A stretch of DNA of 40,881 nucleotides from a virus. The position numbers were made by a program, and so were the translations under genes. Position 1 is the stretch's first letter; the number at the start of each line of letters is the position of its first letter. The notes under the pieces are model-generated. The model did no database searches, was not told where the DNA came from, and saw only the letters and a program-made list of their open reading frames with translations. The stretch lies in the IMG/VR virus record IMGVR_UViG_3300042879_002539, positions 1 to 40,881 of that record. One strand, given 5' to 3'. Positions 1-40,881 of the stretch are shown here, in pieces.

Positions 1-262
1 TGTGTCCTGCACCTACGGGGCTGAAGTGCTTGACGTAGAAACTCAGCATGAACTCCAGCGCATCGCCAGCGTCCCGCAGACGTTCGATTTCCTCTGCCGC
101 CTTGTTGTTGATCGACCGCAATTGCTGCACCTCAACTGCCAGCGTCCAAACCTCGTGAACCAGAACGTCTTCGGGGCGGGACACTTCAATAAGGGGCATG
201 CTGGCCCAGTCCGCTACATCCGAATCCTCCATTGGCTCCCAGTTGTCGGGGGTGCTACGCAC
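1..262 (-). CDS. Unknown phage protein, runs off the window edge
   Basis: The reading frame starts with GTG and stays open to base 1, so the C-terminus is missing. The visible 87 residues have an acidic N-terminus followed by a helical, coiled-coil-like stretch rich in Glu, Gln and Arg (about residues 40-68). The start is supported by a strong GAGGAGG ribosome site 6 bases upstream and by an 8-base overlap with the stop of the preceding gene (GTGCGTAG). I do not recognise the family. It is probably translationally coupled to the gene at 255-521. Confidence 0.75.
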   Translation of the reverse strand, partial: MRSTPDNWEPMEDSDVADWASMPLIEVSRPEDVLVHEVWTLAVEVQQLRSINNKAAEEIERLRDAGDALEFMLSFYVKHFSPVGAGH

Positions 263-521
263 GACGGGCCTCCTCATGGATTTCAAGCGCCTGATTGATC
301 GCTGTCCACACGTTGTCTGTGTGAGCAGTTGGACGATCATGTCGAACCGCTCTCAGCGCTTCGGCCAACTGGTCGGCCAGGGCACGTTCTTTATCGATGA
401 TCTCAATCTTATTGACAAGCACGTTGATGGCCTTTGCTATGTCGCCCCTCAACTGGTTGATCTTGTTCTCCGCCTTATCCAGGGCGGCTACGACCTCATC
501 CATTGATTCCATATTGGTCAT
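255..521 (-). CDS. Small helical protein with an HDRPTAHTD motif
   Basis: This 88-residue, mostly alpha-helical protein has heptad-like spacing over its first 50 residues. Its C-terminal third (A-x-ALRAVxHDRPTAHTD-x-VW, then AL and ARR) is clearly shared with the end of the 172-residue protein at 2311-2829, so the two are partial paralogues. An AAGGAGG site lies just before the chosen ATG; a second ATG three codons in is possible. The gene overlaps its upstream neighbour. The function is unknown; the shared segment looks like a small conserved binding module, which is inference. Confidence 0.8.
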   Translation of the reverse strand: MTNMESMDEVVAALDKAENKINQLRGDIAKAINVLVNKIEIIDKERALADQLAEALRAVRHDRPTAHTDNVWTAINQALEIHEEARRA

Positions 522-693
522 TCTCCTCCTTCTCCACTAGTTGTAGTGCGTAGGCAATATCGTGTGCCCAGTCAGGGTCACACGTGCACACTTCAATCCA
601 GAAGTGACCATCAGTACTGGTCATTACTGTTGCCCTCGGTGCTTCGTCGTCTGACCATCGGTCATGCCGAAGTACTGCGTAGGTTGTCTTCAC
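496..693 (-). CDS. Small unknown protein
   Basis: The chosen start is a GTG (65 residues). It sits in a GTGA overlap with the stop of the upstream gene, with GGAG 7 bases before it. An ATG at 714 gives 72 residues but has no ribosome site. The protein has an aromatic, acidic centre (FWIEV, then a CTCDPDW segment) and no recognised domain. It lies in a chain of overlapping genes that are probably co-translated. Confidence 0.7.
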   Translation of the reverse strand: MKTTYAVLRHDRWSDDEAPRATVMTSTDGHFWIEVCTCDPDWAHDIAYALQLVEKEENDQYGING

Positions 694-1115
694 TTTTGTT
701 CTCCAGTCGGCCATACGTAGGGAAGGTTGTCAGGAACGGTCGGCCAAACCAATCCATAGATATCGGGGCGCTTTCGCACAAGGTTTGAGCGATGCGAAAG
801 CATGATGTCTTCACGGCTAAGCCACGCAGGCCAGGACGAGTCCATCGTCGGGGCCATCGGGTAGAACCGCTCCAGCATTGTGTCGTTGAATCCTCGCTTA
901 ATCCATTCACGGCACATTGCAATACCGTACTGAGCGAGTGCTTCTACGTGACCATCCCACATCTTGACAGCAGGGTGATTCTTCCACCCATACGTAGGGG
1001 TGGTAAGAGACAGAACGATCTGCCACGCTTCTACACGCTGCTTTCCAAGCCTTTGCTGATCAAGCACACGGGCGTTAGCGGCAAAGTCTGCTCCATATGG
1101 TACGAACGTTTGCAT
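690..1115 (-). CDS. MSMEG_6728-family protein, pyrimidine-dimer glycosylase-like
   Basis: The 141-residue protein begins MQTFVPY and contains ARVLDQQRLGKQRVEAWQI, then a YGWKNHPAVKMW segment. This is the pattern of the actinobacterial/phage family often annotated MSMEG_6728, which is distantly related to the small T4 endonuclease V (pyrimidine dimer glycosylase) fold. If related in function it would act on damaged DNA or protect phage DNA; that is family-based inference. The ATG at 1115 follows the upstream stop by one base and has AAAGG 9 bases upstream. A TTG at 1139 would extend into the WhiB gene and is less likely. Confidence 0.8.
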   Translation of the reverse strand: MQTFVPYGADFAANARVLDQQRLGKQRVEAWQIVLSLTTPTYGWKNHPAVKMWDGHVEALAQYGIAMCREWIKRGFNDTMLERFYPMAPTMDSSWPAWLSREDIMLSHRSNLVRKRPDIYGLVWPTVPDNLPYVWPTGEQK

Positions 1116-1116
1116 A

Positions 1117-1383
1117 TCAACCAGCCTTTGCTTCTTCAAGTAGACGAACCGTCAGTTGCTCGTACAGGGGCTTCACGTCCATCATCCGTCTCCGCTTAGC
1201 GGACGTTGCTGCCCAGATGCCCTCAGAGTCTGTCTCAATCGCTTCGATGAGGCACTCCAGGTTTACCGGGCACGATGCACACAACTTCTTAATCTTGTTG
1301 GGCATCGGCCCTTTGTCGTTGTCAAAGAACATAGGAAACGACATGTCTTTGCATGCCGCTCGCTGCATCCAGTCTTTGTTCAT
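1117..1383 (-). CDS. whiB: WhiB-family iron-sulfur transcription regulator
   Basis: The 88-residue protein has the four cysteines of a Wbl protein (C11, C35, C38, C44; C-x23-CxxC-x5-C), which bind a 4Fe-4S cluster. An EGIW turn (54-57) is followed by a basic SAKRRR tail (61-66), the usual DNA/sigma-contact region. Wbl proteins are confined to actinobacteria and their phages, so this is the best host marker here. Phage copies can reprogramme host transcription or affect superinfection; the role here is inferred. The start is fixed by AAGGAGAACCAC directly before the ATG. A longer frame upstream has no supporting signal. Confidence 0.95.
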   Translation of the reverse strand: MNKDWMQRAACKDMSFPMFFDNDKGPMPNKIKKLCASCPVNLECLIEAIETDSEGIWAATSAKRRRMMDVKPLYEQLTVRLLEEAKAG

Positions 1384-1396
1384 GTGGTTCTCCTTG

Positions 1397-2272
1397 TTAC
1401 TTGTTGCTCTTGACGGCAGCGGCCAATGAAGTCGGCTTGCCACTCTTATTGATAAGAGACGGCTTGGTGAACCCTGCTGTATTGATCGGCATTTCGCCAC
1501 CGAAGATGAGGTACGAATCGCACCCTACTTTACGATGGTCGTTCATGTGCCTCCGTATCGAAGAGGCTGTGGGCACGAACGGGCCATGTGGCAAAGCGTT
1601 GATCGCACACATGAGGTTTGCTGTCTTGCCCTGGAACTCACTTGCTAGAGCAAGCGACGCAACCATTCGCCCATTTACCTCTGGATACGCATCGAACGAA
1701 AGCAGTTGCTCTGAGCCAGGCAGGTCGGCAAGAGCAGCGGAGAGCACACCGGCACTCCCAAGATGGTTGGTGAACGGCTGCACTCCAGTAACAGGTGCAA
1801 CGTATGTGCGAACAGTTTCCCAACGGTATACGAGCGTTCCCCAGTCGGACGTGCCGGGGTCGAACTCATCGCCCATGTCCCATGCGGCCACCCAGGAAAC
1901 GTGAGGGAGCCAGAAGTCGATTGCTTCCTGACGAACCGCAGGGTCATCGCTCCAGATACGAGCGTCGTACACGACGGTTTTCATACCAGCGTTGGCATTG
2001 ATCACCGTGAGTGCCAGGTACTGATCAGGCGGCAGGTAGCGAGACCCAGGGTTGGCAGCCGTGTAGTCGGACGGGGGAGGCAAACAAGGCCCGAACGTGA
2101 CGTTGATGCCAGCGTCCTTAGCGAGGGAATTGGCCTTGCGTTGAGCAAGAGGATCGGTAGGGTTCACTCCGCAGAACGCCCATGCCTGGGCTACTGGTCT
2201 TGCTGGTGATCCTTGGCATCCGCCGATCATGGTTAGGGCGGAGATAGTCGCCGCCACAATACGCTTAGTCAT
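1397..2272 (-). CDS. Putative secreted lipoprotein with a TIM-barrel hydrolase-like domain
   Basis: This 291-residue protein starts with a basic MTKR, a hydrophobic stretch and then I-G-G-C at residues 17-20, an acceptable lipobox, so it is predicted to be exported and lipid-anchored. The mature part alternates beta strands and helices. WDMGDEF near residue 130 and FDAYP near 200 resemble active-site strand ends of (beta/alpha)8 glycoside hydrolases; this fold call is tentative. AAAAGGAGAACCAC precedes the ATG, and a GTCTCA hairpin lies 36 bases upstream. Possible jobs are surface exclusion of other phages or cell-envelope sugar processing. No catalytic assignment is certain. Confidence 0.75.
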   Translation of the reverse strand: MTKRIVAATISALTMIGGCQGSPARPVAQAWAFCGVNPTDPLAQRKANSLAKDAGINVTFGPCLPPPSDYTAANPGSRYLPPDQYLALTVINANAGMKTVVYDARIWSDDPAVRQEAIDFWLPHVSWVAAWDMGDEFDPGTSDWGTLVYRWETVRTYVAPVTGVQPFTNHLGSAGVLSAALADLPGSEQLLSFDAYPEVNGRMVASLALASEFQGKTANLMCAINALPHGPFVPTASSIRRHMNDHRKVGCDSYLIFGGEMPINTAGFTKPSLINKSGKPTSLAAAVKSNK

Positions 2273-2301
2273 GTGGTTCTCCTTTTCGTAGTTACATCTT
2301 A

Positions 2302-2328
2302 CACGCTGTCTCACCATGAGACAACGTG
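2302..2328 (-). repeat. GTCTCA-N3-TGAGAC hairpin, 12-bp stem
   Basis: The core GTCTCA-CCA-TGAGAC spans 2308-2322 and its flanks extend the stem to 12 pairs. The only non-Watson-Crick pair (2306/2324) is G-U in minus-strand RNA but C-A in plus-strand RNA. The stop codon of the gene at 2311-2829 lies inside the hairpin. No U tract follows. Confidence 0.8.
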
Positions 2329-2829
2329 GGTGATGAAATTATCATCCTTGCTGAGATCACGACGGGCCTTCCCGTAGTCGTCCAGCGCATCGCAAACGAC
2401 AGACCACACCTTGTCAGTGTGGGCTGTCGGGCGGTCGTGCTTCACCGCACGCAACGCCCCAGCCATCTGGTCGGCCAGGGCACGCTCGGCGGCGGCACGC
2501 TCGGGCAGGTCGTGCCATGACCACAATCCGTTTTCCAGCGGTTCTCCGTGGAGGGCGACGGCGACGCGATGCAGAATGATGGTCATTTGCGAGCGCAGAT
2601 TGTCGTCGTCGTCAAGTTCAGCCTGCAACTGTTCAATCTGGTTGCTCAATGTTTCGACCTTGCACTCCTTGATGTCAAGCACGTCACGCAGCCGTTCGAT
2701 CTCGTCGGCGGCTTCGCATCGCACGCACCCGACGCCGAACAACTCAGCGAGACCTGTCGACAGGCGGATTTCACCAGTCGGGGTCATGTGTAGGTGATCA
2801 CGCAGCCGCTGCACGATGTCACCGCTCAC
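2311..2829 (-). CDS. Coiled-coil protein with an HDRPTAHTD motif
   Basis: The 172-residue protein has a CVRCEA segment (about residues 35-40), then a long coiled coil (about 42-80). Its C-terminal module A-DQMAGALRAVKHDRPTAHTD matches the end of the protein at 255-521. The GTG start is coupled to the upstream gene (GTGA overlap) and has AGGAGG 6 bases before it. The last codons (GTC TCA TGG TGA) form one arm of the GTCTCA hairpin, so gene end and hairpin have evolved together. The function is unknown. Confidence 0.8.
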   Translation of the reverse strand: MSGDIVQRLRDHLHMTPTGEIRLSTGLAELFGVGCVRCEAADEIERLRDVLDIKECKVETLSNQIEQLQAELDDDDNLRSQMTIILHRVAVALHGEPLENGLWSWHDLPERAAAERALADQMAGALRAVKHDRPTAHTDKVWSVVCDALDDYGKARRDLSKDDNFITHVVSW

Positions 2830-3008
2830 GACGGGCCTCCTGCCATGCGCTTGACGATGGCGTCACACAGCGCCTCGGCCAGTTCGTGGATGCGCAACTG
2901 GATGTCGTCGCCGGACGTGTCGATCCACGCGCTACCGGCGTTCATGAACGAGTGATCTCGCTCGTGCAGCACCTCGTCGATGATGGGGTACAACTCATCC
3001 TTGGTCAT
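2826..3008 (-). CDS. Small unknown protein
   Basis: The 60-residue protein begins MTKDELYPIIDEV and is predicted helical and acidic, ending in a short basic segment (IVKRMAGG). The ATG at 3008 has GAGGAG 7 bases upstream and overlaps the preceding gene by 14 bases. A longer frame to 3122 lacks a ribosome site. It is coupled to the following gene by a GTGA overlap. No family is recognised. Confidence 0.75.
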   Translation of the reverse strand: MTKDELYPIIDEVLHERDHSFMNAGSAWIDTSGDDIQLRIHELAEALCDAIVKRMAGGPS

Positions 3009-3288
3009 GGGGCATCTCCTCGGGGTGAAGTATCTGTTCGGTCGGGCAGTCGTGGAGGCCACACAAGCAGGCACTGAAGCCGATGGGCCGGTGTATGGCG
3101 TTGATGGCCTCGCGTTCGGCACGCAGACGAACGTTCTCTTCCCGCAGCAGTACTGCTTCCATGTATGACTGGTGCCACTTAGTGAACCAGTACGTCACTT
3201 CTTCCGATGCTCTGCCGAACATGTCTTGCATGCGATTGATCTCTTGGAAGTTGGCGTAGTCGTCTTCTGCATGAAGGTTGTTCTTCAC
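2995..3288 (-). CDS. Small unknown protein with a cysteine-rich tail
   Basis: The 97-residue protein is helical (about residues 10-65, heptad-like) and then has ACLCGLHDCPT, with three cysteines and a histidine that could bind a metal; this is a weak inference. The start is GTG, preceded by AAGGAGAAACACATC, the common leader of this arm with small changes. No family is recognised. Confidence 0.7.
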   Translation of the reverse strand: MKNNLHAEDDYANFQEINRMQDMFGRASEEVTYWFTKWHQSYMEAVLLREENVRLRAEREAINAIHRPIGFSACLCGLHDCPTEQILHPEEMPHDQG

Positions 3289-3315
3289 GATGTGTTTCTC
3301 CTTGTTGATAGTGAA

Positions 3316-3477
3316 TTACTTGTCGTTGGACTTCTTGGGGACAACAACCCGGTGGCCTTCAGGCAAGTCAGGCGGTGCTTGTCCTGGTGTGTGCTTCTTG
3401 ATCGGCCCCCAGGTCAACGGACGATCACGGGTTGCCATGATCCGGTCGTACTCTTCCTTGGTGAGTGCTTCTTGCAT
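3316..3477 (-). CDS. Small basic protein, 53 aa
   Basis: A short frame begins MQEALTKEEYDRIMATRD and continues through a proline- and lysine-rich C-terminus (TWGPIKKHTPGQAPPDL, then PKKS). GGGAGG lies 6 bases before the ATG, and the ATG shares one base with the stop of the preceding gene (TAATG). Tight coupling and a good ribosome site support a real gene. The function is unknown. Confidence 0.7.
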   Translation of the reverse strand: MQEALTKEEYDRIMATRDRPLTWGPIKKHTPGQAPPDLPEGHRVVVPKKSNDK

Positions 3478-3728
3478 TAGATTACCTCCCGCGCTCTTTG
3501 CGCCTCGTCCAGCATGATTTCTTCGATGTCTTCCAGTAGTTCACAGCAGAACTTAATCTGGTCTGCGTCTCCAGACCCTAGAGCCTCTGATACTTCCAGG
3601 CCAGCATGGTACCACTGGAGAAGTAGTGAACGAAGGTACTGAACTTCTTCGACAGCATCCAGCAGCATCATTCCCACTTCTACGTTGCGCTGCTTCTTAG
3701 CCACATCGATCATTTCCTTACAGCGCAT
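3477..3728 (-). CDS. Small helical unknown protein
   Basis: The chosen ATG (MRCKEMIDVAKK) has AAAGGA 5 bases upstream and gives 83 residues. An ATG five codons earlier has only a poor site. The sequence is acidic and almost entirely helical. It overlaps the tiny membrane-protein gene upstream by 11 bases. No family is recognised. Confidence 0.7.
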   Translation of the reverse strand: MRCKEMIDVAKKQRNVEVGMMLLDAVEEVQYLRSLLLQWYHAGLEVSEALGSGDADQIKFCCELLEDIEEIMLDEAQRAREVI

Positions 3729-3819
3729 TGTCGTCCTTTCCATTGCGCTTATCGACTACCAGAACAACCACTGCCCATACCAGCATCGATATGAGAATGG
3801 CGTTGAATACGATGCTCAC
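3718..3819 (-). CDS. Tiny single-span membrane protein, 33 aa
   Basis: A GTG start in a GTGA overlap with the upstream gene, with GGGAGGA 6 bases before it, opens a 33-residue frame. Residues 3-23 are strongly hydrophobic (a membrane span) and the tail is charged (DKRNGKDD). Frame, ribosome site and coupling all agree, so I regard it as real. Membrane microproteins of phages often tune lysis, exclusion or host enzymes; the role here is not known. Confidence 0.6.
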   Translation of the reverse strand: MSIVFNAILISMLVWAVVVLVVDKRNGKDDNAL

Positions 3820-4064
3820 GACTCATTCCTCCCGTGTCCGGCCTGCTTCATCCAGTAATCCGCCTGCTTCTGGTATTCAGCGGCCAGTCTCCTGTATGAG
3901 TCGGCTAGGTCGTCAGACAGGTTGACATCCTCCCACAAAGTCCGGTTCATCTTACGAAGTGTTCGTATACGTCGTTCTCTGGATACAGACCAGAACAGCA
4001 CCACACCTGCTAACAGCCAGTCGACGGCCAGTTCCCAACCTGAGAGGTCACTAAAAATGCTCAT
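3816..4064 (-). CDS. Small membrane-anchored protein with coiled coil
   Basis: The 82-residue protein has a short N-terminus, a membrane span at about residues 10-29 (WELAVDWLLAGVVLFW), a basic stop-transfer segment (SRERRIRTLRK) and a helical cytoplasmic tail. The ATG overlaps the preceding stop (ATGA). A GTG three codons earlier is an alternative. It directly precedes the 33-residue membrane protein, so the two may act together (inference). Confidence 0.75.
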   Translation of the reverse strand: MSIFSDLSGWELAVDWLLAGVVLFWSVSRERRIRTLRKMNRTLWEDVNLSDDLADSYRRLAAEYQKQADYWMKQAGHGRNES

Positions 4065-4690
4065 TCCCAGCACCCCACGGGGAGGTTTCGGGACTCAGCA
4101 CTTGCGATGAGGCTGAGGAACTGGTCATGCGACAGAGACACATGCCAAGAGTTGACCGACCGATTCGCATCGCTTTCAGAGAGTCCATGACGTTGCAGGA
4201 CACGCTTGACGTTGCCGATCCTCTCGTTCAGAGCGTTGCGCTCACGCTCAGCACGGGCGTTTGCCTCTGCCGTGCTGATGAGCCGCTGCTTGACTACGTC
4301 AGGGTAGCCACCACCGGCAGTGAGGAACGATACGTGATACCAAGTGCTATCCGAACCGGACTCCTTACCATTCCACACCGTCCAGCCTGCTTCGATAAGG
4401 CCAGCGATGAAGTGCTGCACCTTCTCCTGTACCTCAGACCTCGTCTGATGAAGGGGGCCGCAGGTGATGTACACACGGGTGACCTCCATGTAGACAGTCG
4501 TAGCCGTGGCCTCGTCCTTTTCGACGGACGAGGTGGTGTCCGCTTCGACGTAGATGATGTCTCTATGCTTGGTCATGTACTCGTTCTTCGGGATGTACTT
4601 CCAGCCGGATACGCGCTTTGCCAGTGCTGCGATGGACAGGTTCTGAGCACTGTCCTTGTACTTTGGTGCGGTGGGGAAATCGTATGCCAT
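4061..4690 (-). CDS. Unknown phage protein, 209 aa
   Basis: The start is well set by ACAAGGAGAACCACCTC before the ATG, with a GTCTCA hairpin 28 bases upstream. An alpha/beta region (residues 40-125) includes several beta strands and a GWTVWNGKESGSDSTWYHV stretch. A helical charged segment (140-175) and a C-terminal region LSHDQFLSLIA follow. I do not recognise a catalytic motif. It heads a run of overlapping small genes extending to 2826. Confidence 0.8.
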   Translation of the reverse strand: MAYDFPTAPKYKDSAQNLSIAALAKRVSGWKYIPKNEYMTKHRDIIYVEADTTSSVEKDEATATTVYMEVTRVYITCGPLHQTRSEVQEKVQHFIAGLIEAGWTVWNGKESGSDSTWYHVSFLTAGGGYPDVVKQRLISTAEANARAERERNALNERIGNVKRVLQRHGLSESDANRSVNSWHVSLSHDQFLSLIASAESRNLPVGCWE

Positions 4691-4717
4691 GAGGTGGTTC
4701 TCCTTGTTGTTGGTTGT

Positions 4718-4732
4718 GTCTCATCATGAGAC
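4718..4732 (-). repeat. GTCTCA-N3-TGAGAC hairpin, 6-bp stem
   Basis: A minimal copy (loop TCA) with no pairing beyond the core. It lies between a separate strong terminator-like hairpin (4740-4770) and the leader of the gene at 4061-4690. Confidence 0.75.
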
Positions 4733-4739
4733 GGGGGAA

Positions 4740-4770
4740 GGGAGGGGCTACTCCTGTAGCAGCCCCTCCC
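4740..4770 (-). terminator. Terminator-like hairpin after the AAA+ gene
   Basis: GGGAGGGGCT (4740-4749) pairs perfectly with AGCCCCTCCC (4761-4770). It starts 9 bases after the stop of the AAA+ gene in the direction of transcription. The downstream bases are pyrimidine-rich but not a clean U tract, so efficiency is uncertain. Confidence 0.65.
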
Positions 4771-4779
4771 AGGTGTCAA

Positions 4780-5970
4780 TCAGAACGGGTCGTCTTCGAC
4801 AAGCGTCTTTGAGGTGGAACTGAACTCCGCTTCGATCAGAGCCTTGATCGAACGGTCGACCAAGATACCGTCGACCTTGGTGCGCTCCGCTTCGGTGAAC
4901 ATGCCCGTGAAGATCCACAGGGCCGTGTCGACTCCGAACGCCATGATGTCCTCACGAAGACGCTGGATGGCCTTGGTGCCCACAGGGGTACTGATGTGAC
5001 GGAACCGACGAGCCTCTCGCAGAGCCTCACCCATCAGCATGAGGGAATCGCTCTTGATCAGAGCCTTCTCCACATCGGTGTCATATCCCCACGGGATATG
5101 GCGGAAGCGGTTGGCAAACGCCTCGTTGTGCTGCCCAGCACCACGGTAACCGGCGTTGTAGGTGCCGAAGACCCAGGCATCCTGGTGCACCTTGGTCTGC
5201 TCTGCCAGGAACGCACCGCCCTTGTACGAAGCCTTCGCACGGTTCACGAACGTGTGACGGTCGTCACAGTACGAGTGCAGCGACGAGGTGACTCGCTCCA
5301 TCATCATGTTCGTCTCATCGAAGTACACGATGCAGGGAACCCAGGTGCCCATCTCCAGCACGCCGGGGAGCCAGACGACACGCTCAGTGCCATCGTCGTC
5401 CATCCAGACAGTGGGCTGACCGAACAGGTCGAAGTCGGTCACGCCTGCACTGCCCGACAGGGTGAACACCGGCAGGGGCTTGTGGTAGCCCATCTTCTTG
5501 GCGACGAGGCACGCCATGACTCGCACCAGCATGGTCTTACCAGACTGAGTGTCGCCCACCAGCATGATGTTGGGCGAGTACCCAGCGTTGTCTCGCATGT
5601 CACGCATCTTCATCAGCATGTCGATATCGGCCATGTTGCCGATCTTGCGGCTGATGTACTCATTGACCAGCGTCTGGCTGGGCCGGTACATGTCCAGCCG
5701 CTCGTCCATCGGGTCAGTGATGGGGCTGATGTCTACGATCTTCGACAACGGGTTGTTGTGCGGGACAGCAGTGCTGACCGACTTGCCATCGTCGATCAGA
5801 CGAGGGAGCAGGTACTGGAGCGCACCGTCGATGCTGACGGGGATCGTGCGCTGATGAGGCGCACCGTCAGGGATGACGATGTTGCTTTCGACCACAGCGT
5901 CCTTGCCCTTGTGGGGGCCGCTGATGATCTTGTACTCGTGACCGACGATGAGGTTGCTTGCCTTTGCCAT
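4780..5970 (-). CDS. MoxR/CobS-type AAA+ ATPase
   Basis: The 396-residue protein begins with a small beta domain containing a KOW-like GHEYKIISGPHKGKDAVV (10-27). The AAA+ core has Walker A GDTQSGKT (139-146), Walker B IVYFDE (about 214-219) and sensor-1-like FGTYNAG (about 269-275). The arrangement matches MoxR/CobS-type ATPases, which work with a von Willebrand A partner as chaperone-like remodelling machines. Such a partner is encoded directly upstream (6053-8020). ACAAGGAGAACCACATC precedes the ATG. The substrate is unknown. Confidence 0.9.
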   Translation of the reverse strand: MAKASNLIVGHEYKIISGPHKGKDAVVESNIVIPDGAPHQRTIPVSIDGALQYLLPRLIDDGKSVSTAVPHNNPLSKIVDISPITDPMDERLDMYRPSQTLVNEYISRKIGNMADIDMLMKMRDMRDNAGYSPNIMLVGDTQSGKTMLVRVMACLVAKKMGYHKPLPVFTLSGSAGVTDFDLFGQPTVWMDDDGTERVVWLPGVLEMGTWVPCIVYFDETNMMMERVTSSLHSYCDDRHTFVNRAKASYKGGAFLAEQTKVHQDAWVFGTYNAGYRGAGQHNEAFANRFRHIPWGYDTDVEKALIKSDSLMLMGEALREARRFRHISTPVGTKAIQRLREDIMAFGVDTALWIFTGMFTEAERTKVDGILVDRSIKALIEAEFSSTSKTLVEDDPF

Positions 5971-6028
5971 GATGTGGTTCTCCTTGTGTGGCTGTCTTTG
6001 ACGATTGTAACTGATGGGTACGGGTAAT

Positions 6029-6049
6029 AACAACTCAGTATGAGTTATT
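6029..6049 (-). repeat. Variant hairpin AACTCA-N3-TGAGTT
   Basis: AACTCA (6032-6037), GTA, TGAGTT (6041-6046) keeps the CTCA-N3-TGAG core of the left-arm hairpins, but both outer pairs are changed together (GT/AC to AA/TT). Three more pairs flank it, one of them G-U in minus-strand RNA. It lies just after the stop of the VWA gene. Confidence 0.65.
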
Positions 6050-6052
6050 TGT

Positions 6053-8020
6053 TCACTTGCCGATGAAGTCGGTGATGAGGCTGCTCACGATGGTGGGCAT
6101 ACGGCTGAGATCGTCCAGTGCGAGCGCCTCTGTGCATGCCTTGCTGAACTGGTCGATGTTGACTCCTTCACCAAACCCGAACAGGAAGATGTGGCGATTC
6201 TCCTCTTCCAGCGCCGTCAAGAGGGCGATGTCGGTGTATGACCACTGTCCATCGGTCAGTACGAACACCAAGTGATGCCTCTTGTCGTTGCCCTGGTACT
6301 GGGCAGCAACTAGTGCATCCTTCGGGCTGGTTCCTCCGTAAGAGGTCAGTAGGACTGGAGTTGCTTCGTCGTCCTTGCCCCACAGGAGGGTGGCACCGTC
6401 GCTCCACAGCACTGTGTTGCACGGGACGTTGACTTCCCTACAGCCCTTGTGGATGGCATACGCTGCCACCGACAAGTTCGGCATGTGGGAATGCATGCTG
6501 CCACTGATATCAAGCAGCACACTCACGGAGAGGGACGTTGCTTCGTTGCCGTGATCGTCCATGCTGCGGAAGAACTCCCTGCTTCCCGGTTGACGGGTTC
6601 GGTACTGGAATGGGTTCACCACTCCTCTCGTTGACCGCTCAACCCACACCGGGTCTTCATCCGCTGTGACCGTACGGAAGGTCTCGCTGAACGCTGCTGC
6701 GAGGATTTCGCTCCGACAATCATCAAGTGGCAGCAACTTGTCCGTGTTGGCACGGAGGGTGCCGAACGAATCTCGCACCGAACTTGAGAGTTCGATCAGT
6801 TCAGACACGAACACGTTGTTGTCGAAGAGTTCCTTCGATGCGTGGTCATCGGCCTTGGATACCTCAGCGTCCAACTGGCTGTATGCGGAACTGAGGTCTT
6901 CCTCGTCGGAGTCATTTCCTGGCGAGTATCCGCCACCTTGCTGACCGCTCTGCTCCTGGCTGTCACCGTCGCTGTCACCGTCGCTGTCACCGTCAGCGTC
7001 GCTGTCACTATCGTCACCTGCGTCTGCAACAACAGAGCGAGCAACAGCCTCGTCCACAGCCTCATCGACACTCTTGCCGCTCTCATGGTTTGAAGTATTC
7101 ATCTCATAGTGCTGCGGTTTGACGTCTCCGCCCATCAGATTCATGTGCCCTCCTGTCACCCGGCACATGTGCTCCAAGAGATCGATGGCTGCATCGACCA
7201 TTTCCTGGGAGGTCTTCGCCCGAATGTATGCGTCGATGATGCCCTTGACTTCCTTGGCAGCGTCTTCTCCATACGTCTTCACATACACTTTGCGAGCGGC
7301 CTTACGGAGTGACAGCGGAAGATAACGCCGACCAGCGACGAGGACGTACGACGCTGCTGACATTCCGCAGATGTACTTGGTGACCAGCCTGGTCAGGTAC
7401 GCACCGATGATGGGTGAATCCTGTACCAGACGCATCTCTTGCCGCTGATCCTCAAGAACATTCAAGGGCAGCAGAACATCTGCCCATGTAGGACTGAAGT
7501 ACCTGTCGTTCTTACTGGCCTCAACTGAGCGACGACTGAGTTCGCTCTGAATATAGGCCCAGTGCTTGTCGTACAACAGCGTGGGTGGAGTGCTGTACAT
7601 CACATGACCGACTTCGTGGTACACCGCCGCCTTGATCATTTCAAGGCAGTTGCGCAGTCCACGCATATCAGTATCGGCACTCACCACAGCCCTATGCAGG
7701 TCGTGAACGGGCCAAGACACTTTGATCGACTTGAAGTCCGTCATTGCAGACATCGTTTCGGCCGTCGACGGGTCGATGTAGATGGGAACAGTGATACCCC
7801 ACGAAGCAGCAACTGCCTTCGTGATCGAACGCACGCCATGAAGCAGGGCGTACTCCTTGTTGGAGGTACGAGCGGAGTTGGAATCCACCAATTGCTGCAT
7901 CTCACGCAGACCGTCGCTCTTCTGCTCCAAGAACGTTTCGGACTCGTCTTTCATGGCTTGGAGTGCTCGCTCCAAGATTCGCTTACGCACTGCTGCTACT
8001 GGATCGGCTTTCTTTGGCAT
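6053..8020 (-). CDS. VWA-domain protein with HExxH motif, partner of the AAA+ ATPase
   Basis: In this 655-residue protein, residues 1-130 are helical; HEVGH (135-139) followed by LEDQRQE (189-195) looks like a zinc-metallopeptidase signature. A helical middle leads to an Asp/Ser/Gly-rich linker (336-375). The C-terminal von Willebrand A domain has a complete MIDAS: DISGS (504-508), Thr564 and Asp590. The layout resembles CobT-like/VWA partners of MoxR ATPases. With the AAA+ protein it probably forms a metal-dependent remodelling complex. Whether the HExxH site is proteolytic is not established. The start is set by GAGGAGAACC before the ATG; a longer frame to 8155 would cross hairpins. Confidence 0.9.
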   Translation of the reverse strand: MPKKADPVAAVRKRILERALQAMKDESETFLEQKSDGLREMQQLVDSNSARTSNKEYALLHGVRSITKAVAASWGITVPIYIDPSTAETMSAMTDFKSIKVSWPVHDLHRAVVSADTDMRGLRNCLEMIKAAVYHEVGHVMYSTPPTLLYDKHWAYIQSELSRRSVEASKNDRYFSPTWADVLLPLNVLEDQRQEMRLVQDSPIIGAYLTRLVTKYICGMSAASYVLVAGRRYLPLSLRKAARKVYVKTYGEDAAKEVKGIIDAYIRAKTSQEMVDAAIDLLEHMCRVTGGHMNLMGGDVKPQHYEMNTSNHESGKSVDEAVDEAVARSVVADAGDDSDSDADGDSDGDSDGDSQEQSGQQGGGYSPGNDSDEEDLSSAYSQLDAEVSKADDHASKELFDNNVFVSELIELSSSVRDSFGTLRANTDKLLPLDDCRSEILAAAFSETFRTVTADEDPVWVERSTRGVVNPFQYRTRQPGSREFFRSMDDHGNEATSLSVSVLLDISGSMHSHMPNLSVAAYAIHKGCREVNVPCNTVLWSDGATLLWGKDDEATPVLLTSYGGTSPKDALVAAQYQGNDKRHHLVFVLTDGQWSYTDIALLTALEEENRHIFLFGFGEGVNIDQFSKACTEALALDDLSRMPTIVSSLITDFIGK

Positions 8021-8037
8021 GGTTCTCCTCATTGTCT

Positions 8038-8052
8038 GTCTCATTCTGAGAC
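8038..8052 (-). repeat. GTCTCA-N3-TGAGAC hairpin, 7-bp stem
   Basis: The core copy has loop TTC and one extra T-A pair (8037/8053). It lies 18 bases before the VWA gene start, downstream of two separate hairpins (8075-8157) in the transcription direction. Confidence 0.75.
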
Positions 8053-8074
8053 ACGGGCGATCTGACGACCGATC

Positions 8075-8110
8075 TCCCCACTGGCGTTCCCAACGCAAGG
8101 CCAGTGGGGA
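8075..8110 (-). terminator. Terminator-like hairpin, 11-bp stem
   Basis: TCCCCACTGGC (8075-8085) pairs with GCCAGTGGGGA (8100-8110) around a 14-base loop. It lies between the gene at 8164-8397 and the VWA gene. There is no U tract, so it may be a factor-dependent terminator or processing site. Confidence 0.6.
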
Positions 8111-8157
8111 GGATGCCACCAAGAGAGAAAGGTCTCTGGTTCGGTCGTATGGCATCC
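8111..8157 (-). terminator. Second structured hairpin after the 77-aa gene
   Basis: GGATGCCA (8111-8118) pairs with TGGCATCC (8150-8157), and inside it AGAGA (8124-8128) pairs with TCTCT (8133-8137). It begins 6 bases after the stop of the gene at 8164-8397 and abuts the next hairpin, giving two stacked structures. Confidence 0.55.
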
Positions 8158-8163
8158 TTACGC

Positions 8164-8397
8164 TTAGAGGTAGATGACCTCTTCGATATCACTGATCTTC
8201 ATCAACGGGCCACGATGGTTGAAGTCGATTCCGTCGAAGAAGCGCATACGAACGGTGTCGTGGAGTACGTCGACATCATCGATCACACCTTCGTGCTGCA
8301 CACCATTCTCGTAGACGAAGCGCACTGCGTACCCTTTCAGATATTGCAGCACGGCAGCAGGGCCAAGGGCGGAATCCTTGGAGAAGGACAGGATCAT
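8164..8397 (-). CDS. Small beta-rich unknown protein
   Basis: The 77-residue protein looks like a small SH3-like barrel: alternating strands such as YAVRFVYENG, EGVIDDVDV and TVRMRFFDG, ending in a short helix (ISDIEEVIYL). No catalytic motif is visible. The ATG overlaps the preceding stop (ATGA) with GGAGGTGG upstream, so it is coupled to the gene at 8394. The function is unknown. Confidence 0.75.
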   Translation of the reverse strand: MILSFSKDSALGPAAVLQYLKGYAVRFVYENGVQHEGVIDDVDVLHDTVRMRFFDGIDFNHRGPLMKISDIEEVIYL

Positions 8398-8813
8398 GAC
8401 GCCACCTCCGCATCGTCGTGGTGCATCAGGTACTCGCTGCGGATGAGTTGCGCGATCTCCGTGAACGTCAACTCACACCCGTCGTTCAGGGTGGTGAGTT
8501 CGGTACGACCGCCGTCGTACTCCACAGACGGGATAGCAGATGCGATGCCCAGCCATTCGACCACCTCATATGGCAACACGGAGGAAAGTTTAGGGCTGCC
8601 GTACCTAACGGCCCACTTCGGTGAAGCCCACGGATCAACCTCGTTGACTTCGTGCTTCGTCACGGCACCGTCCTTGTACGCCAGATCACATGCCACACCG
8701 AGACAACAGAACAGGTTGTTGTCGCTGTTATGCAGGTAGCCGACGCCCTGCTGATATTCGCCGGATTCAAGTGCTTCCACCCAGCGGAGGATGTTGTCCT
8801 TGTTGACGCTCAC
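8394..8813 (-). CDS. Conserved phage protein of unknown function (FCCLGV family)
   Basis: The 139-residue protein begins with a helix WVEALESGEYQQG followed by LFCCLGVACDLA. This combination recurs in a widespread phage/bacterial family of unknown function that I recognise by pattern only. The C-terminal half carries NDGCELTFTEIAQLIRSEYL. The GTG start overlaps the previous stop (GTGA), with AAGGTGG upstream. It lies in the three-gene chain 8164-9130. Confidence 0.8.
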   Translation of the reverse strand: MSVNKDNILRWVEALESGEYQQGVGYLHNSDNNLFCCLGVACDLAYKDGAVTKHEVNEVDPWASPKWAVRYGSPKLSSVLPYEVVEWLGIASAIPSVEYDGGRTELTTLNDGCELTFTEIAQLIRSEYLMHHDDAEVAS

Positions 8814-9130
8814 GATGCCACCTTCGCCATCCGACGCAGACGACGGATCTCTGCGCCCATGTCGGCCACTGCCTTGAACTTCTGGCGGAACTCCGCCTTC
8901 TCGTAGAAGGGAAGGTTGGCGAGTGCATCACTGCGGCTCTCAGGCCAGCCGATGTACTCCAGCAGGGCATCGTACGACTTGGAGGGCAGGGTCTCAGCGA
9001 AGTCGCTGTGCATGACTGTGACACAGCGGCCTTCGTGGATGTCCACGATGTGATCCAACTCGTTCGCCGCCAGGATGGCACGGCTGAGACGGTCAGCGTC
9101 TCGCGGGTCGATGGGCTTGGTGCGCTTCAT
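8810..9130 (-). CDS. Small unknown protein
   Basis: The 106-residue, mostly helical protein has a basic N-terminus (MKRTKP) and C-terminus (RRLRRMAKV). AAAAGGAGAACCA directly precedes the chosen ATG. An upstream extension to 9382 overlaps another gene and is rejected. A possible promoter lies upstream in the gap to 9207 (TTGCAA, 18 bases, TACATT on the minus strand), but this is weak. Confidence 0.75.
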   Translation of the reverse strand: MKRTKPIDPRDADRLSRAILAANELDHIVDIHEGRCVTVMHSDFAETLPSKSYDALLEYIGWPESRSDALANLPFYEKAEFRQKFKAVADMGAEIRRLRRMAKVAS

Positions 9131-9191
9131 TGGTTCTCCTTTTCCAGGTGTATGAATGTAGTCGGTATGGATAGTTGATTGCAATTCAGAT

Positions 9192-9207
9192 GGCAGATAT
9201 TTCTGCC
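9192..9207 (-). terminator. Small hairpin at gene end
   Basis: GGCAGA (9192-9197) and TCTGCC (9202-9207) form a 6-bp stem with a 4-base loop, touching the stop codon of the gene at 9207-9695. It is short and lacks a U tract. Confidence 0.4.
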
Positions 9208-9695
9208 TACTTGCAGGCTTCCTTGAAGAGGCGGTCGCCCAGCCCCATGTCGCCACGCTCGTACGCCTTGGCGCACGCCTCCCACAGCGTCTGTGTCCTA
9301 CGCAGTTCGTCCTTCTCAGCGAGAACCGAAGCGTACACATCAGCGTGCGCACCGAACTCTCCCCACTTGTTGATGATTTCATACATCAGGCTGTTCTCAT
9401 CGGACACCGTGGTCTCAACAGTCGAAGGCTGGGCGTGATCAGGGGTGAAGGCGTTCTCCGCAAGGATGGCCTCCCAGTGCGAATACGTATAGTTGAAGCG
9501 GTACGCATCATCTTCGTAAACGACTGTGTATCCAGCAGCCAGCATACGATCGCGCAGTGCCTCAGCGGAGGTGTCTGCTCCGACCACCACATCGGCGTTG
9601 TGATCCAACGCCACGACCACCTCAACGTCTGTCCAGCCGAACTGGTCGATGATGTCGTTGCTGGCCAGCAAGTCATGGATGATTACGGTCTTCAT
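9207..9695 (-). CDS. Unknown alpha/beta protein
   Basis: The 162-residue protein begins MKTVIIHDLLAS. Beta strands VEVVVALDHNADVVVGAD and YTVVYEDDAYRFNYTY alternate with helices; the C-terminal half is helical and ends in cysteine and lysine. No motif assigns a function. ACAAGGAGAACAAC precedes the ATG, the usual leader of this arm. Confidence 0.75.
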   Translation of the reverse strand: MKTVIIHDLLASNDIIDQFGWTDVEVVVALDHNADVVVGADTSAEALRDRMLAAGYTVVYEDDAYRFNYTYSHWEAILAENAFTPDHAQPSTVETTVSDENSLMYEIINKWGEFGAHADVYASVLAEKDELRRTQTLWEACAKAYERGDMGLGDRLFKEACK

Positions 9696-9712
9696 GTTGT
9701 TCTCCTTGTGTG

Positions 9713-10024
9713 TCATTGTTCGATTGCATTGTTCAGGGCAGTCTGCATCAGCCTCCAGCCACGCTCGGTCAGGATCTCGGGGATGTCTTTGCGCCACTCC
9801 CACGAATCAGCCACCAAGTCCCACACTTCGTCGGGCATCTCGCCGGGTTCTTCGCCAGGAGAAAGAGGCATGGACTCTTGCCATTCCTTCTCCACATCGG
9901 CTCGGGTGAACACGGTGCCCGACCAGCCGAACTGGTAGTGCAACTCCCAGAACACGGTGATAGCCTCGTCCTCGGTCAGACTGCCGATGCACTCCTTGAT
10001 GGTGTCGAAAGCAATTTCGCTCAT
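9713..10024 (-). CDS. Small acidic tryptophan-rich protein
   Basis: The 103-residue acidic protein is rich in tryptophan (FWELHYQFGW, VWDLVADSWEWRKD). The acidic, aromatic composition is sometimes seen in DNA-mimic or inhibitor proteins, but nothing specific supports that. ACAAGGAGAACAAACC precedes the ATG. No family is recognised. Confidence 0.75.
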   Translation of the reverse strand: MSEIAFDTIKECIGSLTEDEAITVFWELHYQFGWSGTVFTRADVEKEWQESMPLSPGEEPGEMPDEVWDLVADSWEWRKDIPEILTERGWRLMQTALNNAIEQ

Positions 10025-10051
10025 GGTTTGTTCTCCTTGTTGTTGATTCGG

Positions 10052-10432
10052 TCAGCCGTAGACGATCTCTCCGAAGAGACCCAACTGCACGATGCAGTCG
10101 GCATCGGAGGCATCGAAGTCCCAGTCGTCCTCGTTACGAACGACCATCGGGGGCTTCTCACCGCTCCAGCCGATAGCGTTTGCGTTCTTCACCGCCAGCC
10201 GATACCCACGGCTGATGGTTTGAGAGTCGATACGGTACTTTCCCCCGTCCACCTCGTCTTCGATGACGGCGTAGAAGGTCTCGTAGTCCTCTTTACCGTA
10301 ACCGTCCGACCAGCGATATATCTCGCAGGTCGACCAGTAGCCGATGCCGCCCTCCAGAGCGGTGACGAAGATGGAGTGGTACATCTTCCGGTGCTCACTG
10401 ATCTTCTTCTCGGTGTTGATTTCTCCGGTCAT
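10052..10432 (-). CDS. Conserved actinophage protein of unknown function
   Basis: The 126-residue protein contains VTALEGGIGYWSTCEIYRW, a signature I recognise from many actinobacteriophage hypothetical proteins, and an acidic end (DASDADCIVQLGLFGE). No enzymatic motif is known. AGGACAGGAACC precedes the ATG at 10432. It is separated from the helicase gene by the strongest hairpin of the arm. Confidence 0.8.
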   Translation of the reverse strand: MTGEINTEKKISEHRKMYHSIFVTALEGGIGYWSTCEIYRWSDGYGKEDYETFYAVIEDEVDGGKYRIDSQTISRGYRLAVKNANAIGWSGEKPPMVVRNEDDWDFDASDADCIVQLGLFGEIVYG

Positions 10433-10448
10433 GGTTCCTGTCCTCTCG

Positions 10449-10470
10449 TTGTCGTTGCGATTCACTATCG
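10449..10470 (-). repeat. 22-base direct repeat, copy 1
   Basis: Nearly identical to 13085-13107, apart from two single-base insertions. Both copies lie in 5' leaders, between a GTCTCA hairpin and the ribosome site. It may be a promoter or a leader element. Confidence 0.5.
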
Positions 10471-10474
10471 ACAA

Positions 10475-10511
10475 ACGGTGGCGATGTCTCACCATGAGAC
10501 ACCGCCACCGT
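10475..10511 (-). terminator. Strong terminator built around GTCTCA-N3-TGAGAC
   Basis: The core (10486-10500) is extended by flanks to a 17-pair stem, 10475-10491 with 10495-10511. The single non-canonical pair (10484/10502) is G-U only in minus-strand RNA. TTTGTC follows in the transcription direction. It starts 5 bases after the helicase stop codon. I read it as an intrinsic terminator whose apex is the shared element. Confidence 0.75.
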
Positions 10512-10515
10512 CCTG

Positions 10516-12072
10516 TCACTTGTAGGTGGCCAGCAGGGCATCCATGATGCTCTTGGCACCCAGGTCGGCATCCTTGCCGTCGATGATGTTGTTGACCACC
10601 AACGCCTTCTCATTGAGCAGGTTCCAGAGGCGGTCGTCGACCGACGACTTGCCGTCGATGCCATCGGCCAGCACGATGGTCGACATGACATCGTTCACCT
10701 GGCCGATGCGGTGCAGGCGGTCTTCGACCTGCTGCAACTGCCCAGGAGTCCAGGGCAGTTCGACCACGATGATGTTGCTGGCAGCGGTGAGCGTGAAGCC
10801 CACACCAGCAGCGTCGATGTTGCCGACCATCACACGGGCCTTGCCCGACTGGAACGCATCGACAGCGGCCTGCTTCTGCGTAGCGTTCATCGAACCGTCG
10901 ATGACGACCGGCTGGTGCTTGATCAGCCCGGTCACCAGCCCGTCGATGACGGCCTTGTGATGACCGACCACGAACACCTGCTCGCCCTCGTCCAGCAGGT
11001 CGTTCGCCATGTCGACTGCCGACTTGACCTTGCCCTTGCCGGTCACCTGACGGAGGACGTTCAGGAGGACGATGGCCTGCGCCACATCCGACAGGTTGTA
11101 GTTGTCGTTGCCGGTGCGCTCACGCATGAACTGCTCCAGGTTCTTCTCCGCAGCACGAATGGCGATGCGAGCCTCCTGATCAAGGTTCACGGCCACGGTC
11201 ATGCGGCCCTTGTTCGGGAGGGTCAGCACATCGGCACGAAGACGGCGAATCATCACCCGGCTGGTGAGCATCTTGTGCAGTTCCTTCACGTTGCTGGCAC
11301 CACGGTAGGTGACACCGAAGCCATTGCTCTGCGGATCGCAGTAGCGGTGCATGTACTCAGCACGGGTGCGAGCGATGCGGTCGGTGACACGGGCGATGGC
11401 GAGCGACCCCCACAGTTCGGAGGGACGGTTGAGGATGGGCGTGCCGGTGAGAGCGAGGCTCACGGCATCGTCGGCCAGTGCCCGTGCGATGATCTCGCAG
11501 GCCCGTGCACGCTGCGCCGGGTGCTGATCGGCCAAGCCCTTCATGCGGTGGGCCTCGTCCACCACGAACCCCTTCCAGGGGTGCTGGGCGAGGTCTGCGC
11601 CGACGTTGCGGCCCGACTTCTCGTCCTTACGCATGGCCCAGTAGGCGATGATGCTGTCGGGGACGACCAGCACATCGACGTTGGGCACAGCGGTCACCTT
11701 GCGGCCCGTCAAGGTGCCCACGGTGCGGTGCGGAACCGCACGCTGCACCTCTCGCACCCAGTTGAGCGTGAGCGACGGAGGGCACACGATCAGTGCCGGG
11801 TAGGCATCGACTGCCTCCAGGGAACCAATGGCGGCGAGGGTCTTGCCGACACCAGGCTCGTCGGCCACGACCAGTCGACGGTGACCGTCCTTGACGGCCT
11901 GGATGACGACGTTCTGGTGGGCCATCGGAGCCAGGCCCAGGCCCAGCCCCTCCACCGGCTCAGCGGTGGGCTTGCTGCTGATGGCGGAGATATCGGGCCA
12001 GTCGTTGCCCTTGGTCTCCTTGGCCTTGATCTGTTCGGCCTGTGCCTTGACGGCTGCGAAGATGTCGATCAC
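10516..12072 (-). CDS. SNF2-family DEAH helicase/translocase
   Basis: This 518-residue superfamily 2 ATPase has Walker A DEPGVGKT (71-78), ALIVCPPS motif Ia (about 93-100), DEAH (172-175) and motif III LTGTP (208-212). Its second RecA lobe has VGNIDAAGVGF (motif V) and a QVEDRLHRIGQ motif VI, typical of SMARCAL1/SNF2 enzymes. It should be an ATP-driven DNA translocase acting in replication, recombination or repair. The start is GTG with CAGGAGAACCAC upstream; the frame extends further but would cross the GTCTCA hairpin. G+C is visibly higher than in the genes at 1-9 kb. Confidence 0.93.
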   Translation of the reverse strand: MIDIFAAVKAQAEQIKAKETKGNDWPDISAISSKPTAEPVEGLGLGLAPMAHQNVVIQAVKDGHRRLVVADEPGVGKTLAAIGSLEAVDAYPALIVCPPSLTLNWVREVQRAVPHRTVGTLTGRKVTAVPNVDVLVVPDSIIAYWAMRKDEKSGRNVGADLAQHPWKGFVVDEAHRMKGLADQHPAQRARACEIIARALADDAVSLALTGTPILNRPSELWGSLAIARVTDRIARTRAEYMHRYCDPQSNGFGVTYRGASNVKELHKMLTSRVMIRRLRADVLTLPNKGRMTVAVNLDQEARIAIRAAEKNLEQFMRERTGNDNYNLSDVAQAIVLLNVLRQVTGKGKVKSAVDMANDLLDEGEQVFVVGHHKAVIDGLVTGLIKHQPVVIDGSMNATQKQAAVDAFQSGKARVMVGNIDAAGVGFTLTAASNIIVVELPWTPGQLQQVEDRLHRIGQVNDVMSTIVLADGIDGKSSVDDRLWNLLNEKALVVNNIIDGKDADLGAKSIMDALLATYK

Positions 12073-12116
12073 GGTAGTGGTTCTCCTGTTGATTCGTGGA
12101 TTGATGAATGTACACG

Positions 12117-12135
12117 GTGTCTCATCGTGAGACAC
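12117..12135 (-). repeat. GTCTCA-N3-TGAGAC hairpin, 8-bp stem
   Basis: The core with loop TCG is at 12119-12133, with two additional pairs (TA and GC). It lies 47 bases before the helicase start. Confidence 0.75.
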
Positions 12136-12139
12136 ACAA

Positions 12140-12155
12140 TGTGACGAACGTCACA
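12140..12155. promoter_or_regulatory. TGTGA-N6-TCACA palindrome at gene end
   Basis: TGTGACG-AA-CGTCACA is a perfect inverted repeat, identical in form to those in the 15.1-15.7 kb control region. It overlaps the stop codon of the gene at 12151-13071 and lies upstream of the helicase start. It resembles the CRP/GlxR consensus. Confidence 0.6.
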
Positions 12156-13071
12156 CCTTGCTGGCGCAATCCGGCCCGATGCCAGCCGCACGGCTGTCCT
12201 CGTCGGTCAGGTGGCGACCGCAGCGGCAGCAGTAGCCCAGTTCCTGGCCGTATCGATATGCGGCGGTGCGGATATCGCTGTCGGTCAGTCGCTTGAGCAC
12301 TTCGACCGCCTGCTCCAGGCCGACGCCGTAGTCGGGGTGACCGCCGATGACACGGCAAACACGCACACCGTTCGCCACCCCACGGTGCGAAGTGATGCTC
12401 ACCGTGAAGAAGTCCAGGTCGTTGTTGCCGGTGACACTGGGCAGGGCGAACCGCAGCACCGGGTGCTGGTGGTGGCTCATGCCCAGGGCATCGAACGCCT
12501 GCCGTGCCAGGCCCACGGCCACGCCGGTCAGCAGCCGAAGCCGCTCTTCCTCTGCCTTGGCGGCAGCGGCCTGTGCGGCCTCTTCGGCCTGACGCTGCGC
12601 CGGGTCGCTGGTGGCGCAGGGCATGCACCAGGCAGACCACACACCATGAACCTGCACGGCGAGGTCGACACCGGCCACCGTGGGCTTGCTGCACTGGCGG
12701 CACTTGCCGCCGAACCGGGTGGTCATCACCCGGTCGTGCTGGGGCAGGCCGGGGTACGGCGAGACCACCGGGCCGGTGGGCACCAGCACCTTGCTGGCCA
12801 TCAGCAGGCCGTTGATCACGACCGATGCGGCCTGCTTGCTGACTTCAGCCCACGCTTCGCTCAGCACCTTCGGCAGGTCGGTCAGCGTGCCGATGACAGC
12901 CTGCGCAGCGGCGAACGACTCAGGGGTCGACTGCGCCGCCTTCTCAGTGATATCGGCCACCAATTGCAGGGCGAAGCCGTGCTGCCTGTCAGTGCAGGTG
13001 TACTGCACCGGAGCGGCGACGGTCTGCATGTTGTAGCGGCCGTAGCGGCCACGGTTGCGGTTGTAGGTCAT
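12151..13071 (-). CDS. Zinc-binding protein with C-terminal DUF6011-like domain
   Basis: The 306-residue protein starts with a short basic Arg/Tyr/Asn tail, then a helical domain. A zinc-ribbon-like pair of motifs follows (CRQC near residue 124, CMPC near 149), then an Ala/Glu coiled coil. It ends in YCCRCGRHLTDEDSR...GIGPDCA, the pattern of the small zinc domain annotated DUF6011, common in actinobacterial and phage proteins. Nucleic-acid binding is likely but not shown. ACAAGGAGAACCACACC precedes the ATG. High G+C and adjacency to the helicase suggest a shared DNA-metabolism role. Confidence 0.82.
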   Translation of the reverse strand: MTYNRNRGRYGRYNMQTVAAPVQYTCTDRQHGFALQLVADITEKAAQSTPESFAAAQAVIGTLTDLPKVLSEAWAEVSKQAASVVINGLLMASKVLVPTGPVVSPYPGLPQHDRVMTTRFGGKCRQCSKPTVAGVDLAVQVHGVWSAWCMPCATSDPAQRQAEEAAQAAAAKAEEERLRLLTGVAVGLARQAFDALGMSHHQHPVLRFALPSVTGNNDLDFFTVSITSHRGVANGVRVCRVIGGHPDYGVGLEQAVEVLKRLTDSDIRTAAYRYGQELGYCCRCGRHLTDEDSRAAGIGPDCASKV

Positions 13072-13084
13072 GGTGTGGTTCTCC

Positions 13085-13107
13085 TTGTCGGTTGCGGATT
13101 CACTATC
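13085..13107 (-). repeat. 22-base direct repeat, copy 2
   Basis: Matches 10449-10470 with two single-base insertions. It lies between the GTCTCA hairpin at 13108 and the ribosome site of the gene at 12151-13071. Confidence 0.5.
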
Positions 13108-13122
13108 GTCTCACAATGAGAC
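13108..13122 (-). repeat. GTCTCA-N3-TGAGAC hairpin
   Basis: The core copy has loop CAA. One flanking pair (13107/13123) is G-U only in minus-strand RNA. It starts 3 bases after the stop of the 38-residue gene. Confidence 0.75.
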
Positions 13123-13125
13123 AGG

Positions 13126-13242
13126 TCAGTCGTCCAGGTCGGCGTTGGCTTGGGCCTGCAAGCGGCGGCATTCGCCGCAAGCACACTCCCAAAGGGACGG
13201 CAGGTCTTTGCCGGGGGTGACGATGCATTCGGTGACGGACAT
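13126..13242 (-). CDS. Tiny cysteine-containing protein, 38 aa
   Basis: A 38-residue frame starts MSVTECIVTPGKDL and contains a CACGEC cluster (C20, C22, C25). AAGGAGAATCACC precedes the ATG, the standard leader of the arm, so I regard it as a real gene. The cysteines suggest metal binding or a redox role; this is inference. Confidence 0.65.
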   Translation of the reverse strand: MSVTECIVTPGKDLPSLWECACGECRRLQAQANADLDD

Positions 13243-13262
13243 GGTGATTCTCCTTGTGTTGA

Positions 13263-13481
13263 TCAGGCGGTGAGCGAGAAGGCAGCGGCCTTCTCCAGCA
13301 GGATGGTCAGGGCGGCGACCTGCTCCAGGGACAGGTCGATGCGGATGTGCTCGTCGCCCTCCCAGAGGCGAACGATGACACCAGGCGTGATCACCTTGCC
13401 GGTGATCTCCAGCGAGATGTCGCCCTGGTTCAGCAGGTACGAGCCGGGGACGATGGTCTCTGCGATGGTGGTGCGATCCAT
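13263..13481 (-). CDS. Small beta-rich unknown protein
   Basis: The 72-residue protein has strands GSYLLNQGDISLEITG and HIRIDLSLEQ, followed by a C-terminal helix. No recognisable motif. GGAGGAACCCCATC lies before the chosen ATG at 13481; a longer frame to 13571 would read through the GTCTCA hairpin. Confidence 0.7.
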   Translation of the reverse strand: MDRTTIAETIVPGSYLLNQGDISLEITGKVITPGVIVRLWEGDEHIRIDLSLEQVAALTILLEKAAAFSLTA

Positions 13482-13527
13482 GATGGGGTTCCTCCGTAGG
13501 TGTCGGTGGACTGAGCAGTCCCGGCCA

Positions 13528-13562
13528 CGCCCCGACCGTCTCATGATGAGACAGCCGGGACG
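13528..13562 (-). terminator. Extended GTCTCA hairpin, 16-bp stem
   Basis: The core (13538-13552, loop TGA) is extended to 16 pairs. Three of them (13537/13553, 13535/13555, 13530/13560) are wobble pairs only in minus-strand RNA. It lies in the gap after the HTH gene and is probably a terminator or processing site. Confidence 0.7.
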
Positions 13563-13588
13563 ATCTGGCACGGCTCAACCCGTGGGGG

Positions 13589-14296
13589 TCAGGCAGGCAG
13601 CAGGGCGATGCTGCCCGACGCCACGGCAGCCTCCGCCAGGGCAGCGATGGCGAGACGAGCGGCATCCAGTGCCGCCTGGTCGTCGGCGTACCAGCCCTTC
13701 TCGCTCTCAGCGACCTTGACGGCGTTGGTGAAGGCCACGACCGCAGCGGCCAGGGCACGGTTGGCATCGGCCAGCAGGGCCGTGGTCTCGGGGGTCGGCA
13801 CCTCGTCGATCTCGTCGATCGAACCACCCTCGCTCTCGCCGTCGCTCTCGCCGTCGCTCATCGACGGGGCAGCGGCCTTCGCCTTCGCCTGGGGCTGGGC
13901 CAGGGCAGCGATGGCGGCGATGGGGTCGGCCTCAGCACCAGCCGTGCGAATGTCGGCCAGACCGACACCGTTGTTCACGGCCTGGTTGATCAGGCGGCGC
14001 AGGTGATGGGCGACACTGATCTCGCCCTCAGCAGCGACGAGATCGGGCTGGGCCACGATGATCGACCCGACGACACCCAGGCGGCTCACCGTGTCCTTCG
14101 ACACGACGATGCCCTGGTTCTTCGCCTCGTCAGCGATGGAGCGGAGCGAGACCTTGCTGCCCAGGGCAGCGTGGGTGGTGATGGCGGCGTTGGTCAGTGC
14201 ATCGGCGGCACTGACACGGGCACCGGCAAGTGCCTCGTCGGCACGGTCGGCGGCGATGATGGCGGCGATGACAGCGGCAGCAGTGTTGGTGTGCAT
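13589..14296 (-). CDS. Putative helix-turn-helix DNA-binding protein, alanine-rich
   Basis: The 235-residue protein has a helical Ala-rich N-terminus (1-47). A typical helix-turn-helix follows at about 49-73 (SLRSIADEA, then VSKDTVSRLG). Next come a short alpha/beta region, an acidic Ser/Glu/Gly linker (about 147-166) and an Ala-rich C-terminal helix bundle. It is the first leftward gene beside the control region, a common place for a phage regulator. It is therefore the best candidate to bind one of the repeat families there; this is inference. The ATG has GGGAGAACCAACC upstream. Confidence 0.8.
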   Translation of the reverse strand: MHTNTAAAVIAAIIAADRADEALAGARVSAADALTNAAITTHAALGSKVSLRSIADEAKNQGIVVSKDTVSRLGVVGSIIVAQPDLVAAEGEISVAHHLRRLINQAVNNGVGLADIRTAGAEADPIAAIAALAQPQAKAKAAAPSMSDGESDGESEGGSIDEIDEVPTPETTALLADANRALAAAVVAFTNAVKVAESEKGWYADDQAALDAARLAIAALAEAAVASGSIALLPA

Positions 14297-14462
14297 GGCG
14301 GTTGGTTCTCCCTAGTGGTGAGTGATGGAGCGAGATGCTCCCCGGTACAGCCATTGCTGGCTGCACTGGGCAACCCCTCGCAGGGTTGCGGCGCACGAAC
14401 CGTGGTGTCCATCCCACGTTGAATCCCCCGGCCTCATGTCAGCGGTTCGGTGATTCGTGCGC

Positions 14463-14489
14463 CCGTCTGTCTCATCGTGAGACAGGCAG
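14463..14489 (-). repeat. GTCTCA-N3-TGAGAC hairpin, 8-bp core stem
   Basis: The core (14469-14483, loop TCG) has two more Watson-Crick pairs, then a mismatch, then three more pairs, one of them G-U on the minus strand. The stop codon of the possible gene at 14472 lies inside it. Confidence 0.7.
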
Positions 14490-14876
14490 CAGGGGGACTC
14501 TCTCCCCCGTCACCGTCGTTCCCAGGAGCGAGCCTCCCCCCGTGACGGTGCCATAGCCTGGTTCGCAGAGGATGCAATCCCCGTGGGCAGCACAACCCAG
14601 CGGCTTGGCCGGGTTGCCAGGAAGTCCACGCTTGACCCCATCGGAGGGGGAGCGTGGGCCTGGCGGCTGCTTGACGTACAGCAGGCGGTTCTTCAGTTTC
14701 AAAGGAGCAGGGCCGGTGGCCCGGTGGGCGGTATGCGGCCCGACCAGAACCGTAGTCCCTGGTGGTGTCGAACGGTAATCAGGGGGCTGATTTGACGCAT
14801 ATGCACTAGAAACGGCCCAAATCCGTAGTGCATATGCACTAGGAGACTGTCCCCTGAGTAGGGGGTTCTGATGCAT
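14472..14876 (-). CDS. Possible gene ending in the GTCTCA hairpin
   Basis: A minus-strand frame reads through a plausible segment (LKLKNRLLYVKQPPG, then CAAHGDCILCEPGYG) with GC-rich third positions. It ends GTC TCA CGA TGA inside the hairpin, exactly as the gene at 2311-2829 does. Against it: the only ATG (14876) lies within the GCATATG repeats, has no close ribosome site, and no good internal start is seen. It may be a decayed gene, a gene with an odd start, or chance. Confidence 0.3.
   Translation of the reverse strand: MHQNPLLRGQSPSAYALRIWAVSSAYASNQPPDYRSTPPGTTVLVGPHTAHRATGPAPLKLKNRLLYVKQPPGPRSPSDGVKRGLPGNPAKPLGCAAHGDCILCEPGYGTVTGGGSLLGTTVTGERVPLLPVSR
14777..14792. repeat. Inverted repeat AATCAG-GGGG-CTGATT
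   Basis: A perfect 6-bp inverted repeat with a GGGG loop, immediately left of the first GCATATGCACTAG element. The role is unknown. Confidence 0.5.
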
Positions 14877-14908
14877 ATGGACTAGATGCCTGTCCCCTCG
14901 TCAGGGGA
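14797..14908. repeat. Three GCATATGSACTAG repeats with GTCCCCT hairpins
   Basis: The 13-base element occurs at 14797-14809, 14830-14842 and 14873-14885 (the last with G for C). The middle copy extends to the 16-base palindrome TAGTGCATATGCACTA. The second and third copies are each followed by CTGTCCCCT and a matching AGGGG (one hairpin per unit), so the last two are imperfect ~36-base tandem units. This looks like a set of operators for a dimeric regulator. Confidence 0.65.
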
Positions 14909-14953
14909 CTATGGGTGCCGGATTCCGCCCGGTCAGGCCGAAGGCCTCAGTAC

Positions 14954-14979
14954 AGGGAGAGAGAGAGGGAGGGAGGGGG
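14954..14979 (+). repeat. 26-base purine tract with G-run spacing
   Basis: An uninterrupted purine tract with a GA repeat and four runs of three or more G. It fits a loose G-quadruplex pattern (loops of 9, 1 and 1) on the plus strand. Confidence 0.5.
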
Positions 14980-15018
14980 TACTGCTCGGCATGGATGGGT
15001 GCTGCTCGGCACCGCTCG

Positions 15019-15060
15019 GCACTTGCTACCCAGCACGGCCGTAGGCCCGGCAGCAAGTGC
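15019..15060. repeat. Long inverted repeat GCACTTGCT/AGCAAGTGC
   Basis: A 9-bp stem (15019-15027 with 15052-15060) encloses a loop that itself contains GGCC-GTA-GGCC. It is flanked by CTCGGCA repeats. Confidence 0.5.
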
Positions 15061-15130
15061 ACACAGCGGCCGTAGGCCCGTGGGGCTGCACTCACCACGC
15101 ACAACGTGACGCTCGTCACACCGTAGGCCC
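15042..15130. repeat. CGTAGGCCC repeats (three copies)
   Basis: TAGGCCC occurs at 15042, 15073 and 15124, each preceded by CG. The same seven bases recur three more times at 15548-15677 in an ATAGGCCCAT context. Confidence 0.55.
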
Positions 15131-15199
15131 ATTCGACGGGCCATGTGACGATCGACACACCGTGTGACGCCCGACACATGCCATGTGACGTTCGTCACA
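15106..15199. promoter_or_regulatory. Four CRP/GlxR-like palindromes
   Basis: GTGACG-N2-CG(T/A)CAC sites lie at 15106-15119, 15144-15159, 15163-15178 and 15184-15199. The best copy (15184) is TGTGACGTTCGTCACA, matching the CRP/GlxR consensus TGTGA-N6-TCACA. Two have CGACACA as the right half, one base from perfect symmetry. The last three start 19 and 21 bases apart, about two helical turns, so bound dimers would lie on one face of the DNA. Confidence 0.65.
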
Positions 15200-15304
15200 C
15201 CTGCGAGAAGGCCGCTCTGTGGGCCTCTGATCGAAGCACCCCCTCTTGCGCCCCCGTCATACCAATCGATAGGAGATCGGCCCTTAGAAACGATCCTCAC
15301 AGGC

Positions 15305-15408
15305 TGTGGATTTCGGCCAAATATGCCCATCTACCAGGGCGTTTCCTTGTGGATAAGGGGTCGAATCTGTTTCGCACAATCCACAGGCTTATCCACAACT
15401 TATCCCCA
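15305..15408. other. DnaA-box cluster, candidate origin
   Basis: Two perfect DnaA boxes (TTATCCACA) lie at 15389-15397 and, inverted, at 15348-15356. A one-mismatch TTATCCCCA is at 15400-15408, and weaker matches are at 15305-15313 (TGTGGATTT) and 15378-15385 (AATCCACA). Five sites in about 100 bases are not expected by chance. They suggest recruitment of host DnaA for phage replication, or a DnaA-regulated promoter. Confidence 0.55.
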
Positions 15409-15430
15409 GACATGTCGGTAGGTACATGGC

Positions 15431-15444
15431 GTGACGTTCGTCAC
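15431..15444. promoter_or_regulatory. CRP/GlxR-like palindrome
   Basis: GTGACG-TT-CGTCAC is a perfect inverted repeat 22 bases right of the DnaA-box cluster. Confidence 0.6.
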
Positions 15445-15520
15445 ATGCGCTCGTTCCCCCACTCGGGGGACACCCCCACCCTTAAACGGCCTCGCCGTGG
15501 CGGAGGCGTGGCAGGGGCCA

Positions 15521-15681
15521 CTCGCTACCGACCATTGCCTACACCAATAGGCCCATTCCAGCACCTCGCTACCGGCTACACCCCATCCCGATAGGCCCAT
15601 TCCAATGTGACGTTCGACACGCCCTACCCCCCCCCCTACTTGATGTGACGTTCGACACACGCACGTCCGATAGGCCCATCC
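15521..15681. repeat. Tandem imperfect repeat ending in ATAGGCCCAT
   Basis: Two units of about 45 bases share CTCGCTACCG, CTACACC and ATAGGCCCATTCC (ending at 15559 and 15603). A partial third copy has ATAGGCCCATCC at 15670-15681. CRP-like sites lie between the second and third. Confidence 0.6.
15606..15659. promoter_or_regulatory. Two CRP/GlxR-like sites upstream of the rightward operon
   Basis: TGTGACGTTCGACAC(A) occurs at 15606-15620 and 15644-15659, separated by a C10 run. They lie 65-115 bases before the first rightward gene, a usual position for an activator or repressor of its promoter. Confidence 0.6.
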
Positions 15682-15687
15682 TGACGC

Positions 15688-15723
15688 ACGACACCGCTTA
15701 TCAACACGGATAGACTCTCTATA
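15688..15723 (+). promoter_or_regulatory. Candidate promoter of the right arm, leaderless
   Basis: ACGACA (15688-15693) and TAGACT (15711-15716, fitting the actinobacterial TANNNT -10) are 17 bases apart. The expected start of RNA coincides with the ATG at 15723. No ribosome site precedes that ATG, so the transcript is probably leaderless. Confidence 0.5.
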
Positions 15724-16496
15724 TGCGGTATTACATCCAGCGACCTGCAAACTCATACGGCTCGGTTGACGTGCACGTACTGAGCGATAAGCGCACTACG
15801 GAAACGATTGACACGTGGGACGGACCAGAAGTAGCGGATGTTGCTGCTACTGGCAACGTGAGGGTAAGTTCACCTCGGGAAGAGCCGAACTTCAACACGG
15901 TGCAGCGTCCTGTGCTTAATGCACGGGGAGAGTTTGAGTACCAAGACAATGGTCTCGTCAAACGGGAAAGCGTGTACAGATCAACGAAGGAGTGGGGTAA
16001 CCCAACTGAACTGTTCACGCACCACTCACCAGTGGTGCAAGAGGCATTCGTCGATCCCTCGCTGCGCCATGCACTACCCACGATGGTCGGTATGGCTATG
16101 AATGCAATGGGAGCAGGCGGTGACACTCCTGTGGCGGCAAATGACCTATCCAAGTGGTCAAGTACCTTGTCTAGGAAGGCCGCTAAGCGTGGACTGACAA
16201 AGGGCCACCCAGAGAACGTGAACATGAGCGTTACGAACAGCATCGACATGTATCCAAGGCATGAGCGCATGTACCACACCAACGATGCTGGTGAGCGCAT
16301 TCCTACCTTCCAGGTAGACGGTGCTAAAGAGGCAACTCCAGAAGAGGTGTCGGCTGCTCGTTCTTGGGTAAAGAGCCGTGTGAAAGGCAAACGAGGAGAG
16401 CAATTTAAGGACGTTGAGGACGGTCTATCGGTTTCTCAGCGTGAATGGCAGGCACAACGTATCAACCCAGGCCCAGGTCAGGAGTCACTGTTCTAA
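15723..16496 (+). CDS. Unknown protein, paralogue of 16969-17730, ends in QESLF
   Basis: The 257-residue protein shares a central block with the protein at 16969-17730: ELFTH, DPxLRHxxPTMVG, and SSTLSRxAxxRGL (about residues 95-155). The paralogues probably have the same fold. Its last five residues, QESLF, resemble a bacterial sliding-clamp-binding pentapeptide. The start has no ribosome site but sits 6 bases after a -10-like hexamer. The function is unknown. It is the first gene of the right arm and so probably expressed early. Confidence 0.8.
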   Translation: MRYYIQRPANSYGSVDVHVLSDKRTTETIDTWDGPEVADVAATGNVRVSSPREEPNFNTVQRPVLNARGEFEYQDNGLVKRESVYRSTKEWGNPTELFTHHSPVVQEAFVDPSLRHALPTMVGMAMNAMGAGGDTPVAANDLSKWSSTLSRKAAKRGLTKGHPENVNMSVTNSIDMYPRHERMYHTNDAGERIPTFQVDGAKEATPEEVSAARSWVKSRVKGKRGEQFKDVEDGLSVSQREWQAQRINPGPGQESLF

Positions 16497-16969
16497 TGAC
16501 TCTTGGACCGCAATTTCAACCGTTTGGTGACATACGTGACGACGATCCAAATGTCCGCAAGTACACCCCTGAAGGAAGCAAACGGAGTTTTGAACTCCGC
16601 CATGAATACGGGTCAGTAGTCTCTCGTCAGATCGGGAAACCGGACGACATTCTTCCTGGTGGAAGGGCTGTGAAACGAGTTTCTGGAATACTTGGCACGT
16701 GGGGGGATAATGACAGTAGGGAAGTACTGCACGTTCAGGTGAACACAGGGTTTAGGGGAATGGGTATTGGTGCTGCCATGCTGTCGATGGCGCAAGAGAA
16801 GTACCCAAGCCTTTCCCACAGTACCCAATTGAGCGCAGAAGGGGCGCGGTTTGCCCACGCAAACCCACTTCCTGGTGATACAGAGAAGACGAAGAAGGCA
16901 CAAGCAAGGAAGTTGACTGCCGATGCTGCCACCACAATGCTCGGTGGGCCACGGAGAACGGGATTCTAA
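16496..16969 (+). CDS. GNAT-family acetyltransferase-like protein
   Basis: The 157-residue protein has VLHVQVNTGFRGMGIGAAML (about 78-96). RGMGIG at 87-92 is the acetyl-CoA pyrophosphate loop of GNAT enzymes, preceded by the usual beta strand. The C-terminal HSTQLSAEGARFAHAN fits the beta5-alpha4 end of the fold. It probably acetylates a small molecule or protein; the substrate is unknown. The start and stop each share one base with the neighbouring genes (TAATG), placing it between the two paralogues in one operon. Confidence 0.75.
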   Translation: MTLGPQFQPFGDIRDDDPNVRKYTPEGSKRSFELRHEYGSVVSRQIGKPDDILPGGRAVKRVSGILGTWGDNDSREVLHVQVNTGFRGMGIGAAMLSMAQEKYPSLSHSTQLSAEGARFAHANPLPGDTEKTKKAQARKLTADAATTMLGGPRRTGF

Positions 16970-17730
16970 TGGCTATTCGATACTTTAGAAACATAAAGGG
17001 CGGTGGTTACTCCCTCTTTAACGGCTCTTCTATTGAAGCAGTTTCTGACAAGCGCCAACCGGATGGATACCCCTACGCAAGAGTAACGCTTGAGCCATCA
17101 TTTGAGTCACCGAACTTTGAGCACAAGATCACGTCGCACACTCCTACGGAGACTCTTGTTGAGTCGATCACGAACCCGAACTTCAATCCAAAGAAGGAAC
17201 TCGTTACCTCTTCCGCTTACGGGTATATGAAGGGTAGTGAGGATGAACATCCCAGTGAATTGTTCACTCACGTGCCTCCAGTCATCGATGTTGCCTATTC
17301 TGACCCCAAACTACGTCACGTAATGCCAACAATGGTCGGAATTGCCATGCATGAACTCGGCGCACAGCACGACGTACCAATGGCGAGCGGAACTCTGTCC
17401 CCCTTCTCCTCTACGTTGTCACGTAATGCGGTAAGTAGAGGGCTTGCAGTGCCCAACTTCTCCAATAGAAACATGGAAACAGGGCAGGACACCTACTCGG
17501 AGGATGGAGAAGTGCAGAAATACGCTGCTCCTAAGCGGGAACACATGCCTGAAATGCGTAAAGAAACTACCGGACCACTGTGGGCTGACGAAAAAGTGCC
17601 TGAAGAGCGTGTCAACCAAGGCAGACAGTGGGTTCGTGACCGCATTTCTGCTTCACGTGGCATTTCTCAGCGGGATAAGCCACAAGTTAACCGTGGTGAC
17701 AGCCAATTTGAGCAATTAAAGTTGTTCTGA
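16969..17730 (+). CDS. Unknown protein, paralogue of 15723-16496, ends in QLKLF
   Basis: The 253-residue protein matches the first right-arm protein over its central block (SELFTH, DPKLRHVMPTMVG, FSSTLSRNAVSRGL). Its C-terminus EQLKLF fits the clamp-binding consensus QLxLF very well. The N-terminal region (RYFRNIKGGGYSLF) may be a small beta domain. It is translationally coupled to the GNAT gene. Binding to the host DNA polymerase clamp is inference from the peptide alone. Confidence 0.8.
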   Translation: MAIRYFRNIKGGGYSLFNGSSIEAVSDKRQPDGYPYARVTLEPSFESPNFEHKITSHTPTETLVESITNPNFNPKKELVTSSAYGYMKGSEDEHPSELFTHVPPVIDVAYSDPKLRHVMPTMVGIAMHELGAQHDVPMASGTLSPFSSTLSRNAVSRGLAVPNFSNRNMETGQDTYSEDGEVQKYAAPKREHMPEMRKETTGPLWADEKVPEERVNQGRQWVRDRISASRGISQRDKPQVNRGDSQFEQLKLF

Positions 17731-17762
17731 CAGGTGTTACTCGTGCTAGTGAGGGCAGTGAA

Positions 17763-17894
17763 GTGATACGTGTGGGGAACGTGACGTGGGTGTCGGGAAA
17801 AAATCCGGCCTGTAAACAGTACTTCTACGCTAGGAAAGCGCTAAAGTCGGGCATCAGCCCAGGCAACCGCTGGGAAGACGACCAGCAAGGATAG
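17763..17894 (+). CDS. Small basic protein, 43 aa
   Basis: A GTG-started frame of 43 residues (VTWVSGKNPACKQYFYARKAL, then SPGNRW) with GAGGG 8 bases upstream. Its stop abuts the next ATG. The composition is basic and aromatic, possibly nucleic-acid-binding. No family is recognised. Confidence 0.6.
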   Translation: MIRVGNVTWVSGKNPACKQYFYARKALKSGISPGNRWEDDQQG

Positions 17895-18536
17895 ATGATG
17901 AGTTCAACCTCTAAATCACACATGTCATCCGGTCAGTTCGCTGAACAACTTCCTATGTTCATGTCTGCGCGTGAGATCCAGTCCCAATTTGCCCCACTGT
18001 CTTACGACAAGGTCGATAAGTATGACAACGGCTGGCGAGAAGAGACAGACGACGAGTTGTGGGATCGCAAACTGGACGAATCTCAGTTGAGCAAGGCTGA
18101 CTATGAAAGTACGCACCACGGTCGGGAGTACTACCGTGTGCTCCAGTCTCAGATGAGCAAAATGCCAAGCAGCCAGTTCAATGTGAGTAGGCGAACCGGT
18201 GAAGGCACGTACACGTACCAAGACCGAAAAGAAGACGAGCGTGTAGCAGCAGCGGATGAGCACATCAACTCATACGAATCGTCGCTGTACCACCACCTAT
18301 CTACTGGTGGGGACATTCCTCCTGTGCACCTTGGTCACGACCCTCTAGAGGCACCTGGGTCAGGTAAGGGCAAGACCGTCCTTGGCGGGCACCACCGCAT
18401 TGCAGCACTGGCAGAGGCAGACCCAGATCGTCTGATCGCAGTCCTTCACACCGAAGGTACTGTTCCTCGGGATGCCGGTCACCCAGGTATCTTTGGTGGC
18501 CAGCGAAACCCGAAGAATCCGTACAAGTACACCTGA
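17895..18536 (+). CDS. ParB-like (GHHR) domain protein
   Basis: The 213-residue protein has EQLPMF near the N-terminus (residues 17-22), a clamp-binding-like peptide. A helical charged middle is followed by a C-terminal ParB/sulfiredoxin-like core with IPPVHL, then TVLGGHHRIAAL (about 160-171). The G-x-HR signature binds nucleotide phosphate or forms the ParB catalytic loop; no partner ParA is seen, so it is not a partition pair. ATGATG: the first ATG follows AAGGA by only 3 bases and the second (17898) may be used. Confidence 0.75.
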   Translation: MMSSTSKSHMSSGQFAEQLPMFMSAREIQSQFAPLSYDKVDKYDNGWREETDDELWDRKLDESQLSKADYESTHHGREYYRVLQSQMSKMPSSQFNVSRRTGEGTYTYQDRKEDERVAAADEHINSYESSLYHHLSTGGDIPPVHLGHDPLEAPGSGKGKTVLGGHHRIAALAEADPDRLIAVLHTEGTVPRDAGHPGIFGGQRNPKNPYKYT

Positions 18537-18540
18537 TTCC

Positions 18541-18798
18541 GTGGCGGCTTCTGACAACCTAAATCCGTCACAGATGCGTTTGGTGAAGACCAAGAGCATC
18601 CCAAACGTAGATGACGAGCGTCTGACTGATTCGCTGATGCGCATTCATCAGTCTGTCCACACCGCTGAAGGGCTTCACACTTGGGATAAGCCTCGTCGTG
18701 GTCTGTACGACCTTGGCATGAAGGCGCTTAAGATCAAGAAAGAACTTGATAAGCGCAATGTGTCATCGCCAGTCAATGACTGCAAGTGGTGTTCTTGA
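18541..18798 (+). CDS. Small unknown protein with CKWC end
   Basis: The 85-residue frame starts with GTG 5 bases after the ParB-like gene. The start is uncertain because no clear ribosome site precedes it; ATGs at 18472 and 18574 are alternatives. The body is helical and basic (GMKALKIKKELDKR) and ends CKWCS, a possible half metal site. No family is recognised. Confidence 0.6.
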   Translation: MAASDNLNPSQMRLVKTKSIPNVDDERLTDSLMRIHQSVHTAEGLHTWDKPRRGLYDLGMKALKIKKELDKRNVSSPVNDCKWCS

Positions 18799-18810
18799 TA
18801 CTGTAGTGCT

Positions 18811-19563
18811 ATGAGAAAGCGCCAGTTCATCGATGTGTTCCACGCCAGTCGCTCAAGGACTCCCCCGCACCTGACGGAGCACCCTAGTGGCGACAGCATG
18901 TACTCGCCTACTCAGCAGTTCATTCTCCGCAACACAGATTTCCCTGAGGGCGAGTCAATGGTGTCGAAAGACACCTTTAGTGGCATGTATGGTGGAGGGT
19001 TATCCACCACAGCAGACTACGTATCATCTGGTTCTGATCGCGCAGAGTTCGCTGACAAGACGATCTTCACTGGAACACCGCACACAGTGGGCGCTATGAT
19101 ACAAGGAGAGCAGGGCACCGACGCCGAGGGAGGAAGGAACTACGTACACCACTACAGAGTGCCCACGTCTTCCATTTCTCCTGAAATCTACGCTGACGAT
19201 GACGCCTACAGAACGCCAACCCTTTCATCAGGGGCCACGCCTACTCTCTGGGAAAGCATCCCACTTCGGCGTAGCCAAGTACACAAGATGCAAAAAGTGG
19301 TTCAAATGCGAAACAACGTGGAGGGGCCGGGAGAGATTAGCCACGTTATTCCAAAAGAACACATGGGCAAGTTGGGTATTCAATTCGTAGGAACCAGTGC
19401 CACCGCCGATTGGAACAAGCGCTACGGGTCACAGTCCACAGAACCGTCATCTGACAACCCAGTGAGCGGTACTGGAGATGTCAGAAAAAGTGTTACCGTT
19501 TCTGACAACCAGGAAGAGCCTCGTAGAAAAGAACTGCCTGGGCAACTTCAGTTAGACATCTAA
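18811..19563 (+). CDS. Putative ADP-ribosyltransferase-like protein, ends in QLQLDI
   Basis: In this 250-residue protein, FIDVFHAS (6-13), then GGGLSTTADYVSSGSDRA (about 63-80) and a YVHHYRVP strand (about 111-118) recall the H...Y/S-T...E layout of ADP-ribosyltransferase folds. This is a pattern match without a confirmed catalytic glutamate. The C-terminus QLQLDI resembles a clamp-binding peptide, as in neighbours. The start ATG lies 6 bases after TACTGT and may be leaderless. If active it could modify host proteins early in infection (inference). Confidence 0.55.
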   Translation: MRKRQFIDVFHASRSRTPPHLTEHPSGDSMYSPTQQFILRNTDFPEGESMVSKDTFSGMYGGGLSTTADYVSSGSDRAEFADKTIFTGTPHTVGAMIQGEQGTDAEGGRNYVHHYRVPTSSISPEIYADDDAYRTPTLSSGATPTLWESIPLRRSQVHKMQKVVQMRNNVEGPGEISHVIPKEHMGKLGIQFVGTSATADWNKRYGSQSTEPSSDNPVSGTGDVRKSVTVSDNQEEPRRKELPGQLQLDI

Positions 19564-19573
19564 GGAGAACAAC

Positions 19574-19852
19574 ATGCCATCAATCGAACGCTCTGGAGAG
19601 ACATTCTCCGGCTACAACAAGCCGAAGCGCACACCAGATCATCCAACGAAGTCGCACGCTGTACTCGCCAAGGAAGGCGATAAAGTAAAGTTGATCCGCT
19701 TCGGGCAGCAGGGCGTTTCTGGTTCCCCAGAGCGCAAGGGCGAGTCAAAGGCTGATGAGAACAGACGTGACTCATTCAAGGCACGTCACGCTAAGAACAT
19801 CGCCAAGGGCAAGATGTCCGCAGCCTACTGGGCTAACAAAGAAAAGTGGTAG
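19574..19852 (+). CDS. Small basic conserved phage protein (DUF6321-like)
   Basis: The 92-residue, lysine-rich protein contains GYNKPKRTPDHPTKSHAVL, then VKLIRFGQQGV and FKARHAKNIAKGKMSAAYW. I recognise this very conserved pattern from many phages, where it is annotated as a domain of unknown function (DUF6321, from memory). It is probably nucleic-acid-associated. CTAAGGAGAACAAC precedes the ATG, the same leader as in the left arm and the only good copy in the right arm. Confidence 0.85.
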   Translation: MPSIERSGETFSGYNKPKRTPDHPTKSHAVLAKEGDKVKLIRFGQQGVSGSPERKGESKADENRRDSFKARHAKNIAKGKMSAAYWANKEKW

Positions 19853-19864
19853 GAAGGAACTTCT

Positions 19865-20353
19865 GTGGAAGAGTACGACTGGGAAAGCATTGCCCATCTA
19901 AGTCAACAGTTTCACCCATTCCACAGACCTGCTCGTCTGTACGGAGCAGGTGAGGCCGGGATTGATCGCATCTTTGGGCCTGCTCCTACAGCACCCACTC
20001 CGTGGCAGAGCGCCGGGAAGTCTAAGAAGTACGGACTACTACACCCAGACGAGAAGGATGCGATTGCCTCTGAACTTAGCCGTCAGCCGCCAAGTTTGGT
20101 TGAGTTCGACCCTCGTCCACTACTAGCGTCTCAGCCGAGCGTGGTACAGCATCATCTTCGGCACTACATGGGGCGAAACTACGATCTAACGGGACAGACC
20201 GCTGCTGACCAAGGTAACGTTGGCAACAGGTTCCCAGTGATCCTGCACCGCCCGTCTCGTAACCAGAACATCATTCTGTCTGGTCATCACCGAGCGACGG
20301 CTGCACTGTTGAAAGGTGTTCCACTCCGTGCATTACGCGTTGAAGGCCAGTAG
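19865..20353 (+). CDS. ParB-like (GHHR) domain protein
   Basis: The 162-residue protein has a ParB/sulfiredoxin-like C-terminal core: FPVILHRPSRNQNIILSGHHRATAAL, with SGHHRA at about 140-145. The N-terminal part is proline-rich and poorly conserved. It is a second GHHR protein 1.3 kb after the first; the two differ outside the core. The GTG start has AGGAAGGAAC upstream. Phage proteins of this group act as DNA-binding proteins, nucleases or NTPases; no assignment is possible here. Confidence 0.7.
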   Translation: MEEYDWESIAHLSQQFHPFHRPARLYGAGEAGIDRIFGPAPTAPTPWQSAGKSKKYGLLHPDEKDAIASELSRQPPSLVEFDPRPLLASQPSVVQHHLRHYMGRNYDLTGQTAADQGNVGNRFPVILHRPSRNQNIILSGHHRATAALLKGVPLRALRVEGQ

Positions 20354-20375
20354 CCCATTTGAGTATGAGAAGACG

Positions 20376-20621
20376 ATGATCTCTGTTACACCACTCCTCC
20401 ACATCGGTGATACATGCGGCGAACTGCCGATTGCTGTAGAGACCGACAGTTACAGTGAAGCCGCAGCATTCATGCTGCTTGGACTCACCACGCTGGTGCC
20501 CACACCAGAGGTAGCAATTGACACGCTAGGCGTGTTCATGTCCCGAGAACGAGCGGAAGAACGGGTACGTTCTATCATTGAGTTCGATTTCCAGGGCTTT
20601 CCTTCACCCACTGCACCCTGA
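20376..20621 (+). CDS. Small unknown protein
   Basis: The 81-residue protein is alpha/beta (MISVTPLLHIGDT, a hydrophobic helix FMLLGLTTL, then an acidic end). The ATG at 20376 has only a weak GAGAAG upstream. A GTG at 20316 would overlap the ParB-like gene by 38 bases. No family is recognised. Confidence 0.6.
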   Translation: MISVTPLLHIGDTCGELPIAVETDSYSEAAAFMLLGLTTLVPTPEVAIDTLGVFMSRERAEERVRSIIEFDFQGFPSPTAP

Positions 20622-20629
20622 CGGCTGCC

Positions 20630-21031
20630 ATGCAGATCAAGGGTTCGGATATTCGTTGGCTTCGCCTTGCCATTCTTCAGGCTGAGCAGGCACCACACGC
20701 ACAATGGCGTGTTGGCGCAGTGCTCGTCAGAGGAGGAAGCGTCCTGTCGTCGGGGTTTAATCGCTACAGGAATGACCCATCTCTGGTGGAACTGGACGGG
20801 GTCTCCTATCACGCTGAAGAGGCCGCTATTCGTCGGGCAGGAGATCCAGACGGAGCGACTCTGTACGTTGCGCGCATCAAGAGAGATGGCGATCTAGGCA
20901 TGGCAAAGCCTTGTCAAAAGTGCCAGCAGATTATCCTTGACACGGGCGTGCACACTGTTGTGTGGTCAACCTCTGAAGGACTCTCTAAGGAGAGAACGCC
21001 TGCGCTCTGTGCAGACCGTCTTGCCGTGTGA
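20630..21031 (+). CDS. Cytidine/deoxycytidylate deaminase-like zinc enzyme
   Basis: The 133-residue protein has the deaminase zinc site: HAE at 61-63 (H61 ligand, E63 catalytic) and PCQKC at 94-98 (C95, C98 ligands). The family hydrolyses the amino group of a cytosine or related base, nucleoside or nucleotide. It is shorter than typical dCMP deaminases. It may supply dUMP/dTTP for phage DNA, or act on a modified base or nucleotide connected with the next genes. No strong ribosome site precedes the ATG. Confidence 0.85.
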   Translation: MQIKGSDIRWLRLAILQAEQAPHAQWRVGAVLVRGGSVLSSGFNRYRNDPSLVELDGVSYHAEEAAIRRAGDPDGATLYVARIKRDGDLGMAKPCQKCQQIILDTGVHTVVWSTSEGLSKERTPALCADRLAV

Positions 21032-21087
21032 TAATTTGCTGGTGTAGAGCCAAGCGCTTCAACTCTGCCGTCGAACAAGGTGAACAC

Positions 21088-21996
21088 ATGAAGGTACTGA
21101 TCACGGGAAGTAGTGGGTTCGTTGGAAGTCACTTCCGTAAGAAGTTAGACGACGGAACAAACGACCTGCTGTGTCTAGACGTAAAAGACGGAGTAGTCCT
21201 AAAGGAGTTCCTGAACACGCAGGATTGCCGTGAGTACTTTAGGGCAAACAACACGCAGTTTGATCTAGTGATCCACTGCGCCGCTGTAGTAGGCGGAAGA
21301 ACGATGATTGAGAACAGTCCGTTCTTGCTAGCAGCAGAGGATCTCAGCATCGACGCTGAGATGTGGCGATGGGCCGAGCGCACTAAGCCGAAGTACACTG
21401 TGTTCTTCTCCTCATCCGCCGCCTACCCCATTGCTTTTCAGCGAAGTGAATACAACATCTCTCTGAGAGAGGATCACATCGATCTAGACGCTGTGCGCAA
21501 CCCAGACTTCACATATGGATGGGTTAAGTTGACCGGTGAAATGATGGCCAGGGAGTACAGCAACCTTGGGCTAAAGGTGTTGGTTCTTCGACCTTTCAGT
21601 GGATACGGAGAAACACAGGACATGTGCTACCCGTTCCCTTCGTTTGCCTGGCGGGCAGCAGTTAAAGAGTCACCGTTTGCCATCTGGGGTGATGGCACTC
21701 AGGTTCGTGACTGGGTGCATATTGACGACATCGTTGATGCAGTTCTGACAATGCACCAGCAGGATGTTGCTGGCTTAGCGGTCAATATCTCTACCGGAGT
21801 AGGAACTTCCTTCAACGAGTTAGCAAGTATGATGATGAAAGAGGCCGGTTACTCTGCTCCCCTTCATCATCTGCTTGACGCACCAAAGGGCGTCATGCAC
21901 CGCGTTGGGTGCCCTGATCGCCTTAACTCTTTCTATACGCCAAGAGTTACCCTTGAGGAGGGCATTAGGCGATGCATCAAACACTTCCTACACTAG
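21088..21996 (+). CDS. NAD-dependent sugar-nucleotide epimerase/dehydratase
   Basis: The 302-residue short-chain dehydrogenase-like enzyme has a TGSSGFVG Rossmann loop (6-13), FFSSSAAYP (about 106-114) and catalytic Y143-x3-K147. The C-terminal half has RVxW-type substrate features (WGDGTQVRDWVHIDD). This matches GDP-fucose/UDP-glucose-type epimerases. AAGGTGAACAC precedes the ATG. It makes an activated sugar for the glycosyltransferases that follow. Confidence 0.9.
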   Translation: MKVLITGSSGFVGSHFRKKLDDGTNDLLCLDVKDGVVLKEFLNTQDCREYFRANNTQFDLVIHCAAVVGGRTMIENSPFLLAAEDLSIDAEMWRWAERTKPKYTVFFSSSAAYPIAFQRSEYNISLREDHIDLDAVRNPDFTYGWVKLTGEMMAREYSNLGLKVLVLRPFSGYGETQDMCYPFPSFAWRAAVKESPFAIWGDGTQVRDWVHIDDIVDAVLTMHQQDVAGLAVNISTGVGTSFNELASMMMKEAGYSAPLHHLLDAPKGVMHRVGCPDRLNSFYTPRVTLEEGIRRCIKHFLH

Positions 21997-22673
21997 GAGT
22001 TCTAGTTCCATCAAGAGGCCGTCCCGGCAACGTTGGCCCTTTGATTGAGAGTTTCCATACTCGTAAAAACGAGGGCACTGAACTGCTCATCATCATTGAT
22101 GACGACGATGACACATATGAGCAGTACCACTGGGAGTGGGATCTTCACAGAGGATCACTCGTGGGTGCTCTTCTTACGACAGAACGCCTTCGTCTTGGTG
22201 GAACGCTGAACAAGTTCGGCCCAGAGATGGCTAATAGGTACGACATTGTCGGCTTTATGGGCGACGATCATCGTCCACGTACTGAAGGATGGGATGTGGA
22301 GGTAGCGAAAGCGTGCGCTAACACTCCCAATGCAGTAGTTTACGGAAACGACCTGTTGCAGGGACAAGCACTAGCGACTGCTGTGTTCATGGACTCTGCC
22401 ATTATTAAGGCTCTTGGATACATGGTGTTCCCAGGCGGCGTACACCTATTCTTCGACAACTTCTGGATGGACATTGGCCGTGGCCTTGGTACTTTGACGT
22501 ACCTTAGCGACGTAATCATCGAACACGTTCATCCCTCCGCTGGCAAGGTGGAGTGGGATCATGGGTACAATGAGGTTAACTCAAGCGATACCTGGATTAT
22601 GGACGAAAACACATACAAAGAGTATGTGGCGTATCAACTCTCAAATGATGTGCAGAGAGTACGGTCTTACTGA
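21972..22673 (+). CDS. GT-A type glycosyltransferase-like protein
   Basis: The 233-residue protein starts with the typical strand-loop LGVLVPSRGRPGN (8-20). An acidic IIIDDDDDTY (40-49) and FMGDDHRP (95-102) follow, the latter a probable metal-binding DxD-type site. These are features of GT2-like GT-A enzymes using nucleotide sugars. It overlaps the epimerase gene by 25 bases with GGAGGGC upstream, so expression is coupled. The acceptor is unknown. Confidence 0.8.
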   Translation: MHQTLPTLGVLVPSRGRPGNVGPLIESFHTRKNEGTELLIIIDDDDDTYEQYHWEWDLHRGSLVGALLTTERLRLGGTLNKFGPEMANRYDIVGFMGDDHRPRTEGWDVEVAKACANTPNAVVYGNDLLQGQALATAVFMDSAIIKALGYMVFPGGVHLFFDNFWMDIGRGLGTLTYLSDVIIEHVHPSAGKVEWDHGYNEVNSSDTWIMDENTYKEYVAYQLSNDVQRVRSY

Positions 22674-23227
22674 TGATTATCAGACTAAGACCCGACTACT
22701 CAGAGTCAGAACTCCAAGAAATCTACGCTAGGCCCAACGATTACACGAACTGGGACTATCACGTACATAGAGTCAATTTGACCATTTCCTTGGGCCTTCA
22801 GTTCTTCCGCAAGAACGAGGGTGTGGTAGTTGACCTTTCGGCAGGTGCCAGACCAGACATTGCGTACGCTTTCAGCGATTCACCTGTACTAGGTGATTAC
22901 TCTTACCGTGATGGGTACCACTACCACGGGAAGATTGAAGACGCAATTAAGAACGTTGGGTCACCATTAGTTGATCTATTCATCCTCTCTGAGACCATTG
23001 AGCACGTGTCTGAGCCTGTTCGTCTTTTAGAAGAGATTAGGGCTAGGTCAAAGAAACTAATCTTGTCAACTCCTGATGGAGAGATAGACTCCAGCAAGCA
23101 TGAGCATTACTGGGGCTGGGATGTTGAGGGGATGAGAGAGATCCTTCAATCCTCGGGGTGGCGTCCGCTTATAGTCACTACTATGGATATGAGCGGCATT
23201 AAGACACAAATATGGGTGTGTGAGTGA
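22673..23227 (+). CDS. Class I SAM-dependent methyltransferase-like protein
   Basis: The 184-residue protein has a VVVDLSAGAR motif I (51-60) and the acidic motif SETIEHVSEP (106-115), as in sugar and small-molecule methyltransferases. Motif I has SAGAR instead of the usual GxGxG, so cofactor binding should be checked. It overlaps the previous and next genes by single stop/start bases. It probably methylates the sugar or peptide produced by this block (inference). Confidence 0.75.
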   Translation: MIIRLRPDYSESELQEIYARPNDYTNWDYHVHRVNLTISLGLQFFRKNEGVVVDLSAGARPDIAYAFSDSPVLGDYSYRDGYHYHGKIEDAIKNVGSPLVDLFILSETIEHVSEPVRLLEEIRARSKKLILSTPDGEIDSSKHEHYWGWDVEGMREILQSSGWRPLIVTTMDMSGIKTQIWVCE

Positions 23228-23823
23228 TGGAGACCAGACTCTTTCCAGAAGGAACGATTCCTGAATACACAACAGATGCGTGGTACGCAGAGAGGGAAAG
23301 CGCTCCGCACGTTGATCAGGATGCCCATCGGCCTCGGCTAGACGTAGCCGCACAGTTCGTGGTTCAGGCGTACGAACCGGGAATGATTGTTGTCGATCTC
23401 GGTTCTGGTGACGGAGGACTACTATGGTTGATCTCTTCTCAGGTTCCACCCCATCTACGCTGGGGCTACGACCTTCAGCAAAGTAACGTCGATGCTGCCG
23501 CTGCTCGCGGTCAGAACGTCATGTATGGAAACGTATTAACCGACGATATTTCATACGGGGACATATGCGTTACCACTGAGATGCTTGAACACCTCATTGA
23601 CCCGCACGCGTACGTACGGCACCTGTCTTCAAAGGTGAAGTACCTAGTAGCAAGTTCTCCTGCATTTGAGACCGCTGACGCCCACTATGAGTACCACACG
23701 TGGGCGTGGGATAAAGACGGATACGCTGAGATGCTCGTAAACAATGGCTTTAGCGTTGTTCGACATGACATTGTCGGACCATTTCAAGTAGTACTGGCAA
23801 TCAGCACTCATCTTGACGTGTAG
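23227..23823 (+). CDS. Class I SAM-dependent methyltransferase
   Basis: The 198-residue protein has the canonical motif I VVDLGSGDGG (55-64) and TEMLEHLIDP (117-126). The C-terminus YAEMLVNNGFSVVRHDIVG is the usual end of the fold. The ATG overlaps the previous stop (TGATG); a GTG one codon earlier is possible. It is a second methyltransferase in tandem with the first and of the same general type, so successive methylations are possible. Confidence 0.85.
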   Translation: METRLFPEGTIPEYTTDAWYAERESAPHVDQDAHRPRLDVAAQFVVQAYEPGMIVVDLGSGDGGLLWLISSQVPPHLRWGYDLQQSNVDAAAARGQNVMYGNVLTDDISYGDICVTTEMLEHLIDPHAYVRHLSSKVKYLVASSPAFETADAHYEYHTWAWDKDGYAEMLVNNGFSVVRHDIVGPFQVVLAISTHLDV

Positions 23824-23825
23824 AA

Positions 23826-24494
23826 ATGTCAACCCCTGTATTCGTAATTGTTCGTGATCGTCTTGAACAACTCAAGAAAACGATTACTGGCCTGGAGAAG
23901 GCGCAGGGAATTGACCTTGTCCTTGTAGACAACGACTCTACGTACGAGCCGACTGTTGAGTACCTACGCCAATCGCAGCACCAAGTGATCTTTACGGGCA
24001 GTAACCACGGACATCACAGTCCGTGGATTCTTGGCTTACTCCCAGAGATCGGCCCGTTTGGGCTTACTGACCCAGATGTATGTCCAGTAGATGAGTGCCC
24101 CACAGACTGGCCTGAGAAGATGCTAGGCGTGCTGCATCGACATGAGCGTCTAATCAAGACTGGGTTCTCTCTGCGGATCGACAACATCCCAGACCACTAC
24201 CTCTATAAAGACCACGTGATCCATCATGAAACCCAGTTCTGGGTAGGTGGTCTTCTAGAAGAGTGGGAAGACGGAACTAAGGTACATGACTCCGCTGTTG
24301 ACACTACTATGGCGTTCTACCGCAACAGAAACGCCGGTTGGGACATCTGGCCATCAGCACGACTAGGTTGGCCCTATACCGCTGAGCACCTTGCTTGGTA
24401 TGTAGATTCAGCGAATCTTCTAGAAGACGAGATCTACTACCGGCAACACTGCGATAAGAACGTCGCTTCTTGGAAGTACAACGAGGAACACTGA
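23826..24494 (+). CDS. GT2-like glycosyltransferase
   Basis: The 222-residue protein starts with MSTPVFVIVRDRLEQL, then VLVDNDSTYEP (32-42), the nucleotide-binding face of GT-A enzymes. TDPDVCP (81-87) probably supplies the metal-binding acidic pair. A C-terminal aromatic region is likely to bind the acceptor. It lies 3 bases after the methyltransferase gene and overlaps the next by TGATG. Confidence 0.8.
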   Translation: MSTPVFVIVRDRLEQLKKTITGLEKAQGIDLVLVDNDSTYEPTVEYLRQSQHQVIFTGSNHGHHSPWILGLLPEIGPFGLTDPDVCPVDECPTDWPEKMLGVLHRHERLIKTGFSLRIDNIPDHYLYKDHVIHHETQFWVGGLLEEWEDGTKVHDSAVDTTMAFYRNRNAGWDIWPSARLGWPYTAEHLAWYVDSANLLEDEIYYRQHCDKNVASWKYNEEH

Positions 24495-25114
24495 TGGAAC
24501 TGGCACACTTTTACCACGTCTACGCACTTGGGCAGTGGGAGCATGTGGTTGATCATCACATTCGTGCCCTCAAACGAAGCCCGGTAGGTGCAATCCCTAC
24601 GTACGTAGGAGTAGTAGGCGACGCTGGCCCGGTTCTTCGCCGTCTAGCGGATAACGACATTCACGCTAACCTCGTTGCCAACAGTGACGAGGGGTGGGAG
24701 CAACTTACCCTCAATGCTTTGTACGAGTGGTCTGTTGCCAGAGAAGGGCGAGAATCGTACGTGTTGTACACCCACACCAAAGGGGCTGGGTGCGATTACC
24801 CGTTACAGGCAACGTGGCGCAACGAGATGGAATACTGGAACGTAGTCAACGCTGACAAGGCACTTGAAGTTCTGGATTCTGGAGCCTCTACAGCAGGTGT
24901 ACACTATGTGAGTGGTCTTCCAGGGCAAGACCCCTACTTTGGGGGCAACTACTGGTGGGCAAGGTCATCGTGTCTTTCCGTGATCGGCCCGCCTGAGATG
25001 AACACTAGGTATGATGCCGAAGTGTGGATTGGGCGAGTTACTCGTCTCGTTCCCGGTTCATTCGCAGTCGATCTAAGCCACACACCAATCGGCCACGGCG
25101 CACCAGAGGTGTAG
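24494..25114 (+). CDS. Glycosyltransferase-like protein with THTKG motif
   Basis: The 206-residue protein begins MELAHFYHVYALGQWEHVVDHHI and carries YVLYTHTKGAGCDY (89-102). This H-x-KG pattern is seen in glycosyltransferase-like proteins of surface-glycan clusters. The final third has YFGGNYWWARSS and VDLSHTPIGHG. Its start overlaps the previous stop. It is the last gene of the glycan block. The assignment rests on pattern and context. Confidence 0.65.
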   Translation: MELAHFYHVYALGQWEHVVDHHIRALKRSPVGAIPTYVGVVGDAGPVLRRLADNDIHANLVANSDEGWEQLTLNALYEWSVAREGRESYVLYTHTKGAGCDYPLQATWRNEMEYWNVVNADKALEVLDSGASTAGVHYVSGLPGQDPYFGGNYWWARSSCLSVIGPPEMNTRYDAEVWIGRVTRLVPGSFAVDLSHTPIGHGAPEV

Positions 25115-25130
25115 TGCTAGTAGGTGCGTA

Positions 25131-25152
25131 ATTGTATCGTTGGCGCTACAAT
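25131..25152 (+). promoter_or_regulatory. Inverted repeat ATTGTA-N10-TACAAT containing a -10
   Basis: TACAAT (25147-25152) is a near-perfect -10 ending 7 bases before the ATG at 25160. It forms an inverted repeat with ATTGTA (25131-25136). No ribosome site is present. This is probably a leaderless promoter with an operator-like arrangement. Confidence 0.5.
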
Positions 25153-25159
25153 TGACGAC

Positions 25160-25318
25160 ATGGTCATCACTTACACTGTGTCAACCCAGTTCATTGGTGA
25201 TGCTCGTGCTGTTGCTATGCGTCGTGCCACGGCAGAAGGATGGGGAAGAGCGACAGTGATGAATGTCGTGCGCCTTGACCTAAATACGTACGAAGTGACT
25301 CTAGTGGTGAGTAAGTAG
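25160..25318 (+). CDS. Small protein, 52 aa, before the lysis genes
   Basis: The 52-residue protein has strand-helix-strand features: MVITYTVSTQFIGDARAVAM, then VVRLDLNTYEVTLVVSK. The ATG follows TACAAT by 7 bases, consistent with a leaderless transcript. An upstream GTG would need to read through that promoter. No family is recognised. Confidence 0.65.
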   Translation: MVITYTVSTQFIGDARAVAMRRATAEGWGRATVMNVVRLDLNTYEVTLVVSK

Positions 25319-25366
25319 TCGCTGCTAATATTTCCGACAACTACGGTATTCGGACAAGGCGACACT

Positions 25367-26176
25367 ATGACTGTAAACACGCAGTACTTCACTAACTGGC
25401 AAGACGGTCGTCAACCCAACTCAACGCTGTTTGGCTCCACTTCTCCCGCTCTCCGAGCGGTACGAGAATACCTACTGAAGAGATACGGCGGGGTAGATCT
25501 TGGCGGGTATGGAACGCGCAAGGTTCGTGGAGATGAGGAGTGGTCTTCGCACGCCTTTGGCTCTGCTATTGACTGGCGCTGGTGTAGCGCAGATGCCGAC
25601 GTAGTGTCGGCAGCACAGCAACGGAAGATTCTTGATGATCAGATTCTGCCATTCCTCATCAACAACTCTCTTGAACTTGGCATTCAAGCAATTCACGACT
25701 ACTACGGAGCAGTGCCTGGAACGGGTCGGCTCTGGCGATCAACCCGCACTAATGGTGTAAGGGGCTGGGTTAACCAGGCCGATTCTCCCACTGGCATGGG
25801 GCAACTCTGGGCTAAATGGCTACACATTGAGGTGTACGAGTCTGCCTGGTCTAACGGCGAACCAGTGGAAAACAAGTTGACTAATACTTCACCTCCTCCA
25901 GTTCCTGTCCCAGCGGTTGTTGTGCCTGCTCCAACTCTGAAGATCGGCAGCAAGGGACCAGAGGTAGTGAAGTTGCAGCAGATCCTGGTCTTCTGGTCAT
26001 GGGCAAAGAAGCCATTTAAGATCGATGGCGAATTCGGTGCAATCTCAGAGATTGCTGTTAAGCAGATGCAGCGGGCGCTGAACGTCCCCATTGACGGCAA
26101 CTACGGCCCCAAGACGGCAGCCGCTCTACGTAAGTTCCTTGTCAACATGGCCTCGGTTGCCGCTAGTAAGAGTTGA
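25367..26176 (+). CDS. lysA: Endolysin: M15-type peptidase plus peptidoglycan-binding domain
   Basis: The 269-residue lysin's N-terminal catalytic domain has SSHAFGSAIDW (60-70; H62 and D69 as zinc ligands) and WLHIEV (151-156; E155? and H153), typical of VanY/M15 D,D- or L,D-carboxypeptidases. A Pro/Val linker (176-190) leads to a PG_binding_1 repeat (192-258; GSKGPEVVKLQ and DGNYGPKTAAAL). It cleaves cross-linked peptides of the host wall at the end of infection. AAGGCGAC lies before the ATG. The two following membrane-protein genes complete the lysis cassette. Confidence 0.92.
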   Translation: MTVNTQYFTNWQDGRQPNSTLFGSTSPALRAVREYLLKRYGGVDLGGYGTRKVRGDEEWSSHAFGSAIDWRWCSADADVVSAAQQRKILDDQILPFLINNSLELGIQAIHDYYGAVPGTGRLWRSTRTNGVRGWVNQADSPTGMGQLWAKWLHIEVYESAWSNGEPVENKLTNTSPPPVPVPAVVVPAPTLKIGSKGPEVVKLQQILVFWSWAKKPFKIDGEFGAISEIAVKQMQRALNVPIDGNYGPKTAAALRKFLVNMASVAASKS

Positions 26177-26185
26177 GGAGTACCA

Positions 26186-26449
26186 GTGTCGGCTTGGTCT
26201 CTTGTATTCGTGCCTATTGTCGTAGCGCTTATTGGTGGGCCTCTTATGTGGGCACTGAAGCGTCTTGACGACGACAATACTCGTCAGCACAACGAGGGTC
26301 AAAAAGAAGCGGAACGAAGGCACCTTGAGGCGCTTAACGCTCTTAGCAAGGTCGATACTAAGGTCGACAAAGTAGAAGCAACCGTCAGCGAACTCGCTGA
26401 CAAACACCATGACCACATCGTGTGGCACTTTACAAACAAAAAGGACTGA
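26186..26449 (+). CDS. Holin-like protein, one membrane span and coiled coil
   Basis: The 87-residue protein has a membrane span at about 4-24 (WSLVFVPIVVALIGGPLMWAL). A charged helical tail with a K-V-D heptad pattern (VDTKVDKVEATVSELADKH) follows. The GTG start has TTGAGGAG upstream. Its position just after the endolysin makes it a holin or holin partner, because many actinophage lysis cassettes have such one-span coiled-coil proteins (family knowledge). Confidence 0.75.
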   Translation: MSAWSLVFVPIVVALIGGPLMWALKRLDDDNTRQHNEGQKEAERRHLEALNALSKVDTKVDKVEATVSELADKHHDHIVWHFTNKKD

Positions 26450-26450
26450 C

Positions 26451-26639
26451 ATGAACGAGCAAGACTGGATTCCAGTAAAGGTACGTGGGTACATCTACCG
26501 AGCACTGACTCTGGTAATGGGTCTTAACGCTATCTTCGGCTTCTTCAGCGGTGACGTAGTGGCTAAGATCGTGCAGGTAGCAGCCCTGTTTGGCTTTGGT
26601 CTGGCGTCTGTACACACACCCACTCGTACTGACCGTTGA
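26451..26639 (+). CDS. Second holin-like protein, two membrane spans
   Basis: The 62-residue protein has hydrophobic spans at about 16-32 and 36-54 (ALTLVMGLNAIFGFFSG, VAKIVQVAALFGFGLAS), a small N-terminal polar part and a basic tail. AAAGGAC lies before the ATG, one base after the previous gene. Two adjacent small membrane proteins after the lysin suggest a two-component holin. The longer frame to 26409 overlaps the first and is rejected. Confidence 0.75.
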   Translation: MNEQDWIPVKVRGYIYRALTLVMGLNAIFGFFSGDVVAKIVQVAALFGFGLASVHTPTRTDR

Positions 26640-26741
26640 TCGGAAGTAGGGCGTACTAGGAACAACTACAGTTGTGGGTCAAACCAGATTGTTGCACTAC
26701 GCCACTGTCGTTCCTTGCATACATACGGTATAGTACGACTA
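26640..26741 (+). promoter_or_regulatory. Structured gap with TATAGT promoter before the tail genes
   Basis: GGCGTA (26650-26655) and TACGCC (26698-26703) could close a stem that also contains ACAAC-TACA-GTTGT (26662-26675). TATAGT (26729-26734) lies 7 bases before the ATG at 26742, with no ribosome site, so a leaderless mRNA is likely. No gene is visible in the gap. Confidence 0.5.
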
Positions 26742-27485
26742 ATGATCTCTCAGGCTAAGTACAAACTAACTAGAGGGCTTTCCTGGGAGCGTCTTGTCCT
26801 TGTTAAGGACAGGACTACTCGTCGCCGTATCTATCCTACTGAGGCGTGGGGCGCAGTCCGTACCGGTACAAACATGACGGTACCTCTAAACGTGAACATC
26901 ACCAGTGAGGGCGGTCTGATGCTTTACCTCACGGATCAGGAAACGGCGGCGTTACCGTTAGGGGATCTAGCGTTTGATGTGGTAGCGGTCATCAGCCGAC
27001 GTTCCGCCGCAGCAAACGGTGGGTTTGCCACTACTACTACTCCGGTGGTGGCTGGCACTATTTCCGTGTCAGACCTAGACCTCGTGTCCGACCCCACACT
27101 TGGAGCGATTATGAATCTTCCCATCAAGTTTGCAAAGGGTGAGGACTACTACACCTCGTTTGTCTGGCAAGACGGCGATGGGGACACCCTTACCGTTACC
27201 GACGCCTATTTGCAGGCAAAGGACGCTACTGGGGCGACGGTTATCGACATTCGTTGGTTCGCCACGCCTCCAAACGAGGTTGCTATTGCCGCCTTACCAG
27301 GCTCACAACGAGGCTACCTCACCTGGGTCAACGGCGACAGTTTGGAACTTCATATCTCCGACCTCAACTCAGTAACAGCAGGGTCGTATGAATATGACCT
27401 TTTCGTCCAAGGTGCGGTCAACCAGTGGACAAGGCTCGTTCGTGGCTATGTTACTATTGACCCAAGCGTTTCTGTTCGCCCTTAA
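26742..27485 (+). CDS. Virion structural protein, probable minor tail or baseplate protein
   Basis: The 247-residue beta-rich protein has two similar strand blocks (about residues 35-85 and 125-180) and a Ser/Thr/Val-rich segment between them. The final block LPIKFAKGEDYYTSFVWQDGDGDTLTV recalls N-terminal domains of tail/baseplate proteins. The position after the lysis genes and before fibres fits. The start lacks a ribosome site; the ATG is 7 bases after TATAGT. Confidence 0.65.
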   Translation: MISQAKYKLTRGLSWERLVLVKDRTTRRRIYPTEAWGAVRTGTNMTVPLNVNITSEGGLMLYLTDQETAALPLGDLAFDVVAVISRRSAAANGGFATTTTPVVAGTISVSDLDLVSDPTLGAIMNLPIKFAKGEDYYTSFVWQDGDGDTLTVTDAYLQAKDATGATVIDIRWFATPPNEVAIAALPGSQRGYLTWVNGDSLELHISDLNSVTAGSYEYDLFVQGAVNQWTRLVRGYVTIDPSVSVRP

Positions 27486-27502
27486 TCTGTTAGGAGACTC
27501 AA

Positions 27503-27940
27503 ATGTCCAAAGGCAATACCTGGGAAAACGACCTACTGCTCTTAGTGTTCAACAACACCAATGCGGCCAACATTGGCGATGCAACCGGTCTGCGCGGGTC
27601 AACAACAGTGGGGTCTTTGTTTCTGTCACTGCACACCGCCGACCCCGGTGAAGCAGGCGATCAGACCACCAGTGAGGCGACGTACACGGGGTACGCCCGT
27701 GTAGCCGTTGCTCGCACTACAGGCGGGTTCACCGTGTCCGCAAACGCAGTCACTCTCGTTGCGAATACGGACTTCGGTGCCTGTACCGCTGGCACCAACA
27801 CGATCACCCACTTCGCTATCGGTACTGCTTCGACTGGTACGGGCAAGGTGCTCTACAAGGGCGCTCTCTCACCGTCCATTTCAGTAACCTCGGGTGTAAC
27901 CCCTCGCATCCTTTCTGGCACGATTGTTACTGAGGACTGA
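27503..27940 (+). CDS. Tail fibre/baseplate-type virion protein
   Basis: The 145-residue protein has SLFLSLHTADPGEAGDQTTSE and YTGYARVAVARTTGGFT, a pattern I know from many siphovirus virion proteins annotated as tail or fibre proteins. The rest is beta-rich and Gly/Thr-rich. AGGAGACTCAA precedes the ATG; the stop overlaps the next start (TGATG). The role in the particle is inferred from family and context. Confidence 0.75.
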   Translation: MSKGNTWENDLLLLVFNNTNAANIGDATGLRGSTTVGSLFLSLHTADPGEAGDQTTSEATYTGYARVAVARTTGGFTVSANAVTLVANTDFGACTAGTNTITHFAIGTASTGTGKVLYKGALSPSISVTSGVTPRILSGTIVTED

Positions 27941-28398
27941 TGTCTGACAACAGCACTCTCCCGGCAACTGGTGATGTGATCGCTACCGATGACATTGGTG
28001 GCGTGAATTACCAGCGCATCAAGTTGATCCACGGCAGTGATGGAGTCAACGACGGCGACGTGTCGCTCAACAACCCGTACCCGGTCACGCTCACGCAGGG
28101 CGAAGTCGTGGAGGCGCTGGAAGCCATGCGAATGGCAGTGCAGTCACTCAGCCGTTCCATTGGTCAGTCGATGCCTGATGTGGCTGGCCGTCTCCGTGTC
28201 GTGGTGGATGCCATCACTGGCTCTCTGACGTTGGCGACGATCACGACGGTCGGCACGGTGACGACGGTCAGCACGGTGACGACGGTCAGCACGATGACGA
28301 ACCAGACGCAGGTCGGTGGCAACCCGGCCTTTGAGCAGATCCCCGCCCTGATGCGCCTCGGTGCCGACTCCCTCCGCAGAAACGTGAGCGTGACCTGA
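27940..28398 (+). CDS. Virion protein with TTVxTVTTV repeat
   Basis: In this 152-residue protein, residues 1-45 (LPATGDVIATDDIGGVNYQR) are a conserved phage structural signature. A central helix follows. Then comes a threonine/valine repeat (about residues 102-128; TTVxTVTTV) encoded by a DNA repeat at about 28240-28300. The repeat could form a fibre or trimeric stalk. It is translationally coupled on both sides. Family recognition is by pattern only. Confidence 0.75.
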   Translation: MSDNSTLPATGDVIATDDIGGVNYQRIKLIHGSDGVNDGDVSLNNPYPVTLTQGEVVEALEAMRMAVQSLSRSIGQSMPDVAGRLRVVVDAITGSLTLATITTVGTVTTVSTVTTVSTMTNQTQVGGNPAFEQIPALMRLGADSLRRNVSVT

Positions 28399-29837
28399 TG
28401 CCTACTACCAACGGCAACCGCAAGATTCTCGATTTAAAGCGGTGGGAGTTCTGCACGCCCGCACCCCTCGCAACCTCGGCGGGTGCATTCATTGCGTCGT
28501 CTCGCCACCACCGACAGCAGCAGTTGTATGTGGCGAGTGCAACGGCGCAGTACCTCTACAACCCTCTTGAAGATGGCTGGACGCAGATTCCCTCGGGAGC
28601 GCTGGCGGGCACGTTTGGCGCTGGTGCGTGCGGCACTGCTACGGCGATTGGCCCATCCGGTACCGCCACGGGCGGAACAACCTCAACGATCAACACGAAC
28701 CTCACCCTGGCACGTGACCTGCGTGGGTACTCCATCCACATCACTGGCGGACCGAACGCTGGCGCGACACTGGCGATCAGCAGCAACACAGTCGGCGCGA
28801 ACGGCGTCGTCACGGTGCCGACCCAGGCGTCGGCGTTCACTGCGTCGACCACGTTCCGACTGCTTACGCCCCGCTGGTACGTGCTCAACGCCGTAACGGC
28901 GTCGGGCACCACTACGGCGAACCTGTTCAAGTTTTACGATTTCGCCACCAACACCTGGGCCTCGGCCGAGACCGGTGCGACGGACGGCATCGCCCCGGCC
29001 GCAGTGATCGGCACCGACAGCAAGTTGATCTGCACCCCGTCATGGCAAGGCTCCGGTTACAAGTCGTTCGCTACTGGTACGGCGACGAGCGCCACGGCTA
29101 CGACGCTGGTGAACTCGGCAAAGACGTGGACCCCCAGCCAGTGGATCAACTCCCAGATCCGCATCGTGTCTGGCACTGGAGCCGGTCAGATCCGCACCAT
29201 CACGGCCAATGACGCCACCTCTGTGACCGTGGCGACGTGGACGACGACGCCAGATGCGACGAGCGTCTACAGCATCGAAGGCAATGATGACTTCATCTAC
29301 TACATGGGCAGCAACGCTGTCACGCTGTTCCGCTACAGCATCACGGCGGGCACCTGGACGACGATCACGCCAGGTGTTGCCCGAGGCGCTGCCCCCGGTG
29401 CTGGCTTGTCGGGGCACTGGGTCTGGGAAGCGCCCGACGCCGCTTGGAATAACGAGTCGGCCATCCTGAACGGTCGGTACATCTACTCCTTCCGTGGTGC
29501 CGCTTCGGCGGTGGTTGACCGCTATGACATTGCTGCGAACACCTGGAACAACGCTCTGACGTACGCTCCGGCGACGGAGACCTTCACGACCGGCTCCAAG
29601 TACGTCTACAGGGACGATTCTCTCTACATTCAGAAAGAAGCCACCGGTCGCTGGTTCCAGCACAACTTCGTCACCAGCGAGCAGAACGGGTGGACGACGA
29701 TGACCTACACCCAGGGTGCTGCGGTGCTCGGCGACACGGCGTTCGATGTGCACTACACCGACGGTGCCACCGAGATCGACTACGTCTACATGGTGCTGAA
29801 CACATCTACAGTGATGCTTCGCTGCATGGTGATCTGA
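28398..29837 (+). CDS. Large beta-propeller (Kelch-like) tail protein
   Basis: The 479-residue protein starts with a basic segment and then repeats of about 45-50 residues with aromatic-acid patterns (YxxxDFATNTWASA, YDIAANTWNNAL, FRYSITAGTWTTI). The -NTW- turns are typical of Kelch propeller blades. The probable role is receptor binding as part of a tail fibre. G+C is high, as in the surrounding fibre genes. The ATG overlaps the previous stop. Confidence 0.75.
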   Translation: MPTTNGNRKILDLKRWEFCTPAPLATSAGAFIASSRHHRQQQLYVASATAQYLYNPLEDGWTQIPSGALAGTFGAGACGTATAIGPSGTATGGTTSTINTNLTLARDLRGYSIHITGGPNAGATLAISSNTVGANGVVTVPTQASAFTASTTFRLLTPRWYVLNAVTASGTTTANLFKFYDFATNTWASAETGATDGIAPAAVIGTDSKLICTPSWQGSGYKSFATGTATSATATTLVNSAKTWTPSQWINSQIRIVSGTGAGQIRTITANDATSVTVATWTTTPDATSVYSIEGNDDFIYYMGSNAVTLFRYSITAGTWTTITPGVARGAAPGAGLSGHWVWEAPDAAWNNESAILNGRYIYSFRGAASAVVDRYDIAANTWNNALTYAPATETFTTGSKYVYRDDSLYIQKEATGRWFQHNFVTSEQNGWTTMTYTQGAAVLGDTAFDVHYTDGATEIDYVYMVLNTSTVMLRCMVI

Positions 29838-29838
29838 G

Positions 29839-30000
29839 ATGAACCATGACGACATTCTTCGGCAGGCTCGCACTTGGGTCGCTCGTCAGACGATGCTTCG
29901 TGCTGAAGCAGAGCGGCTTGGGGATGCTGATGCCATCTCCCGTGCCGATGCCGAGATTGCAGAAACAGAACAACTGATTGCCGAACTAGAGAGCCTGTGA
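29839..30000 (+). CDS. Small coiled-coil protein, 53 aa
   Basis: A 53-residue frame (MNHDDILRQARTWVARQ, then ARADAEIAETEQLIAEL-type heptads) starts one base after the previous stop. GGTGATCTGAG lies before the ATG, but it is a weak ribosome site. A small helical protein in the fibre operon could be a chaperone or coil partner (inference). Confidence 0.65.
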   Translation: MNHDDILRQARTWVARQTMLRAEAERLGDADAISRADAEIAETEQLIAELESL

Positions 30001-30011
30001 GGAGGTAGGTC

Positions 30012-30986
30012 ATGCCCAGAATCAGTGATCTGACAACCCTCACCGGGGCCAATCTGGCCGGGACCGACAAGATCGAAGTTCTTGATGTCTCCGATCCGAC
30101 GCTGGCTGCCAGCGGCACCAACAAGCAGACGACACTGGCCGACCTGGCCGTAGCCGTCAACCCGACGCCTGACATTCAGTCGTTCACGGCGAATGGCACC
30201 TGGACGAAGCCGACCGGTGCAGCGTTGAGGTGGGCGCAGGTCACGGTGGTGAGCGGCGCTGGCGGTGGTGGTTCTGGCCGTCGCGGTGCAGCGGGCACGG
30301 TGCGTTGTGGTGGCCAGTCTGGCGGCAGTGGCGGCGTATCGGTAGCGACGTTTCGCATGGCTGACCTGCCCGGCACGGTGTCGGTCACAATCGGTGCTGG
30401 TGGTGCTGGTGGGTTGGCGGTCACGACTGACGATACGAACGGCAACAATGGCGGCAATGGTGGATCGTCGACGTTCGGATCACTCTTGGCGACAAACATC
30501 AGCGGTGGTGGCGGTGGTGGACTGAACAACGGCTCAGCCGGGACGGGGTTCGGTGGCTCTGGGAACGTGTTTACCCCGCTTGGGGTGGTTTCGCCGTCAG
30601 CAACCGGCGGCGCTGGCGGTGCTGCACAGAACCGGTTTGCGACATCCACTGGTGGCGCTGGTGGCGGTTTGACCGCAGCGAACGTTTCATCGGCTGGTGG
30701 CTTGGGCGGCTCTACGTGCACGGTTCAGGCCAACCCAGCCGCAGGTACTGCTGATGGCGGTGCTGGTGGTGCAGGCGTGAACTCAACGATTCAGCCAGGC
30801 GCTTTCGGCGGCTCGTCGGGTGGCGGCGGTGGTGCGGGCAACGCAGCCGGAACTGTCGCAGGTGGTGCAGGCGGTGCCGGTGGCTACGGCTCCAGCGGTG
30901 GCGGGGGTGGCGCATCGACCAACGGTGCGAACAGTGGCGCAGGTGGCGCAGGAGGCGGAGGTTTCGTCATGGTGGTGTGTTTCTGA
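30012..30986 (+). CDS. Glycine-rich tail fibre protein
   Basis: The 324-residue protein has an N-terminal attachment-type region (ISDLTTLTGANLAGTDKIEVLDVSDP), then FTANGTWTKPTGA. A long glycine/alanine-rich region (about 85-318) with many GGAGGxG stretches follows, as in phage adhesin tips and Ig-like or GRP fibres. GAGGAGGTAGGTC precedes the ATG. It is probably part of the host-recognition fibre. Composition bias makes detailed domain calls unsafe. Confidence 0.8.
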   Translation: MPRISDLTTLTGANLAGTDKIEVLDVSDPTLAASGTNKQTTLADLAVAVNPTPDIQSFTANGTWTKPTGAALRWAQVTVVSGAGGGGSGRRGAAGTVRCGGQSGGSGGVSVATFRMADLPGTVSVTIGAGGAGGLAVTTDDTNGNNGGNGGSSTFGSLLATNISGGGGGGLNNGSAGTGFGGSGNVFTPLGVVSPSATGGAGGAAQNRFATSTGGAGGGLTAANVSSAGGLGGSTCTVQANPAAGTADGGAGGAGVNSTIQPGAFGGSSGGGGGAGNAAGTVAGGAGGAGGYGSSGGGGGASTNGANSGAGGAGGGGFVMVVCF

Positions 30987-31273
30987 TGGCCGTTCAACGC
31001 TGGGTCGTCCTCGCTGCCGATGGCGTGCCGCAGAACGTCGTCATGTGGGACGCCGACGACGCACCCGACTGGGAGCCACCGGAGGGCTGCACTGTCCGTC
31101 TTGATGATGGCACCCCAATTGAGTTGAGCGACGCTCCACAACAGGCCGTTCAGCCAACTGCCGATGACAAACTCGCTGCCGCCAGCAGCGCTCTGGCCGC
31201 TATCGACTCAGCAACAACCGTCAATAACATCGTTGCTATCCTCACGGAGTTGAAGAACGCACTGGAGCAGTGA
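30986..31273 (+). CDS. Small tail-fibre-associated protein
   Basis: The 95-residue protein has RWVVLAADGVPQNVVMWDADD, then PPEGCTVRLDDG, a pattern recurring in small proteins encoded next to phage fibres. The C-terminal half is helical. The ATG overlaps the stop of the glycine-rich fibre (TGATG). It is probably a fibre accessory or assembly protein. Confidence 0.7.
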   Translation: MAVQRWVVLAADGVPQNVVMWDADDAPDWEPPEGCTVRLDDGTPIELSDAPQQAVQPTADDKLAAASSALAAIDSATTVNNIVAILTELKNALEQ

Positions 31274-31276
31274 TCT

Positions 31277-34090
31277 ATGAGCCTCCTGCTTCTGCTCTCC
31301 AGCAGTACACCGCAAGACCCTTTTGCACGCAATTTGGAGGATTGGAGCCTTCGCACTGTAGAGAGTGATTTCAAGCGACGACTAGAAAACGATGTCGCTG
31401 AGAACCTTGGTGCTGGTGGGTTCGCTCTTGATGGGCAATACGGCTCAACGATTGGTGTTGACGCAAACGATCCGCTGCTGCTGACGCACACCGGTACGAA
31501 CTATCTGTACCTACCAGGCGTAAGCGGCAACTACGCGTCAGTGCCTGACGCTGCGCCCATCAAGTTGACCGGCGACCTGGAGATCGTGTGGCGAGTTTCA
31601 AGCGACGCATGGACTGGAGGAACTTCCCAGACGGTTGTCGGCAAGTGGAACGACGGGACGAACCAACGTCAGTACATGGTGCGCCACGAGTCTGCATTCG
31701 CCAATGTTCGATTCTACTATTCGACCACTGGGGCAAACTTTCCCTACTTTGAGAGCAACACAATGCCGTTGGTCAATGGCGTGGCCTACTGGTTCAGGCT
31801 CACGTGGCAGGCATCGACCGGAACTGCTGCATTCTTTTATGCCGCCGACCAACCGAACGAGCCAACCACATGGACTTCGGCAGGAACGCCAGCAGCCGTA
31901 GGAGCAACCACCCTGTTCAACGGCACGGCACCATTGCAAGTTGGTAGCAGCAATGACGGCACCGCTACTCTGCTGGCCGGAAAGGTCTACCGCTCCATCG
32001 TCCGTAACGGCGTCGGCGGTACCACCGTGTTCGACGTTGACTTCACCACAGGTATCACCAGTGGTGATGCACTAACGGTTCCGTACACCGGAACCGCCTC
32101 AACTGCTCTTGAGTCCGTTCGGGTTATGTCGAACCTCGGCACCGGAGGCTCGGTGCTGAATGCCTCTTTGGGTGGCAATCCCACTCAGCCGACTACGAAC
32201 GATCCGCGACTGTTGACACACACCGGCACGAACTATCTGTACTTACCGGGGTTGAGTTTCAACGACGCAACAGCACCCGATCTGGCTGCGTACACACCTT
32301 CCACATCATTGGACGCTCGGATTGCTGTGGCGCTGGACAGCATCTCTGGAACACAGGCTTTAGTCGGGCACTACACCGTCAGTGCCAACAACCGGTCGTG
32401 GTTATTGATGTGGACTACGAACACTCTGACGCTGTATCTGTCCGTCGATGGGGTAAACATTACGATCCAAACCTCCCCGACCATTGCCCCCACGATGGTT
32501 GCGGGCGCAGTCACGCTGTTACGGGCTACGTGGACATCTTCTCCTGCCGAGATCAAATTCTTCCAGAAAGCCACGACCGAGAGTGCGGCAGCAGCCGATT
32601 TGGCGGTGGACACAGGCTGGACTCAACTAGGGACAACGATCGCGACGGTAAGCGTTCCTTCGACGGCGCTCTTCAACGCGGTCACACCTTTGGTTATCGG
32701 ATCACAGTCTGGTATCAACAATTTGTCGGGCAGGGTGTACCGCTCGCAAGTGAGAGTGGATGGATCGACGGCGTTCGACGCCAACTTCACTACAGGCATC
32801 ACCAGCGGTGGACAGACGACGTTTACTGAGTCGTCTTCCAACGCTGCGACCGTCACGATCAATCGTCCCACCTCTGGGCGCAAGTCTGTTGCCGTGGTGC
32901 GTCCAGTGTGGCTGTTCGGCACTGACGACCATATGGAAGTTCCTGACAACGATCTGCTTGACTTCAGTGCGTCACAATCTTTCACTGTCTTGGCGGTGGT
33001 GCGTCAATGGGCAACGCCGACCAACTTCGGTCGATGGATCGACAAGAAGGTTTCTGGCGCTGGTCAAGTTGGTTGGAACCTTGTCCCCAACGCCACGGCG
33101 TTGCAGGTGGCCTTTGACATTGGCGACGGGACCACGCAGGTATATGCGGGCGCTCCAGCATTCACCGCTGGAGAGTTCGTTGTAGTGAGCGGAGTAGTTG
33201 ACCGTGGCGTCAACCAGTCTCGGGTGTACAAGGGCACCACCTCTTCCGGTACGCAATCGACAGTCGGCCTAGGTTCGCTCGCCAACTCTCTACCTGTGCG
33301 GGTTGGCGGTGCTGGCGGTGGTGGAGGGTCGCAAGACTTTGAGTGTTACGCCGTTGCTGTATTCCGCCGTGCCTTGAGCGCTGGTGAAATCTCCACAATC
33401 AACGACCACTACCAGGGAACTGTTACTCCAACATCGACGGCTCTGCTTAGTGGGGCGACCTTCTGGCTAGATGCGGCCTCGTCGCCAAAGCCTGTTGTTT
33501 CGATCAATCGTTCTACATCTGGCCGAAAGACGGTCGCCGTCACCAGACCTGTCTGGTTGTTCGGCACCGACGACCTCTTGCAAGTGGCTGATAACGCCTT
33601 GCTGGACTTCGACAACTCAGACGATTGGACGCTGTTGGTCGTGAATCGTGTGTGGGCTACACCTTATTCGGGGCAACGCTTCATCGACAAGACCGGACCA
33701 GCGGGAGTTGGCGGCTACCTGTTGCGTGCTGCTGGCGTTCCGGTTGGGTTTGGCGGAGCGTTGGAGTTCAGCGATGGCACTACGTCAGTTACTTACTTTC
33801 AGTTGAACAATCGACGGGCGGGAGTGCTGGATGTGTTGTTTGCGAGGAGGCGGAGCAGCACATCCCAAGTAGATGTCGGACGCATCCTGAATGGGACATT
33901 AGACTTGAACACCGGCAGCACATCGACGGTGACTGGATCACTAGCAAACTCAGCACCGTTCCGTATTGGAACCAATCAGTCAGCCGGTCAGGGCAATGAC
34001 TTTGAGTGTTTTGCCGTCGTTGCATTCCGGCGTCGTCTCTCTGATGCAGAGTTGCTTAGCATCGCCTCTTACTACGGAGTAACCGGATGA
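31277..34090 (+). CDS. Multi-domain tail protein with four LamG-like modules
   Basis: This 937-residue protein has two pairs of concanavalin-A/LamG-like modules. The first pair (about 65-270, 310-520) shares LLTHTGTNYLYLPG and SGRVYRS. The second pair (about 540-720, 775-937) shares SGRKxVAVxRPVWLFGTDD, then LLDF. Internal duplication is evident. Such modules bind carbohydrates, so it is a likely host-glycan-binding fibre protein. GGAG lies before the ATG. It is the largest protein of the window. Confidence 0.8.
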   Translation: MSLLLLLSSSTPQDPFARNLEDWSLRTVESDFKRRLENDVAENLGAGGFALDGQYGSTIGVDANDPLLLTHTGTNYLYLPGVSGNYASVPDAAPIKLTGDLEIVWRVSSDAWTGGTSQTVVGKWNDGTNQRQYMVRHESAFANVRFYYSTTGANFPYFESNTMPLVNGVAYWFRLTWQASTGTAAFFYAADQPNEPTTWTSAGTPAAVGATTLFNGTAPLQVGSSNDGTATLLAGKVYRSIVRNGVGGTTVFDVDFTTGITSGDALTVPYTGTASTALESVRVMSNLGTGGSVLNASLGGNPTQPTTNDPRLLTHTGTNYLYLPGLSFNDATAPDLAAYTPSTSLDARIAVALDSISGTQALVGHYTVSANNRSWLLMWTTNTLTLYLSVDGVNITIQTSPTIAPTMVAGAVTLLRATWTSSPAEIKFFQKATTESAAAADLAVDTGWTQLGTTIATVSVPSTALFNAVTPLVIGSQSGINNLSGRVYRSQVRVDGSTAFDANFTTGITSGGQTTFTESSSNAATVTINRPTSGRKSVAVVRPVWLFGTDDHMEVPDNDLLDFSASQSFTVLAVVRQWATPTNFGRWIDKKVSGAGQVGWNLVPNATALQVAFDIGDGTTQVYAGAPAFTAGEFVVVSGVVDRGVNQSRVYKGTTSSGTQSTVGLGSLANSLPVRVGGAGGGGGSQDFECYAVAVFRRALSAGEISTINDHYQGTVTPTSTALLSGATFWLDAASSPKPVVSINRSTSGRKTVAVTRPVWLFGTDDLLQVADNALLDFDNSDDWTLLVVNRVWATPYSGQRFIDKTGPAGVGGYLLRAAGVPVGFGGALEFSDGTTSVTYFQLNNRRAGVLDVLFARRRSSTSQVDVGRILNGTLDLNTGSTSTVTGSLANSAPFRIGTNQSAGQGNDFECFAVVAFRRRLSDAELLSIASYYGVTG

Positions 34091-35217
34091 GCATTACTCT
34101 TCTCCGTGAAGCGACTCTGTGGCTGTCTGCCGATCCCACCGTAACCTCTGGCTCCACCATTGCCGCCGCTTCCCCGGTAGCAGCGGCTGGTGTCGCCACC
34201 GTTTCAGCGGCAGGTTCAACAGGTGGTTCAATCGCAAGCGCCTCTCCCACTGCGGCAGCAGGTGTTGCGTCCGTTTCAGCGACGGCTGGGGCTAGGACTG
34301 CCGCCTCAGCAACAGCGGCAGCAGGTACCGCGACTGTTTCAGCAGTCGGTGCAACAGCCACTGCCGGGTCTTCTTCCCCAATACCAGCAGCCGGTGCAGC
34401 CACAGTCACCGCTACGTTCGCTGCCACCTCAGCAACGGCCCTCAGTCCATCCAATGGGGCGGCGACTGTTTCAGTAACCGCTGCTGCCCGATCAGCAACA
34501 TCTGCTACCCCAGCAGCAGGTGTCGCCGCCGTATCTTCTACCTTTGCTGCTACGGCTGCGGCTACTACCACTCCAGCAGCAGGTGTCGCCACCGTTTCAG
34601 CGGCAGGCGCAATTGGTGGGACGGTCGTAGCCGCATCTCCTGTAGCGGCGTCTGGTACTGCAACCGTTTCCGGTAGTTCGGCAACCTTAGGCAGTGCCAC
34701 CCCTACTCCAGCCGCTGGTACTGCAACCGTAAGTGGCGTATTTGCCGTAGTAAGCGCAGCGTCAGGAACATCAAATGGTTTGGCTGTCGCCAGCGCTATT
34801 GGTGCGTCTAGGTTCGCTAGTTCTGCTATTGCAGCAACCGGGTCGGCCACCGTATCAAGGCAAATAACTGCCATTGTTCAGGTATCCCTTATCCCAGCAG
34901 CAGGTACCGCAGTTGTATCTGGTGTTAGTGAGTTTGGGTCGAAGATAGTACCAGCAAGCGGTTTAGCGGTAGTATTTGCAGTCGGAGCGGTAGGCAGACC
35001 CTCGGTATGGGCTGGTGGAGTTAACGTTGTTAAGCAAGACAACGCTAACAACGTAGTTGTGCTAGGTATTCAGAAGAAGACCACCGTGGTAACGTCTAGG
35101 GACACAACAGTTGTGGTGACTGGCGAAAATCAAACTACTACGGTACCGGCGTCTGACCCGTCTACTAACTACGTCGTTACTCAGGACGGCTCCAAGCGTG
35201 TTAAAGTATCACGATAG
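34087..35217 (+). CDS. PAAGxATVS tandem-repeat fibre protein
   Basis: In this 376-residue protein, residues 1-20 (LLREATLWLSADP) match the end-of-LamG segment of the upstream protein. About 13 degenerate repeats of about 20 residues follow, with core (P/A)AAG(V/T)ATVS (about 25-310). The last 65 residues are Thr/Val-rich and end VKVSR. The alternating small and beta-branched residues could form a beta-solenoid or long fibre shaft. ATGA overlap with the LamG gene. The structure is inferred. Confidence 0.75.
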   Translation: MSITLLREATLWLSADPTVTSGSTIAAASPVAAAGVATVSAAGSTGGSIASASPTAAAGVASVSATAGARTAASATAAAGTATVSAVGATATAGSSSPIPAAGAATVTATFAATSATALSPSNGAATVSVTAAARSATSATPAAGVAAVSSTFAATAAATTTPAAGVATVSAAGAIGGTVVAASPVAASGTATVSGSSATLGSATPTPAAGTATVSGVFAVVSAASGTSNGLAVASAIGASRFASSAIAATGSATVSRQITAIVQVSLIPAAGTAVVSGVSEFGSKIVPASGLAVVFAVGAVGRPSVWAGGVNVVKQDNANNVVVLGIQKKTTVVTSRDTTVVVTGENQTTTVPASDPSTNYVVTQDGSKRVKVSR

Positions 35218-35226
35218 AGGTTCATT

Positions 35227-35391
35227 ATGACTAGATCAGTAGACATGATCAGCGTGCCGAGTACAGGTGCTACTGAAGAGCATGTAACCCCTGTGCTGGG
35301 CCAGACTGTTCACCGTATGCGCGATTCTCAGCCAGCGATAAACCAGCCACGTCAAGCAGGTAACCCCGATAATGGTTCCGGCAACGTATAA
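35227..35391 (+). CDS. Small polar unknown protein, 54 aa
   Basis: The 54-residue frame (MTRSVDMISVPSTG, then DSQPAINQPRQAGNPDNG) has AGAGG 5 bases before the ATG. It is disorder-like and rich in Gln, Pro and Asn. It closes the fibre block. No family is recognised. Confidence 0.6.
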   Translation: MTRSVDMISVPSTGATEEHVTPVLGQTVHRMRDSQPAINQPRQAGNPDNGSGNV

Positions 35392-35432
35392 CATGTGCTA
35401 TCCTGTGCCTTGCGTGCTACGGGAGGTACCTT

Positions 35433-35699
35433 GTGTCACAACCGTCATTAGACAAGTACTTTGAGGGGTTGGTATCCAAACCAACTTCCTGCTTGATCTC
35501 ACGTCTTGAAAAAACGCTGGACGAGCAGAACCTAGAGAAACTCCAAGGCTGGTTAGCGTCTGATGAGCACTCATCTACGATTACTCGGGCGTTAAAGGTG
35601 TTTCTCAGCGATATTGGGTCTGATGAATCCGTTGCTGCTAATGCAGTCAGCAACCACCGCATTGGTCGGTGTTCCTGCCCCAAGAATAAGGCCGTATGA
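35433..35699 (+). CDS. Putative HTH protein near the terminase block
   Basis: The 88-residue protein is helical, with STITRALKVFL, then ANAVSNHRIGRCSC. The end recalls the S-x-x-x-V-x-x-H-R-x-G-x-C motif of small HTH/small-terminase-like proteins of actinophages, but a small terminase subunit cannot be assigned from this alone. GTG start with GGGAGG upstream. It overlaps the metallophosphoesterase gene by 4 bases (ATGA). Confidence 0.65.
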   Translation: MSQPSLDKYFEGLVSKPTSCLISRLEKTLDEQNLEKLQGWLASDEHSSTITRALKVFLSDIGSDESVAANAVSNHRIGRCSCPKNKAV

Positions 35700-36859
35700 A
35701 CTTCGACGACGCCATGCATGAAGCGTCGACAAGTACCAAGCGAGGGAAGAGCAGCACACTTGGCAAGTTGGCCGAGTTGCTTGATCGCTCTGGTATTGAC
35801 CTTGACGATGTTGCCCGTGTGACAAAGATTCGTGCTTGGCAGAACTTCTTCAAAGATGATCAGGGCGAAGCGCAAACAGTTGATCTGCATGGGATTGAAC
35901 TGGTTCCAAGTTGGGCCGATGGCCCAGAGTGGCCTGTCGTACAGCAGTCCAAGCCGGTAATCGCCAAGCCACGACCTGCTCCCAAAACGGCTAAGAGCAC
36001 ACAGACTGTCTTCATCGCTCCCGATCCGCAAATCGGGTACCGAAGGTATGAAGACGGTACGTACGACCCGTTCCAAGACGAACGGGCTATTGCCGTGTCT
36101 TTGCAGATGATCCGTGATGCTAAGCCCAATAGGATCATCAACCTTGGTGATACTTGCGATTTCCCCGAGTGGTCAGACAAGTTCATCGTCACGCCTGAGT
36201 TTGCATTTACTACCCAGAAGACTCTGGACCGCGTACATCTGTACGTCGCTGAGCAAGCAACAGAGGCACCAGAAGGGTGTGACATCGAACTTATTGAGGG
36301 CAACCACGATAAGAGACTGATGAACGCCATTACGAAGAATGCCAAGTCAGCACTTCGTATTCGGCAGGCAAATATCCCCGACAGTTGGCCTGTTCTTTCC
36401 CTTCAGCACCTGCTGAGGATTGATGAGACTCCCAACGTCACATACCACGATGGCTACCCGGCTGGGCGGATAAAGATCGCCCAGGGAGGCAATGAGCAGA
36501 CTCCTCTGTACGCCATCCACGGTGAGAAGTTGACAGTATCTGCGGTGGCTAAGGGCGAGCGCCAGTCGTACGTGCAGGGGCACATCCACCGCATTCAAGA
36601 CCACTACGAAACGTTTGAGATCAACGACGAGCGAGTCACCGTCAACGCTTGGTCCCCTGGGTGCCTATCTCGTGTTGATGGCGCTGTTCCTTCGGTAAAG
36701 GGATCAAGTAACAGCAAAGGGTTGCCTATGCGACGCTATGAGAACTGGCAGCAGGGCGTTGGCGTAGTGACCATCATGCCTGACGGTACGTGGTCTAAAG
36801 AGATTGTCGAAATCCGAAACGGGAGGGCTGTATGGCGAGGAAACGAGTACGTAGCCTAA
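35696..36859 (+). CDS. Calcineurin-like metallophosphoesterase
   Basis: The 387-residue protein has an N-terminal helical extension (1-95), then the dimetal core: D110-x-Q112 (Q where most relatives have H), GDTCD (151-155), GNHD (202-205), HG at 275-276 and GHIH (295-298). It probably hydrolyses phosphodiesters, RNA/DNA ends or nucleotides. The substrate is unknown. The N-terminal 95 residues are not part of the enzyme fold and may be a separate binding domain. It lies between the HTH gene and the terminase. Confidence 0.88.
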   Translation: MNFDDAMHEASTSTKRGKSSTLGKLAELLDRSGIDLDDVARVTKIRAWQNFFKDDQGEAQTVDLHGIELVPSWADGPEWPVVQQSKPVIAKPRPAPKTAKSTQTVFIAPDPQIGYRRYEDGTYDPFQDERAIAVSLQMIRDAKPNRIINLGDTCDFPEWSDKFIVTPEFAFTTQKTLDRVHLYVAEQATEAPEGCDIELIEGNHDKRLMNAITKNAKSALRIRQANIPDSWPVLSLQHLLRIDETPNVTYHDGYPAGRIKIAQGGNEQTPLYAIHGEKLTVSAVAKGERQSYVQGHIHRIQDHYETFEINDERVTVNAWSPGCLSRVDGAVPSVKGSSNSKGLPMRRYENWQQGVGVVTIMPDGTWSKEIVEIRNGRAVWRGNEYVA

Positions 36860-37194
36860 GGCCAATGGTTAGGGTTAGGTGGAAAGACGCCCACTCGGAT
36901 AGGTCTGGTGGGTGGGTTCTCCCAGGGAACCGAGACAAAGACCCGTGGGTCAACACTTCCGTGGGGTTTCTCGTAGATCCTAAGCCTGGTCATATCAGCA
37001 TCTGCCTTAACATGACCGAGGATGAGCAGGAAGACAGTCATCTTCATGTGCTTGAACAAATGGTTATTGATGTAGAATACCTAGTACCAGCGACTGAGAT
37101 AAAGATGGTTATAGACAGTAAGAAGGGGCCGTCCCCAGAACTACTGTATGACCTTATCTCTAGGTACTCGCAGCACCTAAACAACAAGGAGTAG
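36832..37194 (+). CDS. Small basic unknown protein
   Basis: The 120-residue protein has a basic N-terminus (MARKRVRSLRPMVRVRW) and an alpha/beta body with a helical end. CGGGAGGG lies before the ATG; it overlaps the metallophosphoesterase gene by 28 bases. No family is recognised. Confidence 0.7.
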   Translation: MARKRVRSLRPMVRVRWKDAHSDRSGGWVLPGNRDKDPWVNTSVGFLVDPKPGHISICLNMTEDEQEDSHLHVLEQMVIDVEYLVPATEIKMVIDSKKGPSPELLYDLISRYSQHLNNKE

Positions 37195-37196
37195 AA

Positions 37197-37334
37197 ATGC
37201 AGTCAGAGCAGGTCGATGTTCAGTTAGTGATCAACGAACTACTGCGTAAGGTAGCGGACCTTACGTACGAGGTGGCTTTGCTGCGTGCACAGCACGCCAG
37301 TGGCCAGGCGACTAAGGAATCATCCAATGGATAA
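37197..37334 (+). CDS. Small coiled-coil protein, 45 aa
   Basis: A 45-residue frame (MQSEQVDVQLVINELLRKV, then TYEVALLRAQHA) with AAGGAG 5 bases before the ATG, two bases after the previous gene. It is helical and amphipathic. It overlaps the next gene by 8 bases. The function is unknown. Confidence 0.65.
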   Translation: MQSEQVDVQLVINELLRKVADLTYEVALLRAQHASGQATKESSNG

Positions 37335-37857
37335 TCCTCGTAGAAGGGGCGGGCTAGGCCGCTCATTCCGAGAGATTGAGCAGGCTTTAGCGGAGAACGT
37401 TGCCAAGCGCAGCGACTCCAGCATGTACACCAACCCACGGGTAGAAGTAGACCAGAGCGGAAACAAGCGCCTTGAGTCACCCTCTGGGCTAAATGTGCTG
37501 TTCGCATCTGGGTCTGACTTTGCTCCGTATGAGGTGTCCGAGGCGTCTGAGTACTACCAGGGTCCAACGGCAAGTACTCGCGTATCCGCCCATCAGTTCA
37601 TCCCAGACACAATGGGGTCAGACGCTCAAACTACCCGTGGGTACATCTACGTACGGTTCCAGCGCCCAGTAAAAGGACCGGCCTCCACCACTGCGCTCGT
37701 GTCTCCACAGGGCTATTGGAAGTACGGACCATGTTCCTTATCTGATTACAGAACCTTTAGAGAGAGTTACTCTAAAGGTAGAGCGGTTCAGGCACTGGAA
37801 GCGTTTGGCCATTCTGGTGTAGATGCTTCAAATCTACCATCAGATATTGGCATTTGA
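37327..37857 (+). CDS. Unknown protein with KTSC-like C-terminal segment
   Basis: The 176-residue protein has a basic, disordered N-terminus (MDNPRRRGGLGR). A middle strand GYIYVRFQRP is followed by KYGPCSLSDYRTFRESYSKGRAVQALEAFGH, similar in layout to KTSC domains and related phage proteins. AAGGAATC lies before the ATG at 37327. A further upstream frame overlaps the small coiled-coil gene and is rejected. The role is unknown, perhaps virion or nucleic-acid associated. Confidence 0.7.
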   Translation: MDNPRRRGGLGRSFREIEQALAENVAKRSDSSMYTNPRVEVDQSGNKRLESPSGLNVLFASGSDFAPYEVSEASEYYQGPTASTRVSAHQFIPDTMGSDAQTTRGYIYVRFQRPVKGPASTTALVSPQGYWKYGPCSLSDYRTFRESYSKGRAVQALEAFGHSGVDASNLPSDIGI

Positions 37858-38267
37858 TGCTGTCCGTAGCAATTATGGTTATATGGTTACTGTGTTTATT
37901 AGTATCCGTATGCTCATTGGTACTATTAGAATTCCCTGCGTTTTTAGTCCCTCTACTTATATCGATCGTATACTCATGGTTTGTGTTTAAAGACACACTC
38001 AATAAGTTGCAGGTTGCGGGAAGTGTGTACTGGATCGTCAGAGACGTTCCAACAAGGGGAGTACCGTTTGTGTGTAGGGGAACTATGCGTGAAACAGACG
38101 ATCCTTGGAGAAGAGGATCTGGTATTCAGGTACGTCTACCTGGACGTGTTGTACAAGTAGGGGTATGTGACAATGGGTCAGTATTGGACGAGATCGATGG
38201 TCTTGTCACCGTCCTAGACGCACGTATGCTGGACGATCCAGCAACAACAATCAGGGACTGGAGATGA
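37857..38267 (+). CDS. Membrane protein, two spans, with soluble C-terminal domain
   Basis: The 136-residue protein has hydrophobic spans at about 2-24 and 27-45, then a soluble beta-rich domain (VYWIVRDVPTRGVPF, VRLPGRVVQVGV). The ATG overlaps the previous stop (TGATG). Local A+T is higher than in neighbouring genes. No family is recognised; it could be an envelope-interacting protein. Confidence 0.7.
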   Translation: MLSVAIMVIWLLCLLVSVCSLVLLEFPAFLVPLLISIVYSWFVFKDTLNKLQVAGSVYWIVRDVPTRGVPFVCRGTMRETDDPWRRGSGIQVRLPGRVVQVGVCDNGSVLDEIDGLVTVLDARMLDDPATTIRDWR

Positions 38268-38491
38268 CCATGCCCTTCTTTCGCAAGAAGCCAACTAAGA
38301 AAGTAAGAGTTTCTCGTATCCAAAAGATGTCAACCCCCGATCTGATCAGTTGGGCTGACGTAGTCATCATGCACCTCGGTAGATCATTTGATCAATGGAG
38401 GTACAAAGAGGGTGACATTGAAGAGGTGCGCTCTCACGTGACTGCACTTACAGATATCTTGGCGGAAATTGAGGACCGAGCAAATGGTTGA
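38264..38491 (+). CDS. Small basic helical protein before the terminase
   Basis: The 75-residue protein has a basic N-terminus (PFFRKKPTKKVRVSRIQK) and a long helical C-terminus. Starts at 38264 (ATGA overlap, AGGGA upstream) or 38270 (GGAG 6 bases upstream) are both plausible. Its end overlaps the terminase start by 8 bases. A small DNA-binding partner of the terminase is possible but not supported by a clear HTH. Confidence 0.7.
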   Translation: MTMPFFRKKPTKKVRVSRIQKMSTPDLISWADVVIMHLGRSFDQWRYKEGDIEEVRSHVTALTDILAEIEDRANG

Positions 38492-40034
38492 CGTTCTCGC
38501 AGAGTTACCTGACGAGCAGTACGAGGAACTAGACGAAACGTCTGCCGAGTTCCTTGACTCCCTGGTCAAGCGCCTCCTCATATTCACAGAGGAGTTCTGT
38601 GACGTAGAACTGTTTCCGTACCAGATACCAATCGCTTACCGCTACATTGAGTCACTCATTATTGGTGACGGTGAAGAGTTCACTCTTATCGCCTGCCGTC
38701 AGTCAGGTAAGTCGGAAGTGTTGTCGAACGTCATTGCGGCGATGATGGTCATTCTCCCTAAGTTGGCACCTATCTATCCAACTTGGTTGTCCAAGTTCTC
38801 CAAAGGTCTATTCGTCGGCGTGTTTGCTCCTGTAGAGGATCAAGCAGAGACCATCTTCGGTCGTGTTGTTTCTAAGTTGACCAGCGAGCATGCACTGGAC
38901 TTCCTGCTTGACCCAGAACTGGACGACAAGGCGGCTTCCGGTGGTGCCCGTGGTAAGGGCAAGATCATCACGCTCAAGAAGAGCGGGTCTCATTGCCGCA
39001 TGACCACGTGTAACCCAAAGGCCAAGATTGAGTCGAAGACGTACCACCTGGCCCTAGTAGACGAAGCACAGGGTGCAGACAGCACCATGATCACTAAGAG
39101 CATCAAGCCGATGTTGGCGTTCAACAACGGAACTCTCGTGCTGTCCGGTACAGCCACGCGAGAGAAGTGCTACTTCTATAACATGATCCAGTACAACAAG
39201 CGGCGTGACATCAACGGTAAGCGTGGGCATCGTCAAAGTCACTTTGAATACGACTACAAGGTCGCAAGCAAGTACAACCCAAACTACGCCAAGTTCATCG
39301 CGAAAGAGAAACTGCGGCTAGGCGAGGACTCCGATGAGTTCCGCATGTCCTACAAGAACGAGTGGATTCTTGAGAAAGGCATGTTCGTTACAGAAGACCG
39401 CCTTAATTCGCTCTACGACGAATCGATGTCGTTCGTTCGTCAGTGGTGGAAGACGCCTATCGTTGCAGGCATCGACGTAGCGAGAAGTAACGACTCAACC
39501 GTTGTCTGCGCCGTGTGGGTCGACTGGGACCACCCAGATGGTCTTGGGTTCTACGAGCACCGTGTGCTGAACTGGTTGGAAATCAATAACGTTGAATGGG
39601 AGCAACAGTACTTCCAGATAGTTGACTTCTTACGCAATTACGACGTACTGCGGGTAGGGGTCGACTCTCAGGGCGTGGGCGGTGCTGTAGCGGAACGATT
39701 GGCCCTACTGCTCCCGCACATTGAGGTAACCCCCATCTCGTCTGACTCAAAGGCACAGAACGACCGATGGGTGCACCTCACTGAACTGATTCAGCGAGAA
39801 CAGATTCTGTTTCCTGGTCATAGTAAGGCAAAGCGCACCAAGGCTTGGAAGAAGTTCCACCAGCAGATGTCAGACCTAGAGAAGGTCTACCGTGGAAAGT
39901 ACATGCTGGCTGCTGCTCCCAACGAGCGCAACGCCTATGACGACTTCCCAGACGCTCTTGCCATCGCCTGCTCTATGACCCAGTACGACACTATGCCAAC
40001 GGTTCAAGTGTTTGAATCACCCTTTTACAGATAG
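38484..40034 (+). CDS. terL: Large terminase subunit
   Basis: In this 516-residue protein the ATPase domain has CRQSGKS (71-77, Walker A), LVDEAQ (191-196, Walker B with Glu) and a coupling-motif region SGTATR (221-226). The RNase H-like nuclease has IDVARSND (330-337), VGVDSQGVGG (391-400) and a DDFPDALA end motif (486-493) for two metals. It translocates DNA into the procapsid and cuts the concatemer. The ATG at 38484 has GAGG 9 bases upstream. A hairpin terminator follows. Confidence 0.96.
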   Translation: MVDVLAELPDEQYEELDETSAEFLDSLVKRLLIFTEEFCDVELFPYQIPIAYRYIESLIIGDGEEFTLIACRQSGKSEVLSNVIAAMMVILPKLAPIYPTWLSKFSKGLFVGVFAPVEDQAETIFGRVVSKLTSEHALDFLLDPELDDKAASGGARGKGKIITLKKSGSHCRMTTCNPKAKIESKTYHLALVDEAQGADSTMITKSIKPMLAFNNGTLVLSGTATREKCYFYNMIQYNKRRDINGKRGHRQSHFEYDYKVASKYNPNYAKFIAKEKLRLGEDSDEFRMSYKNEWILEKGMFVTEDRLNSLYDESMSFVRQWWKTPIVAGIDVARSNDSTVVCAVWVDWDHPDGLGFYEHRVLNWLEINNVEWEQQYFQIVDFLRNYDVLRVGVDSQGVGGAVAERLALLLPHIEVTPISSDSKAQNDRWVHLTELIQREQILFPGHSKAKRTKAWKKFHQQMSDLEKVYRGKYMLAAAPNERNAYDDFPDALAIACSMTQYDTMPTVQVFESPFYR

Positions 40035-40041
40035 GGTATGG

Positions 40042-40068
40042 CAGTACCAAATTGGTACTGTTATTATT
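40042..40068 (+). terminator. Intrinsic terminator after the terminase
   Basis: CAGTACCAA-A-TTGGTACTG is a perfect inverted repeat (40042-40060), followed directly by TTATTATT (40061-40068). GGTATG (40035-40040) and CATACC (40069-40074) may add an outer stem. It begins 7 bases after the terminase stop codon. Confidence 0.8.
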
Positions 40069-40111
40069 CATACCAAGACACCATCTCTCTCCGAAGGAGA
40101 ATCCCGTCGTG

Positions 40112-40525
40112 ATGAACCCCACCGTAGCACCAGCCCCCATGTTCCCTGAGCGGGATCGCATGGCCAATCGGTATGAGCGCGCACTTGCTCCCTCAATTCC
40201 TGGTAACCGTGGCCCACTTCGCTTTGAAGAAGGCGTAGCAACCGACACCGACGTTCCTAACGACTTCGGTCGTGGTGCGTACTTCGACACTGCCCCCGCA
40301 ATGGGCCGCATGAACACCCCTAACCCAGAGGCAGTCTTCAAGCGTGCCGAGGAGACGATGCGTGAGCGTGCCCACGTTGGGTCGGCTGCTTGGGTTGAAG
40401 CCCCTGAGGTTCTCGGTGAGTTCGTGCAGGGGTCGATGGCCGGTGACTACATGCCTACCTTTGAGTACTCATACAACTCAGGTGGGATTATGAAGCGCCC
40501 CAACCCAACTGTCGTATACGACTGA
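40112..40525 (+). CDS. Unknown protein, probable virion or packaging-associated
   Basis: The 137-residue protein has a Pro-rich N-terminus (MNPTVAPAPMFPERD), then NRGPLRFEEG and NDFGRGAYFDTAPAMG, and a beta-like C-terminus (PTFEYSYNSGGIM). GAAGGAG lies 10-14 bases before a GTG (40109) and this ATG (40112). It starts a new operon after the terminator. The portal does not follow immediately in the window. Confidence 0.65.
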   Translation: MNPTVAPAPMFPERDRMANRYERALAPSIPGNRGPLRFEEGVATDTDVPNDFGRGAYFDTAPAMGRMNTPNPEAVFKRAEETMRERAHVGSAAWVEAPEVLGEFVQGSMAGDYMPTFEYSYNSGGIMKRPNPTVVYD

Positions 40526-40573
40526 TTCGTACACCATCTCGTGGATGAGTCGTCGTCCCCACCGGTACTAACG

Positions 40574-40881
40574 ATGGCAAAGGACACAGCACAGGTGTCC
40601 TTTGCTGACGTTGCGTCGTCGTTTCGACGCATGCGAACTGATGAGTTCAATAGCGGTCACGGGCGTCAAGACATGATCGACATCTCTGTCCCCAGTGCGT
40701 ACGTATCCACTCCACGTGAAATGGTGTCTCAGCCCAAGGCAATGGAAGGCATGGGGGAGTTTGTAGTTGATCCCATGCAGAACCTCATTCCAGAGGGATT
40801 GCCGCTAGAGGGTCGTTCACGTAGTGACTACGCTGCAAGTACTAGCGTCACCAGTGACCCCCTATCGACATCTCGTCTCCG
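40574..40881 (+). CDS. Unknown protein, truncated by the window end
   Basis: The frame starts MAKDTAQVSFADVASSFRRMR, continues with PKAMEGMGEF and runs off the end, so about 103 residues are visible. An in-frame GTG at 40541 is also possible; neither has a good ribosome site. No domain can be named from the part that is visible. Confidence 0.55.
   Translation, partial: MAKDTAQVSFADVASSFRRMRTDEFNSGHGRQDMIDISVPSAYVSTPREMVSQPKAMEGMGEFVVDPMQNLIPEGLPLEGRSRSDYAASTSVTSDPLSTSRL

Follow-up and report, generated by a model that had tools for sequence, protein, structure and literature searches.

Experimental support for virion glycosylation in tailed phages comes from a few systems, apparently mostly mycobacteriophages. 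The cluster O mycobacteriophage Corndog carries gp35-38, an O-methyltransferase and three glycosyltransferases, among its head genes (PMC4351075), and Corndog-type enzymes are reported to modify the capsid and the tail tube (PMC11600133, citing Freeman 2023). An O-methyltransferase and three glycosyltransferases are also visible as gp32-35 in the genome of the cluster O mycobacteriophage Krili. In the cluster F mycobacteriophage Che8, gp110 is described as essential for capsid glycosylation (PMC12363180).

Here, a locus with similar ingredients is analyzed in the window, by which we mean the whole 40,881-nucleotide stretch of IMG/VR virus record IMGVR_UViG_3300042879_002539. It covers part of the genome of a large myophage, and the nearest relatives of its terminase are those of the Streptomyces phages LuckySocke/BRock. 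Contig G001 is near-identical to it, and a search of viral contigs for an extension of its left end returned two distant relatives, which were set aside. We consider it probable that the locus is a late-region, phage-borne glycan cassette for the cytoplasmic glycosylation of virion proteins with an O-methylated sugar.

The initial annotation had described six glycan-type genes following a cytidine-deaminase-like gene, and these open reading frames are real and lie where it placed them: six tightly packed genes on the + strand occupy positions 21088-25114, downstream of the deaminase gene (20630-21031, +). From the epimerase gene through GT3 the genes overlap or lie 2 nt apart, and the gap between the deaminase gene and the ATG of the epimerase is 56 nt. 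The epimerase gene starts with the ATG at 21088 within a longer frame that has a GTG start at 21028, and GT3 starts with the ATG at 24494 within a longer frame that has a TTG start at 24470. The block is real beyond chance, because homologues of GT1, the methyltransferase and the epimerase recur together in other phages. A promoter and terminator scan of positions 20000-26300 found two promoter-like sites against 4.6 expected.

The first cassette gene (21088-21996, +) encodes a 302-aa SDR enzyme of the nucleotide-sugar epimerase/dehydratase family, matching PF01370 with 122 bits (cut-off 20.9) and the nucleotide-sugar epimerase family phrog_540 with 163 bits, and it keeps the SSS...YxxxK signature. 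It is about 50% identical to its counterparts at the 78 non-self phage loci retained from a profile scan. GDP-mannose 3,5-epimerase (GME) and GDP-fucose synthase were the best matches, yet neither identity was retained, as the GME catalytic residues are missing. The catalytic acid/base residues of GME, Cys145 and Lys217, correspond to Ala111 and Pro182, and these are invariant in 10 of 10 aligned relatives. A putative C4-epimerase or 4-reductase activity is our guess.

The second gene, GT1 (21972-22673, +; 233 aa), has no Pfam match, but it matches the glycosyltransferase family phrog_14945 with 192 bits and contains an invariant DDH motif. Its structure model (pLDDT 86.7) shows a GT-A fold across most of the protein, with 207-218 residues aligned, VIA Z scores of 18.4 to PcManGT, 17.8 to ppGalNAc-T and 17.6 to WrtF, and a Foldseek E of 1e-9; the predicted GT-A fold is thus strongly supported by the model. 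GT1 also matches phrog_2675, a PHROG named 'DNA methyltransferase', and this unexplained label counts against the virion-glycosylation reading.

Two further transferase-like genes close the block. GT2 (23826-24494, +; 222 aa) carries a DPD motif and is a probable glycosyltransferase, matching PF00535 with 15.9 bits; this score lies under the cut-off of 23.3, so the family assignment is weak. Searches gave no PDB sequence match and no phage homologue for GT2, and the IMG/VR scan returned near-identical contigs only. GT3 (24494-25114, +; 206 aa) contains an HTKG motif and had no match in Pfam, PHROGs or NCBIfam. Its searches and model used the residues encoded by 24497-25111, with the first Met left out. 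The model (pLDDT 74.6) gives VIA Z scores of about 10 to GT-A enzymes and a best Foldseek E of 1.8e-3, and a GT3 homologue in locus L127 is fused to a GT-B glycosyltransferase domain (PF00534). A GT-A fold of GT3 is predicted with moderate confidence. In a profile search of PDB sequences, the A3 profile matched polyphosphate kinases (E 5e-4) at residues inconsistent with the GT-A model; these matches are treated as chance and are still entered as a contrary result.

The two genes between GT1 and GT2 are paralogues (BLASTP E 4e-10) that are matched by one family profile, MT1 with 218 bits and MT2 with 193 bits. MT2 (23224-23823, +; 199 aa) exceeds the cut-off of 27 for PF13489 with 30.5 bits and has an intact motif I, DLGSGDG, whereas MT1 (22673-23227, +; 184 aa) stays under it with 16.2 bits and has a degenerate motif I, DLSAGARP, which weakens the case for its activity. 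MT1 is 35% identical to the methyltransferase adjoining the epimerase in a relative (G026), and in L182 and L190 the gene immediately 5' of the epimerase is of the MT2 type. Both enzymes would act on a sugar oxygen, although for MT1 the evidence of activity is weak. Of the two methyltransferases and three glycosyltransferase-like proteins first proposed, MT2, GT1 and the fold of GT3 hold up, while GT2 and the activity of MT1 are weaker cases.

Recurrence was followed with three co-occurrence scans, each seeded with one gene: the epimerase, the methyltransferase and, in bacterial genomes, GT1. Single-protein IMG/VR scans with GT1, GT2 and MT1 had returned near-identical contigs only, and two-sequence profiles of MT1 and the epimerase reached the wider family. 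GT1 is present at 67 of 78 epimerase loci, always on the same strand, and the epimerase at all 23 methyltransferase loci. The epimerase also accompanies GT1 at 24 of 24 loci in bacterial genomes, on the same strand in 23, and eight of these 24 have a window-type methyltransferase. The 101 phage loci, including the two near-identical copies of the window, reduce to nine epimerase clusters at 70% identity, and all 50 GT1-X-epimerase loci fall in one of the nine. GT1, the methyltransferase and the epimerase are thus a recurrent cassette. Titles and abstracts searched contained no description of it, and we do not claim that it is absent from print. Cassettes of related phages also contain MptE-like, PhyH and extra GT-B genes.

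GT1 occurs in none of the 41 terminase relatives outside the near-identical contigs, and the block is therefore accessory. An alternative reading is that the phage picked up these genes recently from host metabolism or host surface-polysaccharide synthesis, and that they have no dedicated virion role. The cassette content differs between related phages, the epimerase is missing in 38 of the 41 non-self terminase relatives (as judged from their sequence, many being short fragments), and the local G+C content is 0.50-0.53, whereas other parts of the window reach up to 0.66. However, most GT1 relatives belong to phages or prophage-like loci, and distant phages share the three-gene set, so that recent acquisition of this kind appears very unlikely.

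The genes that surround the cassette hint at a virion acceptor. Its homologues recur adjoining tail-fibre, lysis or head genes. In two Spongiactinospora prophages, which represent one lineage in two species and are the only case of a head-operon position, GT-GT1-MT-epimerase lies directly behind the major capsid gene. The order there is portal, head protease, major capsid (PF05065, 102.8 bits), GT (phrog_34859), GT1, MT, epimerase and a LamG-like fibre gene called by eye. At a Nonomuraea locus a Laminin_G_3 protein is encoded upstream of GT1 with one small gene between, and freshwater-type loci follow the order tail fibre (by eye), CHAP lysin, GT1, X, epimerase. Against a virion role speaks that the window block is not next to the capsid gene, which lies about 21 kb further on as deduced from gene order and size in contig G001. 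The block adjoins a lysin gene and a tail-fibre module. The lysin is an endolysin with a peptidoglycan-binding domain (25367-26176, +; PF01471, 44 bits, and several endolysin PHROGs). The tail-fibre/adhesin-type module (26715-34090, +; PF23140, 60 bits; phrog_1084, phrog_240 and phrog_863) offers candidate acceptors: a phrog_1084 protein, a Gp80-like fibre (27503-27940), a kelch-like protein (28398-29837; kelch match under cut-off), a Gly-rich protein (30012-30986; Gly_rich_2 match under cut-off) and a 937-aa protein devoid of informative matches (31277-34090). A search of the window for Ser/Thr-rich acceptors found Ser+Thr never above 0.38 in any 60-residue stretch. The earlier proposal of O-methylated sugars on virion proteins thus gains from the recurrence beside tail-fibre, lysis and head genes and from the two prophages in which the cassette directly follows the capsid gene, with O-methylation itself only probable.

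The same enzymes might instead change host cell-surface glycans during infection, leading to superinfection exclusion or receptor masking. Superinfection exclusion has been proposed for the glycosyltransferases of cultured freshwater actinophages (PMC10202952), and soluble GT-A enzymes could use lipid-linked precursors. Yet the block lacks a flippase-type match and its proteins are all free of membrane-type segments (19-residue hydropathy maximum <=1.48), the cassette is placed among structural and lysis genes, and its late location leaves a short time for a surface change. We regard this route as unlikely.

Phage glycosyltransferases often act on DNA. The cassette might glycosylate phage DNA bases, for example hydroxymethyl-pyrimidines, and so keep host nucleases from attacking the genome, while the adjoining deaminase would feed a modified-nucleotide pathway. 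The deaminase belongs to the dCMP/cytidine-deaminase family, with a zinc-binding domain (PF00383, 57.5 bits, cut-off 25) and a match to the dCMP deaminase family phrog_174 (79 bits). The phrog_2675 name of the GT1 match and the genome protection proposed for the glycosyltransferases of cultured freshwater Nanopelagicales phages (PMC10202952) agree with such a role. Against it, the methyltransferases match Methyltransf_23 rather than PF00145, a homologous cassette lies within a head operon, and a search for three families, PF00303 (thymidylate-synthase-family hydroxymethylase), PF02511 and PF00145, gave no match in any of 15 records, the genome of the window phage being incomplete. The suggestion that the sugars go on DNA bases thus finds no support here. 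The deaminase, which had been thought to leave nucleotide modification open, occurs at none of the cassette loci (0/78, 0/23 and 0/24 in the epimerase, methyltransferase and GT1 scans). Among 19 records searched its family is present only in the window and the near-identical G001, and in Streptomyces phages about 90 kb separate its relatives from those of GT1. On co-occurrence it is judged not to be a cassette member, it is probably unrelated, and DNA glycosylation is, in our judgement, unlikely.

For the preferred reading, virion glycosylation, the epimerase would convert a host nucleotide sugar into an unusual one, and in the cytoplasm GT1 would attach the first or core sugar to a virion protein. 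The glycan may be extended or branched by GT2 and GT3, and MT1 and MT2 would O-methylate the sugar. The acceptor would most likely be a protein of the fibre, tail or capsid that receives its glycan before the particle assembles or while it does so, and the upstream deaminase would be a separate nucleotide-metabolism gene. We infer the O-methylation, the order of the steps, the virion acceptor, the identity of the sugar and the time of expression. More tentatively, and with less than an even chance, GT1-(MT)-epimerase could be a mobile, self-sufficient phage protein-glycosylation module, with its own sugar-donor step, a ppGalNAc-T-like transferase fold and a methyl cap, that has moved between unrelated phages and is placed by the virion gene that it serves. 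About 100 phage contigs from the environment carry the enzyme set, as do prophage-like loci of Actinobacteria. If the proposal is true, the frequency of the module in environmental phages, which do not encounter animal immunity, would mean that escape from antibodies is not what virion O-methyl-glycans evolved for, and that they serve, for example, to shield from environmental proteases or to tune receptor binding.

Among the known systems, gp39 of Streptomyces phage Tomas is 44-45% identical to GT1; however, a nucleotidyltransferase follows the glycosyltransferase pair gp39/gp40, and no epimerase or methyltransferase is annotated within 6 kb. EGole is another culturable Streptomyces phage with a GT1 relative. 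The cultured freshwater Nanopelagicales phages E7/F5, which infect 'Ca. Planktophila', are aquatic actinophages with their own glycosyltransferases and WhiB, but the roles suggested for these enzymes are to protect the genome or to exclude superinfecting phages (PMC10202952). Che8 has three glycosyltransferases in tandem (gp108-gp110), but no epimerase or methyltransferase is annotated in the 9.5 kb covered. Corndog and Krili are alike in that tandem glycosyltransferases adjoin an O-methyltransferase among virion genes, just as the window cassette has a homologue that follows the capsid gene in the two Spongiactinospora prophages; in contrast, the window block has its own epimerase and sits 5' of lysis and tail-fibre genes. 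GT1, GT2, GT3, MT1 and MT2 have no clear homology to Krili gp32-35, and blastp of the transferases against the Che8/Corndog type, with the Corndog branch compared through Krili proteins, gave E >0.2. The GT1-family profile reached at best 10 bits, to Che8 gp108, with negative scores to Che8 gp110 and Krili gp35. Since clear homology to these transferases is lacking, the window system would work alike while not being a member of the group. If an enzyme set that is apparently not homologous to theirs, and that keeps a sugar-donor enzyme of its own, serves the same end, this would suggest that many phages coat their particles with modified sugars and that the trait arose more than once. Virion decoration is a known idea, of which the window block is most likely a new version.

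This linear IMG/VR virus record carries, directly after a deaminase gene (20630-21031), a closely packed run of six + strand genes spanning 21088-25114. Searches of Pfam, PHROGs and NCBIfam assigned the deaminase, the SDR epimerase (21088-21996), GT1 (phrog_14945; 21972-22673) and MT2 (Methyltransf_23; 23224-23823) confidently, and weakly MT1 (22673-23227), as a second methyltransferase paralogous to MT2, and GT2 (23826-24494), as a GT2-type transferase; GT3 (24494-25114) matched no family in the three databases. The AlphaFold model of GT1 (pLDDT 86.7) adopts a GT-A fold, with PcManGT (Z 18.4), ppGalNAc-T2/T10 (Z 17.8) and WrtF (Z 17.6) as structural neighbours, and its invariant Asp-Asp-His presumably resembles the DxH motif of polypeptide GalNAc-transferases. 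The GT3 model is also GT-A, less surely than GT1 (pLDDT 74.6, Z about 10; Foldseek hits all above E 0.001, the best at 1.8e-3), and a GT3-type domain is naturally fused to a GT-B glycosyltransferase (PF00534, 48.9 bits) in a phage locus (L127:5914-7575). The packed order, together with the family and fold matches, bears out the block of sugar-type genes described in the initial annotation.

Two-sequence profiles were used to scan IMG/VR, yielding 25 loci for the methyltransferase and, for the epimerase, the best 80 of 466 confirmed relatives; removal of the window's own copies left 23 and 78 loci, with L151 common to both lists and L142 and L176 being one contig. Of the 78 epimerase loci (from the best 80 of 466), 67 also encode GT1, in every case on the epimerase strand. 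The methyltransferase loci all carry the epimerase (23/23) and GT1 in only 4/23, and the deaminase, GT2 and GT3 are absent from both sets (0 of 78, from the best 80 of 466, and 0 of 23). Many of the loci are closely related: with own copies counted, and the epimerase set being the best 80 of 466, the 101 loci group into nine clusters by epimerase identity (70%), and the 50 loci (among the matches listed) with the most frequent arrangement, GT1-X-epimerase, make up one of these. Gene X of this arrangement (L175:4745-5470 and relatives; about 241 aa; 52 loci among the matches listed) has no Pfam or PHROGs match and looks GT-A-like by eye, with a DADAR motif. The commonest neighbourhood among 20 loci viewed runs from tail-fibre genes (labelled by eye) through a CHAP lysin to the cassette.

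A scan of bacterial genomes with the GT1 profile yielded 24 loci. Of these, 23 come from named Actinobacteria (Streptomyces, Sphaerisporangium, Nonomuraea, Actinomadura and Spongiactinospora); the remaining one is from a lake MAG that carries the label proteobacterium. The epimerase is present in all 24 (same strand in 23) and the window-type methyltransferase in eight, while some others have a different methyltransferase at that place, such as L245 (44.5 bits). In two Spongiactinospora species, genes for the portal (phrog_12), the head protease (phrog_80) and then the major capsid protein (PF05065, 102.8 bits) are followed by a glycosyltransferase (phrog_34859) and, in turn, by GT1, a methyltransferase and the epimerase; a gene for a conserved phage protein and a LamG-like gene come last. 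This order is a composite in which the portal was seen in L261, the protease in L256 and LamG was labelled by eye. The family search of upstream genes covered eight of the 24 loci, with head or LamG matches in three (L242, L256, L261), phage families of unknown function in two (L244, L249) and no informative match in three (L241, L258, L262); in L242, from Nonomuraea, a Laminin_G_3 protein lies two genes 5' of GT1. This head-operon position in prophages and the recurring GT1/epimerase set lend good support to the earlier proposal of glycans on virion proteins.

The window terminase (38469-40034) shares 48% identity with the terminase of LuckySocke and BRock, two Streptomyces phages of 112-116 kb. 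A near-identical contig, G001, extends beyond it with gene order and sizes matching the LuckySocke portal, scaffold, capsid and tail sheath (names assigned by synteny and by eye); thus, the window stops short of the head genes and the available phage genome is incomplete. Within the window, an endolysin and a fibre/adhesin module lie 3' of the block. Scanning with the terminase yielded 45 loci. Once near-identical contigs are set aside, 41 remain, and their available DNA encodes the epimerase in three, a window-type methyltransferase in three and GT1 in none. Just 5' of its terminase, the 98-kb relative G026 carries adjoining epimerase (48%) and methyltransferase (35%) genes, preceded by a GT-B-like gene and a second, unnamed gene; other relatives have at this position GT-B with PhyH dioxygenase and methyltransferase, GT-B with MptE-like, GT-B alone or nothing, which makes it an accessory glycan locus. 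The PhyH-type dioxygenase between GT-B and methyltransferase (L063:9258-10025 in G013, 61 bits; G028:11393-12157) could hydroxylate a sugar or protein side chain. A possible glycan acceptor in related phages is a long protein, Thr-rich and mucin-like, whose N-terminus resembles a signal peptide by eye; it adjoins the GT-B/GT-A/MT/epimerase cassette in L072 (G026), L063 (G013), L096 (G025), L141 and L140.

Several other window genes were observed. A 250-aa protein (18811-19563; no Pfam or PHROGs match) resembles an ADP-ribosyltransferase-type fold by eye (FHASR ... GGGLSTTADY), and two proteins (17895-18536, 19865-20353) without family matches look ParB-like by eye, with similar C-terminal motifs (GGHHR/SGHHR). 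A weak GNAT-like gene (16445-16969, 15.9 bits) lies between two apparent paralogues (15723-16496, 16969-17730; by eye) with a common MPTMVG ... SSTLSR stretch. On the - strand (4780-8155), an AAA_5/CobS-like ATPase (phrog_249, labelled porphyrin biosynthesis) adjoins a 700-aa protein, and distant relatives of both lie close to each other in contigs G040 and G041.

The initial annotation had also proposed DNA-base modification, possibly with the deaminase. In two prophages the cassette sits in a head operon, cassette loci lack a deaminase, and thymidylate-synthase-family, ThyX and C5-methylase genes occur in none of 15 records searched (the window phage genome being incomplete), which makes it improbable that the cassette modifies phage DNA, even though base-modification genes could lie in the missing part and a paper on freshwater actinophage glycosyltransferases suggests genome protection (PMC10202952). 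This half of the proposal, with the deaminase's role in it, is not well supported.

For glycosylation of virion proteins, the epimerase would provide a particular nucleotide sugar, and the methyltransferases would cap it. The epimerase keeps the SDR Tyr-Lys pair, and its best PDB match is GDP-mannose 3,5-epimerase, an activity rejected since the Cys and Lys of that enzyme are missing; from these residues, our guess is a 4-epimerase or reductase. None of GT1, GT2 and GT3 contains a membrane-type segment, and all three are encoded in a late-gene region; from gene position we infer a virion protein as acceptor.

Comparable systems are known. In the Corndog study, gp35-38, an O-methyltransferase and three glycosyltransferases between portal and protease, are present in infected cells and absent from virions, and were suggested to put methyl and glycan groups on the capsid (PMC4351075). 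Both citing Freeman 2023, a cluster O paper describes capsid and tail tube as modified by Corndog-type enzymes (PMC11600133), and a mycobacteriophage survey describes Che8 gp110 and Corndog gp38 as essential for capsid glycosylation (PMC12363180). On the basis of a glycosyltransferase and a methyltransferase, the authors of a paper on a Rhodococcus phage reached this conclusion too (PMC13313380). The window enzymes have no clear homology to the Corndog/Che8-type enzymes; the cassette would therefore be a functional analogue rather than a member of that system.
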